Positions 1-64,000 of a DNA stretch of 64,000 bases are shown here, in pieces (position 1 is the stretch's first letter; each line of letters opens with the position of its first letter). Position numbers and translations under genes: made by a program. Location: NCBI GenBank assembly GCA_029964075.1, contig CM057135.1, positions 20,052,863-20,116,862 of the forward strand, read 5' to 3'. Origin of the DNA: Patiria pectinifera (taxonomy: Eukaryota > Echinodermata > Asteroidea > Valvatida > Asterinidae). The notes below the pieces were generated by a model that did no database searches, was not told the origin of the DNA, and was given only the letters and a program-made list of their open reading frames with translations.

Positions 1-720
1 CCTTTCGGCAGCTTGTTATGACGACCATCCCGGAGATAAAGGCCTACGCCAACGATTTGTGACGAAAATGCCACTCTGGTCATTTTCTTAGACTCACCTG
101 TACGCCTGGGTAACTTTTTATTAGGTTCTATCCACTTTTATAACTGTTTGATGACTTATTTTATCGCTAGTATTCACCAACCGTCAGCTGTTTTCATGCA
201 CTGCTACTGCCATGTGTTTGTGTGTGCTAAAAATAGAGTTAGGGTAAATCCAACATGGCCGCCTCCTTGTTTCTAAAATCTGTTCGGATTGGCCTAAAGT
301 TTTCAAAGAATATTTCCGATTTTAGATTATAAAACTGAGATTTGTAAGAGCAGAAAGTTGTATTTCCTTTATCTTTACCTATTTCAACACTTAGATTAAG
401 TCTTTGGCATAAAATATTTCAGTAGGCAATTATTTACAGAAATTTGCAGTGATTTCGTCTGCCAAGGCCTGAAATGTTTCATGAATATTCATGAGTATGA
501 CATCACTGGATTTTTATTAATGAAATTAGGTCATGTTTACGTTCAGTCACCAACTTTGTTTTTGCCTTATTGTGAGAAATCTGGGGAAATCTGTTGTTCT
601 GTTTTCAGTGTAAATGAAAGCTTAGGATTTAAGGATTATTTGTATACTTTGAGTGATGGATGTACAGTATAAATTATTGATTTTTCAGATGAATGAAAAC
701 TTTGTTGTGTATAGTAATTT
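1..720. other. No gene recognised
   Basis: AT-rich sequence. A 63-codon frame at 481-672 is the longest, but it has no recognisable domain, and its first codons lie in a low-complexity ATGAATATTCATGAG stretch. I see no splice-flanked exon here. Confidence 0.5.
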
Positions 721-724
721 TTGC

Positions 725-1951
725 TAATTTACAACTTGTGGGCGTGGCTTATTTACTACGCGTACGCGCAGGCTGTGTGTAAGGCGCGCGATCCAAAGAG
801 TATAAATAGGGCAGATTTTTGTGAATTCGGGGTTCGGGTGATTTAGTTAACTGAGTTTGCATTTGTCGAGTTGTTGTACTGCTGATCTCTGAGACGTTGA
901 GGAGCTAAGGAGCAGAGGAGCTAGTGAAGGAGCTAATAGGCACGTACAAAGTCGGTTTTAATGTTTACATTAGCGTGCAGATTCACTGGGGAAAAATAGT
1001 CATTATAAATTAAGTTAGGGAGGTTTGCAATTAAGAAGTTGAGGAGTAATTGAGGAGCTGAGGGGCCAGCTGAGGAGCCAGTTAAGGAGCTCTTAGGCGC
1101 AAACGGAGCCAGGTTGTTATTCGCCTATTCGCTAGGGGAAAGTGGTTTAATTAAATCTTAATTTAACTTAGGGAGGGTAGGAATTAAGAAACTGAGGAGT
1201 AATTGAAGAGCTGAGGAGCCAGCTGAGGAGCAGAAGAGCCAGTTAAGGAGTTGAGGAGCAGAGGAGCTAATTGAGGAGCCGAATTTGGAGGACAGTTTGT
1301 AAGTCACTTATTATTGGAATGGAGGAGCTGGATAAACTAATCTAAGGTCATCTAAGTTATCTCAGGAGCTAAGCAGATTCAAGAAACTAATGGCAGACCC
1401 GTCAGAGGCCTTGACTTAGCGAGCCAATGGGACTGGCAGACGGAATTGCCTAGTCGTGTTTATATTTGGGAAGCTACCGGCAGACGGAATTGCCTACCGT
1501 AGTGATATTTGTTTTTGAACTGGCAGACGTAATTGCCTATAGTCGTATTATATTTTTATAAGGGCATCGGATTTGCCCGTTGTTAAGTTTATAGTAAAGT
1601 TTAGGGAATAACTTAGAGACTGATTGTTTTGCCTCCCAGTGCAGAGAGCACTATCCTTTAAAGGTATCCTCCCCCCCCCTTCGCCCCTTCGGGTAAATAA
1701 ATTCCAGAGATTAGGCCCCTAGACTCGTTCCAGTTTTGAATTAAATTGCTAGTTTCCGAGTTGTGCTGAAGATTTGCCTGAGGTGTAGCTTTCTTGAGTC
1801 AGTCCTCAGGAACTAGTAAGACTGTTTGTTGCTTCACTTATTACTTCTTCACTGGGTCATATATTTTGACTACGAACTTTAGACGCAGATTAAGAAAGAC
1901 TAAACCGGTGAGGCGGAACTCCGGGGGTTTAGGGCCTATAAATTTTCCACC
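725..1951 (+). repeat. LTR-like promoter/leader region
   Basis: Three signals lie in the order expected for a solo LTR or retroelement 5' end: a TATA box (TATAAATAG) at 801-809, a polyadenylation signal AATAAA at 1696-1701, and TGGTGGCAGCG from 1952, which resembles the primer-binding site seen just after LTRs. Between them are a degenerate GAGGAGC-rich purine repeat (about 893-1290) and three copies of GGCAGACGGAATTGCCT-like sequence (1434-1451, 1479-1495, 1521-1538). I see no second LTR and no gag or pol downstream. It could instead be an ordinary promoter with local repeats. Confidence 0.3.
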
Positions 1952-2212
1952 TGGTGGCAGCGCTATCGTCCTGGTAACATCTTGGACAAGTTTGACGGAC
2001 CGCGAATCAAACGGACCGATCACACTTTTCAAATTTCCGCCACAGATTGATCTGGCCGCTGAGTGCTTGATACCCAGCGTATCTGCTACCTGCAGATAGT
2101 CAGCGTCGTCAGCCTCAAAGGCATCGATGAGGCGATTCTGAGCAGAAAAAAAGCGATTTTCTTCAGTTTTGGTTTTTATATAGGATTTATTACAATAGTT
2201 GGTTTGTTTCAA
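1841..2212 (-). pseudogene. Transposase-type HTH fragment
   Basis: A 123-codon frame. Residues about 27-56 (roughly 2045-2134) read like the N-terminal helix-turn-helix of an IS630/Tc1- or pogo-type transposase: an Ala/Leu helix, then a turn at DTLGIKHSAAR. The rest has no recognisable catalytic domain and runs antisense through the putative primer-binding-site region at 1952. Most likely a relic of a DNA transposon N-terminus. The family assignment is from pattern only. Confidence 0.3.
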
Positions 2213-3114
2213 AAGACTACACCGCTAGGTTTTAGCTCAATCATCATGAATATTCAAAAATGCAATCATTCAATCAACCATTCCTCAAATGTTACTTTCA
2301 CACATAAATGATTTCGAATGCTTGACCAAGCATACGTTAAATAACACTGCGAGGGAAATCGGCTGCACATTTAGCGAAAAAGATTAATGATAAATTAAAA
2401 GGAAAACAGGATTGTGGATGTGCCTTTGATTTCGCGCTAAAATGAATTGTCACTACACTAAATGCAGTGCACATTCGGGAAATCGTACCCTCATTTTTTA
2501 CGACTGAATGCACCTTCACGGGAAAAAACTTATCATTTGTTAAATAGAAACAGAGATCTGGAACGTTCATTCTATTTGGCACGAAAACGAAAGCTTTTTT
2601 TTACAAAATCGTGTACACATTTTTCGAAATTGTCCGGGAAAACCTATAGTACAAATCAACAAGAGTCATCCATATCAAATGCTGCTAGGATCCTACGAGA
2701 AGAGGCCCTCAAACACCCAAAGGGACAGCCAATCCCTTATAAAATAGAAGGAGCGACAGACAGATGGACACGGTTGAAATTACAACAGTCAAACAGAGCA
2801 GCTACTCTAAACACAGGCGGACGGGTAAGATTAGTAAGATCATAATAAACAAGTGAAAAATAATGGTATCAATATCCCTCTAGCTCAATCCATTAAATAA
2901 ATAATATTAGAACTGAAACTCTTCTAAATGACCATCTCACAATTAAAACCTAAATTACACTGTTCCTGACAAATCAAGTTTAACCTTTGTATTGTAACAT
3001 TAAAATTATGAAATACATATCATGTGCCTTAACTCTACACAATAAAAAACGATCCGATTGTTACAAGTTCATTGATTTTGCCGCACATCCCCTCTCTAAT
3101 ATTTACAGTGACCT

Positions 3115-3257
3115 GGGCCCAATTTCTTGGCACTGTTAACTGTTGGCTACAAATCGGTGCTACGGCAGCAAAAAAATCCAAGTTTAAGCGTATTTTATGG
3201 GTTAACAAGGAAATGTAGCTGATGAGCATGCAGTAAGCAGTGCCATGAAATTGGGTC
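3115..3257. mobile_element. MITE with GGGCCCAATTTC termini
   Basis: A 143-bp element with terminal inverted repeats. The left end is GGGCCCAATTTCTTGGCACTG; the reverse complement of the right end is GACCCAATTTCATGGCACTG. It lies inside the first intron of the broken gene at 2.5-6.0 kb. A diverged relative starts at 6230. Confidence 0.75.
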
Positions 3258-4312
3258 AAGATACTTGTTTAACTTAATATTTACTTATTTACATATATAT
3301 ACAATATATACAATACAATCAATATAGCTCATTGTACTTTTTTTTACAATTATGGTGTATATTTTATGTTGAATTTTAGCCAGCACATGTTCATCAAGTC
3401 TCATCCCCTGCCCCCCAAAGTACAAAGAAACAATGCTCAGCACCAAAAAAACCTGAAAGCACACCGAGTCCTCCGTCATGTAAACCGACTGTGCCACCAG
3501 TAAACCGGTCTCTGGCGATGATGCGGGACTGCAATCTTGCATGGGAGCAATTGAGAAAACTGCGCAGGTATTTTAGTTAAATACATTTTTGAAAATTATT
3601 AACGCTTTTGATTAAAACATTTTATGAGATGAATTCAATGTGCACGATAATTTATAACCAAAACATATATGTAGGTCCCGCCATCGCATCAGAACGATCA
3701 ATGAGGACACAGCAGAAACGTCTTCTGAAAGACTACCTTGAGGGAGAACTCGTAGAGCTCATGTTCCCAAGTGCCAAGTCTGATGGGTCTCATGGGTTTG
3801 AGGGTAGAATGGTGTCATATGTCACTGTGAACAACCTCAGCATGATGGTGCTGGATTATCTGGACGGACTTGAGGAGTAAGTACTGCACCTGTAAATCAA
3901 AAAATATGTTATAAATTTCAATTTAAATGGAAAAAAAATGTGTCATTTACAAATATATACATGTTTTTTTACAGGTGCAATTCCCTGACCTGGCATAGTG
4001 GTGTCATCCCACCAAACGAAATTTGGGTCAAAATTGGAGGTGACAAAGGTGGCTCTTCGTTTAAGATGGCTTATCAGATAGTTAACGTGAACCATCCAAA
4101 CAGCCTCTAAAACACGGTGGTATTCGCGTGCTTTGAGGGGAGCGACATCTCAAAATTTGAAGAGAACACTTCCCAAAATCATAAGCCAGATCACCACGCT
4201 TTCTAAACAACAATGGAGGTGAGCAAAAATTTAAGAAGGAAAACGAATATGTTACTTAATCTTAAACATAAACAAATTAAAATTACCACGTTTATTGCTC
4301 AAAAGTATGAAG

Positions 4313-4770
4313 CCCTATGAACGAATTGCTATTTCGTTCCCACGAATTCCTATTTCGTTCCCACGAATTCCTAATTCGTTCGCACAAATTGCTATTTCGT
4401 TCGCACGAATTCCTAATTCGTTTGCACGAATTACTAATTCGTGCGAACGAATTAGCAATTCGTGCGAACGAATTAGTAATTCGTGCGCAGGAAAAATTAG
4501 TTATTCGTGGGAACGAATAAGGCCTATTAATTCGTGCGAACGAAGTACTAATTCGTTCCCACGAATTAGTAATTCGTGCGAACGAATTACTATTTCGTGC
4601 GAACGAATTAGTAAACTCCAAAAAAAAATTCCCACGAATTAGTAATTCGTTCGCACGAATTAGTAATTCGTTCGCACGAATTGCTAATTCGTTCCCACGA
4701 ATTAGTAATTCGTGCGAACGAATTACTAATTCGTGCGAACGAATTAGTAAACTCCAAAAAAAAATCCACC
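4313..4770. repeat. Palindromic satellite of TTCGTGCGAACGAA units
   Basis: About 460 bp made almost entirely of alternating AATTCGT, TCGCACGAA and GTGCGAACGAA blocks, so the sequence is close to its own reverse complement throughout. A short tag, GTAAACTCC followed by a run of A, occurs twice (about 4612 and 4749), which suggests two amplified sub-blocks. It sits in the intron between exons 4 and 5 of the flanking broken gene. Long reading frames on both strands here are by-products of the stop-free repeat. Confidence 0.85.
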
Positions 4771-6229
4771 TTGTCCCTTCCCGGGCTTCATACAGAAGTA
4801 AGGAGGCAGCAGGAACTACAAAACCTCTTTCTTCTAGAGAAAAGAGAAAGCCTTGAAGAATTAGAAGAGGAACTGCCCCTTTTTCAACTGCAAAGTCATC
4901 CACAGGCACAACAGGCACAACAAATACATGGCGAATACAGGGAGATGATATGTAAAGCTGGGCAGCTACACATTGATATCACCGAATTGGTAAAGAGTCT
5001 GATAACATGTACGACTGTTGCAGTGCTTGCATGCTTAGATGACTAACATAGCTCATACTTAAACAAAAAAATTAACATAAAATCTCTCTATTTTCTTCTC
5101 CTCTTAAGGAATCTCGTGCTGCAGCTGTCAACCTTCTCTTTGGTACGGGACCAGTAGCCTGTGGTCTTGACACAGTACTGCAAAAGCGCAACGTTTGCAG
5201 ACAAGCGTACCATAGTAAATCGTTCGTGGGGAATCACGTGCATACGTGTTGCCAGGTAAATCACATGAACATGTTGCCAGCTGTAGATATATAGTACAAT
5301 GTCACTATATTTTGTTAATAACTAATTCAAATCTTTTGACTCAATGGTTTGGTCCCCCCCCCCCCCGACAGGTGAAAGTCATAACTGACTTGACGTCAGT
5401 TCCACGATCAGTGATTGCTAACGCCAAATCAGAAGACATTTCCATAGCCGCTTTGAATAGGTTAGAGCGAGAGGCAGCAGTAATCAGCAAGAAATTTGAA
5501 GAGGTGTTGCTACAATTTGCCGACGTTCATCATGGCATCAACCATTCCAATCCCCTGACAGATGATGGAATCCAGCAAATCGGTACTGTACACATTCCCA
5601 TATTATGAAACATTGTTTTCCAATATGTTTAATGAATTGGATTGATTAATTGACAATAAATTTACTTACATATGCAGACATCAGCATCAAAAACTTCATG
5701 CGGTGTTTCAGGGCCAACTTCCCCAATGCAAACATCAGTCCCAAAATGCATCTTTTGGAAGACCATGCCATAGATCAGCTCCGAATGTTCAAGGTTGGGT
5801 TTGGTCTTTTAAATGAGCAGGGAGGTGAATTGGTGCATACAGAGTTCAACCGGTCAGGGAGGGTAGTTCAAGGGATGCAGGATCCACTGCAGAAACGTCA
5901 TGAGACGTCACCATTCAACCACCACTCCAGAAATTCGAGCAGCTTGTGTCAAGAAGACCTGCAAAGAAGAATTATTTTTATATGTATCAATTGATTACTA
6001 GGCAACGGTTTGTAAATAATTGTACGGAAACTATAGGCTTAGGAAAAATATGTACGCAAGATTTTTTTTTTTCAGGTACAGAAAGTCAGGGTCAACAGCT
6101 ACAAAAATGTAGACCTTGAAATGTGTTTAAGGCGTGTGTTGAAATCTCATTTGTGGCATTGAAAAAAAAATGCACATGCATGTAAGGTTCTAATGGTACT
6201 CTATCAACTCATGGAGGAGTAAGAAGGCA

Positions 6230-6407
6230 GGGCCCAATTTCATGGCGCTGCTTACCGCAAGCAAAAAATGGGCGCTTACGGTAGCAAAAAATTATGTGCT
6301 TACGGCAAATCCCATTTCACAAGTTAGCGAAGAATTTTGGCTTATGCGCATGCATACATCCCGTAACTCAGGATTCTGTGCTTACGGGGTTAGCGCCCTG
6401 TTCATGT
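6230..6407. mobile_element. Diverged GGGCCCAATTTC-type MITE
   Basis: Begins GGGCCCAATTTCATGG, matching the 3115-3257 element, and contains repeated GCTTACGG motifs. The right end (TTAGCGCCCTGTTCATG) is only a partial inverted match, so this copy is decayed or truncated. Confidence 0.55.
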
Positions 6408-7834
6408 AAATATTAGATCATGTTTGTGTACATGTATATTATTAAAATGGCCTTTGGAATGAGAAGGTAAGAAAGTTTTTAATGAGTATATATTTATTTA
6501 ATACTTAAGTTGTACCCACAATTGTACATTACAGAATGTCTTTAAATTAATTCAAGGAATGAAACCAACAACATTTGACAGCCCATGTACATGTAGTACT
6601 AGCTAGAGCTAGAGCCTAGGTACATGTACCTATGCGTGTAAAACATGCATGTAACGTACTTAGACATTGTACATGTACACACCTACGCGTTTCGCAATTA
6701 TCTGCGAGGACACTGAAAATATACTTGTGTCTGAGGACATGCCCTTGAGGGCGTTTTATTTGAACAATATAGCATACCTACTGAGAAATTGAACTTAACA
6801 TCGTTTTTTTTTTTTTTACTTGCCTTTTAAGAATTTTATTTTTTCATCGACTTGAATTGAACTATACAACCGAGGATATTTTCAAGAACTGCTATATTTG
6901 TGAGGATAGTATACGTGTTCAATAGCTGCACAATAAAAGCAGTTCGACCGAGGACTAACACAAGGCATTTATTACCATATTTCTGAGGACTTCCATGCGA
7001 TCAACATTGCGAAGACAAACGTAAGCACTATGCAAACAGATATCATTTCAAAAGATTAAAAGTATGTCTAGTTAATGAATAACAGTTCTCATGGTTTTAC
7101 TCACTGTTTCAGAAGTACACATTGGAAATTCAGTAACGCGTACACCAATAATTAGCCACGTTCACCGAAATCCCAATGTCACCACACTCAAAACTTTGTC
7201 AAAATGGTAGAGGTTAAGGTCCGGTGTGTTTTTGGATTCGTGCCAACTTGTCAGCATGTTTCAATCTTGTGGAACGGCTGGTCTTTGTGTTGTGTATTTA
7301 TAGTGGGGATAGTAATTGCCTTTTAAATTCCATATCAACACTAAAATGTTTTCAAGAACATATTGTCATCTTAATTTCCACGAATTGAGGTGTTTGAAAC
7401 CATTTGGATTGCAATTACTTGCTTTAAATTAAATTCAGACATTTTCATCATCTTCTAAAAGCACAAACATTTCTTTTAGCATCTTGTCAGTTCTTTTAAC
7501 TTGTTTAAAAGTCAAGTTATCCTTCATTGCATGCTTAAACATGACTTTTTTTTAATGCATTTCATGGCCCAGTGAGATTTCCTTTTAACTGGTGGGGCTA
7601 CCCTTGTAAATAAAATGAATCAAATAAATGAATTCAAAATAAATACTGCTCCAATTTAATGAAACTCTTGCAACTTTATTAAAAAAGAACCCTTTTCAAC
7701 GCCGTCCAATTCTTATTTTACATCCAATGGAAATTGCCTAGAGTCATGTCTGCCTATCGTACTAATTCACACTTTCCAAGTACGAACCCTTCACGACTTT
7801 GAGAAAGTGACCAACGCTTTATGAGAAGCTGACC
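6408..7834. other. No gene recognised
   Basis: AT-rich, with scattered TACATG-type simple sequence. No long open frame, splice-flanked exon or clear repeat was seen. Confidence 0.5.
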
Positions 7835-8190
7835 ATGTCTTTCACAGTACGGCAGATTTGTGATGGAATTGTTCACTTTTATGATAAAGACATGGAATTT
7901 GGCACCCAGTCAGAGTACGTCTATTTTATGGGAGAGATATTTGGCTATAGAGCCATCGCAGATTTGTACTTTGAAAAAATATATATATTGGATAACAAGC
8001 AATTTTCAAAATGGCTACCTTTGCTTTTTATTCTAGCTATATTTTTTTTTTCAAAGGACAAACATGCGATGGCCCTATAGCCAAATATCTTTCCCATGAT
8101 ACTCTGAATGTGTGCCAAGTTTCATGCCTTAATCATAAAAGTGAACAATTTCCATTATATTGTGCACCAATCTCCGTGACTATCATGCAA
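7835..8190. mobile_element. Inverted-repeat element (foldback type)
   Basis: The segment from about 7845 to 7970 is repeated in reverse orientation at about 8055-8180. Landmarks are GAAATTGTTCACTTTTATGA and GATATTTGGCTATAG on one arm and their complements on the other. The arms are about 120 bp and roughly 80 percent alike by eye, with an AT-rich centre. The 81- and 66-codon frames here follow the arms and are not convincing genes. Confidence 0.6.
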
Positions 8191-8699
8191 ACATTACATA
8201 TGTACTTGTAGTCCAAAGCAATCATACTACATACTCGCGAACCATATAAAAGCAAACAAATCATTTACCATGTTAATTTAAAAAAAAAAAAAAAGGAAAA
8301 GAGGCTACTGTATATAATATAGATATGTCATGTTGTGGCAAGATGACAGCATTTTGGCAAGGAAAAAAAAATAGATTTGCCAATATTTCAGTGCTACAAA
8401 CATTCACCACCAATTCAAATAAAATATTGCACATACAATAGTCTTCAAGACTGCAGCCTCCCGAGTCATGCATGAATTGTGACAGTATTCATCAAATATT
8501 TCCAGTGACTATGAATGCTGCTTAAGTCTGAGCAAATTAGAATAATAACGAAACATTGCAGGGCAATTACATAAAGGTTTGTTTGTTGGAATGAAATTTG
8601 CCCTGCCTTGCCTTACAACTGGCATTAACATTCAACTCTTAAATCATTCAAAAATACATTGCAATAGTGACGGCATCATTCCCTTTGGCAATTAACTTG
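8191..8699. other. No gene recognised
   Basis: AT-rich, with an A tract near 8280-8294. No supported feature. Confidence 0.5.
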
Positions 8700-10493
8700 T
8701 CAAAATACATCCCCAACATCTACATGTAACAGATCAGAGCCAACTTACATACATGTAGAGGTATTTAAATGGTTATTCAATTGTCAACCCGGATTATATT
8801 TATTTTTCTCAGGATGTGCTCGCTCGAACTGCCAGCATTAAAAGCTGCTGTTTAAATATCAACAATTAAATTCCATCAACGTCATAATAGGAATGTAAAA
8901 CAAAAATACATTACATTAAAGTACATGTATCTATCCACAAAACTGCTGGATTCCGTTGGCTGTGTCAATTTTGGCACAATGGATTACCACAAAAAGTACT
9001 CAAATGTTTCTGCTGTAAAGTGAACTCTTGCTGAGGACCATCCAAATCTAAGACTCACAAAATGATGTTTTACATTGAAGACATTTTCAACGCAAACTTC
9101 TTCCATGTTAAGCCGTGTTAAATCATCCAAGTGTACAAATTCAAGCAATTTTACTTTATAATCAGTGTACTTGCCACAATGTTTCCCCCAACATCTTACA
9201 GATCAGAGCCCTGTTGCATAGAGTTTTTAAATTGTTATTTGGAGTTCTTTACATGGACGGGACCCACACTGGAGATTGTACATCATCAAAAATCTAAAAT
9301 TCAAATCAGCTTGTCATATGCAAAACTTTTAACTTGTCAGCATTAACACATGCTGCTTAAACATCAACAATTACAAATCAACAACTTCAACTCTATAGGG
9401 TGAGTAAAAAAAATGTCCCTGTGGATTCGATCCTGTCTCTCACAAAAAATGGTAAAGTTACAAGGCCTTTTTTTCAGCCAACAATTATTCTAGGTATTGA
9501 CGTGACGTTTGCTGTAATTTTCAACGATATTCAGTCATGCGTGAATAAGATAAAGATATTTTTTTGTTACTACCTGAAAACATGGCCATCACAATGTTCA
9601 TGGTAGGCCTTTTAATTGCTATCAACACAAAAGCAGTAATGGGCCTCTGGACAATTAAGGGGAAAACAGACATAGCAGAACAGAATATGGACGAAATGAA
9701 TTGCATTTATTAAACCTGAATCTGAATTACAGATAAGATTCACAATTTTACTGTCCTGCTGCCCGACGTCCTTCATCCTGTCCACCATTTAGAGCAATGC
9801 ATAGTTGTGCCCATGTTCTTATGCCTGCAACAGCTCCGAGTACCATCCCTGTTTTTCGACTCAACTATTCATTGCTCTGAATGGCAGACAGGTAAGGTCA
9901 AGCAGCAGGACAGTGAATATTTGAATCATATCTGTAATTCAGATTCAAGTGCAAGGTTAAATATCGTTGACAATTTTACTGAATGTGCCGGTCAATACCC
10001 AGAACAATTGTTGGCTGAACAAAAAGCATCCTACCTTTTCCCATTTTTGTGAGAGATGAGATCTAATCCACAGGGACCTTTTGTTGACTCGCCCTGTATA
10101 GCAATGTAAAACACAAATATACATTGCATTTAAGAACATGTATTTAACGACATGTTTCAAATTTGGTACAATGGATTACCACAAAAAAAGTACTCAAATG
10201 TTTCTGCTCAGTGAACTCTTGCTGAGGACCAGCCAAATCTAAGGCTCACAAAATGATGTTTTACATTGAAGACATTTTCTACGCAAACTTCTTCCATGTT
10301 AAGCCGTGTTAAAGCATCCAAGTGTACAAATTCAAGCAACTTTACTTTAAAATCAGAGAGGAGCATAATTCCTTCAGTGTACTTGCCACAATGTTTTCCC
10401 CAACATCTTACAGATCAGAGCCCTGTTGCATAGAGTTTTTAAATGGTTATTTGGAGTTCTTTACATGGACGGGACCCACACTGGAGATTGCTA
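8700..10493 (+). repeat. Tandem repeat of a ~0.5-kb unit, about two copies plus a partial
   Basis: The landmark ACAGATCAGAGCC recurs at about 8730, 9198 and 10411. GGATTACCACAAAAA recurs at about 8981 and 10170. The segment 9000-9290 is nearly repeated at 10195-10493. After removing the foldback element at 9394-10100, the spacing is about 470-510 bp. No coding potential is evident; short frames recur because the unit recurs. Confidence 0.7.
9394..10100. mobile_element. Hairpin MITE, mariner-like termini
   Basis: Ends are TATAGGGTGAGT and, reversed, TATACAGGGCGAGT, compatible with a TA target. The arms stay complementary well inward: CCCTGTGGATT and CTCTCACAAAAA motifs pair with their complements at 10029-10075, CAGCCAACAATT pairs with a block near 10010, and an inner pair around 9715-9770 matches 9893-9950. 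The whole element is therefore an imperfect palindrome of about 700 bp. It interrupts the second unit of the 0.5-kb tandem repeat. Confidence 0.75.
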
Positions 10494-10639
10494 CGGTAGT
10501 GCGTACTGACGTGTCCATACATACGTACGTACGTCGTACGGCCAGCTGGCCGAGGGTGTATACGCATGAGGGCGCGCTTTACATGAAGGATTGACAGAAG
10601 GCAGGTAACAGCCACCGGGCCTGCGCCGCCCCTTTGATA

Positions 10640-12880
10640 TTGCGCGACGCCATTGTTCAGTTGGACCACGGACAATGATGGAGGTAGAATCCAAGTTGCC
10701 AAAAAGGCTCCAGAAAAGGACGTAAATTAGGCAGCAGCTGGACAACTGACACTGGCCGAAGGTTCTCATTTTATTATTAAGAGGGTAAGTGTACTTTTAA
10801 AGCTTAAATAAACTGGGTCTGAAGTCGCAATGTGGACAAATGGTGGAAATCACTTTCAACATTTTTTCAACATGTTGAACATTTCGCCGAGTACGTTTCC
10901 CATACGGTCGGTGTGTGGCCTATGTTTACGGAGGCAGTCCAGTAAACTGGCCACATTTATGGGGCTAGTCCATGACCAGATGACTTGACCATGTTGACTA
11001 TTTTATGATCAGATGATCATGATGATCGAGATAAAATAAGGGCAAGGGCATAACCCTAACAGCACACACAAAGAGCACACATGGAATCGCAACCCACCCT
11101 CTCCAGGACAGCAGCAATGCTTTTAGGAGAGTACTCTAATGCAAGATGCAAGATGCAAGGGGGGGGGGGGGCTCTGAAAATTCATGGCATAGGGGGGCCT
11201 GAATGCAGTACATGTAGATTTTTATTCCTTCCTAAAACTACTTAAATGCAGTCAATGATTGTGTATAAACGTTAGTCAACATGTTCTGATGTTACTGTTA
11301 GTGCCTTGCAATTGTGTAGTCCTATTGGTCATGTTGGTACTATGTAAATGTAAACCTCCACATTTTTTTTCTGTATAGGTCATGCTACAGTCTGTACACT
11401 GACAAGTCCAAGGTGAAGAGAGCAGTTCAAGCCCAGCAAAAAGAGAAGTCTAAAGTTGCAGGTACATTTTATATGTATAGAAACTGTTGCTTCCATTTCT
11501 ATTCATTAACAAATTTGGTAACCTTCATGAAAAAAAAAAACTGCAGGGAGATGATGGTGTGATAAACTTATACAAGTATATTTGTGAGGTGCTGTTGATA
11601 ATCTCCCTGAATGTCAAACAAGTCGACCGTTGAGACAACTCGACTCGGGACAAGTCGACCGTTGAGACAACTCGACTCGGGACAACTCGACCGCTGAGAC
11701 TGCTCGACTTAATGGAAATGAATACACGTGGAGCAGAAAAAGTTGCACAAATCTGTGGCAAGACCTATCACGGGTGCGGCGCAGGCATACTCGATGTACA
11801 GAGGGCGTCGCGTCGGGCCGGTGCGCCCCGCCCTCCCGCGAGGACCGGGCCGGGCCCGGCACGCGGGCACATTGACCGGCGCGGCAAATGGGCGTACAGT
11901 CTCAACGGTCGACTTGTCTTTCCATTTATCGCACAGTTGGTCCAGTTGTCTCAACCGTCGAGTTGTCTCAACGGTCGACTTGTCCCGAGTCGAGTTGTCT
12001 CAACGGTCGACTTGCCTGACCCCCATCTCCCTCCCCCCAGTATTTATCTGATGTCTGTAACTAAGTTACACTGGAAAACTGTTGTCATAAAGTTCAGTTC
12101 ACCCAGTGTCCATGTGAAATGTATTTTGTTTATGAAAAGACAGTCCAAAGAGTTTAATGTATCTTTTGAAACTTTTACTTTTAGCTATAAAAACGCAATG
12201 TCCGTGTAACGTAGGGAGGAAAGGGAGTCCAACTGGGCTAGTGTACCATCCACAAATATATACATGGCCATGTACATGCACATGTGTATACCAGTATTAG
12301 GCCCAAGAACTGATAACTTTCTTTCCATTTATTTGTAATTTGGAAGAAGGGGAAGGTTTTAATGTATACTGTTGTTTACCCCCCATCCCACACCCCCCAA
12401 AAAAGATAATCTCACAAATTTAAGGAAGAAACATGACATATACCCTCCTGATTTTGTTTATTTGAGAGCAACACAACATTTTCATTGAAAAAATGGCCTT
12501 ATTTCAATAAATACAACCAAATAAATGTTAATTACATGTAAACAGTTGAATAAGATTGTATTTTCTGTTTCTCTACTGTATTCTAGAAACTGAAACAGCC
12601 AAAAAGGTTCCCCACCCCCTGTGAAAAAGAGAAGACTCCGTTCAGCCACGCAAACGGTTTCCAAGACTGCAGCAAGATCACAACATGTTTTTCCCAAACA
12701 GTGCATCCTTTGCAGCAGGAAGGAGAAGTGTGTGACCTGCCGAGTCACAAGGAAGAGGAGGCTGTACTACCCTACAGGCTGAAAGATTGCTACAGGCGGC
12801 GGAAGACAACAACAATGAAGAACTTCTTATGCACATTGTCAAATCCAAAATGGATGTGCTCAGAATTGTTTCGGTGCATT
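10640..12880 (+). pseudogene. Broken gene with Cys-rich zinc-binding motif
   Basis: Three exon-like pieces. A 5' exon in a relatively GC-rich stretch ends at a donor near 10783 (AAGAG then GGTAAGTG). A middle exon lies at about 11381-11461 (acceptor TGTATAG, donor GTACAT; basic peptide SKVKRAVQAQQKEKSKVA). The last exon starts at about 12586 after TATTCTAG. It reads into PKQCILCSRKEKCVTC and then, in another frame, TTLQAERLLQAAEDNNNEEL. This CxxC plus acidic-helix pattern resembles the N-terminus of an uncharacterised invertebrate family, sometimes found with DUF6589-type proteins. Frame breaks lie at the C run near 12610-12616 and again near 12740-12765. An AATAAA at about 13538 could end the transcript. 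Function unknown. Confidence 0.4.
11619..12014. mobile_element. Foldback element with repeated GTCGACCGTTGAGAC ends
   Basis: Both ends read CAAGTCGACCGTTGAGAC outward to inward (start 11619; reversed end 12014). Each arm contains a subterminal tandem repetition of the block plus AACTCGACTCGGGACA. The core (about 11800-11885) is strongly GC-rich, unlike the surroundings. It lies in an intron of the broken gene at 10.6-12.9 kb. Four overlapping frames on both strands follow the repeats and are not genes. Confidence 0.75.
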
Positions 12881-14204
12881 TGTGTAATTGCTCTTATTGT
12901 TTCTTGTATTTGACACTTATACATGTACTGTAATTGCAGAAATTCAACTGAGGAAGTACCATTGCATTGGTGTGGTCAGAATAATTGATGTCTGTGAAAA
13001 CACATTTGTGTTTGTTTACAAACTAGCATTTAGAAAACTTATTTTTGTTTTAATTTCTTTTCATGAAGGCTGTTAACCAAATTGGCAAAAAGATACATGT
13101 AACACTGCATAAGGTGTGTTTGAAGTTGTATTAAACCCTTATGAATGTTTGATGTGGTGTATATTGGGATTTGGGAAATGGATAGGGCCAAAAAGGAAAT
13201 AATTGGTTGTATCGTCATTTAAAACAGAAGTTCAAGAAACAAATGTATACTAGATGGTTTTGAATCCAAGTTTTTACTTAAAAGTGGAATGCCTGCACAC
13301 CTTAAACAACTTTTGTAAAGTTATCTGCTACTGGAAGCTGTTCTTTTGGGGCTCTTTCTTCTGGGGAGGATCTTTGTCATTTAATTTGGAATACATAAAC
13401 TCATCCTGTTTTAGGTACCTGCCGTCTTTTTACAAATTGTTCATTCAAGAAAAACAACACTAACTGATTAAGATTTTTCCATCTGCGTTTTTCTTTTGGC
13501 TGAATGCAGTATGTCATGTACAGCACATCAAAGTTGGAATAAAAAAGTTATAGAAACAATATTTGGATCGTATTTGTTATTTATTGTTTCAAATCGTTCT
13601 TATCAAATTTAATCTAAATTTAAATCAATTTAAGTATGACACCTGCCCCATATTAATGATGATCATGCGTTTCAGCTAACTAGCAGCCATTTAGAGAAGA
13701 TTGACTGATTTACAGTTTTTGTGGGATATCATAACGAAGCAACTTGCAAGTTCTGGGGCTCATGGGTTTTACACATTTATCTTTCATAAAGGCTTGTCAT
13801 TTACAAGATATTTTATAATATAAGGAACTCCCTGGTTATTTCAAATTGAAATTAACTGTAATAAGCATCTTGCTTTAGAAATAATTACAAATAAAAAGGC
13901 TAGAATCTAACATTAAACAAATGTTCAGCAAGACGGGCGAACCCGCCTCGCGCGCGCATGCATTGCGTGTAAAATGTATATTTGCTGTGTCAAAAGAGGG
14001 CGCCATTTCTTTCTTTTTTCTCATGCACAATTCGTGGTGTTTTTGTCGTAGAATTTCTCATTCCCAAACAATTCATGGACCGGGGAACAACGTTTTTCTG
14101 ATATGGTACACCATAATCTACATATCTGGCAAGTTTTATAAAATTCGGTGAACCAGATCGCCTATCTCGAAAACTAAAGCGTTTTCGGGCTCTCGTCCCA
14201 CGGA
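12881..14204. other. No gene recognised
   Basis: AT-rich, with a possible plus-strand polyadenylation signal near 13538. The 3' untranslated region of the minus-strand gene ending at 14205 should lie in the upper part, but I could not place its polyadenylation signal. Confidence 0.4.
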
Positions 14205-16113
14205 CTATGTGCTTTCTGGTAGCCGATAGTATTCGCGGTGAATTTGAATATCATGCCCCATGAACCCGGCCAGTACATCTAATTCATTGTCCTTGAGGCA
14301 GAGAACTTGCGATAGGGTCGCAACATGCTTTCGCAACTTGGTCGATGTAACATACTCGGGATGCTCTGCTTCAGATTTTGTGGAAAAATACTTGAGAGCA
14401 TCACAACCCCTGTATGCACTTTTGCACCCTGGTCGAGCAAAGAGATGGGGGTTATGATCAAGGACCCCTACCGCTCCTCTGGCCTCAACCAACACATCAA
14501 TGCTGTCGATCATAGAACTGGTCAGTAGTATGGGAACCTTCCTTCCCCTCTTACCCCGTATCTCGACACGAGCAAGCTTAGTGCAAAGTTGCTTTTCCCA
14601 TGATGACAGACTGTTCAGAACTTCTTCATTGACCTCCTTGTGGTGGTGTTGATAGTTGTCCACTGTCATCCGTTCAACTTCGCCACTTCTCCTTCTGTTG
14701 AAAAGGACCAGCTGAACCATTATGGCTTTTGCCAATAGGCTGTAGTGCTCCTTCTGGGGATCTCGTTTCACTAACTCATTCTTCTCCTGGACCACTTCTT
14801 GAACCTTCTGGTGAACCTTCATCACATCACTAGACAGAGGTAGTATTGCTGGTTTGATCCATTTCCTTTCATAAATGGTTGTTAGAGCCCCTTTAGAGAC
14901 ATTTGATGGCCACAGAATGGAACAAAGCTCTTCAAATCCTTCTGCTTTTTCTCGAAGTACACCATCCTGACTTTTGATGGCATCAGCTTTGACAATTAGC
15001 GCAATTTCAAGGCCAGAGATGGCGTTTTGTAGTTTCCCGTCTCTTCATTTAGACCAGCTACCACATTGACCGATTTGACAACATCGTCAAAGTTCTTTGG
15101 ATGTATACAGTCACCCAAAGTTTGGATGCTTGTGTTGATCTCTCGAGCCTTGAGTAAGAGACGGCCCACTTCTCTCATCTTTTGGCTGACATGCTGGTGG
15201 AAGTTTTGAGCACGGCCAACTTTCCCCAGGGTGTGCATCCCCAGTTTGATGATTAAGTCATCATTTCTTGCAACAAGGGCTACGTCACTGTGTTGCATGT
15301 GACCAATGATTTGATTTTTCATGACATCTGAGACCTTACTTGAAATAGGCAAGAGCAAAGCACACTGAAACTTGAGTAACTTTCCACAGGGCTTTCCTTC
15401 TTCTCTCATCACACAAGACTTCTGATGCTTCCACATGTCAGAAGACATGAAGTACCCAAAACAAAGGTGGCAAGGAAGGTACAGCTCAGCTGGGGTCTCA
15501 TATGTTGGTCTCTTGTAGGGGATGAGCATCCCCTTCTTATCCTTTAGGACCTCTAGGTTATGTGCATGGTTGCCCCTGTTTCTCAGCACTTCCAGCAACT
15601 TTTTTCTCTGCCTTGACTTAACTGGAAATCCCAGGATGTGCTTCACTTCAGGCTCATCTGGATGATGCTGCTTCAGATGCCGAGGCAACTTAGGAGTTGG
15701 TTCCATGCAAAAGACACAAAAATGCTTCTTGTCCCACTTTCTACCATCACAATTGTTGGTGGTTAAGACAGTAACATTAGGTAGTGAGGTGCTTGTGATA
15801 CGGGCATCTGCAGCTGATTGCTTGTCTCCTCATCCTCAGGACTTGTCCCGCTACATGTACTTGAACCATCCTCTGACTGAACATCACCTGGCACCGGACC
15901 AATCCCCTCAGAATGACTAGTTGATGGCCTTGCTGTAATTGGTTGCTGCAATCCCTGATATGAAGGCACCCTTTGAAATGGTATGAAATATGACTCGTCT
16001 GAGTCATAATCTGATTCCAACACACATTCTGGAATATAAGTTGGGTCTTCGCAGCTATCGTCGGAGAAAAGGATCTCTTTTGTAGAGTCAGCTCCATGAA
16101 CAATCAGTGAGTC
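14205..16113 (-). CDS. Zinc-finger / tyrosine-recombinase-like terminal exon
   Basis: Starts after the acceptor CATTAG in phase 0 and ends at a stop at 14205. Domains in order: an acidic Ser/Asp-rich N-terminus (includes CEDPTYIP and ESDYDSDESYF); a C2H2-like finger (HFCVFCMEPTPKLPRHLKQH, about 15725-15660); a second Cys/His cluster (PCHLCFGYF...HQKSC, about 15480-15415); a helical region; then a recombinase-like fold. In that fold, RRRSGEVERM fits the first catalytic Arg, GKRGRKVPIL the beta-hairpin Lys, KLRKH the H/KxxR box (Lys in place of the usual His), and GFMGHD...REYYRLP the GH and nucleophilic Tyr. This resembles Crypton-type YR proteins. Exon length is 1909; two one-base losses, near 15825 and near 15000 (TTGAAATTGCG), explain why it is not a multiple of three. 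With both the frame is continuous. Either a young pseudogene or assembly errors. Confidence 0.7.
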
Positions 16114-19100
16114 CTAATGCACATATGAAATCGAGATAAAAATGGTACAAGTTTAAATGGATTAGGAAATCAGCAAGGCTCATAGGCTATGAACATTTCA
16201 AATGGTCAATTAGAAGGTTTTTTACAATACTGTGGCACCCTGGTACCTTTCAAGGGTTACTCTGAGGAGTGCAATACTGTGATACCAATCAGTGTTAATG
16301 TAATGACTTGTAGACAATGATACCTTAATCACAATGTAGGATAATGCTCACATTCATTGTGCATGGAGTCATCTCCTCACCATATTCAAAATTCAGACAT
16401 CATACATGAGAGACATTGAACTGCATCTTGATTTGCTGGGTACATGCTGATGCCATTTGTAATCTATTACTTTTTTTATTAGTAATCGTCAAAAATAACT
16501 GTTTTTTTTGCAATATTTCAATCATTACAGTCCCAAATTACTACAAATTTACTTCCCTCCAAACTGGCATATGCACAATATACAAATAGTGAATGTTCGT
16601 AATAAGTGCAATGGCAAGAATAATTTAATGAAATGACGGATGAATATTCCATCCGTCACCAAATACAATTTTTTCAAGGTTATCAGGATATTTCACGACC
16701 GTGGGAACCCTGATTTTTTTACTTACGTCATTAGAAACTTCACCAACATACATGGTACTGACAGGACCCTGGGAGGAGAAAAAAAGGAAAAAATATGCAT
16801 AATTTAATGAACAATGAACGTGCAATGAGCACATTACTGCACTGCAAAGGTCTTAAATGACAATGTGCAGAAACACACTACTACTGAGGACATCAGGTGA
16901 TTAACTACTACTGAGGACAAAAACACATTGAAGACATTATTTGCAGCTATGGCAGTGGCGGTTACACCTCTATGTTCCGACACCCCTATGTTCCGACTGC
17001 ACATATTCCTAACCCTTACCCTAACCCTAACCGGGAGTAACACAATATAGGTTGTCGGAACATAGGGGTGTCGGAACATAGAGCAGTCACCGCAGTGGCA
17101 GCTTTGGCATCCTGATAGAAAAATTAAGACAATTGTCAGTTTGCACAACAGCAGTCTTAACCCTAAAAGAACCAGGGGGGGGGGGGGAATCCCACCTCCC
17201 TATATTTTGCGTGATAGTGTGTTGCAGCTTATTTTTTTCGTGCTGAGAATTTTACAAATTTTTCCATTATTATCCAACGGTCTGCGAACAATCATCACAT
17301 TGTTCATGGAAACCATGCATCCGCAAAACATTGTGTGGAATATATATAGCATCGATCAATTTGAATGAGATTTGGAACAGTTATTCATCAATACTACCAT
17401 CATTAGCAATAATTTTATTTAAATCCGTCATTTTTTGACTGAGATCTGAGGGTTGGGGCTGTGAATAACCCTGTAAAAAAGGGCTAGATGACAACATAGA
17501 GAGATACACTACCACCGAGGACATCAGGTGAGAAACTAAGTAATGACGACAAAACATTAGAGACTTACATTATGTTCAGCTTTGGCAGTGGCAGGTTTGG
17601 AAGTGGTCACAGTGCAGGCATCCTGAATGAAAAAATAAAGACAATTGTTAGTTTGTACAACAGAGGTCTTAAATGATAACATAGAGAGATACACTACTAC
17701 CGAGTACATCAGGTGATATACTACTACAGAGGACATAAACACAGATATTAGAGACTTACGTTATGTACAGCTTCAGCAGGGGCAGCTTTGGTAATGGTCA
17801 CAGTGGAATCCTAAAAGAAAAAAGAAAAACGATTGTAAGTTTGTACAACAGAGGTCTTAAATGACAACATATAGAGATACACTACTACCGAGTACATCAG
17901 GGGATATACTACTACAGAGGACAAACACAGATATTAGAGACTTACGTTATGTACAGCTTCAGCAGGGGCAGCTTTGGTAGTGGTCACAGTGGAATCCTAA
18001 AAGAAAAAAGAAAAACGATTGTAAGTTTGTACAACAGAGGTCTTAAATGACAACATATAGAGATACACTACTACCGAGTACATCAGGGGATATACTACTA
18101 CAGAGGACAAACACAGATATTAGAGACTTACGTTATGTACAGCTTCAGCAGGGGCAGCTTTGGTAGTGGTCACAGTGGAATTCTAAAAGAAAAAAGAAAA
18201 ACGATTGTAAGTTTGTACAACAGAGGTCTTAAATGACAGCATATATATAGAGATACACTACTACCGAGGTGATATACTACTACAGAGGACACAAACACAG
18301 AGATTAAAGACTTACATTATGTACAACTTCAGCAGGAGAAGCTTTGGCAGCGGTCACAGTGGCAGCTTTGGCAGTGGTTACATTGGAATCCTAAAAGAAA
18401 ACATAAAGACAATTGTCAGTTTGTACAACAGAGGTTTTAAATGACAGCATATAGAAATACACTACTTCCGAGGACATCAGGTGATATACTACTACAGAGG
18501 ACACAAACACAGAGATTAAAGATTTACATTATGTACAGCTTCAGCAGGGGCAGCTTTGGCAGCGGTCACTGTGGCAGCTTTGGCAGTGGTAACAGTGGAA
18601 TCCTAAAAGAAAAAATACAGACAATTGTCAGTTTGTACAACAGAAGTCTTAAATAACAGAGAGAGATACACTACTACCGAGGACATCAGGTGATATACTA
18701 CTACAGAGGACACAAACACAGAGATTAGAGATTTACATTATGTACAGCTTCAGCAGGGGCAGCGGTCACAGTGGCAGCTTTGGCAGTGGTCACAGTGAAA
18801 TCCTGAAAGAAAAAATACAGACAATTGTCAGTTTGTACAACAGAGGTCTTACATGACAACGCAGAGAGACACACTACTACCGAGTACATCAGGTGATATA
18901 CTACTACAGAGGACACAAACACAGAGATTAGAGACTTACATTATGTACAGCTTCAGCAGGGGCAGCTTTGGCAGCGGTCACAGTGGCAGATTTGGCAGTG
19001 GTTACAGTGGCAGCTTTGGTAGTGGTTACAGTGGAATCCTAAAAGAAAAAATACAGACAATTGTCAGTTTGTACAACGGAGGTCTTAAATAACAGAGATA

Positions 19101-22100
19101 TACACTACTACCGAGGACATCAGGTAGGACACAAACACAGAGATGAGAGACTTACATTATGTACAGCTTCAGCAGGGGCAGCTTTGGCAGCGGTCAAAGT
19201 GGCAGCTTTGGCAGTAGTTACAGTGGAATCCTGAAAGAAAAAATACAGACAGTCAGTTTGTACAACAGAGGTCTTACATGACAACGCAGAGAGATACACT
19301 ACTACCGAGTACATCAGGTGATATACTACCACAGAGGACACAAGCACAGAGATTATATCCCAGGTCAAAATAAAATAGAGAAAAAATATATTTATTTCCT
19401 ATTAAAAATACATTTTTTTAAATCTATTTTTTTCCATTGTATTTCGACACCCCCAAAATGAGAGAAAAAATAGAATAGTGAAAAAATATCTTTTTAAAAA
19501 ATATAGGTAAAATAGGTTGCTATTTTAAATAAAATAGCATGCTATTAAAAAAAAATGTTATTTTTTAAAAATACAAAATGGCGTCCGTCCAAACAACTGT
19601 TTTATAATACTTGGACATACATGTTAATAGTACACATGTCCTTGTGGACAATAAGCATCTTTAGCAGTCCTCATACAGTACATGAAGTGAGCAAGCAATA
19701 TGACTGCATAAGAATGGAATAATTGAGAAAATACATGTATGTCTATTACCATAAACAGTAATAATGCTGTGACAACACAGTGTCCAAACAATTAACATAC
19801 ACATACATCATGCACCAACAAGTTATTAAAACAGTTTGGTTCAACATGCTACGGTTGTGCGTGCTTTTTCAGCAAAATACAGCATGAAAAGGTACAAGAA
19901 TGTTACTCATAATTGTCCTGGAAAATCTACTAACCATGTGGTGCACTATAAATAGGGGAATATAAATAGTCATAAAATAGCGTGCAGTTTTAAAAATAGA
20001 AATAAAATAGAGTGGCAACATGTATTCATTTTGATGTAATAGAAATACAATATATTTTGTTCCTATTTTCTAGGAGAAAATAGCTTAAAAATGTATTTTC
20101 AATAGGAAAAACATAGCTTCAATAGCTTCAGCAGGGGCATCTTTGGCAGTGGTCACAGTGGAATCCTAAAAGAAAAAAGAAAAACGATTGTCAGTTTGTA
20201 CAACAGAGGTTTTAAATGACAGCATATAGCAGAGGTGGCAGCAAGTCATTTTTTGCAAGTCCAAGTCAAGTCAGTTATTCATCAATACTACCATCATTAG
20301 CAATAATTTTATTTAAATTCGTCATTTTTTGACTGAGATCTGAGGGTTGGGGCTGTGAATGACCCTGTAAAAAAGGGCTAGATGACAACATAGAGAGATA
20401 CACTACCACCGAGGACATCAGGTGAGAAACTAAGTAATGACGACAAAAACATTAGAGACTTACATTATGTTCAGCTTTGGCAGTGGCAGGTTTGGAAGTG
20501 GTCACAGTGCAGGCATCCTGAATGAAAAAATAAAGACAATTGTTAGTTTGTACAACAGAGGTCTTAAATGATAACATAGAGAGATACACTACTACCGAGT
20601 ACATCAGGTGATATACTACTACAGAGGACATAAACACAGATATTAGAGACTTACGTTATGTACAGCTTCAGCAGGGGCAGCTTTGGTAATGGTCACAGTG
20701 GAATCCTAAAAGAAAAAAGAAAAACGATTGTAAGTTTGTACAACAGAGGTCTTAAATGACAACATATAGAGATACACTACTACCGAGTACATCAGGGGAT
20801 ATACTACTACAGAGGACAAACACAGATATTAGAGACTTACGTTATGTACAGCTTCAGCAGGGGCAGCTTTGGTAGTGGTCACAGTGGAATCCTAAAAGAA
20901 AAAAGAAAAACGATTGTAAGTTTGTACAACAGAGGTCTTAAATGACAGCATATATATAGAGATACACTACTACCAAGGTGATATACTACTACAGAGGACA
21001 CAAACACAGAGATTAAAGACTTACATTATGTACAACTTCAGCAGGAGAAGCTTTGGCAGCGGTCACAGTGGCAGCTTTGGCAGTGGTTACATTGGAATCC
21101 TAAAAGAAAACATAAAGACAATTGTCAGTTTGTACAACAGAGGTTTTAAATGACAGCATATAGAAATACACTACTACCGAGGACATCAGGTGATATACTA
21201 CTACAGAGGACACAAACACAGAGATTAAAGACTTACATTATGTACAGCTTCAGCAGGGGCAGCTTTGGCAGCGGTCACAGTGGCAGCTTTGGCAGTGGTA
21301 ACAGTGGAATCCTAAAAGAAAAAATACAGACAATTGTCAGTTTGTACAACAGAAGTCTTAAATAACAGAGAGAGATACACTACTACCGAGGACATCAGGT
21401 GATATACTACTACAGAGGACACAAACACAGAGATTAGAGATTTACATTATGTACAGCTTCAGCAGGGGCAGCGGTCACAGTGGCAGCTTTGGCAGTGGTC
21501 ACAGTGAAATCCTGAAAGAAAAAATACAGACAATTGTCAGTTTGTACAACAGAGGTCTTACATGACAACGCAGAGAGACACACTACTACCGAGTACATCA
21601 GGTGATATACTACTACAGAGGACACAAACACAGAGATTAGACACTTACATTATGTACAGCTTCAGCAGGGGCAGCTTTGGCAGCGGTCACAGTGGCAGCT
21701 TTGGCAGTGGTTACAGTGGCAGCTTTGGTAGTGGTTACAGTGGAATCCTAAAAGAAAAAATACAGACAATTGTCAGTTTGTACAACAGAGGTCTTAAATA
21801 ACAGAGAGATACACTACTACCGAGGACATCAGGTAGGACACAAACACAGAGATGAGAGACTTACATTATGTACAGCTTCAGCAGGGGCAGCTTTGGCAGC
21901 GGTCAAAGTGGCAGCTTTGGCAGAAGTTACAGTGGAATCCTGAAAGAAAAAATACAGACAGTCAATTTGTACAACAGAGGTCTTACATGACAACGCAGAG
22001 AGATACACTACTACCGAGTACATCAGGTGATATACTACCACAGAGGACACAAGCACAGAGATTATATCCCAGGTCAAAATAAAATAGAGAAAAAATATAT

Positions 22101-25100
22101 TTATTTCCTATTGAAAATACATTTTTTTTAAATCTATTTTTTTCCATTGTATTTCGACACCCCCAAAATTAGAGAAAAAATAGAATAGTGAAAAATATCT
22201 TTTTAAAAAATATAGGTAAAATAGGTTGCTGTTTTAAATAAAAAAGCATGCTATTAAAAAAAAATGTTATTTTTTAAAAATACAAAATGGCGTCTGTCCA
22301 AACAACTGTTTTATAATACTTGGACATACATGTTAATAGTACACATGTCCTTGTGGACAATAAGCATCTTTAGCAGTCCTCATACAGTACATGAAGTGAG
22401 CAAGCAATATGACTGCATAAGAATGGAATAATTGAGAAAATACATGTATGTCTATTACCATAAACAGTAATAATGCTGTGACAACACAGTGTCCAAACAA
22501 TTAACATACACATACATCATGCACCAACAAGTTATTAAAACAGTTTGGTTCAACATGCTACGGTTGTGCGTGCTTTTTCAGCAAAATACAGCATGAAAAG
22601 GTACAAGAATGTTACTCATAATTGTCCTGGAAAATCTACTAACCATGTGGTGCACTATAAATAGGGGAATATAAATAGTCATAAAATAGCGTGCAGTTTT
22701 AAAAATAGAAATAAAATAGAGTGGCAACATGTATTCATTTTGATGTAATAGAAATACAATATATTTTGTTCCTATTTTCTAGGAGAAAATAGCTTTAAAA
22801 TGTATTTTCAATAGGAAAAACATAGCTTCAATAGCTTCAGCAGGGGCATCTTTGGTAGTGGTCACAGTGGAATCCTAAAAGAAAAAAGAAAAACGATTGT
22901 CAGTTTGTACAACAGAGGTTTTAAATGACAGCATATAGCAGAGGTGGCAGCAAGTCATTTTTTGCAAGTACAAGTCAAGTCAGTTATTCATCAATACTAC
23001 CATCATTAGCAATAATTTTATTTAAATTCGTCATTTTTTGACTGAGATCTGAGGGTTGGGGCTGTGAATGACCCTGTAAAAAAGGGCTAGATGACAACAT
23101 AGAGAGATACACTACAACCGAGGATACAGGTGAGAAACTAAGTAATGACGACAAAAACATTAGAGACTTACATAATGTTCAGCTTTGGCAGTGGCAGGTT
23201 TGGAAGTGGTCACAGTGCAGGCATCCTGAATGAAAAAATAAAGACAATTGTTAGTTTGTACAACAGAGGTCTTAAATGATAACATAGAGAGATACACTAC
23301 TACCGAGTACATCAGGTGATATACTACTACAGAGGACATAAACACAGATATTAGAGACTTACGTTATGTACAGCTTCAGCAGGGGCAGCTTTGGTAGTGG
23401 TCACAGTGGAATCCTAAAAGAAAAAAGAAAAACGATTGTAAGTTTGTACAACAGAGGTCTTAAATGACAGCATATATATAGAGATACACTACTACCGAGG
23501 TGATATACTACTACAGAGGACACAAACACAGAGATTAAAGACTTACATTATGTACAACTTCAGCAGGAGAAGCTTTGGCAGCGGTCACAGTGGCAGCTTT
23601 GGCAGTGGTTACATTGGAATCCTAAAAGAAAACATAAAGACAATTGTCAGTTTGTACAACAGAGGTTTTAAATGACAGCATATAGAAATACACTACTACC
23701 GAGGACATCAGGTGATATACTACTACAGAGGACACAAACACAGAGATTAAAGACTTACATTATGTACAGCTTCAGCAGGGGCAGCTTTGGCAGCGGTCAC
23801 AGTGGCAGCTTTGGCAGTGGTAACAGTGGAATCCTAAAAGAAAAAATACAGACAATTGTCAGTTTGTACAACAGAGGTCTTAAATAACAGAGAGATACAC
23901 TACTACCGAGGACATCAGGTAGGACACAAACACAGAGATGAGAGACTTACATTATGTACAGCTTCAGCAGGGGCAGCTTTGGCAGCGGTCAAAGTGGCAG
24001 CTTTGGCAGTAGTTACAGTGGAATCCTGAAAGAAAAAATACAGACAGTCAGTTTGTACAACAGAGGTCTTACATGACAACGCAGAGAGATACACTACTAC
24101 CGAGTACATCAGGTGATATACTACCACAGAGGACACAAGCACAGAGATTATATCCCAGGTCAAAATAAAATAGAGAAAAAATATATTTATTTCCTATTGA
24201 AAATACATTTTTTTTAAATCTATTTTTTTCCATTGTATTTCGACACCCCCAAAATTAGAGAAAAAATAGAATAGTGAAAAAATATCTTTTTAAAAAATAT
24301 AGGTAAAATAGGTTGCTATTTTAAATAAAATAGCATGCTATTAAAAAAAAATGTTATTTTTTAAAAATACAAAATGGCGTCTGTCCAAACAACTGTTTTA
24401 TAATACTTGGACATACATGTTAATAGTACACATGTCCTTGTGGACAATAAGCATCTTTAGCAGTCCTCATACAGTACATGAAGTGAGCAAGCAATATGAC
24501 TGCATAAGAATGGAATAATTGAGAAAATACATGTATGTCTATTACCATAAACAGTAATAATGCCGTGACAACACAGTGTCCAAACAATTAACATACACAT
24601 ACATCATGCACCAACAAGTTATTAAAACAGTTTGGTTCAACATGCTACGGTTGTGCGTGCTTTTTCAGCAAAATACAGCATGAAAAGGTACAAGAATGTT
24701 ACTCATAATTGTCCTGGAAAATCTACTAACCATGTGGTGCACTATAAATAGGGAATATAAATAGTCATAAAATAGCGTGCAGTTTTAAAAATAGAAATAA
24801 AATAGAGTGGCAACATGTATTCATTTTGATGTAATAGAAATACAATATATTTTGTTCCTATTTTCTAGGAGAAAATAGCTTTAAAATGTATTTTCAATAG
24901 GAAAAACATAGCTTCAATAGCTTCAGCAGGGGCATCTTTGGTAGTGGTCACAGTGGAATCCTAAAAGAAAAAAGAAAAACGATTGTCAGTTTGTACAACA
25001 GAGGTTTTAAATGACAGCATATAGCAGAGGTGGCAGCAAGTCATTTTTTGCAAGTACAAGTCAAGTCAGTTATTCATCAATACTACCATCATTAGCAATA

Positions 25101-28100
25101 ATTTTATTTAAATTCGTCATTTTTGACTGAGATCTGAGGTTGGGGCTGTGAATGACCCTGTAAAAAGGGCTAGATGACAACATAGAGAGATACACTACAA
25201 CCGAGGATACAGGTGAGAAACTAAGTAATGACGACAAAACATTAGAGACTTACATAATGTTCAGCTTTGGCAGTGGCAGGTTTGGAAGTGGTCACAGTGC
25301 AGGCATCCTGAATGAAAAATAAAGACAATTGTTAGTTTGTACAACAGAGGTCTTAAATGATAACATAGAGAGATACACTACTACCGAGTACATCAGGTGA
25401 TATACTACTACAGAGGACATAAACACAGATATTAGAGACTTACGTTATGTACAGCTTCAGCAGGGCAGCTTTGGTAGTGGTCACAGTGGAATCCTAAAAG
25501 AAAAAGAAAAACGATTGTAAGTTTGTACAACAGAGGTCTTAAATGACAGCATATATATAGAGATACACTACTACCGAGGTGATATACTACTACAGAGGAC
25601 ACAAACACAGAGATTAAAGACTTACATTATGTACAACTTCAGCAGGAGAAGCTTTGGCAGCGGTCACAGTGGCAGCTTTGGCAGTGGTTACATTGGAATC
25701 CTAAAAGAAAACATAAAGACAATTGTCAGTTTGTACAACAGAGGTTTTAAATGACAGCATATAGAAATACACTACTACCGAGGACATCAGGTGATATACT
25801 ACTACAGAGGACACAAACACAGAGATTAAAGACTTACATTATGTACAGCTTCAGCAGGGGCAGCTTTGGCAGCGGTCACAGTGGCAGCTTTGGCAGTGGT
25901 AACAGTGGAATCCTAAAAGAAAAAATACAGACAATTGTCAGTTTGTACAACAGAGGTCTTAAATAACAGAGAGATACACTACTACCGAGGACATCAGGTA
26001 GGACACAAACACAGAGATGAGAGACTTACATTATGTACAGCTTCAGCAGGGGCAGCTTTGGCAGCGGTCAAAGTGGCAGCTTTGGCAGTAGTTACAGTGG
26101 AATCCTGAAAGAAAAAATACAGACAGTCAGTTTGTACAACAGAGGTCTTACATGACAACGCAGAGAGATACACTACTACCGAGTACATCAGGTGATATAC
26201 TACCACAGAGGACACAAGCACAGAGATTATATCCCAGGTCAAAATAAAATAGAGAAAAAATATATTTATTTCCTATTGAAAATACATTTTTTTTAAATCT
26301 ATTTTTTTCCATTGTATTTCGACACCCCCAAAATTAGAGAAAAAATAGAATAGTGAAAAAATATCTTTTTAAAAAATATAGGTAAAATAGGTTGCTATTT
26401 TAAATAAAATAGCATGCTATTAAAAAAAATGTTATTTTTTAAAAATACAAAATGGCGTCTGTCCAAACAACTGTTTTATAATACTTGGACATACATGTTA
26501 ATAGTACACATGTCCTTGTGGACAATAAGCATCTTTAGCAGTCCTCATACAGTACATGAAGTGAGCAAGCAATATGACTGCATAAGAATGGAATAATTGA
26601 GAAAATACATGTATGTCTATTACCATAAACAGTAATAATGCCGTGACAACACAGTGTCCAAACAATTAACATACACATACATCATGCACCAACAAGTTAT
26701 TAAAACAGTTTGGTTCAACATGCTACGGTTGTGCGTGCTTTTTCAGCAAAATACAGCATGAAAAGGTACAAGAATGTTACTCATAATTGTCCTGGAAAAT
26801 CTACTAACCATGTGGTGCACTATAAATAGGGGAATATAAATAGTCATAAAATAGCGTGCAGTTTTAAAAATAGAAATAAAATAGAGTGGCAACATGTATT
26901 CATTTTGATGTAATAGAAATACAATATATTTTGTTCCTATTTTCTAGGAGAAAATAGCTTTAAAATGTATTTTCAATAGGAAAAACATAGCTTCAATAGC
27001 TTCAGCAGGGGCATCTTTGGTAGTGGTCACAGTGGAATCCTAAAAGAAAAAAGAAAAACGATTGTCAGTTTGTACAACAGAGGTTTTAAATGACAGCATA
27101 TAGCAGAGGTGGCAGCAAGTCATTTTTTGCAAGTACAAGTCAAGTCAGTTATTCATCAATACTACCATCATTAGCAATAATTTTATTTAAATTCGTCATT
27201 TTTTGACTGAGATCTGAGGGTTGGGGCTGTGAATGACCCTGTAAAAAGGGCTAGATGACAACATAGAGAGATACACTACAACCGAGGATACAGGTGAGAA
27301 ACTAAGTAATGACGACAAAAACATTAGAGACTTACATAATGTTCAGCTTTGGCAGTGGCAGGTTTGGAAGTGGTCACAGTGCAGGCATCCTGAATGAAAA
27401 AATAAAGACAATTGTTAGTTTGTACAACAGAGGTCTTAAATGATAACATAGAGAGATACACTACTACCGAGTACATCAGGTGATATACTACTACAGAGGA
27501 CATAAACACAGATATTAGAGACTTACGTTATGTACAGCTTCAGCAGGGGCAGCTTTGGTAGTGGTCACAGTGGAATCCTAAAAGAAAAAGAAAAACGATT
27601 GTAAGTTTGTACAACAGAGGTCTTAAATGACAGCATATATATAGAGATACCCAACTACTGAGGTGATATACTACTACAGAGGACACAAACACAGAGATTA
27701 AAGACTTACATTATGTACAACTTCAGCAGGAGAAGCTTTGGCAGCGGTCACAGTGGCAGCTTTGGCAGTGGTTACATTGGAATCCTAAAAGAAAACATAA
27801 AGACAATTGTCAGTTTGTACAACAGAGGTTTTAAATGACAGCATATAGAAATACACTACTACCGAGGACATCAGGTGATATACTACTACAGAGGACACAA
27901 ACACAGAGATTAAAGACTTACATTATGTACAGCTTCAGCAGGGGCAGCTTTGGCAGCGGTCACAGTGGCAGCTTTGGCAGTGGTAACAGTGGAATCCTAA
28001 AAGAAAAAATACAGACAATTGTCAGTTTGTACAACAGAGGTCTTAAATAACAGAGAGATACACTACTACCGAGGACATCAGGTAGGACACAAACACAGAG

Positions 28101-31100
28101 ATGAGAGACTTACATTATGTACAGCTTCAGCAGGGGCAGCTTTGGCAGCGGTCAAAGTGGCAGCTTTGGCAGTAGTTACAGTGGAATCCTGAAAGAAAAA
28201 ATACAGACAGTCAGTTTGTACAACAGAGGTCTTACATGACAACGCAGAGAGATACACTACTACCGAGTACATCAGGTGATATACTACCACAGAGGACACA
28301 AGCACAGAGATTATATCCCAGGTCAAAATAAAATAGAGAAAAAATATATTTATTTCCTATTGAAAATACATTTTTAAATCTATTTTTTCCATTGTATTTC
28401 GACACCCCCAAAATTAGAGAAAAATAGAATAGTGAAAAAATATCTTTTTAAAAAATATAGGTAAAATAGGTTGCTATTTTAAATAAAATAGCATGCTATT
28501 AAAAAAAATGTTATTTTTTAAAAATACAAAATGGCGTCTGTCCAAACAACTGTTTTATAATACTTGGACATACATGTTAATAGTACACATGTCCTTGTGG
28601 ACAATAAGCATCTTTAGCAGTCCTCATACAGTACATGAAGTGAGCAAGCAATATGACTGCATAAGAATGGAATAATTGAGAAAATACATGTATGTCTATT
28701 ACCATAAACAGTAATAATGCCGTGACAACACAGTGTCCAAACAATTAACATACACATACATCATGCACCAACAAGTTATTAAAACAGTTTGGTTCAACAT
28801 GCTACGGTTGTGCGTGCTTTTTCAGCAAAATACAGCATGAAAAGGTACAAGAATGTTACTCATAATTGTCCTGGAAAATCTACTAACCATGTGGTGCACT
28901 ATAAATAGGGGAATATAAATAGTCATAAAATAGCGTGCAGTTTTAAAAATAGAAATAAAATAGAGTGGCAACATGTATTCATTTTGATGTAATAGAAATA
29001 CAATATATTTTGTTCCTATTTTCTAGGAGAAAATAGCTTAAAAATGTATTTTCAATAGGAAAAACATAGCTTCAATAGCTTCAGCAGGGGCATCTTTGGT
29101 AGTGGTCACAGTGGAATCCTAAAAGAAAAAAGAAAAACGATTGTCAGTTTGTACAACAGAGGTTTTAAATGACAGCATATAGCAGAGGTGGCAGCAAGTC
29201 ATTTTTTGCAAGTCCAAGTCAAGTCACAAGTGATTGTTTGCAAGTCCAAGTCAAGTCACAAGTCATTAGGTCCAGTCACAAGTCAAGTCACAAGTCATTA
29301 GGTCCAGTCACAAGTCAAGTCACAAGTCATTTGGTCTAAACACAAGTCAAGTCACAAGTATCTTTGTCCAAGAACACGTCAAGTTGCACATTATTTTGCC
29401 CAGCTGTAATAAGCTAAAAGAATTAACCTGGCGTGAACTTAAGAGCTATTTTGAACATGCCATCTTAATTCCCCTTTTTCAATGTGTTGCAATTACTATT
29501 CTTGTAGTTTATCACATATCTGTCGGATATTAGCCCTTTGTATACTTTAATAAATTTACTTTACATTGTAGAAATAAATGTTGAGATGACCATAAAAAAA
29601 AAGACTTCCTCACTCGATTACATGTAGTATACTGACACTTTATTGTTCAATTTTCATGTATACTTAACGCCTACCAATGGGTTAGGCTATCCGGTATTTT
29701 ACATGCAATTGACAAAGGCCTGCTTTCTTTTCATGAAAGGTTCCTTTCAAAGTTTGTTCAACCAATACATTAAGCAAGAGACAATTGGTCATTGAAAACT
29801 GTAGTTTGTTGTGACAGTCTTATTGAACTCTTTTTAAACTAGTGGGAACTATTCACTTTACTGGATTCAGTCACTGAGGTCTATTTTCTGGAATGAAAAA
29901 GCTAATTAAAAGTATAATAGCTTAATTAAAGTGTAGTGGGTCGCTCGAGTAGCGTCTGACTTGGGTTGGTAGCAAGTCATTTTTTGCAATCCCAAGTCAA
30001 GTCACAAGTCATTGTTTGCAAGTCCAAGTCAAGTAAAAAGTCAAAGCTGGTATTTACAAGTCAAGTCACAAGTCACAAAAATAGTGACTCGAGTCCGACT
30101 CGAGTCCAAGTCACTTGACTTGAGTCAGCAACTCTGGCATATAGAGATACACTACTACCGAGGACATCAGGTGATATACTACTACAGAGGACACAAACAC
30201 AGAGATAAGAGACTTACATTATGTACAGCTTCAGCAGGGGCAGCTTTGGCAGCGGTCACAGTGGCAGCTTTGGCAGTGGTTACAGTGGAATCCTGAAAGA
30301 AAAAATACAGACAATTGTCAGTTTGTACAACAGAGGTCTTAAATAACAGAGAGAGATACACTACTACCGAGGACATCAGGTGATATACTACTTCAGAGGA
30401 CACAAACGAAGAGATTCGAGACTTACATTATGTACAGCTTCAGCAGGAAAAATCAAGACAATTGTCAGTTTGTACAACAGAGGTCTTAAATGACAACGTA
30501 GAGAGATACACTACTACCGCATATGGAGAACTTTGCCACCCATATGTGCAGAAAACCAAAGCCCTGCATGCTCTGCGGTCACACACAACGGTGCATTGAC
30601 CCGGCGACCTGCCCAGCCCCACTGCGTTGACCGGACTATACATAAACAGCAGGTCGATCCTCAGAACAAAAGCGATGTCTGATTTGACAAGAAAAGTGCC
30701 CCTTGTTCTTCTCAACCAATCAAAACGGTTGTTACATGAATGGAAAGCTTATTGTGTTATCTTTCAGAAACCGTGAGAGGTAATTGTATGCGACCGAGTT
30801 CACACGTATGCTGTTCGAAGAAGTAAACCCGCACCCTCAAAAATCGGGGAAATGTGCCGTGACTTCCATAGGAAACGCGAAATTTTCACCGAGTTACCCG
30901 TTTTTCAATGAAAAAGTGCACATAATTATTCGCCTTTAACCATGAAGAAATTATATTCTTTTGAAAGAGGAAAACCTATATTTTATGATGCGATGCAAGG
31001 AAGTAAGTTTAACCAACATACTTTCCGCGTATTAACGAAAGTTTGCTGAGAGCGCCTAGATATGAGCCAGTCTTCCCACGTAAACAGAGCTGCACTGGTG

Positions 31101-34100
31101 GCGAGTGATCAAATGCTCCCTAGTTCTCCATATGGTACATCAGGTGATATACTACTACAGAGGACACAACCACAGAGATTAGAGACTTATATTATGTACA
31201 GCTTCAGCAGGGGCAGCTTTGGCAGCGGTCAAAGTGGCAGCTTTGGCAGTGGTCACAGTGGAATCCTGAAAGAAAACATAAAGACAATTGTCAGTTTGTA
31301 CAACAGAGGTTTTAAATGACAGCATATAGAGATACACTACTACCGAGGACATCAGGTGATATACTACTACAGAGGACACAAACACAGAGATTAAAGAATT
31401 ACATTATGTACAGCTTCAGCAGGGGCAGCTTTGGCAGCGGTCACAGGGGCAGCTTTGGCAGTGGTTACATTGGAATCCTGAAAGAAAATAAAATAAAGAC
31501 AATTGTCAGTTTGTACAACAGAGGTCTTAAATAACAACAGAGAGATACACTACTACTAGGACATCAGGTGATATACTACTACAGAGGACACAAACACAGA
31601 GATTAGAGACTTACGTTATGTACAGCTTCAGCAGGGGCAGCTTTGGCAGCGGTCACAGTGGCAGCTTTGGCAGTGGTTACATTGGAATCCTGAAAGAAAC
31701 ACATGTGAACGCAGTTGTCAAATTATTACTTAGAGGGGTGGTAAGAATTCCATATATGGACAATACTAATATCTATAGTGACTTATTACACTATAAACAT
31801 CTTTATCCCTTCAAAATTCCCTAAAGAGCCATTTTCCCCTGGATTTACCGTGAAACAAGACTTTCACTGATTTTTCAACATATTAAGGGGGATTAGGAGT
31901 CCATGAAAACCCCCTTAGGAAAGTTCTTTGTTTAGATGTCAATGAAAAACGGGTGAATTCACCTGGAATGTGGTACTGCTTTCTGTTATGTAAACAGTGT
32001 CTGTAATCCTAAATGGCAAGGGTCATTAAAAACCTTGAAAAACCCCTTACAGGATTAGTCCTATAATCCCCAGTTAAACATCCGTGATTACAGATTAATT
32101 TCACAGAAAAATGGACTATTAATGGAAATTTAAGGGATAAGATGTTCATAGTGTTATTAACCCCCAAAAAGTGATAACAAATCAAATTTAGCACTGAACA
32201 TTTTTTTAGTATTAACTTAGAAAATACTTATAAATGTTTAGACCAGTCTCATAGGGTTTGTGCACAGGGTGTCTAGTACATGCATGCAACTGGAAATTTA
32301 AAAAAAAAACGAGGAAATTCCCAACCACACAAGACTAATTTGTACATGTACAGTGTTTTTCAATTTGTAATGGCATTCATGAGAAGTAAAAAACAAGGAA
32401 ATCAGCAGATCCGTGGAAAAGTTGCATGCCTGCTAGTATTGTCCGTGTATGGAACTCTTTCCGTTCCATTGTGTACAACTGTGTAACAGGTCCCAGGATC
32501 CAAGGAGAACAAAAGACAAGTGTTATTTCACTGTCACAGCAACAAAATGAAATTGAAAGAAAGCAATTTGATAAACATGTGTTCCCCATCAGTGCTGAAG
32601 TCGAGACCATTTCAAGACCAGGCACAAGACCAGCTTGTAACAGGCACAAGTAACAGGCATAAACCATGACAAAGGAATGGTTTTGTTACAGTTCATTTGA
32701 ATAGCTTAAGACTTGGCTTAAGACTGCTGGTCTTGTGCTGGTCTCGTGATGGTCTTGCTGGTCTTGTGCTAGTCTTGACTACAAGCTACAACACTGGTTC
32801 CCATAAAAATGTGGGACTCCCAGGACAACGTACATGAACATTATCATCAAGTAACAAATTACCAAAGAGGACACAATGCTTTGTTGACTTACATTTACGC
32901 AGCTGGCCAATGAAAAAAAGATGAAACAGAATCACAACTGACTAATAACAATGAAGGCTAGTAAAAAAAAAAAGTGCTTCAATAATAGAGGGGTTTATCT
33001 AGACACATACAATATAATGAAGAAACAGCTTCATTTACCATCATATCAACTGGATGGTTTCTCCAAGGGAGGTCGTCTCCTCCATAGTCATACAGCAACT
33101 GCTCCCCTGCTTCAATTTGTCTCGTTGCAAACAATGCCAGAGCTGGTGTATTGCCAATGACCATTTTTTTCATTTTGCAGTTTGCATCCTGTCCGTCATT
33201 GACCATACGCCCCATCAGTGCTGAATGTGTTGCATCGATGCTAAAACAAAAAGCAAGGCAAATATATGAAATAACTACAGTAGTAAATGGGTTTGTTAGA
33301 TCAGATTGATGTCAATTTAATTACTTCTGTCATCTATCTGTACAGGTATGAGCTTTCATTTGGTTATGAACATGTTCGGGTCTCATTTCTTCTACCTTAT
33401 CATAACACATTTACGCTTCAGCTTATATTTATTGAAGGTTTGTCTTTCTTGACTTCTTCTGCATTATTTATTGCATTTTGCGCACAATTTAAGTGAATCG
33501 GAAATACAAATCTGAAGTCTTATTAATGCTAGAATGAAACAAAAATTTACAGCGAGCCCAGGTTTTAGAGTAAATTTTATTCCAATAGACATACCACATT
33601 GTCTTTGATGCATGTACAAAGAAATACATGTAAGTATTCCTTTCAGGGTATATACAGCTTCTCTCCTGTGGGCCTCATTTGCAGAAATTAAGTCCCCGTG
33701 ATACTGAAGCAGAAAGTCACCTTTTTCAAAGGACTCTTCAGCCAATACCCCGTTGCCTGTAACAGAAGTACATTTAAACAAGGTATCCACAACCTGATTT
33801 GTAAACTTTGTTTAAGGAACTGTTTTAGCTTTGATCTTGTTTTATGCACTGACCAATACAAATTTTGCAAAGACAGATTTGCAAATTTGTGACGTCAACA
33901 ATGGTGGACGCACTTCAAACGTATTGTTGACGTCACAAATTTCGCTAGGCTTTTGCTTTCACGTGAAGTTTGAACCGGGCTTCACAAATGTTAATGCACT
34001 TTTGCATGGTTATATACTGCCAAGAATCTCAGCTTCAAATCCAAAGCATGCTTTCTGGAACAAAAACTACTGAGGGACATTTGCAAACATTAATTTTAGT

Positions 34101-34428
34101 TTATTCTTTACAATTCACAAACTGGGATGGGTACCGTATTTTCGTGCAATGCAGTTTAAAAGATGTTCCCAACATGTTCTCACTTCTCACACAGAAATGA
34201 CATTTAATTGCCAACATTTATTTGCACATCTTTTTAAAATGATGTTGGGAGAGAGTTGTTAACTGGAGAGTAATTGAAACAAGAAAACAAGAGCAAAGAA
34301 ATGTACACGTACTTACCAATTATGCCATTGATGTATTTTGTCACAAGACCTCTCCTGTCTTGTTGAAGTTCAATGATTTTTTCTGCTTCATGGAGGGGAT
34401 TGACACGTTTTCTTTTTGATCTCAGGCT
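14205..34428 (-). CDS. SET methyltransferase - mini-exon array - tyrosine recombinase fusion gene
   Basis: Proposed single gene, read from 34428 down to 14205. Order: a basic-helix exon (34428-34317), two SET exons (33756-33595, 33240-33039), an array of tiny exons (31689-17569), a 42-nt exon (16768-16727) and a terminal zinc-finger/recombinase exon (16113-14205). The argument for one transcript is phase. The second SET exon ends in phase 0, every intact array exon is a multiple of three and open only in phase 0, the 42-nt exon is phase 0, and the terminal exon starts in phase 0. All are on one strand with canonical AG and GT borders. I infer a nuclear chromatin protein with a lysine-methyltransferase head and a DNA-binding/recombinase tail joined by a disordered linker of variable length. 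Three one-base breaks interrupt the frame (see exon entries). The initiator codon was not found. The pieces could instead be two or more genes. No transcript evidence is available here. Confidence 0.55.
16727..16768 (-). CDS. 42-nt exon between array and terminal exon
   Basis: Bounded by TTCTCCTCCCAG and GTAAGT on the minus strand. It encodes GPVSTMYVGEVSND in phase 0, matching the phase of both neighbours. It does not resemble the array mini-exons, so it is probably the constant junction to the zinc-finger exon. Confidence 0.6.
16941..17112 (-). pseudogene. Degenerate mini-exon split by a MITE
   Basis: The outer parts match an array exon in reverse (GCAGCTATGGCAGTGGC at about 16943, CAGTGGCAGCTTTGGCATC at about 17094-17112). 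The donor CTTAC is lost and a small inverted-repeat element sits in the middle. This is the lowest-coordinate member of the array and is not expected to splice. Confidence 0.6.
16970..17081. mobile_element. Small inverted-repeat element with telomere-like core
   Basis: Two exact 28-bp inverted arms (16970-16997 and 17054-17081), each containing two copies of TATGTTCCGAC. The loop includes CCTAACCC then CCTAACCCTAACC (about 17008-17033), a run of the animal telomere motif. It interrupts a mini-exon. Confidence 0.75.
17569..19230 (-). CDS. Mini-exon cluster, copy 1 (nine exons)
   Basis: Exons on the minus strand at 19230-19156 (75 nt), 19038-18940 (99), 18802-18737 (66), 18602-18528 (75), 18390-18316 (75), 18182-18132 (51), 17996-17946 (51), 17810-17760 (51) and 17622-17569 (54). 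Each is preceded by a pyrimidine-rich TTTCTTTTAG or TTTCAG and followed by GTAAGT or GTAAAT. All are multiples of three and encode variants of DSTVTTTKAAPAEAVHN; longer ones add eight-residue TVTxAKAA blocks. The other two frames of the 51-nt exon contain stops, which supports coding in phase 0. The last exon is divergent (DACTVTTSKPATAKAEHN). No signal or membrane segment; the product would be an unstructured Thr/Ala/Lys linker. Confidence 0.65.
19354..20122. mobile_element. AT-rich foldback element, present in all five copies
   Basis: About 770 bp, very AT-rich, with inverted ends TTTCCTATTAAAAATACAT (from about 19396) and, reversed, TTTCCTATTGAAAATACAT (ending about 20110). It replaces the donor side of a mini-exon, leaving a truncated exon (about 20123-20164) with an acceptor but no donor. 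The same insertion occurs at about 22064-22832, 24151-24918, 26230-26998 and 28313-29077, so it was in the ancestral unit before segmental duplication. No transposase frame. Confidence 0.65.
20464..21939 (-). CDS. Mini-exon cluster, copy 2 (eight exons)
   Basis: Exons at 21939-21865 (75 nt), 21747-21649 (99), 21511-21446 (66), 21311-21237 (75), 21099-21025 (75), 20891-20841 (51), 20705-20655 (51) and 20517-20464 (54). Same order as copy 1 minus one 51-nt exon. Splice borders and phase 0 are preserved throughout. A truncated exon without donor ends at 22874 beyond the AT-rich insertion. Confidence 0.65.
23172..24025 (-). CDS. Mini-exon cluster, copy 3 (five exons)
   Basis: Exons at 24025-23951 (75 nt), 23833-23759 (75), 23621-23547 (75), 23413-23363 (51) and 23225-23172 (54). 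The 66- and 99-nt exons of copies 1 and 2 are absent. All are in phase with intact borders. The last exon ends in EHY rather than EHN. A truncated exon ends at 24960. Confidence 0.65.
25254..26104 (-). CDS. Mini-exon cluster, copy 4 (five exons, one with a 1-nt deletion)
   Basis: Exons at 26104-26030 (75 nt), 25912-25838 (75), 25700-25626 (75), 25493-25444 (50) and 25307-25254 (54). The 50-nt exon has GGG where copies 3 and 5 have GGGG. Between about 25120 and 25510 several other homopolymers are also one base shorter than in the sister copies (for example in TTTTTTGAC, GAGGGTTGG, TAAAAAAGGG, GAAAAAATAAAG). This clustering looks like a patch of assembly indel error rather than selection. A truncated exon ends at 27039. 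Confidence 0.6.
27336..28188 (-). CDS. Mini-exon cluster, copy 5 (five exons)
   Basis: Exons at 28188-28114 (75 nt), 27996-27922 (75), 27784-27710 (75), 27577-27527 (51) and 27389-27336 (54). Nearly identical to copy 3. A truncated exon ending at 29118 precedes the intact hAT-like element. Confidence 0.65.
29183..30136. mobile_element. Non-autonomous hAT-like element, CAAGTC-rich
   Basis: A 954-bp element flanked by an exact 8-bp target duplication, GCATATAG (29175-29182 and 30137-30144). Ends are CAGAGGTGGCAGCAAGTC and, reversed, CAGAGTTGCTGACTCAAGTC. An 8-bp duplication with CAG-starting termini is typical of hAT transposons. Both subterminal regions are built from CAAGTC/ACAAGTCA repeats; the middle (about 29400-29930) is unique AT-rich sequence with no transposase frame. 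It sits in an intron of the array. Confidence 0.8.
30218..31689 (-). CDS. Distal mini-exon cluster (first in transcription order)
   Basis: Intact exons at 31689-31615, 31477-31403 and 30292-30218, each 75 nt in phase 0. The exon at 31265-31191 is intact inside, but its donor reads AT instead of GT (CTTAT on the plus strand), so it is probably skipped. The exon starting at 30427 is truncated by a deletion that removes its 5' part and acceptor. The first array acceptor after the SET exons is TGTGTTTCTTTCAG at 31690. Confidence 0.6.
30520..31134. mobile_element. MITE-like element with CATATGGAGAACT ends
   Basis: A 615-bp insertion with exact 13-bp terminal inverted repeats (30520-30532 and 31122-31134). 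It splits intron sequence that is otherwise continuous in sister copies (CTACTACCG before, GTACATCAGG after). No transposase domain in the frame at 30440-30715. Confidence 0.65.
31690..33038 (-). other. Intron between SET exons and the array
   Basis: No intact exon is seen. At 32888-32903 a GTAAGT donor follows only 10 nt after an AG; the flanking TTGTGTCCTCTTTGG resembles the array intron, so this is a decayed mini-exon remnant. Short CTGGTCTTGTG repeats lie at about 32725-32775, with complements at 32605-32640. Confidence 0.45.
33039..34428 (-). CDS. SET domain exons, KMT5A-like
   Basis: Exon A, 34428-34317, is Lys/Arg-rich and ends ...KYINGIIG. Exon B, 33756-33595, continues NGVLAEESFEKGDFLLQYHG and carries the SET N-terminal half. 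Exon C, 33240-33039, runs from IDATHSALMGRMVNDGQ to the hallmark EQLLYDYGGDDLPW. This order (GxG turn, EKGDFL.QYHGDLI, CIDAT, GEQLLYDYG) matches the H4K20 methyltransferase KMT5A/SETD8. The Tyr of LYDYG is kept. The usual NHS of the pseudoknot motif is NDG here, with a Cys just after (ANCKMKK). Exon B is 162 nt where phase needs 163; the slip sits in CTGAAAGGAATAC, where one more G restores TYMYFF. Splice sites are canonical: CTGTTACAG and TTTGTTTTAG acceptors, GTAAGT, GTATGT and GTAAAT donors. The protein start upstream of exon A was not identified. Confidence 0.75.
33883..33942. promoter_or_regulatory. Exact inverted repeat carrying two CRE sites
   Basis: A 20-bp arm (33883-33902, AAATTTGTGACGTCAACAAT) is repeated exactly in reverse at 33923-33942, separated by 20 bp. 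Each arm contains TGACGTCA, the palindromic CREB/ATF site (33890-33897 and 33928-33935). It lies in the intron between the first two SET-region exons. Regulatory use is inference. Confidence 0.5.
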
Positions 34429-34970
34429 CTGAAAGCAATCACATTAAGTTTACCAAATAAACATCTTCTGCACAACGTGGGATACACGTACATTAAGACA
34501 TCAAATGTTGCATCAAAAAGCCCACTTTAATCAGTAAATTACACTAAGGAAGTCACTGGCATGCAACGGCGACGGTCATGTCACATACACAAGCCACACT
34601 TCTAGCTTCACTAAAAAAAAGGTTCAAACAAAAGCATTAAGACGTTGAAAAAGAAATCAAGGAAGCAGAAAATATGTAGGCATATGCAGAAAGAGAAGGA
34701 AAGAGTGTTGCAACCTGACACCACTTTTACATTCATCATCTCAATTGTGTTTATGCATGGATACATTTTATACACCATGCGATTGTGAAAAAAACAGAGT
34801 TGAATACTAACAGTATCAAGTAAGTTCCGTAACAATAGCAGTTGAAACTTGCGTTACAGCTACCGTAATACTAGCCAGAGCAGAAATGTTATGTAGGCCT
34901 ACATGTAGGCCCTGCATGCCTGGCACAAACTCACAATAATGAGTTGAGATATGTACGAGAAATGCTTACC

Positions 34971-35165
34971 TTAATCTAAACCAGGGTAGTCAGTTCCATT
35001 AAAATTAAATGTGCGATGGTTTCTTGTCAGAGTGTCCACAATGACATACACAGTCAAAAGAAATATCCAAATTATAAAGAAAAAGACTACAAAGATTATC
35101 CTTCGTATATAGTTCTGAAGAACTATGATTTTTTCACTGTTGGCAGAATATGCAGGGCCTGCCAT
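34971..35165 (-). CDS. Small single-pass membrane protein, 64 residues
   Basis: ATG at 35165 in good context (A at -3, G at +4) opens MAGPAYSANSEKIIVLQNYI. A strongly hydrophobic segment follows (residues about 23-45, IIFVVFFFIIWIFLLTVYVIV), then a polar tail with an NGT glycosylation sequon, and a stop at 34971-34973. A canonical donor (AAG then GTAAGC) follows directly at 34969, so the stop ends an exon. It could be a separate micropeptide gene, an upstream ORF of the SET gene, or chance. Family not recognised. Confidence 0.4.
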   Translation of the reverse strand: MAGPAYSANSEKIIVLQNYIRRIIFVVFFFIIWIFLLTVYVIVDTLTRNHRTFNFNGTDYPGLD

Positions 35166-35332
35166 TCTTACCACAGTAATCAATGACTAACCATGGACAA
35201 CATAATGGCTAACTCTTGCATGCAATTTGATGATCACATGACTAATACTCCAAACGTGATTGGTCAAAAGTTGATGGGGCTAGTCCTAACCTAGGCTGCG
35301 CCTAAGCATGCTAAGTAAACTTTGCAGAAATT

Positions 35333-36170
35333 CAACATTCAAACAGAACATCGAAGACTAAAACATGACATTTTTCGATGATTTTGGTGGCGATTCTCGA
35401 GAAACCATGAGAAAACGTCGCGCGACAATATTCTGCCGACTGCCGTTGACCAAAAAAAAAAACACATTGGCAAATAAAAACATCAAATTTACCTCAAAAC
35501 AGCCTCCAAATTACTAGATACGCCACCTGAGGTAAAAGGAGAGATCGATGATTAAAATCGAGGCACTAAAGTTTGCTTACGAGTCGGATGAAAAGTGAAA
35601 TTTCCCGTTCAATTTCGAGAGCTCCCCTCGCGAGTTGGAGTTGGGAACTATAGAACTATCAGCGGAAACCAGTTAAAGCTAGTTCCCGACTCCGTATCAT
35701 CGTTCGAAATGCACTTGTACAAACGGGATCCAGTCTACTCATTATCAATATCAATGCATCGCGCTCGTTAACGAAATCGCGCTGAGACCACTGAATGAAC
35801 GCTGGGCACATACGGTTACATCGCGTTGTTCAAACACGAGTCAGAAATTTAACGTGTTCACGATCGATCGCGAGGGGAGCTCTCGGAATTGAACGGGAAA
35901 TTTCACTTTTTATCCGACTCATAAGCAAATTTCATTACCTCGATTTTAATCATCGATCTCTCCTTGTACCTCAGGTGGCGTATCTAGTCATTTGGAGGCT
36001 GTTTTGAGGTAAATCTGATGTTTTTATTTGCCAATGTTGTGTTTTCTTTGGTCAACGGCAGTCGGCAGAATAGTGTTGCGCGACGTCTTCTCATGGTTTC
36101 TCGAGAATCGCCACCAAAATCATCGAAAATTTTCATATTTTAGTCTTCGATCATGTTCTGTTTGAAGTCG
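35333..36170. mobile_element. Large inverted-repeat element (~0.84 kb)
   Basis: The segment about 35336-35640 is repeated in reverse at about 35865-36165. Matching landmarks include GGCGATTCTCGAGAAACCAT, GCCTCCAAATTACTAGATAC and GAGCTCCCCTCGCG. The arms of roughly 270-300 bp differ by scattered substitutions, and the spacer is about 225 bp. No transposase frame; typical of a foldback or non-autonomous DNA element. Confidence 0.75.
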
Positions 36171-36322
36171 ATTACTACCTTCATGAATGTCTATTGCATC
36201 GTATGAGGTATAAATTATGGAATCTGGGTCGGGATAATATAGGGAAATTGGACCGTTTTTGTAATGCACTGGGGATACAGACTCCGGGATTCCTACGACC
36301 CGGTAGTTTTAACGTAGTCGTG

Positions 36323-36359
36323 ACTCCAGCTCTAATGCGAAAGGCATTAGAGCTGGAGT
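36323..36359. repeat. Exact 16-bp hairpin
   Basis: ACTCCAGCTCTAATGC (36323-36338), loop GAAAG, then the exact complement at 36344-36359. RNA from either strand could fold a 16-bp stem. It lies just beyond the large inverted-repeat element. Confidence 0.8.
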
Positions 36360-36399
36360 TACTCAAGCTAGGTTTTTCGGAAATTAAATAATTCTTTAT

Positions 36400-38614
36400 C
36401 ATTTTGTAGTATCTCCATGTCCAAGGTTAACTTTTAACCCAATGTCACTGGAATTCGTGAATTTATTGAGCCGAAAGCAGATTGAATAATAATTGCCATG
36501 TTTGCCAAGGCCCTATCCGGAAAGGTAATTTAGGAAAACAAATGTCGGAATGTAGGCCTAGGCCTAAACCTAGCTAGGCCTACGCGATAGCCCATGCTAA
36601 CGTCCATTACGTACGACGGTACACCTCTTATTTAGTCTAAAAAACCCAATAGGAAAAAACAGATTTAGGCCTACCAAACTCGTTTGTAATATTTTTTAAA
36701 ACAAAATTCTTACCATGGTGTTGCCAGACCACGGAGAACCATGGAGAACCGTTCCTCAGTTGTCAGTGATAATTTATGTTTACCGCGCACTCGTCCATTG
36801 ATCGTACAACATGTACAAGTCTAGTCCGAGTGCGTGCGTGCAACGAACGCGAATTGCCGCGCAATAGGATTGCTCAACCTCGTTCCCACGTTGTCAAAGA
36901 TTGCATTACTAGCATAGACCCGGGGAACGTACAACGCGGTGGCTCTCTATTTCACTGGTGCACACTACTTGAAAATCGTATGGTTTTCGCTGGTTGACAG
37001 TAGTGTGTCTAGCGGGCGCTATTTGTAATAAAGACCACTCAGTGTTTCTGTTCGAACCATACTAGCAGGAATTATCGCACGTCAGAGGACACCTTAAGAA
37101 ATTAATAGGAGGGCATAATTTGTCATTCTACTGTTCGTGAGAGGACAATACTTCCGAGGACGCGTGTTTTGTCCTCGCTGGTATTTTTTGTCCTCTGTCG
37201 TTTGTTGTGTTTCCAAGAGTTGTTCCTCGGACGTAATGTAATACAAAAAACATGCACTTTCGCACGCACCCACGCACGCACACGTGTGTATGCCCGCAAC
37301 GTATACATGTACATGTACAATGTACATGTACACAATGCATGGTACACGTGCAGCGCACAAGTGGTTATGAACAATCGAGTTTTTTTAACCGGAATTTTCT
37401 CAAAAACTGTTCATTGCCCACACTTACTTTCTCTTCTAAGTCACGATGATGTCTTGGTTTACCACTGCATTCGCTCTGGGGATTTGTGAAAAATCCAGAC
37501 ACCTGTTTAAAACTCGTATTTCTGGGACAGATTTCTGTCCGGAGTTGTTCGTTTCTGGAAACCGCCACGTTGAAGAATTTGTACCCATGTGACCACGCTT
37601 CGTTTATGTAAACTAGATTGACCCCAAAATTAATTAAACATGAGTGTATTTAAATGTTGCATATTCATTCGGCTCCCTCAACCAATCAGGCAGCCAGAAA
37701 TCGCGTAGGTCAAAATTTGCATCCCGACGAAAAAAAAGTACCGACGCGCTAACAGCAAACAGCCGTCGGCTCCATAAATGCCGTTTTCTCAGTTGGAGCG
37801 TTTCAACCAACAGAGGGCGCAATTTTTCTGTAAGCGCTGCGTTTGAAACGGCCGTGAACAAGGAATCGTGTAGTTTTGTGCCTGGATTATTTTCCTTTGC
37901 ACCACGAAAGTGCTCAAAACTGACCAGGAAAAGTGATTAAAACTTGCCTCACCTCATTAAAAATATATTTGAGGTGGCTGATTCTACTATAAGCTTAACG
38001 TACATCACGGCCGCTGGCGCCGTCAACATTCAGTCTGGCCGGCCGTACATCGCGAAGCAGTATCAGTGTGCATTACTGCACTGTACGGCTCATCCCACGT
38101 GGCCGAAAAATTTGTACTACTGCTTCTAAGAGGCATGCTACGATGTTTCGCCACACACATAAAAATAAAAAAATTAAAGATCACGTTCTGTGAATTCATT
38201 TGCAGAAATTCGCTTTCTCCATCGATGTTTATTTGGTGTTCTTAGGATCAAACTTTGCCCGACATCATCATAATGTATGCACGCACGAGGCAGTAGTCAC
38301 TGGTTCCGGTCCTTCATCATAGCAATGATACTGTTAGCACGCGAAGAGAACCAGTGTACATGCGCTAATAATTACTGGGTGCTGGCGGTTGAAGCGAAAT
38401 ACCCGTCATCGTGTGCATTTTGATCTCACATGCATCAGAAATACGGGATTTTTGTCAAGATTTTGCATGTCACAATGAAACAGTGGAGTATTAATCGATT
38501 ATGTTGTGCATTTTAATGGCTAGTATGATAATTATATTGTGCGTATCGGGGGCTGAAAAATGTGATCGGCATTTTTGTTGGCGTATCGGGCCCGATACGC
38601 ACGTTTGTACGTGG
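36400..38614. other. No gene recognised; CpG-richer patches and simple repeats
   Basis: Contains GCACGCAC and TACATG simple sequence (about 37255-37345) and a relatively CpG-rich stretch at 37640-37900 with a CCAAT box (ACCAATCAG, about 37680) on the plus strand. Frames of 60-106 codons overlap each other on both strands and lack domains or splice borders. A promoter near 36.8 or 37.7 kb is possible but unsupported. Confidence 0.35.
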
Positions 38615-38625
38615 GGAGAACCCTC

Positions 38626-39906
38626 TCAGTCCACACAAACTCTCTCGATTTCTTGGTAAAGGCATGAAGTGGACTCGCCACTTCTGCAACCCCTTATGAA
38701 CTTTCGGTAGTACGATGCGAGGCCCAAAAAGCTTCTAACATCTCGCACACACCTTGGAACAGGCCAATTTGCGACTGCCTTAATCTTCTGAGGATCCGTG
38801 GCTACTCTTTCTGAGGACACTATGAAACAAATGACACTTGCTTGGCTTGAGTTTCAGCCTAGCGACTCTAAGCATCCCCAACACAACTCGCAGACGTTCT
38901 AGGGTCTCTGTCACCGATCGACCAAGCACGATGGTGGCCGCGGATCGCATGTGAGTAGAGTTGTGCGTTGGTTCTCTCCTGTGACACGAAGGTTTTTTTT
39001 TCCGGGCCCTCCGGTTTTTCTCCCTCCGGAAAAATCTAACACTTTCCATCTCAGGCTGTGCTCTGTGGTCATATGGGTCGATGTGGCCGGCAGCCATAGG
39101 CGCCTTTACGTGCCAGCGGCCCGACCACGTTGTAGTCGCGTCCTTCGCAATTCAGCGTACCAGCTGCGAGTAAGGATGATTAGCCTCCCACATTATTATT
39201 ATTATTATTATTATTATGTCATCCAAACAAATCAGGATTATTTCCCATTACAAGCCGGCCATGACCTTTTCCATGAGCCGCTCAAATGTTGCCGGGGCAT
39301 TGCACAGCTCAAAAGGCATGTTTTTCCACCTGTACAACCCGCTTCTCACTACAAATGTCGACTTTTGGCTGGCGTCCTCATCCAGAGCGACTTGCCAGTA
39401 CCCCGACGCCAAGTCAAGTGTACAAAACCACTTCGCCCCCACTCAACGCATCGAATGTTCCATCAATGCGCGGCACAGGATAGGCATCCTTGAAGGTCAC
39501 CAAATTCAACTTTCTATAATCAATACAGAAGCGTTTCGTACCATGCTTTTTGTCAACCAAAACAACATTTGCCGCCCATGGACTGTCGGAAGGTTCAATC
39601 ACCACTTTTTTTTTCCAAATCACCGACTTGTCTCTGGATTTCCTCCTGATGGCAATACGGATGACGCCCCATCCGTTCTTTCACCGGCTTTGCATTACCA
39701 GTGTTTATGTGATGCTGGACCACGTCCGTGCAACCAATGTCGTGGTCACCCTTAGACAATACATCCGGAAAGTTTACCAAACATTTCCGGACATCCCCAT
39801 GGTACATAGCCTCTACCACGGCTGTACCCCTCTCAAACAAATCTTGCAAGTGCTGGGGTTACTCCTCACCAGCATTTGCCACCACATCCAACTCACCACA
39901 AATTGA
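38626..39906 (-). pseudogene. Ty3/gypsy reverse transcriptase, broken
   Basis: In order: [20 protein letters not shown] (about 39520-39460), [20 protein letters not shown] (about 39425-39365), MPFELCNAPATFERLM (about 39315), the active-site box as CLDDI (about 39225), then after an insertion [24 protein letters not shown] and [17 protein letters not shown] (about 38735). The set and order identify the Ty3/gypsy reverse transcriptase. The box Tyr is Cys here. Frame breaks and a 280-bp insertion prevent activity. Confidence 0.85.
38938..39217 (-). mobile_element. SINE-like insertion with ATT tail inside RT
   Basis: RT coding is continuous up to LDDI and resumes at TIVLGRS, with about 280 bp between. 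The inserted sequence ends in eight ATT units (about 39193-39217). Simple-repeat tails of this kind mark SINEs or truncated LINEs. Its unique part contains GCGCCTTTACGTGCCAGCGG. Confidence 0.55.
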
Positions 39907-40441
39907 ACCAACTTCTACCTGGGAGATCGTTCCCGCTGTCGTCCCCTCACGTGAACTCTTTTCTCCCTTCCGGGATTGAATACCCGCAACGGAATAATCT
40001 CAGCTTCAGTCTCAACCAGAGATCTGGCTTACACCAAACCCGTCTAAGCTAGGCCACCGCCACCTTCCATTGGTTCCACCATGGCTGGCCCGACCAAGTC
40101 GGCACCCTTCCGGGCATTTATACCTGGGACCATGGCCTCATGACCGGACGGAATCACCGTAGTTTTTGAAACCACTACAGGTCCCACAAAGGGCTCACTG
40201 GCACCGTTTAGTGCTTCTGATTCGCTCACCATTGAGCCTCCACTCTCTTGACTGGAAGTCTATATTTCCACCTGTTGGCACGAGAAAATCCATGCCCAAG
40301 ATGCCACTATACTACTTTATTTCGGTAAACACTGCCCTTACTTGGTGCGTTGTTCTACCAACTTGAACCTCCACCCAAGCGCTGCCAAGCACGGGCAATT
40401 GACTACCATCAACTTGCTTCACCTGGACCTCCGTCTCATAG

Positions 40442-40669
40442 ACGTGTCTCTTCTCCTTTGTAATTTGATAGTACACCGTACTATTATAAGATGGATTTTT
40501 TGCGCCGGGGTGATATAAATCAAATTAGGTTTTGCCCTAACAGTGTTTACAGTGTTTAAAACGTCCGTGAAGGGCAAAACCTAATTTGATTTATATCACC
40601 CCGGCGCAAAAAAAATCCATCTTATAATAGTACGGTGTACTATCAAATTACAAAGGAGAAGAGACACGT
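40442..40669. repeat. Near-perfect 97-bp palindrome spanning an insertion junction
   Basis: Left arm 40442-40538, right arm 40571-40669, spacer 32 bp. By eye the only difference is the length of one A/T run (six versus eight). The outer 30-40 bp of both arms are retrotransposon protease sequence, so host flank and insert end were duplicated in inverted orientation together. Confidence 0.85.
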
Positions 40670-41112
40670 TTCCATCTTATAATAGTTTTTGCGGTACCCG
40701 CTGCTATGTACATCAGATTCGAACCGACCAACCGATCCCGTTAGCTCGGTGGTCGAGTGGTAAGACATCTGCACTAGAAAGCAGGAGGTCGTGGGTTAGA
40801 GTCCCACTCGAGTGATTTTTTCCAACTTTCACTCGGGAGGTAACACACTGAGTATACATTATTTAAAACATCGGTGAAGGGCAATACCTAATTTGATTAA
40901 ATCACCCCGGCGCAAAAAAAAATCCACCTTATAATAGTTTATGCGGTACCCGCTGCTATGTACATCAGATTCGAACCGACCATGCCAACCGATCCCGTTA
41001 GCTCGGTGGTCGAGTGGTAAGACTTCTGCACTAGAAAGCAGGAGTTCGTGGGTTAGAGTCCCACCCGAGTGATTTTTTCCAAGTTTCACTCGGGAGGTAA
41101 CACACTGAGTAT
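40670..41112 (+). mobile_element. tRNA-Ser-derived SINE, tandem dimer
   Basis: Two copies of a ~250-bp unit. Each has a tRNA-like head (40740-40814 and 40997-41071) with an A box GTGGTCGAGTGG, an anticodon-loop region CACTAGAAAGC resembling tRNA-Ser(AGA), and a B box GGGTTAGAGTCCC. The acceptor stem does not pair, so these are not working tRNA genes. The tail of a unit reappears at 42541-42595 after a LINE insertion. Confidence 0.75.
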
Positions 41113-42540
41113 GTTGGCATCCTTCGATCTCGTGAGATCATGGATCTGCGCCTGGAAGGTAGAGACTACATCATCAGCTTGTGATGGAACATTGCCTACT
41201 GTGGCTATAAAGGCCGACACGTGAGTAACAGTCTCTGCCGCACACGGTGCACCTGAAGGGGGTGTCCTGAGGGGCAGCCTGTCGGCTGTTCTTTCTGCGA
41301 GCACGCTTGTCCTCAGCAGCCTGAGTCTTCTTAGCCTCTGATCTCGCAAGTCCACCTCGTACCTCCTGTCTCCACCTGACTCGGTCAATGGCCAGCTCCT
41401 CCCACCTTTCGACATCAATGTCCACTGACTTCAGGTCTCTTTTGCAGACATCTCTGAAGCGTAGAAGTGGACGTCCACGCGCTCTCTCGCCAGTAGCCAG
41501 TTCACCATACAGCAGGACCTTTTGGATCCTCCCTTCTGGCATGCGTTAGACATGTCCAAGCCAGCGGAGTCTCCGTTGTTGGAGAAGGGTGACCAGGTTT
41601 TGAATGCCAGCCTGGGCAAGGACCTCAGTGTTCGTCACATGGTCGGACCACTTGAGGCCAAGAATGCGCCGCAGATTTCGCAGATAGAATGTGTTGAGCC
41701 TCTTTTCCTGTCTTGAGTATAGGGCCCAGGACTCACTGCCAAAGGAGGGTACTGAAAACGCAGGTTCTGTACACGGCCGTCTTGGTGTGGATGGTCAACT
41801 TGCCGTTTTCCCAGACCCTTCTGGTAAGCCTGGCAAAGGTAGAGGCCGCTCGCCCAATGCGCCTATTTATCTAAGTGTCCGGGGAGAGGTCGTAACACCA
41901 TGTGGCGAGGCTGGAGTGTCCTCTCCAGGGCGCAGGCCTGGGCTGATTTCTATGGAGGAAAGGCTGTAGCCCATTCAGAGGATCCCCCCTCTCCGCGTCA
42001 GTGATGGGTCCAAAGGAAAGGCAGAGGCCAGTACAATTTGGGATCAGAGACGCCGCAGGAGTTGCCAGTAGGGTGTTGAGTCAACATCAGACTGCCTTCG
42101 CGGCTCCGGATTTTTCTAGATGAACTGCCTTACGGGGCTGAAGAGCTCCATCTACCCTGCTATTTACCCATAGCTGGGGCAGTGGTTGACATGGCGCCAG
42201 GGCGTGTCCACACGCCGGTGGGCCTGCACACCATGTCTCTGGGGCCCACTGCTGCTCCGAGATCCCCTACAGTTCAGCCTGGGGTCGCAAGATGCCAAGT
42301 TACCATGTGTTGCCACGAGGAGGCACTGTAGGAGTCTTGGTGACGGAGAGGCTATGTGCTGGCAGGGGAGACTTACGCACTCGGCTCCCTTTTCGCCCCA
42401 AAACGGGGCTAGCCAGCGGCAGCAGCTGGCAGCTGCCAGCGGCAGCAGCTGAAGGTAGAGAGCGGGGTGTGCAATACTAACTACAACTACACTACTGCAC
42501 TAGACGCATCACACCACCCTGTGGTAAAACCACTAACACA
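41113..42540 (-). mobile_element. 5'-truncated non-LTR retrotransposon (LINE) fragment
   Basis: About 41990-41174 encodes the C-terminus of a LINE ORF2: RRLRWLGHV, then LLYGELATGERARGRP, a Trp-containing helix and a C2H2-like end (FRCTVCGRDC...HSRQC). It matches the common post-RT region of invertebrate LINEs. A target duplication CACACTGAGTAT flanks the insert (41101-41112 and 42541-42552), showing insertion into the SINE. The GC-rich part at 42000-42535 has no recognisable frame and may be a separate unit. A stop interrupts the ORF next to the LGHV motif. Confidence 0.7.
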
Positions 42541-42660
42541 CACACTGAGTATACATTGTTTCAAACGTCGGTGAAGGGCACAACCTGATTTGATTTACAC
42601 CGTACTACTTATCAAGGTATCGGTGGACCCCGTGTCAATCAAAATCGACACTTGGTCCCT

Positions 42661-44006
42661 CTCACCATCCCATCAACAAATAAACCATAACGGGGGCTGC
42701 AGCTTGGGTTGGGCAGAATTATTACTCGTTGCCCATCCCCATGCTTTGCTGTCACTGTGTCATCTTTTGGACCATTTTGTCCACTCAGCCTTCCCGCAGG
42801 TCCTACGGGGGCTGACTGCCGTTTCCCTGGTTGCCTCTGACACTCCCGGTTGAAATGCCCTCTCTCCCCACACTTGAATAACCTCAGGGTACTGGGCTCA
42901 TTCGTTTTGGGGGCATGCCCTGAACCTGACGCTTGATCTGAGTCGACAACGACTTTACCAATTCATCACAGACTTCAATATTGGGCCTGTTCACCGAGAC
43001 TTTTCTCTAAAGTCGTAAACCTCTGTTCTGTTCCGGAGTCAACAGCTCCCGCCAACTTTGCGGACTTCGGGTCAAACAACCTTTGCTTTTCGACCTTGTC
43101 AAAATTTTCCGTCTCAAGGCAGCCTAGACCGCTTCATCCAAAGTTTTTGGATGAGCCCTAATAATGCCCTCCCTGACTGAATGACAATCAACGGCGTCTA
43201 TGAAGTGGTTCTTAGCCAACCTCTCCCGAACATCCTCCTGCTAACTCAGCGTATGCTCTTGCGAGCGTCTCCCCGCAAGGTTGTGGCTAACCACCTCGCA
43301 GCCTTCTCCTCGATCCACATATTCACCTCACGACACGACTCAAAATGGCGGAAGTACTCCTACCAGAGTACCTTCCCACTGTACAGGTCAGGAGTTATGT
43401 GTGGCCTGCGATTTGGTCGCTCCAAACTTTCCTTCTGACCCACATTACCCTGGTCACCTGCCTCTCGTTTCAGTGGCCTTGCACCCACTGAAACTCAACA
43501 GATCACTATGTACCTGTTTAGGGGTACACAAGTCATTACACCGTGTCACACAACTCTCAGGGGTGAACGACAACAGATCCTCATTTGTACCCTCCGTTTC
43601 TCTGGAAATAGGTGTCGACTGTGTTCGTGGGAATATCCCCGAGCTTTGTCCTTTCTGAGGTGTACTTTCATAAAAGCTCATCCCCTTCCCTTTTTAGGGC
43701 CTAACTCGGGCACCATACCTGCGCCTCATATTCTCCCCGTTGCTCAAGAGACATACCCAGAAGTCCCTTCGGGCAACCTAAACTCAACATCAGAATCAAC
43801 TCGATGGAGCATACGCCCACTGGTAGCTGGCGTGCCCATGTGTCCTCCCATCGGGGTAACACCTGACTGCCTTTCCATGGCAGCTAGCTCCAACTTCGTT
43901 TCAGTGAGGTCCCTTTCCCACTGCAGTAATTGGGCTTCCATTCGCAGTCGTTACACCTTGTCTTCAGCACTTGAGGGGCCCGGAACTTTCGCACCTGAAT
44001 CGCTCA
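42661..44006 (-). pseudogene. Ty3/gypsy gag, degenerate
   Basis: ATG at 44006 (MSDSGAKVPGPSSAEDKV, then a stop) leads into a coiled-coil block MEAQLLQWERDLTETKLELA (from about 43941). A zinc-knuckle remnant, FKCGERGHFNREC, lies at about 42885-42847; the first Cys of the CCHC is replaced. Intervening capsid sequence is frame-shifted beyond recognition. Confidence 0.6.
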
Positions 44007-44782
44007 TACTCAAACCCCAAATCACCACCGAAATCAACAACACGAGAAGACCAATTGTGCAATTCAATTATTCAACAGAAGTCACCTTAATCAATTCGTC
44101 ACCGACATTTTGAAGTAATACTCTACCGTGTTAAACCATATTTTTCGATTTTCAGTTTTTGGATTTTTAAACATTATTCATCAAGGCCAACCATTGCACG
44201 AAGTTTCAAAGCTGCAAGAGCTTTACTTTAATAATTACGTTATGTATCAATGGCAACTTTTGCGCAAAAGTGACAATTTTCGTTTTCACGAAGTAACACT
44301 CAAGTTCCATTAATCATAGCAATGCATGGCGTGCACTCTGCTCATTAGTGAGCAAAAACGTTTTCATGAAGTAACACTCTTCTTGTAATAAGTTGTATGA
44401 GCGCGCGCACGCTGACCTGAAGTTGCACTTTCCTCGTGTTGTATACATGTACATTGAAGAGTGTTACTTAGTGAAAACGCACATTTACCGTTTCGCAGCT
44501 TTTTTAGTTTCACGAACACTCATCTTTTTACTCTTATTTCTTGTTTATTTAATACATAAGCGGGTGAAAAGCAGCAGATTTAAGAAATTCAATTCATCAA
44601 GTGTCCACTACGAGAAACCCAACTGAAAATACTCTGTCGTCTTGACGTTGTTTTAGAGTGTTGTTTTAGAAGGCGTTCAACTTTAGTTGCCGTTTTCTCC
44701 GATTGCTAGTTGTTACTGGTATGTAGATAGGTGTTACCTAGTGGTGTCGGTGACAAATTCCAATCTCACTTCTGACACCATT

Positions 44783-45060
44783 TGTGGCGGGACTGTTCCC
44801 GAACTAAGTTCGGACCAGGGACTACACAAAGCAGTATAAAGGCTAAAGGATGCAGGCTCGTTTTGGGTGGAAATCTACCGCCGCAGGAATTGATCCCTAA
44901 ACCTTCTGTTAACTAGGCAATAACACAATAACAAGGACAACTGGCAACTGAATGGTCGGTAATCTCAAGTTATAACGATGATTTATTGCGGAGACAACAA
45001 CAACTAAATGATTAAATGATTTGGGGATAATTGTCTTGGGTAGCTTTATTACAACCTGTG
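44783..45060 (-). repeat. Putative 5' LTR of the Ty3/gypsy element
   Basis: The inner border is set by the primer-binding site; the plus strand starts TGTGGCGGGACTG. The LTR contains a perfect palindrome CCGAACTAAGTTCGG and, on the minus strand, AATAAA (about 44985). The outer border is uncertain because no 3' LTR is present for comparison. The following 45061-45340 has short CAATGCTGCA-type repeats and no gene. Confidence 0.5.
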
Positions 45061-45339
45061 GTTTTTGAATATGAGCCCTTTTTGCAATACACAACTAATA
45101 TCGCACTGCTTACTCCAATAATCACTGCACAACAAATGCTGCAATACATGAACGCTATAGCAATGCACAAATCAATGCTGCAATATAGAAACACTACAGC
45201 AACGCAACAACCAATGCTGCACTGCCTAAACAATATCGCATTGCATAGATCAGTGCCACTGTGGCGATATGGTTCGCGCACACGAAGACCATGGACCCAG
45301 CCCCAATCAACCACAATGCTTTTTATGGTGTACTATAAA

Positions 45340-45775
45340 GGACACCTGACACCTATCTGTTATCGTGCCTGTGAGCACGTCCATCGTGCCTGTGAGCAGG
45401 TCCATCGTGCCCTAGCCCTACAAACATGGCGGTATATGGCTCTCTTTTAAAATCAGTCTTGTTACTGTCGCCATTACCGCCATGCCCCGACGCAAGCAGT
45501 TAACACCAAGTGTCGACTGCCGAAATCCGAGAAAGTTTGACTCCAAATATCTTCTGAAATACATAAGACAGAACCCTTTCACATAAACCATCGTGCTCGT
45601 GATATTCTAGTGTTTCATAAATAACGGTCAAACTTACCGAAATCGTAAATTTGTCCATGTATGGCGTCTTCACAAACTTGACAATATCCCGACAACGTTA
45701 TAGCATGCATGGTTCGGCCGCCGCCATCTTTGTCAGTGGTGGCGCTTCCCGATCGCGAAAGGTCATGGCGCCCGG
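45340..45775 (-). repeat. Inverted copy of the integrase-gene promoter/first-exon block
   Basis: The reverse complement matches 56210-56640: GAAGCGCC...AAGATGGCGGCGGCC, a first exon at 45710-45638 (73 nt, ATG at 45710, donor GTAAGT), intron start, and two units of the CGTGCCTGTGAGCA minisatellite (45363-45411). The CPVC of the other copies is CQVC here. No downstream exon is seen on this side, so it is an orphan first exon. Confidence 0.75.
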
Positions 45776-45883
45776 CTGTATTTTGCATAAATTAATATGT
45801 ATTAGTAAATGCGCGTGTATTGAATATGCATGTGCAGGCGCTTAATGTTTTGAGTTTAAGGAACTCTACACGTGCAGATTGAA

Positions 45884-45945
45884 TTGTACATGTACATGTA
45901 CATGTTCATGTACAATGTACATGTCCATGTCCACGTACATGTAGT
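45884..45945. repeat. TACATG simple sequence
   Basis: Repeated TGTACATG/GTACATGT blocks forming several self-complementary stretches. Similar tracts occur near 37310-37345. Confidence 0.7.
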
Positions 45946-46577
45946 ACAGACGTGTACTTTACACGAAGCTATACGGTTGACACTGTGATGACGTGACGCG
46001 TGAAGGCTTGGCATGGCATGGATGTGGCAAACACCTGCACTGGTTTGAGTGTTGCTGTTGCCGCTTGCCGTAATATTGTCGGCAAACTTTTCCCAAGGGA
46101 TTACCAAGTGAGTAGCAGTTGAATCGAATTTATAAGAAGGTTAATAATAACACTAATCGTAAATGTCAATAATAGCTATACCATATAATTTCAGAAGATA
46201 TAGGATAGTTTTATATAAATTTAATTGCATTTGTTTCGGTTCACTAGATATTGAGGGTTTCAACCCGTCTCCCCCCCCCCTCTCCATCTTCCAAATTGAA
46301 TTTTAAAAAACATTTTCAAGTTTGACTGACCGACAGACCGACTGACCGGTGACTGACTGATTTAGATTTGGACTTTCATCCAGTCAGTAACTATTTTGTA
46401 TTTTATTTTATTATTTTTTTTTTTATAAAGTGAACTCATAAAAGGGGCGAAGCACTAACGCACGTTATGGGGAAATGTTGAGTTGAACGGCTGTGGTCAA
46501 TCTGATGATTCGACAGTATTGGGCATTAAATTGACAATTCATAATTTATTTTGTATATTTCATCACGTAGTTTCACT

Positions 46578-49500
46578 ATGGAATGTTGCAATTGCTCCGC
46601 AAGTCTGAAGTCCAAACCAACTTACCATCGCGCAGGATTATACCATGTCCTGAACAGACACAATCTACCTGCGACCAGGCCGGCTGACATCTTGACGTCA
46701 CTGAGACTTGTCAACAACCTCACACCACAACAGAAATTCATGTGTGCAGATTGTTCTAAGATAGTTGTTTGGATGGGAAGGGCGCAAAAACAACTAACAG
46801 AGACAAAGGAAAACTTTGTAAAGGCCACCAATCCCCAGTCCTACATTGCAAAGAAATCATCAAGGAGCCCTGGAATAACAGAGACAAAGAAAATTGTTGT
46901 AAAGGCCACCCGCCCCCAGTCCTAAATTGCAAAGAAATCATCACGGAGCCCTGGAATAACACCCAAACGGGTAAAAAAGTTAAGGCTGTGTAGTCCCCTT
47001 GCTGATCATGCATATGCAAGAACACCCCAGAAACGAGAGGGAAACTGTTTTGAAACTCCATCACCGAGTCGAAAGAGCCCTGTTAAGAAACTCAGGAAGA
47101 AACTAATTGCCAAACCTGCTGCAGTGATAAGGAGAGATATTGCCCTGCGCAATCTGAAGTTGAGCTTCTACAAAACCGGCTCGGTTCAACTTTTCCACTG
47201 CTCACCCCCAGCAAGAAACGCTTTGTACAAAATTGTGGAAAACTTTGCCAGGACCGAAACAATAGAATTCATCAGTCCCAAGAGGGCCAAGAAGAACATC
47301 TCATTGAGACGGGCAGCTACGGCAGAAGAACTAATTAACTTCTCATTGGACGAAGTTGTAGCCGAAAGCTGCCAACAATGTCCAGTCCTGACATCAGCGC
47401 TTATTGGCGCCCTCACCACGAAACGTAACTTTACAATGGTGAGAAGGCGACCTAAAAGGGTGACTCCAATCATCGGGACAATTATGTCAATAATCTGTTT
47501 CGTTTGCAAGCCCCAGGTACTAAATATTTTTTAAGTCATGAATAGCATCCAGATGTGGCTGGCAGGATGTAAGAGGAAGGTAATAATGACGTGTGTGTGT
47601 TTAATTGTTAACGTTGTTCTTGTTTCGTTTTCTTTCCTTTTTTTAAAAATATATATCTTTTTTGCTATGGGGTTAAAAGAAGCATTACTGTTTGATTTAG
47701 GTGAAACGCCCGTTTTTACTCGGAGATTTTACTTTCAATAAAATCTGGGATAGGCCCTACATCATAACATGAGCAGCAACGATTTCAAGCATTGTGTGGT
47801 CTGTGGTGGGGGTAGTATACCCTGGAAGTTCGAACACCGGAGAGAGCTGAGGAGGGTTACACCATCAGACCATGGGGGGTGCTCCATTTTACTATATATA
47901 TAATAGGGCGCTATTCACAGATGTATAGAAGCACATAAATGGCAGTTTTTTGCATCTATTATGGGCAAATAATAGTGTAATGTACGTATTTTCGTTAAAA
48001 AATGGCAAAAACGATTTTCGTACACATATAAAACCCTTTCAAGATGTATACAATGTAAATTATAATTGAATTCAACAACCAAGGGGTTAGAGTAAGAGGG
48101 GGGGGGGGGGGTTGTCATCACCATTGACATCACCTCCCCAAAAAGCTATTTTGTGCATGTTCCACCCATCCCTGGATACCGCCCATGATCTTTAATTGAA
48201 AATATTGGAAATTGTGACCAACTAATAAGTCTATCATATCGAAATATTTACCATTTTGGCTAGCCATATCTTCATTAACTTTGTATGCATGACTTTTTCA
48301 AGCAAAAATTGAAAAAATCAATGTTTGACTAATCCCCCCCCCAAAAAAAACACAACGAAATATGGGTTTCTACATGCTGTGATGTACATGTAGTAGCAGG
48401 CACTGTCTTTCGCGCTCCTTTCAAATACAGGTATTTTCCAGATTTAACCAGCTTGGATTATGCATAGGACTGAACGCCACTCACAGAGCAGTGGACAATC
48501 TTTGCGCCAACCATGACAAGAATGTTCAGGTTTGTCGTACCAACCAGGAGGGCATTGCCAAATTGCGACTTCAGGGGCCAGAAGGTAATTGAACTTTGTA
48601 AACTAACTAATTTGGACCAAAACAAACATGGGGAGGGGAAATGTTTTAATATTTAAATCGACAAATTAAGCACTGTTTTAAATACACGTAGCCGGTCGTT
48701 GCCGTGAGAAGAACCTTAAACATAACTTTCCTCGATTGAAGCGCCTTGACCGTTATCAACCATAAAGGTTCGAAGTCTAAGCTGGCAGTAAGCGTATTGT
48801 TGATCGTACTTTCAAATGACGTTAAGCACGATGGCTATAATTATATAGTTTAAAGCAGCTGAATTCGATCACGATGCGCTTGTGTGTTTTTCAATGTTTC
48901 TTGGTCTAACGTATATACAAGTACATGTTTTGGGGTGCGCATTTGGCACTGTATCAATATCAAATAAAAATGTACTTCTGGGGGATTGCACTGCTCTAGT
49001 TATATTTTACATCCTCGGGGAAAATGCTTGAAAAAATAAGAAACATACACTGTTGTATAGGTTCATTTTTTAATGTTTTATCAACAGATTGCGAAAAGGA
49101 TGCCAGACAAAGATATGTACTGGCTGAAAACCGTGTACATAACAACGACAAGGGACAAATTGCTGGAAATGCCGACGCATCCACTGACGAGGAGGATCTA
49201 GTGCTGCTGACAGATGACATTCTGGAGGACCCACACAGCATTTCGTTGAAGTCTTTTGATGACAGGCAGAAACGTGCTAATACAGCACAGATTCCAGGTT
49301 AGAATAGAGTTGATGGCATTCCAATAGGCTACATGTTCTATTAAACCGGGCTAATGATAAAGTAATCAAAATAATTATGTGGAACACTTTAATTGGGACG
49401 TCCTTGTTTAGTTACACATTGTAACTATAATCGCATATCTGCCCATGCAGTGTACCCGATAAAACTAGGTGGACCTGCAAAAATATAGTTTAATTGAAAG

Positions 49501-52500
49501 AAATAAAAAGCGCGTTTTTAAATTGTATTTACATTTTTTAAAGGGGAGCTTTAATTTTGTAATAAGTTTGATACGTCACGAGAACACTAGTTTCGCTCTT
49601 TACAAAGAGGCTTTCCCGTATTAAAACCGACCATCTCAATATAAAGTTTATTTTGTGAATTACGATATAACAATGTAATATATTTTTGTATTCAGATTAT
49701 AGAGGTTTCACGCTTACATTCGACAACGTCAACGAAACCATCAGAAGGAGACATGAAAGCTGAATTATGTCCACGCCTACGCGGCTCAAGAAGTGAAGAA
49801 GTTCCCCCTGCAGAAGATATTTCCAATATCCCGACATTTATATATCTACCGTCAAAGCAGGACAACCAGTCCCTGAAAGGAGATCTGGTCAAAGCTGCCG
49901 CCCAGATCATATGCACACACATCCCCCAGTTGGAACACTTGCAAGAGAAATTTGCCAATCCACCTCATGAATTCACCAAGGAATCAAGTCAAAAGAGCAT
50001 CATCGTAAGTTTCCTTCACCATTAGCCTGTTTGGAGGATAGAAGGATACTGTTAGGATAGAAATACTACACTTTATAATCATTATTGGTAATGACAAATA
50101 TATCGTTGTTTGACTTACATACTGAGAAAAGTTCTGGGGAGATGGATAATGTCAATAGCTTTATAAGGTTTTAATGATTATTGAAAGTATGTAAGTTATA
50201 ATTTCAACTGGATTAAGACTTATAGGGCCTATACACGATTGTCAAACAAAGTTAGTTAATCTGTTTCTTTCTTGGTCTGTTTAGAAAACACATAGTTATT
50301 TCCACCAAAGAATCATAATGTACGTAAAAGAAAAATCAAACATATTGATAAACAGTTTTATAATTAGACAAATAACCAACGGTTGAGGCATGGGTTGTTG
50401 TCAATAGCCAATTCTTTGTGCTTTGCATACTTTCATGTTCTGCAAATCGCTATATATATATATATATATATTTATACGCAGGTTCCACTTGGCGTCTTGA
50501 TGAAGGATGAAACTCAGACATCTCAAATGATAGAAATACTTCGCGACTATCATAAGTATGTTCCTCGGGCACCAAACGACCAGCCATTGGTAACAGTTCT
50601 GTGGGGCGATGGCCTGAGTGCAGAAAGAGTTAATGATGCCCAACTTGCAGTAGATAACATTTGCGGAGGGGACCCTTGGAGCAGGTTGGAGGGTATCGAG
50701 CTAGCGGCCCAAGAATGGCACAAGCGTGTACTTCTCTTGCAGGTACAGTACATATTTTCCAAACAGATTATACCCGGCACTACTTTTGCGATTTTCCCTT
50801 TGCAACTACCGAACCCTTTGCAACTTCCATACTGTATGCGATAGGGTTAAACTTCAAGGCGGTACCTGGAGCACTTGCACGGATGCATTTCTCAAGGGGG
50901 ATACTGAAGGCAAATGATATATTCATTTCCTGCATTTCAATATTTGGAATGAGGGATATGCTTGGGACTGGACTGCCGGGAGGGGAGGTGCACTAGTGGC
51001 GTATCCAAGTTGGGGTGAGAATTTTTTCCTTTGTTGTACTTCAGAAACGGTAATTAACTATACCGGGCATATTATACGTATGTATAGTTAGCTGCGTTAA
51101 CAATAATTTTGTTAACGCTTTGTGACACAGGACACCTACGATAAGCTATTCGACCCATCCAGTTCGAGAGATTTCGGAACCCTGGCAGAATTGCGCAACC
51201 GTTTCAACAGACGCAAAGTCAAGAAAACTGTCAAAGAATGTTTCGACTCAGCTTACGAGTTGATGGAGTTCTCCACTGAGGGATACCTACTTATGGCCGC
51301 TTTGAATTGTTTTGAGATCACCACAATAGATAAGGCCGCAGATGTCCTCCCGCCTGACGACATTGACAAATTCTCCCTCGTTAAAAACACGCAGAGAAAA
51401 TAATTGATGAGGTCTACCTGTCTAGCCCAACCAGCGATGCCCTTGTACTTCTTGAAGGTGATGACGATGGCGTTGAGTCAGAAATCGAGGAGGGTGATCC
51501 CGATGTGTACTGCACCTGTAAACAGCGGAAATGTGAAACAATGGTCGAATGTTCGAACCCAAAATGCAAAAACGGACAGTGGTTCCACCTGAGTTGCGTG
51601 AATTTAACCAAACATTCCGTACCTAAAGGAAAAAGGTCATGGTTTTGCTGTGATCATTGTCGGGTATCTATTGAAAAGAAGAAATCAAGAAAGGGTAAAC
51701 CACACATCAAAGCAACCCAGCATGCTAAGACTCCAGCAATAGACAGCACGAGAGAATACAGCAAGGCTGTGGTTTGGCATGGTCTCAATCACACCATCAG
51801 AAAGACAGCAATCAGAGAAAATAATGGGCCTAAAATGCTACAAAATTGGAAACATGATTTATTGCAATTTGTCCTACACAATCACACGAAATACACCATA
51901 TTTGCAATTAATCTACTAAGCAACACCAATGGAGGAGTATCCCAACGACTAAGACATCAACTGACATGGAGCCGAACAGTCAATACGAGAGGGGGATTAA
52001 ATAAGAGTATTGCATGTGACCTTCACATGGAGCATCTCAACAACTACTACAAAGGTTAGAGCATTGGCGGGTGAAAGGCCCCCCCCCCCTGGCAATCTGG
52101 CATTTCACAGAAAAATTGTACGTTGTAATAGTTGCATTTAGTATATCCCATTTAGAAATTAGTGTCCCCAGGTGTCCCCAAGAACTCAACCCTATATATA
52201 GTTGCGCACCTTGACGAAGTATACTTTGTGTGCTTATTTACTACATCCTTCGGAAATTTCAGTTAACAAATCAAAGTGATACCCCAAAACAATAATAAAA
52301 ACTTACTTTGTTTTACAGCAAGTGTCAAAAATGCCGGAGGATGCAGGTCGAAACAAACAATAAAGCGACACAGCTGCATGATTGGCTTAGGAAACACCAT
52401 CAACGACGCATTCGATAAGCAAGTCGCCGAAAGGGGCCCTCGGTATTCCAAAACTGGAACAGCAAGGGAGAGAAACATGCAAAATCTGATACAACACCTA

Positions 52501-52944
52501 GTAAAATACGGGGTGAGTAAAAATTGAGCCTTGAATGTTTTCCTTCTTAAAAGATTTTACGAATTGACACACAAGTTAATGAAGTATATACATAAAATCG
52601 AAAATTTTCCCCACTTATGTGGAAGAAATACTGAAAAGGATCCATCCTTATAGCAAACTGGCCACGAACCCACAACAATGAATTAAAATATATGTTCAAG
52701 ACCATGATGCCCCGGCAAAAGGAGCATGCTACATAATTATGTTTTAAAATATTCTTTCTTTTTTGCTCACCTGTACCAGGTGTGGGACGATATACCTGGT
52801 AGATTTCATCAATCTTTCCAAACCTTGACCCATGGGCCACCACCAGAAGCGGACAAGCTCCGAGTTGTACAGTCAAAGGTGGAAAAGCACAAGAAGAAAC
52901 TCGCAAAACGGAGGGCAAGTAATAGCTGCTTCGGAAGTAAATAA
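46578..52944 (+). CDS. DUF6589-like protein with PHD finger, nine exons
   Basis: Exons: 46578-47516, about 47546-47579, 48431-48584, 49088-49297, 49696-50004, 50482-50742, 51131-52054, 52319-52512, 52780-52944 (stop TAA). Exon 1 opens MECCNCSASLKSKP with paired Cys motifs (CCNC...CADC) and a tandem 27-residue Lys-rich repeat. Exon 5 has FTLTFDNVNE and exon 6 VPLGVLMKDET and LWGDGLSAERVNDAQ. Exon 7 ends with LTWSRTVNTRGG and DLHMEHLNNYYK. Together these are the landmarks I associate with DUF6589. A PHD finger (VYCTCKQ...CSNPKCKNGQWFHLSC...WFCCDHC) lies in exon 7 at about 51507-51660. Breaks: TAA at 46923-46925 where the first repeat has TAC; exon 5 off by one; exon 7 is 924 nt where 925 is needed, at the A5 run 51383-51387. 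Exon 2 phase is unresolved. PHD fingers read histone tails; the DUF6589 role is unknown. Confidence 0.7.
50450..50471. repeat. TA microsatellite
   Basis: About eleven AT/TA units just upstream of the 50482 exon acceptor. Confidence 0.8.
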
Positions 52945-52953
52945 GTCGCGTAT

Positions 52954-55879
52954 CTATAGTAAGTATTTTTTGCAGTGGTTCCTTAGATTTTTTTTTGCAT
53001 GGATACTTGCCGAAGCAGGTTGAACAGCACAAACACAAAACACATCTGCAATGTAAGTCGGAACAACCCTTACATTTATCCTTTTCCTTCCTGTATGTAG
53101 ACAGCTCATCCCCATCGAACTGTCGATTATGAAATTCGACAACATTTCTGCTCGTAGGCAACTGCTCTCCTCTACCAGTTTCTTAAGGCTGTCATCCTGG
53201 CACATGTTTATGCTTCTCTTGAAAGCGTAGCAGATGTGTATACCATCTCTCCCATCCCTGGCACACCGTCCAGACTCTTGCCAGTAAAGCATGGCTGTTG
53301 TGGGTAATCCCCAGTTGACTACAATGTCTATGTCATTTATGTTAACACCCATGCCCACTGCCAAGGTTGCCACCACAACGCTTATTGTGCTGTCAGCAGT
53401 GAGAAACTCTTTCATGATGATTTCTTTAACTCCATCTGGAGTTCCTGCGTGAAACATCTCGATGAGCGTGTTTTCTCTGTTTGCTTCTTTATTCTTGAAA
53501 GCGTCCTTCCCAAGATCTTCTCGAAAACAGTGGAATATTGTCTGACAAGACTTTACAGAATTTGTGTATACGATCATTTTCTTACTGTTGACTCCTTTTG
53601 ATTTCAGATGATCTACGATCAAGGAAAGAGCAATGCGGTGATTCTCCGTTACGCTTTGTAAGTCGAAGAAAATATTTGGGCGGTCTGGAATGATGGAGAC
53701 TGTTTTTGCGTCTCGTTTTAGACATAAGCAGGAAACAATATCTGCATACACTGCTTTGGTGGCAGTTGCTGTTACAGCCAAGACGGGTGCGTCGACAAGA
53801 GAAGTCACTGAAGTTACTTGCCTATAGGTCGGCCTAAAATCAAGTCCCCTGTGGGAAAAACAATTGACAGAATATGCAGCATGCATATTAATTCGAAAAC
53901 AAAAGGCTAAAGAACTGTCGTTAATTACAACGGAGGACATAGGCCTATTTCATGTAGGGTAAAAAATAGCATACTTTCCTTGTTGGAGATTGATGGACAG
54001 CGAGTGGCTGGTCATTTTATATCATTGTAACTCCCAATTTATACCGTGACTGTATTATTTTATTTTATTTTCCATCAGTATTCCCATCGTCGAGAAGGGG
54101 AGGTAAAAAATATAACTTGATTTCTGTGCTTTTCTTTTCTTTTAAATTATGTTAAGCTTTTTAATTCCTTTTTTTTTAATTTAGTTTATTTTACGGATGG
54201 GGTCCAAGGCGCTGAGTTTTCAATTACATTTTGTTTATGTAGATGTGTATATACTAAAGCACAACACCTTCCACTCGGACACAGTGTGCGCCTCGTCGTA
54301 TGCCTGCAACACAATCTTTTTGTCGTATAATTCCAAAAAAACTTTTCTCCAATTAGGCTGCAGAGGGGCTTCCGGTATCGCAAACATATGTGTAACCACA
54401 CCACTCAAAACATCTACACAGGTAAACATTAAATGAAATCGTGAAAACAACTACATTTTGTAATAGAAAGAGAGGAATAAAGACAAATGACCTGATAAAG
54501 AGTTTTAGTGTGATGTTGTACAGGGAACCATTACATGCCGGTTGGTCTTGTTGGGGGGGGGGGCCTTGGACGAGAAAAAAGAGACAACCACAACGTACTC
54601 CACCTCTTTATCGAATGTCTTGCAATGGTTTGATTAAAAAGAGCGCCAAAATCTGCCCCTTTCAAATTTACCTGTACACTATGGCTCAGAATAATACAAG
54701 GAACATGTGTATTATCAACAACCAGATTTCTTGGCCACTGATCCCCAAAAAGCTTGCATCTGCAAAGTGCTATACCTTCTTTTTCTGCATCTGGCATCCC
54801 TTGCTTGATCCCAGCAGCGGCTATGCCTTTTGCGCGTAGTTCCATAACCTGATTGTCCATGAGTGTCTTCAGTGGTGTAATTATCAACGCCGTGCACTGC
54901 GAGCCTGTTTTCTATGATTAAAGGATTAAACAAAATTAGTGGGCCCCAGCCAGAATATTAATTTGGATCCAGTTGATCGACACGAATACATTACTTTATC
55001 TTTAAAAACTCGCATAAAAATCGTAGATAAATATTATGAGCTTAGCAAGGGCATACAGTGCGTTTCCAGTGCGTAGTCTAGGCAATAATTCAAAAAAATG
55101 TTACATGAAGAGTCATTTTTGAGTACAAGTTGGTAACAGAGCTATTATACAAACTTTTTGGGAGATGAATCCAAAAATGATGGTTATCAAGTTGGATCTT
55201 TAGTGGAAATATGCCTTATTAATAGAAGTGTAAGTTGAATCACCAAAATTAACTTTGAAAATAATAAACTAATAATAAAAAATATATACCCAAGTTTGGG
55301 AACATATATATTACACGACATGTTTATGCACATTTTGCATATTTGAACTAAAATTCAAGCTTGATAACCATCATTTTCTGATTCAGCACCCCCAAAATTT
55401 GGTAGAATAGCTAAGTTGTCAACTCCTACTAAAAAAGGCCTCTTCTTGCCCTAAATGAGCCCCTTTTTGAAATATCGCCTGACATTGACAACGGCTTTGC
55501 GCTTGTCATGGTACGGGCGATATTATATAGAGGTGACATATCATTTTATGTATGATTATATATATTTTTTTAAAACGTTTTAGGCCTGGGTTAACGTTAA
55601 TGCACTCAGTGCACTACATAACTATTGTTTGGCCCCATCTGATATAATTCTAGTTTATAGTTTGCCTTACCTGATGCATAAGGAGAGGTGGCAAAACATA
55701 GCAAACGCTTTTTTTCATAGCCAGTGGGCAACAAAGCAAAGGAATCAGTTTTATTCATAACATTCTTAATTAATTCTTTCTGTTCTTTCTTCAACTGAAA
55801 AGTGAAACTATATTGGTCTTTAATTGCATTATACAATTGCATTATACAAGTCGTCGAATTCTTGATCGGTAACACTCAT
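52954..55879 (-). pseudogene. RecQ-like helicase, four exons, broken
   Basis: Exons: 55879-55671 (ATG at 55879), 54904 to about 54672, about 54430-54255, and 53848 to about 52954. Helicase motifs in order: Walker A region ALLPTGY (55750), ALIITPLKTLMDNQV (motif Ia), AYDEAHTVSEW (motif II, DEAH), FRPTYRQVTS and AVTATATK (motif III), KMIVYTNS (IV), VVVATLAVGMGVNI (V), YWQESGRCARDG (VI), then a Cys-rich tail (KCKGCSDLHCRCVLCLCC) in a shifted frame. This is the RecQ layout. Defects: a 13-bp tandem duplication TTGTATAATGCAA in exon 1 shifts frame; the A7 run after TATG shifts again, and the Walker A Gly before Lys reads Glu; slips occur at the exon 3/4 junction and near 53150. It ends tail to tail with the DUF6589-like gene. 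Confidence 0.75.
54905..55670 (-). other. Intron of the RecQ-like gene
   Basis: AT-rich, no exon seen. The segments around 55150-55200 and 55350-55400 share an inverted match (ATGATGGTTATCAAG), suggesting a small foldback element. Confidence 0.45.
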
Positions 55880-56165
55880 GGTTAATTGCTGTCAGGCAGT
55901 ATACCATCCGTCGCACGCGCAAGCTTCAAAGGCAAATTTTGTCATTTATTGTAACACTTGAAACTATACCCTGCCTCATCTAAATTGAAAAACCCACGTT
56001 AATTTGCAGAGTCACATAAGGGACGATAGTACGTTAATAACTGTAAGTACAGGCATGCACAGTACACACCCGGCCCTGTGTATACATTTGTATTCCTCCG
56101 TGATACGTACACCTGCTGTTCGTGGGAAAGTGTGGGCGTGACTTCAAGCCCGCAATCAAAATGCG

Positions 56166-56173
56166 TGACGTCA
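56166..56173. promoter_or_regulatory. CRE (TGACGTCA), promoter copy 1
   Basis: A full palindromic CREB/ATF site about 90 bp upstream of the first exon at 56260. Confidence 0.5.
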
Positions 56174-56209
56174 TTATGAATTATTCATAAGTCACGACCT
56201 CTCACACGT

Positions 56210-57490
56210 ACACCCGATTGCGAAGCGCCGCCACTGATAAAGATGGCGGCGGCCGAACCATGCATGCTATAACGTTGTCGGGATATTGTCCAGTTTGTGA
56301 AGACGCCATACATGGACAAATTTACGATTTCGGTAAGTTTGACCGTTATTTATGAAACACTAGAATCTCACGAGCACGATGGTATATGTGAAAGGGTTCT
56401 GTCTTATGTATTTCGGAAGATATTTGGAGTCAAACTTTCTCGGATTTCGGCAGTCGACACTTGGTGTTAACTGCTTGCGTCGGGGCATGGCGGTAATGGC
56501 GACAGTAACAAGACAGGTTTTAAAAGATAGCCATATACCGCCATGTTTGTAGGGCTAATCGTGCCCGTGAGCAGGTCCATCGTGCCTGTGAGCAGGTCCA
56601 TCGTGCCTGTGAGCAGAGCGTCGTGCCTGTGAGCAGGTCCGTCGTGCCTGTGAGCAGAGCGTCGTGCCTGTGAGCAGGTCCGTCGTGCCTGTGAGCAGAC
56701 CGTCGTGCCTGTGAGCAGGTCCATCGTGCCTGTGAGCAGACCGTCGTGCCTGTGAGCAGGTCCATCGTGCCTGTGAGCAGAGCGTCGTGCCTGTGAGCAG
56801 AGCCATCGTGCCTGTGAGCAGGTCCATCGTGCCTGTGAGCAGACCGTCGTGCCTGTGAGCAGGTCCATCGTGCCTGTGAGCAGAGCGTCGTGCCTGTGAG
56901 CAGAGCGTCGTGCCTGTGAGCAGGTCCATCGTGCCTGTGAGCAGGTCCATTGTGCCCGTCAGTAGAGCGTCGTGCCCGTGAGCAGGTCCATCATGCCTGT
57001 GAGCAGAGCGTCGTGCGTGTGAGTAAAACCGTCGTGCCTGTAAGCAGGTCCATCGTGCCTGTGAGTAAAACAGTCATGCCTGTGAGCAGGTCCGTCGTGC
57101 CTGTGAGTAAATCCGTCGTGCCTGTGAGTACAGACGTCGTGCGTGTGAGTAAAGCCATCGTGCCTGTGAGTAAAGCCGTCGTGCCTGTGAGTAAAAACGT
57201 CGTGCCTGTGAGTAAAGCTGTCGTGCATGTGAGTAAAACCGTCGTGCCTGTGAGTAAAGCCGTCGTGCCTGTGAGTAAAGCCGTCGTGCCTGTGAGTAAA
57301 GCCGTCGTGCCTGTGAGTAAAGCCGTCGTGCCTGTGAGTAAAACCGTCGTGCCTGTGAGTAAAGCCGTCGTGCCTGTGGAGATGGGGGTCTGTCGTGTTT
57401 TTGAGTCTAGCCGTCGGAGTCTTGCACTCTCAATATTAGTCCTCTTGATGGCGCCCTTTAACCTTCAGTTGTCATTCCGAATGCGTGGAG
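56210..57490 (+). repeat. Promoter/first exon/minisatellite block, copy 1
   Basis: Contains a first exon at 56260-56332 (73 nt, same splice donor as the used copy), intron start, a 21-bp minisatellite (56566-57393) and a unique tail (GGAGATGGGGGTCTGTCGTG to GTGGAGTGGGCTAATTTAATT). The next block repeats it from about 57505. The first exon could serve as an alternative start for the integrase-core gene. Confidence 0.8.
56566..57393. repeat. 21-bp minisatellite, about 39 units
   Basis: Unit CGTGCCTGTGAGCAGGTCCAT, drifting at about 57010 to a CGTGCCTGTGAGTAAAGCCGT variant. Because 21 is a multiple of three and the unit lacks stops, all frames look open (HRHDGFT-type on one strand, VPVSKAV-type on the other). 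There are no splice sites or flanking domains to support translation. Confidence 0.9.
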
Positions 57491-57504
57491 TGGGCTAATT
57501 TAAT

Positions 57505-58595
57505 TCAAGCCCGCAATCAAAATGCGTGACGTCATTATGAATTATGCATAAGTCACGACCTCTCACATGTACACCCGATTGCGAAGCGCCGCCACTGACA
57601 AAGATGGCGGCGGCCGAACCATGCATGCTATAACGTTGTCGGGATATTGTCCAGTTTGTGAAGACGCCATACATGGACAAATTTACGATTTCGGTAAGTT
57701 TGACCGTTATTTATGAAACACTAGAATCTCACGAGCACGATGGTATATGTGAAAGGGTTCTGTCTTATGTATTTCGGAAGATATTTGGAGTCAAACTTTC
57801 TCGGATTTCGGCAGTCGACACTTGGTGTTAACTGCTTGCGTCGGGGAATGGCGGTAATGGCGACAGTAACAAGACAGGTTTTAAAAGATAGCCATATACC
57901 GCCATGTTTGTAGGGCTAATCGTGCCCGTGAGCAGGTCCATCGTGCCTGTGAGCAGGTCCATCGTGCCTGTGAGCAGACCGTCGTGCCTGTGAGCAGAGC
58001 GTCGTGCCTGTGAGCAGGTCCGTCGTGCCTGTGAGCAGACCGTCGTGCCTGTGAGCAGGTCCATCGTGCCTGTGAGCAGACCGTCGTGCCTGTGAGCAGG
58101 TCTGTCATGCCTGTGAGCAGAGCGTCGTGCGTGTGAGTAAAACCGTCGTGCCTGTGAGCAGGTCCATCGTGCCTGTGAGTAAAACAGTCATGCCTGTGAG
58201 CAGGTCCGTCGTGCCTGTGAGTAAATCCGTCGTGCCTGTGAGTACAGACGTCGTGCGTGTGAGTAAAGCCATCGTGCCTGTGAGTAAAGCCGTCGTGCCT
58301 GTGAGTAAAAACGTCGTGCCTGTGAGTAAAGCTGTCGTGCATGTGAGTAAAACCGTCGTGCCTGTGAGTAAAGCCGTCGTGCCTGTGAGTAAAGCCGTCG
58401 TGCCTGTGAGTAAAGCCGTCGTGCCTGTGAGTAAAACCGTCGTGCCTGTGAGTATAGCCGTCGTGCCTGTGGAGATGGCGGTCTGTCGTGTTTTTGAGTC
58501 TAGCCGTGGGAGTCTTGCACTCTCAATATTAGTCCTCTTGATGGCGCCCTTTAACCTTCAGTTGTCATTCCGAATGCGTGGAGTGGGCTAATTTA
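57505..58595 (+). repeat. Promoter/first exon/minisatellite block, copy 2
   Basis: Near-identical to copy 1, with a shorter minisatellite at 57924-58475 (about 26 units, same two variants in the same order). A CRE lies at 57527-57534. The first exon is 57621-57693. This copy directly precedes exon 2 of the integrase-core gene. Confidence 0.85.
57527..57534. promoter_or_regulatory. CRE (TGACGTCA), promoter copy 2
   Basis: Same site and spacing (about 94 bp upstream of the ATG at 57621) as in copy 1. Conservation is by recent duplication, so it is weak evidence of function. Confidence 0.5.
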
Positions 58596-61500
58596 ATTTG
58601 CAAGTGTACAATGGACTACACCTTGATATATTGGAGACAATATCCTTTTCGAATTATCATTTTATTATACAGACTATTTCTGTTCAGGGTCCAAGGGACC
58701 AACCACGATGGTTTTTATAAGAAAAATATGCGATGCCAATTTCGAAAATGATGAAGATGACCAATATGCCCTATTGAAATATAAAGATGTAGTATGGAAA
58801 GTATGTCATTGCTAGAAACGGGGGAGGGGTGGCAATTTTTTTTTGTCCCATTCCGTCATAGATTTGACGGCAAGCTGGACGACTGCTCCCTCTCTCAACT
58901 GTGTATGACTTTTGATAAAAATCGTAAAACACATTGTATATTTTTTTTAAAAGAATATAAACACCCTCTGTAATCTTTGGATGAATTGGAAAAACTATTA
59001 GATGTCGCAGTGTTTTGTTTAATTGCTTTTTGTCTGTCGATTTTTTCTCTTAATAATAATAACCATAACAATAGTGTCAGAACAGTTGGAATGATACTTC
59101 GCAGGCTTAGATCGCGTCACAGGAATCCTCCGAATGCAACGCTTGACGCATTTCTTGATTATTTACAAGTAAGTTTGATATGTTGGAAATATATGGGAAA
59201 ACCTTGAGCTACCTTTTTACTTGTAATGCAGTTTTTAAAATTAATTTGATTAAGTTTTAAGTCTTGTTTAAACTGTGAAATGGTTGAAAAGTGACACATT
59301 TGTCTTTCCCCTTCGGCACACGATCGAAATGTTTCCATAATCAACAAATATTTACCAAAATATTCGAGAAATGACAAAAAGCCCTATCTTTGATTTAACA
59401 AGTTGTACAATGAATGTAATTCTATCAACTATTGCAAATAGAAAAACGTTTTTAAAAAACATTATATTTCACAACGCAGTTAGAGCTCAGGGACAGTGGA
59501 CGGAATCACGGATGCAGGATGATGGGGAAAAGAATGCTGACCCGCTACGGAGTCCGTGTGCCGAGGTTAGATAACAAAAACATGTAACGCTTTATCTTAA
59601 AATTCAGTCTGTTCAGTCTCTAACAGTTTTTAAGACTAAGCTTAAGACTTTTCTTTTTACAAAGGCATTCGTATAAGGTTTTACTATTATCTATTTTAAA
59701 TGTAGGTCTTGTTTTTGTAATTGTAAGTTTCATTGCTATGACAGTGTTTTCTAAATTATCTAGTGGTTTTTTTTTTACATTTAAGATTAATGTTTAATTC
59801 GAATTTGTATTTTTAATATTTTAGCTAATTTTGTAATGCGCATTAGAACATTTTATGGTATATGCGCATAATAAATGCAATTTTATTATTATCTTGGTCA
59901 TTCGATACGGGAGAATAAAAAGCTCACGCCATCTTTTTCTTCTTTCGATTATAGAGATGTCATTTTAGGAGGGCAAAGAATGCTTGACCCTGAAGGAGTT
60001 ATACGTGTATACTCAAACCAAGGCCCCAATTATGCTGTGCACGTTGATCAGTCAGATAAATTGAAGACTAACGGCTTGGGGATTCACGGTGCCATAGATG
60101 GGTATGTTTTTTTTTATAGTTTGGCAACGCTCTAAGCCCATGTTGTTGACTTGTTGTTGATTTTTGTTGATTTCAAGTGGTCGGGTATTCATTGTTTTCA
60201 TCTTAGTCAATCAAAGTCTACATAGCCTAGCTGCTACTATTACAATGAAGGCATGATATCGGTAATTGATTTTTTGTCCTCTTAATACAGACGTTGGCGC
60301 CATAAATGTTTGCAAAGAGGATACAATAATTTGTTTTTTTTTTCCAGGAGCCATAACTTGATATAGATTTCTCGACATGCGAGGGTTAGTAATGGGAATT
60401 GAGAGCCGACGAAGGCACAACAACTATAAATAATATGCAATATTGTTAGTGGACGGACACTCATCACAGCCAGAGCACGCAATTGTACGGCAGGGGACAA
60501 CGACGCGTTCCGAGGAAATATGGAAGGCGAAGATTCATCACGGTGTATTCTCGGTGTTTCTTTTAATTATCATAAATTCATGTTCATAATTTTACCCAGG
60601 TTCTCCCGCCGACTGCTTTGGTTGAAAGTGGCACACACAAACGGATGCTGAAGTGACAGCATCCTATTGTATGGACTTTGTGGAAGATATCAAAGGTAAA
60701 ATGTCACCTGACAAAAATTGTCTAAACATGTCTGTCGCTTGTGGTACATATTTAATGTACATATTGAACACTTTCTACATCAACATGCAGCTGTCCCAAG
60801 GTGTATACAGATGGACAGAGGGACCGAGAACACGCGGATAGCTCAGATCCAAACTTCATTCCATGAACACTACGTCGTCCATCAGCGGTGTCATTGTGTG
60901 CCTTATTCCACTTCTTCTCACAACCAGGTGTTTATGGATCTCCGTAAATAGTGACTACAATAAAAGGACTTTGAGGAAATTGGCAAATTGTACACTACAA
61001 GGGTAACAATTCTGATGTATAGTTAAGTTTATTTGTATTTGAAATGTCGACCAATGTCAGTGAAGGATTGCAAGCCAAGAACTGCATCTACAATGTCAAT
61101 GCGCAAAATAATCGCTCTCCAACATGGTAGCACGGATATCAAAGGGAAAATGTAGGGCAAGAAATGGTCACGGATTAAACGAAAATATGCTATTATTTAT
61201 CGGATATTTGTATTGTTGCCGTGTAAATCGTGTCATGTTTGAGTGCCAAAGTAACTAAAAATCCCCGCACCCCAGAACATCACTCCATGTAATTTAATTA
61301 TTCAAACAATCACCAGACTGACAAATCCGGTAGAACTGAATACATCCTCCTAACCCCACAGTTCATTCCCTGAAATTAATCGATTTAGTATTGCTTTGAC
61401 ATTCAGAGAATTGAACGTTTTCTGGAGTACACTATCTGATATGACGATTCACTGCTGGGTCGACAGATTCAGAAATATGGTTCAAACCGGAACATTGGAC

Positions 61501-62453
61501 TGCACATCAGCTTTGCATGTGTAAGTATAGCTACTTTGTTTTAGAGAAGTTCTTTATGTTTAAATTAAAAATATTTCATTACGTTGTAAAGAAAATAATT
61601 ATTGATAGCAACGAAAATTGTGTTTATGCTAATGGGAAGCTATACTCTCTTTTTTCCAATAGTTTGTAAGACCTGTAAACACACACCATACAAACTGTTA
61701 AATCGCATTAATTTCTGTGGTGTTAATGTTTAAAAGAAACCATTACCGAAAACTCATATTTAGTCAAGGATTTCAGAGCACATTCATATCGAATTTTTCA
61801 ATAAGTATTAAAATGTGTATTTCAATTTAGAGGACCAAACAAATGTAATTTGTGCAATTGATTGCTCACGACAATGTGGAAGTTTCCTATTTACACAGGG
61901 ATTGTATGAGGTTCAGCTTCATGCAAATTATCCAATCCGAACTTGACGAAGTCAGAGTTGAGTGGAACCAGCATCGAACAAGGCGCATTCGTAATGCCAT
62001 TGCACAAGATGGAAAGCCTGACTTCATGTACTTTGTACCGTACGTCTATGGTAAGATTGTTTCCAAGTCTGTTAACAATTTAAAGAATATTATTAGGCTA
62101 CAGAAAAAAATATTGCTTAAATACCAATGTCTCTCCCGTAAGACAAACTCAACCGGGCACATCAGCTTTGATTGGATATCTTTATTATAATACTTAGCCT
62201 ATACCTTCTTCTGTACTCCACTTGCAATGTATTACAACTTGTGTGTAATTTTAATTTCGTCTTTCAAGGAGCGCACGACCACAGTATCCCTGTTCCCCAA
62301 CGAGAAATTGTTGTATTACCACCTGCACTGAATGGATGCTCGGAGGAATTTGAAGCCGTGTGCCAGGACCTCCTTGTCGCACATGGCAGAAGAATGCCCT
62401 TGTCATTTACGGAAGGCATAGTATTATTTCATTGGCTGCTGGCAAGAATGCAG
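57621..62453 (+). CDS. Integrase-core (DDE) protein, ten exons, right end open
   Basis: Exons: 57621-57693, 58688-58800, 59075-59168, 59480-59565, 59955-60101, 60600-60695, 60791-60927, 61407-61520, 61899-62050, 62269-62453. Exon 1 opens MHAITLSGYCPVCEDAIHG, a CxxC knuckle. Exon 4 gives RMLTRYGVRVPR and exon 5 MLDPEGVIRVYSNQGPNY then VHVDQSDKL and HGAIDG. Exon 6 starts FSRRLLWLKV. Exon 7 has MDRGTEN and ends SHNQ; exon 8 starts RIER. This is the invertebrate integrase-core family (rve-like, GPN..WHIDG..KL type); D of VHVDQ, D of MDRGTEN and E of RIE are the expected catalytic triad. Phases agree at most junctions, but exons 3, 6 and 8 are each one base too long (94, 96 and 114 nt). Exon 10 ends at a phase-0 donor, so more exons probably follow. 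The active site is retained, but the frame breaks suggest either decay or sequence error. Confidence 0.7.
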
Positions 62454-62826
62454 GTATAAATCCGTAGTGTTATTAGCCCTTTCAAGATGTGTGCCTTACT
62501 TTATTTCAGACTGTCAAATTATAAAACAAAACAACTATTTGAAAGAAACATGTTGCGTCTTCCGGTAAATTTGTAATTGATTTATTTTCTTTAAAAAATA
62601 ATATCCTACTGTACCGCCCGCAAAACAATGGGTCACTTGCTCGATTCCACTGCCGCCGTAACATGTATTACGCAAAATGGGGTGGACTAAACCGTTCAAC
62701 TGTTTAAAAATAATTGTCATCTGGAATGCCATGAATAGCTTATGAATAAATTACACAATGGTGACGCCGGTGGTGGAATTTAGCAAGTAGCCTATTTTAT
62801 TTTTGGAAGGGGGGGGGGGAGGGAAT

Positions 62827-63280
62827 TACAAGCATCAGATAGAATGATTTGCATGATTATTGTGAAAATTTTACTTGGTCTTTTAACAGCCTTGTTTAGG
62901 CGATCTCCATAAAGCTTACTCATTTATTGCACTGAATTAGACTTACAATGTAAAGTGTCTGAGTTGTTAAAGTGTATCAAAATAACACTTATTGAAACGA
63001 GTGAAAATGTAACCGTGTCACGGACCGGAAGTTCAAAACACTTTAAAACTCACATAACTGCTTACATAAATACCTATATAACTTGCAAATTACATAACTG
63101 GCAGTATCTGAAAATTACAAGCATCAGATCGAATGATTTGCATGATGATTGTAAAAATCTTACTTGGTCTTTTAACAGCCTTGTTGCGGCGATCTCCATA
63201 ACGCTTGATCATTTATTACACTGATTACATTGATGAGACTTATAATGTAAGATTTTCATAGGGATAAAAGTGTATAAAAA
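62827..63280. repeat. Direct duplication of ~165 bp, 290 bp apart
   Basis: ACAAGCATCAGAT, TTACTTGGTCTTTTAACAGC and GCGATCTCCATAA occur in the same order at 62827-62990 and 63117-63280, with scattered differences. Non-coding by inspection. Confidence 0.7.
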
Positions 63281-64000
63281 CAACACCTATTTGAAATCGA
63301 AGCAAAATATTACCGTGTGACTCCCAAAAATATATTTTAGAACTTTAGCTTAGAACACATTCAAAAACTGTGAAAACAATATTTGCATAGGCCTAGTGTA
63401 AAATGTTGATGTTCATTAACATGTCTTTACATGGAAACCTGAACAACACAATTTTTGATAACCTGTCACACGTTATAGCACAAAAAGCGAAAGTTAGGCA
63501 AAGTAGATTTTGGACACAACCAAAATGACAATGAAACGTTAATTACTTACCGTTAGACATGACATTAAAAGTTTACAAGATGCCACTTCCATAAAGTAAT
63601 TTATTTCCAGAAAAGACCCCCCCTACAATACATACATTGAAAACTGTGAAATACATTGTATTTGTCTTGACATGTCATTTCTAATAATACATACTGGCCA
63701 TTGGTCATGGATGGGAACAACAATGAAAGCTTGAATTTCGCTTTACTATCTTGGCGATAAAACTTTTGTACTGTCATCTTCGATATTTACAGGGCTACGA
63801 AAAACATCCCTTAAACAACGGGGTTAATGTCACATCCCCGCTTCAGAAGATATTTTTTAAGAACAAACTAGTATTCGTTGCACACTTGGGTAACCAGCCA
63901 AAACACTGACAGATTTTTTTTCCCCAGAACTGGTTTCCATGTAGTTTACTCAGCAGATATATTTCCTAAACATTACAAACAGCAAGTATTAACCAAGTAA
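63281..64000. other. No gene recognised
   Basis: AT-rich, with no splice-flanked exon or domain seen. It may be intron of the preceding integrase-core gene if that gene continues past the window. Confidence 0.4.

Follow-up and report, generated by a model that had tools for sequence, protein, structure and literature searches.

A decayed copy of a dispersed SET, repeat-linker, zinc-finger and recombinase-like family in Patiria pectinifera

The window considered here, a stretch of 64,000 nucleotides from Patiria pectinifera (C7:20052863-20116862, on a contig of 44.85 Mb within a host assembly of 613.5 Mb), carries a decayed copy of a family that joins SET, zinc-finger (ZF) and tyrosine-recombinase-like (YR) regions. 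It is probable that this copy belongs to a dispersed family in which a KMT5A-type SET domain, a repeat linker, two zinc-finger patterns and a YR follow one another, and that at least one subfamily bears the marks of a mobile DNA element. The most economical account takes the family for a Crypton-like DNA element whose YR protein includes both a KMT5A-type SET domain and an expandable linker. With less assurance, we lean towards a broader statement, namely that these copies represent a class of animal DNA transposon that has a histone-methyltransferase-type domain and a YR in one polypeptide, the linker being rebuilt in each lineage from a different in-frame repeat. One lineage would then have switched to repeating whole exons, giving rise to dozens of phase-0 mini-exons.

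Organization of the window copy

All parts of the window copy lie on the minus strand, in the order that a preliminary description had proposed: the SET exons, about 34 intact mini-exons, a 42-nt exon and a ZF/YR exon. The phase 0 that it assigned to the junctions after the SET domain is likewise recovered, at the end of SET exon C, in the mini-exons, in the 42-nt exon and in the last exon. SET exon A (34317..34428; SLRSKRKRVNPLHEAEKII...) starts in phase 0 and ends in phase 1. It requires an additional start exon upstream, for which an ATG directly followed by gtaaga near 36718 is a candidate, by eye. Between the SET exons and this possible first exon lies an inverted repeat (35338-35633 and 35868-36166; ~299 bases, 92% identical) that looks like a small foldback element. 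SET exon B (33595..33756) encodes the first half of the SET domain; its two halves are in different frames, with the break at ~33645-33625, and relatives on C7 match positions 1-55 of the query in one frame. SET exon C (33039..33240) encodes the second half, up to ...LLYDYGGDDLPWRNHPVDMM, and ends in phase 0. Joined, and with an X standing for the frame break, the exon pieces give a Pfam SET match of 1.2e-16 and have KMT5A/SETD8 as their best PDB match (5.2e-28, 101 bits, compared with 58 bits for the next SET protein). By this comparison, which extends to solved structures only, the SET sequence is classed as KMT5A-type, with KMT5A/SETD8 as its apparent closest relative.

An array of 36 mini-exons follows (17569..31689), coding for [DSTVTTAKAATVTAAKAAPAEAVHN]n, and 34 of them are intact. 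They measure 51, 54, 66, 75 or 99 nt, with one of 50 nt, and are organized in higher-order repeats of 2.1-2.7 kb. All 36 have an AG acceptor and are free of stops, 35 have a GT donor, and 35 are divisible by 3 in length; the 34 that are fully intact add up to 769 amino acids. A fuzzy search of the window for the two splice-site cores of the array gave 13 and 19 occurrences, all on the minus strand, with none for either core on the plus strand. Five further mini-exon units are without a donor, removed in each case by what was judged by eye to be an AT-rich insert (28320..29080 and, for the remaining ones, near 27.0, 24.9, 22.8 and 20.1 kb, all on the minus strand, with edges set by eye). Another, at 30447, is missing its acceptor, and the last unit (16932..17111, minus strand) is broken by an insert and split at 17111. 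The array cannot be put down to chance, given the 34 intact mini-exons among 36 and the presence of the unit at two other places. The unit resembles the stretch before the 42-nt exon (score 119 versus 41 for a shuffle); homology to the intron after SET exon C was rejected, at a score of 38 against a shuffle maximum of 55.

The 42-nt exon (16727..16768; GPVSTMYVGEVSND) is in phase 0 with canonical sites. Read on the minus strand from 16768 to 16727, it contains an in-frame ATG, surrounded by the sequence ACCATGT, which might serve as a second start and yield a recombinase devoid of the SET part. The last exon (14205..16113), also in phase 0 and with a canonical site, encodes an acidic leader, two C2H2/C2HC-like finger patterns and a tyrosine-recombinase-like region ending in GHDIQIHREYYRLPEST. 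Its frame changes twice, at ~15830-15765 and ~15044-14996. Directly behind the recombinase frame, an unrelated high-copy element of ~3 kb is inserted (11157..14207, minus strand), with at least 36 further long matches, spread over 18 contigs and for the most part 95-98% identical; this count is a lower bound drawn from the 38 of 3115 candidates that were scored. Because SET exon B breaks once and the last exon twice, no single reading frame leads from SET to YR in the window, and with these three breaks and the 3' insertion the copy as assembled is unable to make the full fusion. The preliminary description had overlooked both the breaks and the insertion.

The window has further features elsewhere. 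An open frame at 51385-52059 shows a PHD-like cysteine/histidine pattern, by eye. Helicase pieces occupy 52547-54911, with a Pfam Helicase_C match (8.1e-15) in 52954-53949, and look RecQ-like by eye. Two arrays, at 56559-57378 and 57920-58471, have a common 21-base unit (TCGTGCCTGTGAGCAG...) and are open in several frames.

Family copies, their linkers and the SET domain

The genome contains at least 133 matches to the ZF half of the recombinase exon and at least 96 to the SET query, and merging these lower-bound sets gives 108 ZF loci and 71 SET loci. Among the matches listed, a SET match lies upstream on the same strand within 12 kb at 41 of the 108 ZF loci, while each of the three other arrangements (upstream opposite, downstream same, downstream opposite) is found at 0/108. 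When the distance is extended to 40 kb, the corresponding numbers for the 108 listed loci are 56 upstream on the same strand, 0 upstream opposite, 7 downstream on the same strand and 4 downstream opposite. No SET match is found within 12 kb upstream of 67/108 listed ZF loci, nor a ZF match within 12 kb downstream of 30/71 listed SET loci. The family is concentrated on C7, where 59 of the 108 merged ZF loci listed are found; as a control, the unrelated element of the window has 3 of 36 copies there, among the matches listed. Low recombination, sex linkage of the region or local duplication may lie behind this excess.

Twenty loci, picked mainly from the best ZF matches, were fetched, and a SET match falls within the fetched stretch in 14. 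At three of the 20 (L032, L034 and L039) the second half of SET, the ZF region and the start of the YR share one open frame, and Pfam SET is detected in each. The whole frames measure 1359, 1117 and 1310 residues, respectively; judged by length, those of L032 and L034 can accommodate a whole YR and that of L039 can not. A pair of matches on C21 (37244163 and 37245642) has frames of equal length, 1113 residues. Open frames are retained in many family copies. The preliminary description had envisaged one gene fusing SET to the recombinase. This is supported at the level of the family, by the 41 loci in one arrangement against none in the other three, by the three single-frame loci and by the position of the mini-exon unit, behind SET exons wherever it was located, and fails for the window copy on account of its three frame breaks. 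Viral contigs yielded no relatives, nor did phages for the YR half.

The notion of an expandable linker, also put forward at the outset, gains support from the in-frame tandem repeats found between SET and ZF. The best-scoring array in this interval has a period divisible by 3 in 14/14 fetched SET-bearing loci, which sort into about eight groups; L020 and L023 also hold lower-scoring arrays of 145 or 92 bases, not divisible by 3. At eight loci (L027, L032 and L034-L039) no stop interrupts the ZF frame of the array within the stretch tested, which began behind a stop inside the array for L036 and at the open-frame start for L038. The units of these arrays are 11 to 56 residues long and look unrelated between groups. 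L031 and the shown part of L023 have one stop-free frame, and the best frame of L020 contains two stops. Among the six loci with no SET match in the fetched stretch, L035 and L038 likewise carry in-frame arrays. L021, L022 and L024, which show no SET match in the stretch, have units of ~0.9 kb. Only a 4-base repeat was seen in the fetched part of L033, the sister of the window copy. One candidate kind of mini-exon, seen twice in the 0.9-kb linker units of the subfamily termed D, was not accepted. Subfamily D has, in addition, a second short repeat, LTDEVVLDDEVPLTDGVLCDKAG, in frame after the recombinase at the C-terminus (L050:3-620).

The mini-exon unit was located at three places, all on C7: the window, 18.5088-18.5103 Mb and 6.6001-6.6013 Mb. 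At the latter two it follows SET exons of the same strand, 1.3 kb and 18 kb downstream, respectively. A genome search with the ZF half as query found no match near the SET exons and array at 6.6 Mb. The sister array at C7:18.5 Mb has eight units, seven of them intact, and its recombinase is also broken. Most groups examined expand repeats within an exon; in the window lineage the repeated unit comprises an exon together with an intron. Since the repeats differ from group to group at one position while the period keeps the frame, selection appears to act on the length and flexibility of the linker and not on its sequence. In the mini-exon form of the window, a similar pressure may act on exon number.

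The mini-exons are predicted to be spliced into the message. It is quite possible, though less likely, that the array is instead an intronic satellite left out of the protein, its open frame having been inherited from a single ancestral exon. The 16 distinct intact mini-exons have a pN/pS of 1.06 and therefore give no sign of amino-acid selection. Over 630 pairs, the mean difference between exons (0.117) falls between the values for intron ends upstream (0.159) and downstream (0.085), as a satellite would have it. Divisibility by 3 says little on its own because it also holds for three of the six distinct intron lengths (117, 132 and 135; not 133, 136 and 137), and a 24-nt unit within the mini-exons accounts for most exon lengths. 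Against this stand the divisibility by 3 of five of the six distinct exon lengths, the retention of both splice sites and frame in 34/36 exons, the intactness of 7/8 units in the sister array and the occurrence of coding repeats with an open frame at the equivalent place in other subfamilies.

The SET part of the family may act as a lysine methyltransferase. In KMT5A an NH pair forms part of the cofactor site; the window SET has ND in its place. Inspection of 14 copies by eye gave NH in five (four of one group), ND in six and NQ in two, the pair not being covered in the remaining one. These replacements would suit a catalytically dead SET part, serving as a nucleosome-binding or dimerizing module with no methyltransferase activity, which we regard as a serious competitor that falls somewhat short of the active enzyme. 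What speaks for activity is the C-terminal tyrosine motif (YDYG, YNYG, CNYG or YDYQ), found in all 14 copies inspected, together with the five copies in which NH is kept.

The recombinase region and dispersal of the family

The catalytic residues of tyrosine recombinases are expected in the order R, K, R, H, Y. In an alignment of ten copies (A2), seven of which cover the whole stretch, the surroundings of N-x-x-R-x-x-E, GK-x-x-R-x-V, LRKH and GHD...H-x-x-YY/FY are conserved (the last part in 7/10 rows), and these motifs stand in that order. The last region is likely, rather than proven, to be a tyrosine recombinase, and it would be expected to adopt the corresponding fold. Pfam Phage_integrase (PF00589) is matched by one of ten members (3.1e-4, residues 117-272), below the curated cut-off. 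A four-part pattern, written after the sequence had been viewed, is present in 4 of 20,000 shuffles. A five-residue pattern that includes box I is not matched by the window copy; in its strict form it recovers one of 11 phage recombinases. The YR of the window copy has no recombinase match in Pfam, NCBIfam or PDB, and a PDB search with the family profile found none either. Compared with the 11 phage recombinases, the family profile gives a probability of 3.5%, with colinear aligned residues. The phage-recombinase profile gives 0.6% with the window YR (a single sequence); this was not used as proof because some of 60 shuffles score higher. Structure prediction of the window YR gave a pLDDT of 31.8 and was not used.

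Substitution patterns in the ZF-YR region indicate some constraint on the protein. The pN/pS values are 0.19, 0.22 and 0.35 in group C, calculated from five to nine synonymous changes, and 0.30 when group A is compared with group E, synonymous sites then being near saturation. Within groups A, D and E they are 0.55-0.83, each of these groups having one to three synonymous changes; the five changes in group B all alter an amino acid.

Copies that are 94-99% identical sit on different chromosomes, and copies may still be expressed and mobile today. The transposon protein that the preliminary description had thought possible gains support from subfamily D. Its copies on C3, C14 and C20 begin at a common point ~3.3 kb ahead of SET exon B, and their flanks are unrelated; at this 5' edge, the C3-C20 alignment extends seven bases past the other two. 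At the 3' side, the C3-C20 alignment ends abruptly at least 7 kb past the YR, an edge that rests on this one pair because the C14 copy was read less far. The flanks at the edges differ, by eye. If both edges belong to one element, by our own reckoning its length would be 49.4 kb for the C3 copy and 23.8 kb for the C20 copy, a difference that lies mostly between SET and ZF (35.4 kb on C3, 9.2 kb on C14 and 12.2 kb on C20). BLAST detected neither inverted nor direct terminal repeats at these edges; the best local matches are of 10 and 13 bases, with no shuffle control. The outer parts of subfamily D contain no further recognized gene.

In pair A, 10.8 kb are shared. In one copy SET exon B is truncated by the left edge, which leaves just the right edge as a possible end, and the pair was rejected as proof of element ends. 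Positions 8000-10493 of the window, beyond the recombinase, match C7:18548866-18551295 at 95%, adjoining the sister copy; the two therefore share DNA beyond the gene, which fits a larger-block duplication and a long element equally well.

An unlikely alternative makes of these copies a host gene family and not a transposon. An ancient SET-YR fusion, that is a domesticated recombinase, would have increased in number through tandem and segmental duplication, to a large extent within one chromosome, and would serve the host as a chromatin-bound DNA-binding regulator. Such an origin would account for the excess on C7 (59/108 merged ZF loci against 3/36 copies of the unrelated element, among the matches listed), for the homologous blocks of at least 10 kb in pairs A and C, for the DNA that the window and its sister have in common beyond the gene, and for the many copies that keep open frames. 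It is at odds with subfamily D, whose copies on three chromosomes have one 5' end and unrelated flanks. The recombinase motif residues are, moreover, retained, while the human domesticated Crypton genes have lost the catalytic site, according to PMC3212892. Least probable by far is a pair of independent neighbours, a SET gene, whether or not it includes the mini-exons, and a recombinase gene starting at the ATG of the 42-nt exon: the window frame is indeed broken on both sides of that in-frame ATG and 67/108 merged ZF loci listed lack any SET match in the 12 kb upstream, but SET, ZF and the start of the YR share a single open frame in three loci, the orientation bias is 41 to 0 among the merged ZF loci listed, and an array lies between SET and ZF in 14/14 fetched SET-bearing loci.

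Relation to known systems and possible role

Cryptons are not known to have terminal inverted repeats or target-site duplication, and an element of this kind would excise as a circle and recombine at a short core. The present family would resemble them (CryptonA) and their domesticated DUF3504 relatives (KCTD1, KIAA1958, ZMYM2-4, QRICH1 and WOC) as a probable animal YR DNA element; terminal repeats were not found at the subfamily D edges, nor a reverse transcriptase in the frames scanned. The domesticated relatives are likewise fused to other domains. It differs from Cryptons by its SET head, its two finger patterns, its expandable linker and the lack of a DUF3504 match. Three CryptonA YRs match DUF3504 at E <= 8e-12, as stated in PMC3212892. 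No Pfam match to DUF3504 was found in the ten members scanned, the presence of the model in the Pfam copy being assumed, and for this reason the family is not to be filed as CryptonA. DIRS/Ngaro retrotransposons have a reverse transcriptase with RNase H; Pfam reverse transcriptase was found neither in five long ZF/YR frames (three with SET) nor in seven further subfamily D frames.

SETMAR, a single primate host gene, combines SET with the Hsmar1 mariner transposase (DDE). The family is like it in joining SET to a DNA enzyme of mobile elements, and differs in being multicopy and in having a tyrosine recombinase. KMT5A (SETD8, PR-Set7), the best PDB match of the SET part at 101 bits, is a stand-alone enzyme; unlike it, the family is multicopy and fused, and its NH pair is often changed. 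The nearest precedent found is in Symbiodinium, where, according to PMC5890265, the retrotransposons SymbioDIRS-Dnmt3 and SymbioLINE-Dnmt have captured a cytosine methyltransferase. These elements have, like the family, taken in an epigenetic methyltransferase, and the DIRS kind also encodes a tyrosine recombinase (PMC5890265). In them, however, a DNA cytosine methyltransferase is in frame with reverse transcriptase and the recombinase frame is separate (PMC5890265), whereas in some copies of the family a histone-type SET and the recombinase share one frame, and no reverse transcriptase was found in the frames scanned. No paper on a SET-YR fusion was among the matches listed in full-text literature, a scope mostly outside subscription journals.

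On the reading of the family as a Crypton-like element, the fingers and the recombinase region would bind the element ends and target DNA and would cut and join them. The SET part would dock on nucleosomes, or would methylate a lysine of histone H4 or of its own protein, with the effect that a new copy might land or stay in permissive chromatin. The low-complexity linker may act as a flexible tether, its length changing by unequal exchange while the frame is kept open.

Mobile elements are usually viewed as targets of chromatin silencing. If the present reading is true, an element that brings an H4K20-type methyltransferase head to the site of recombination would offer a direct way into the question of how mobile elements shape or escape chromatin, and open family copies exist in which such a chromatin role can be tested.
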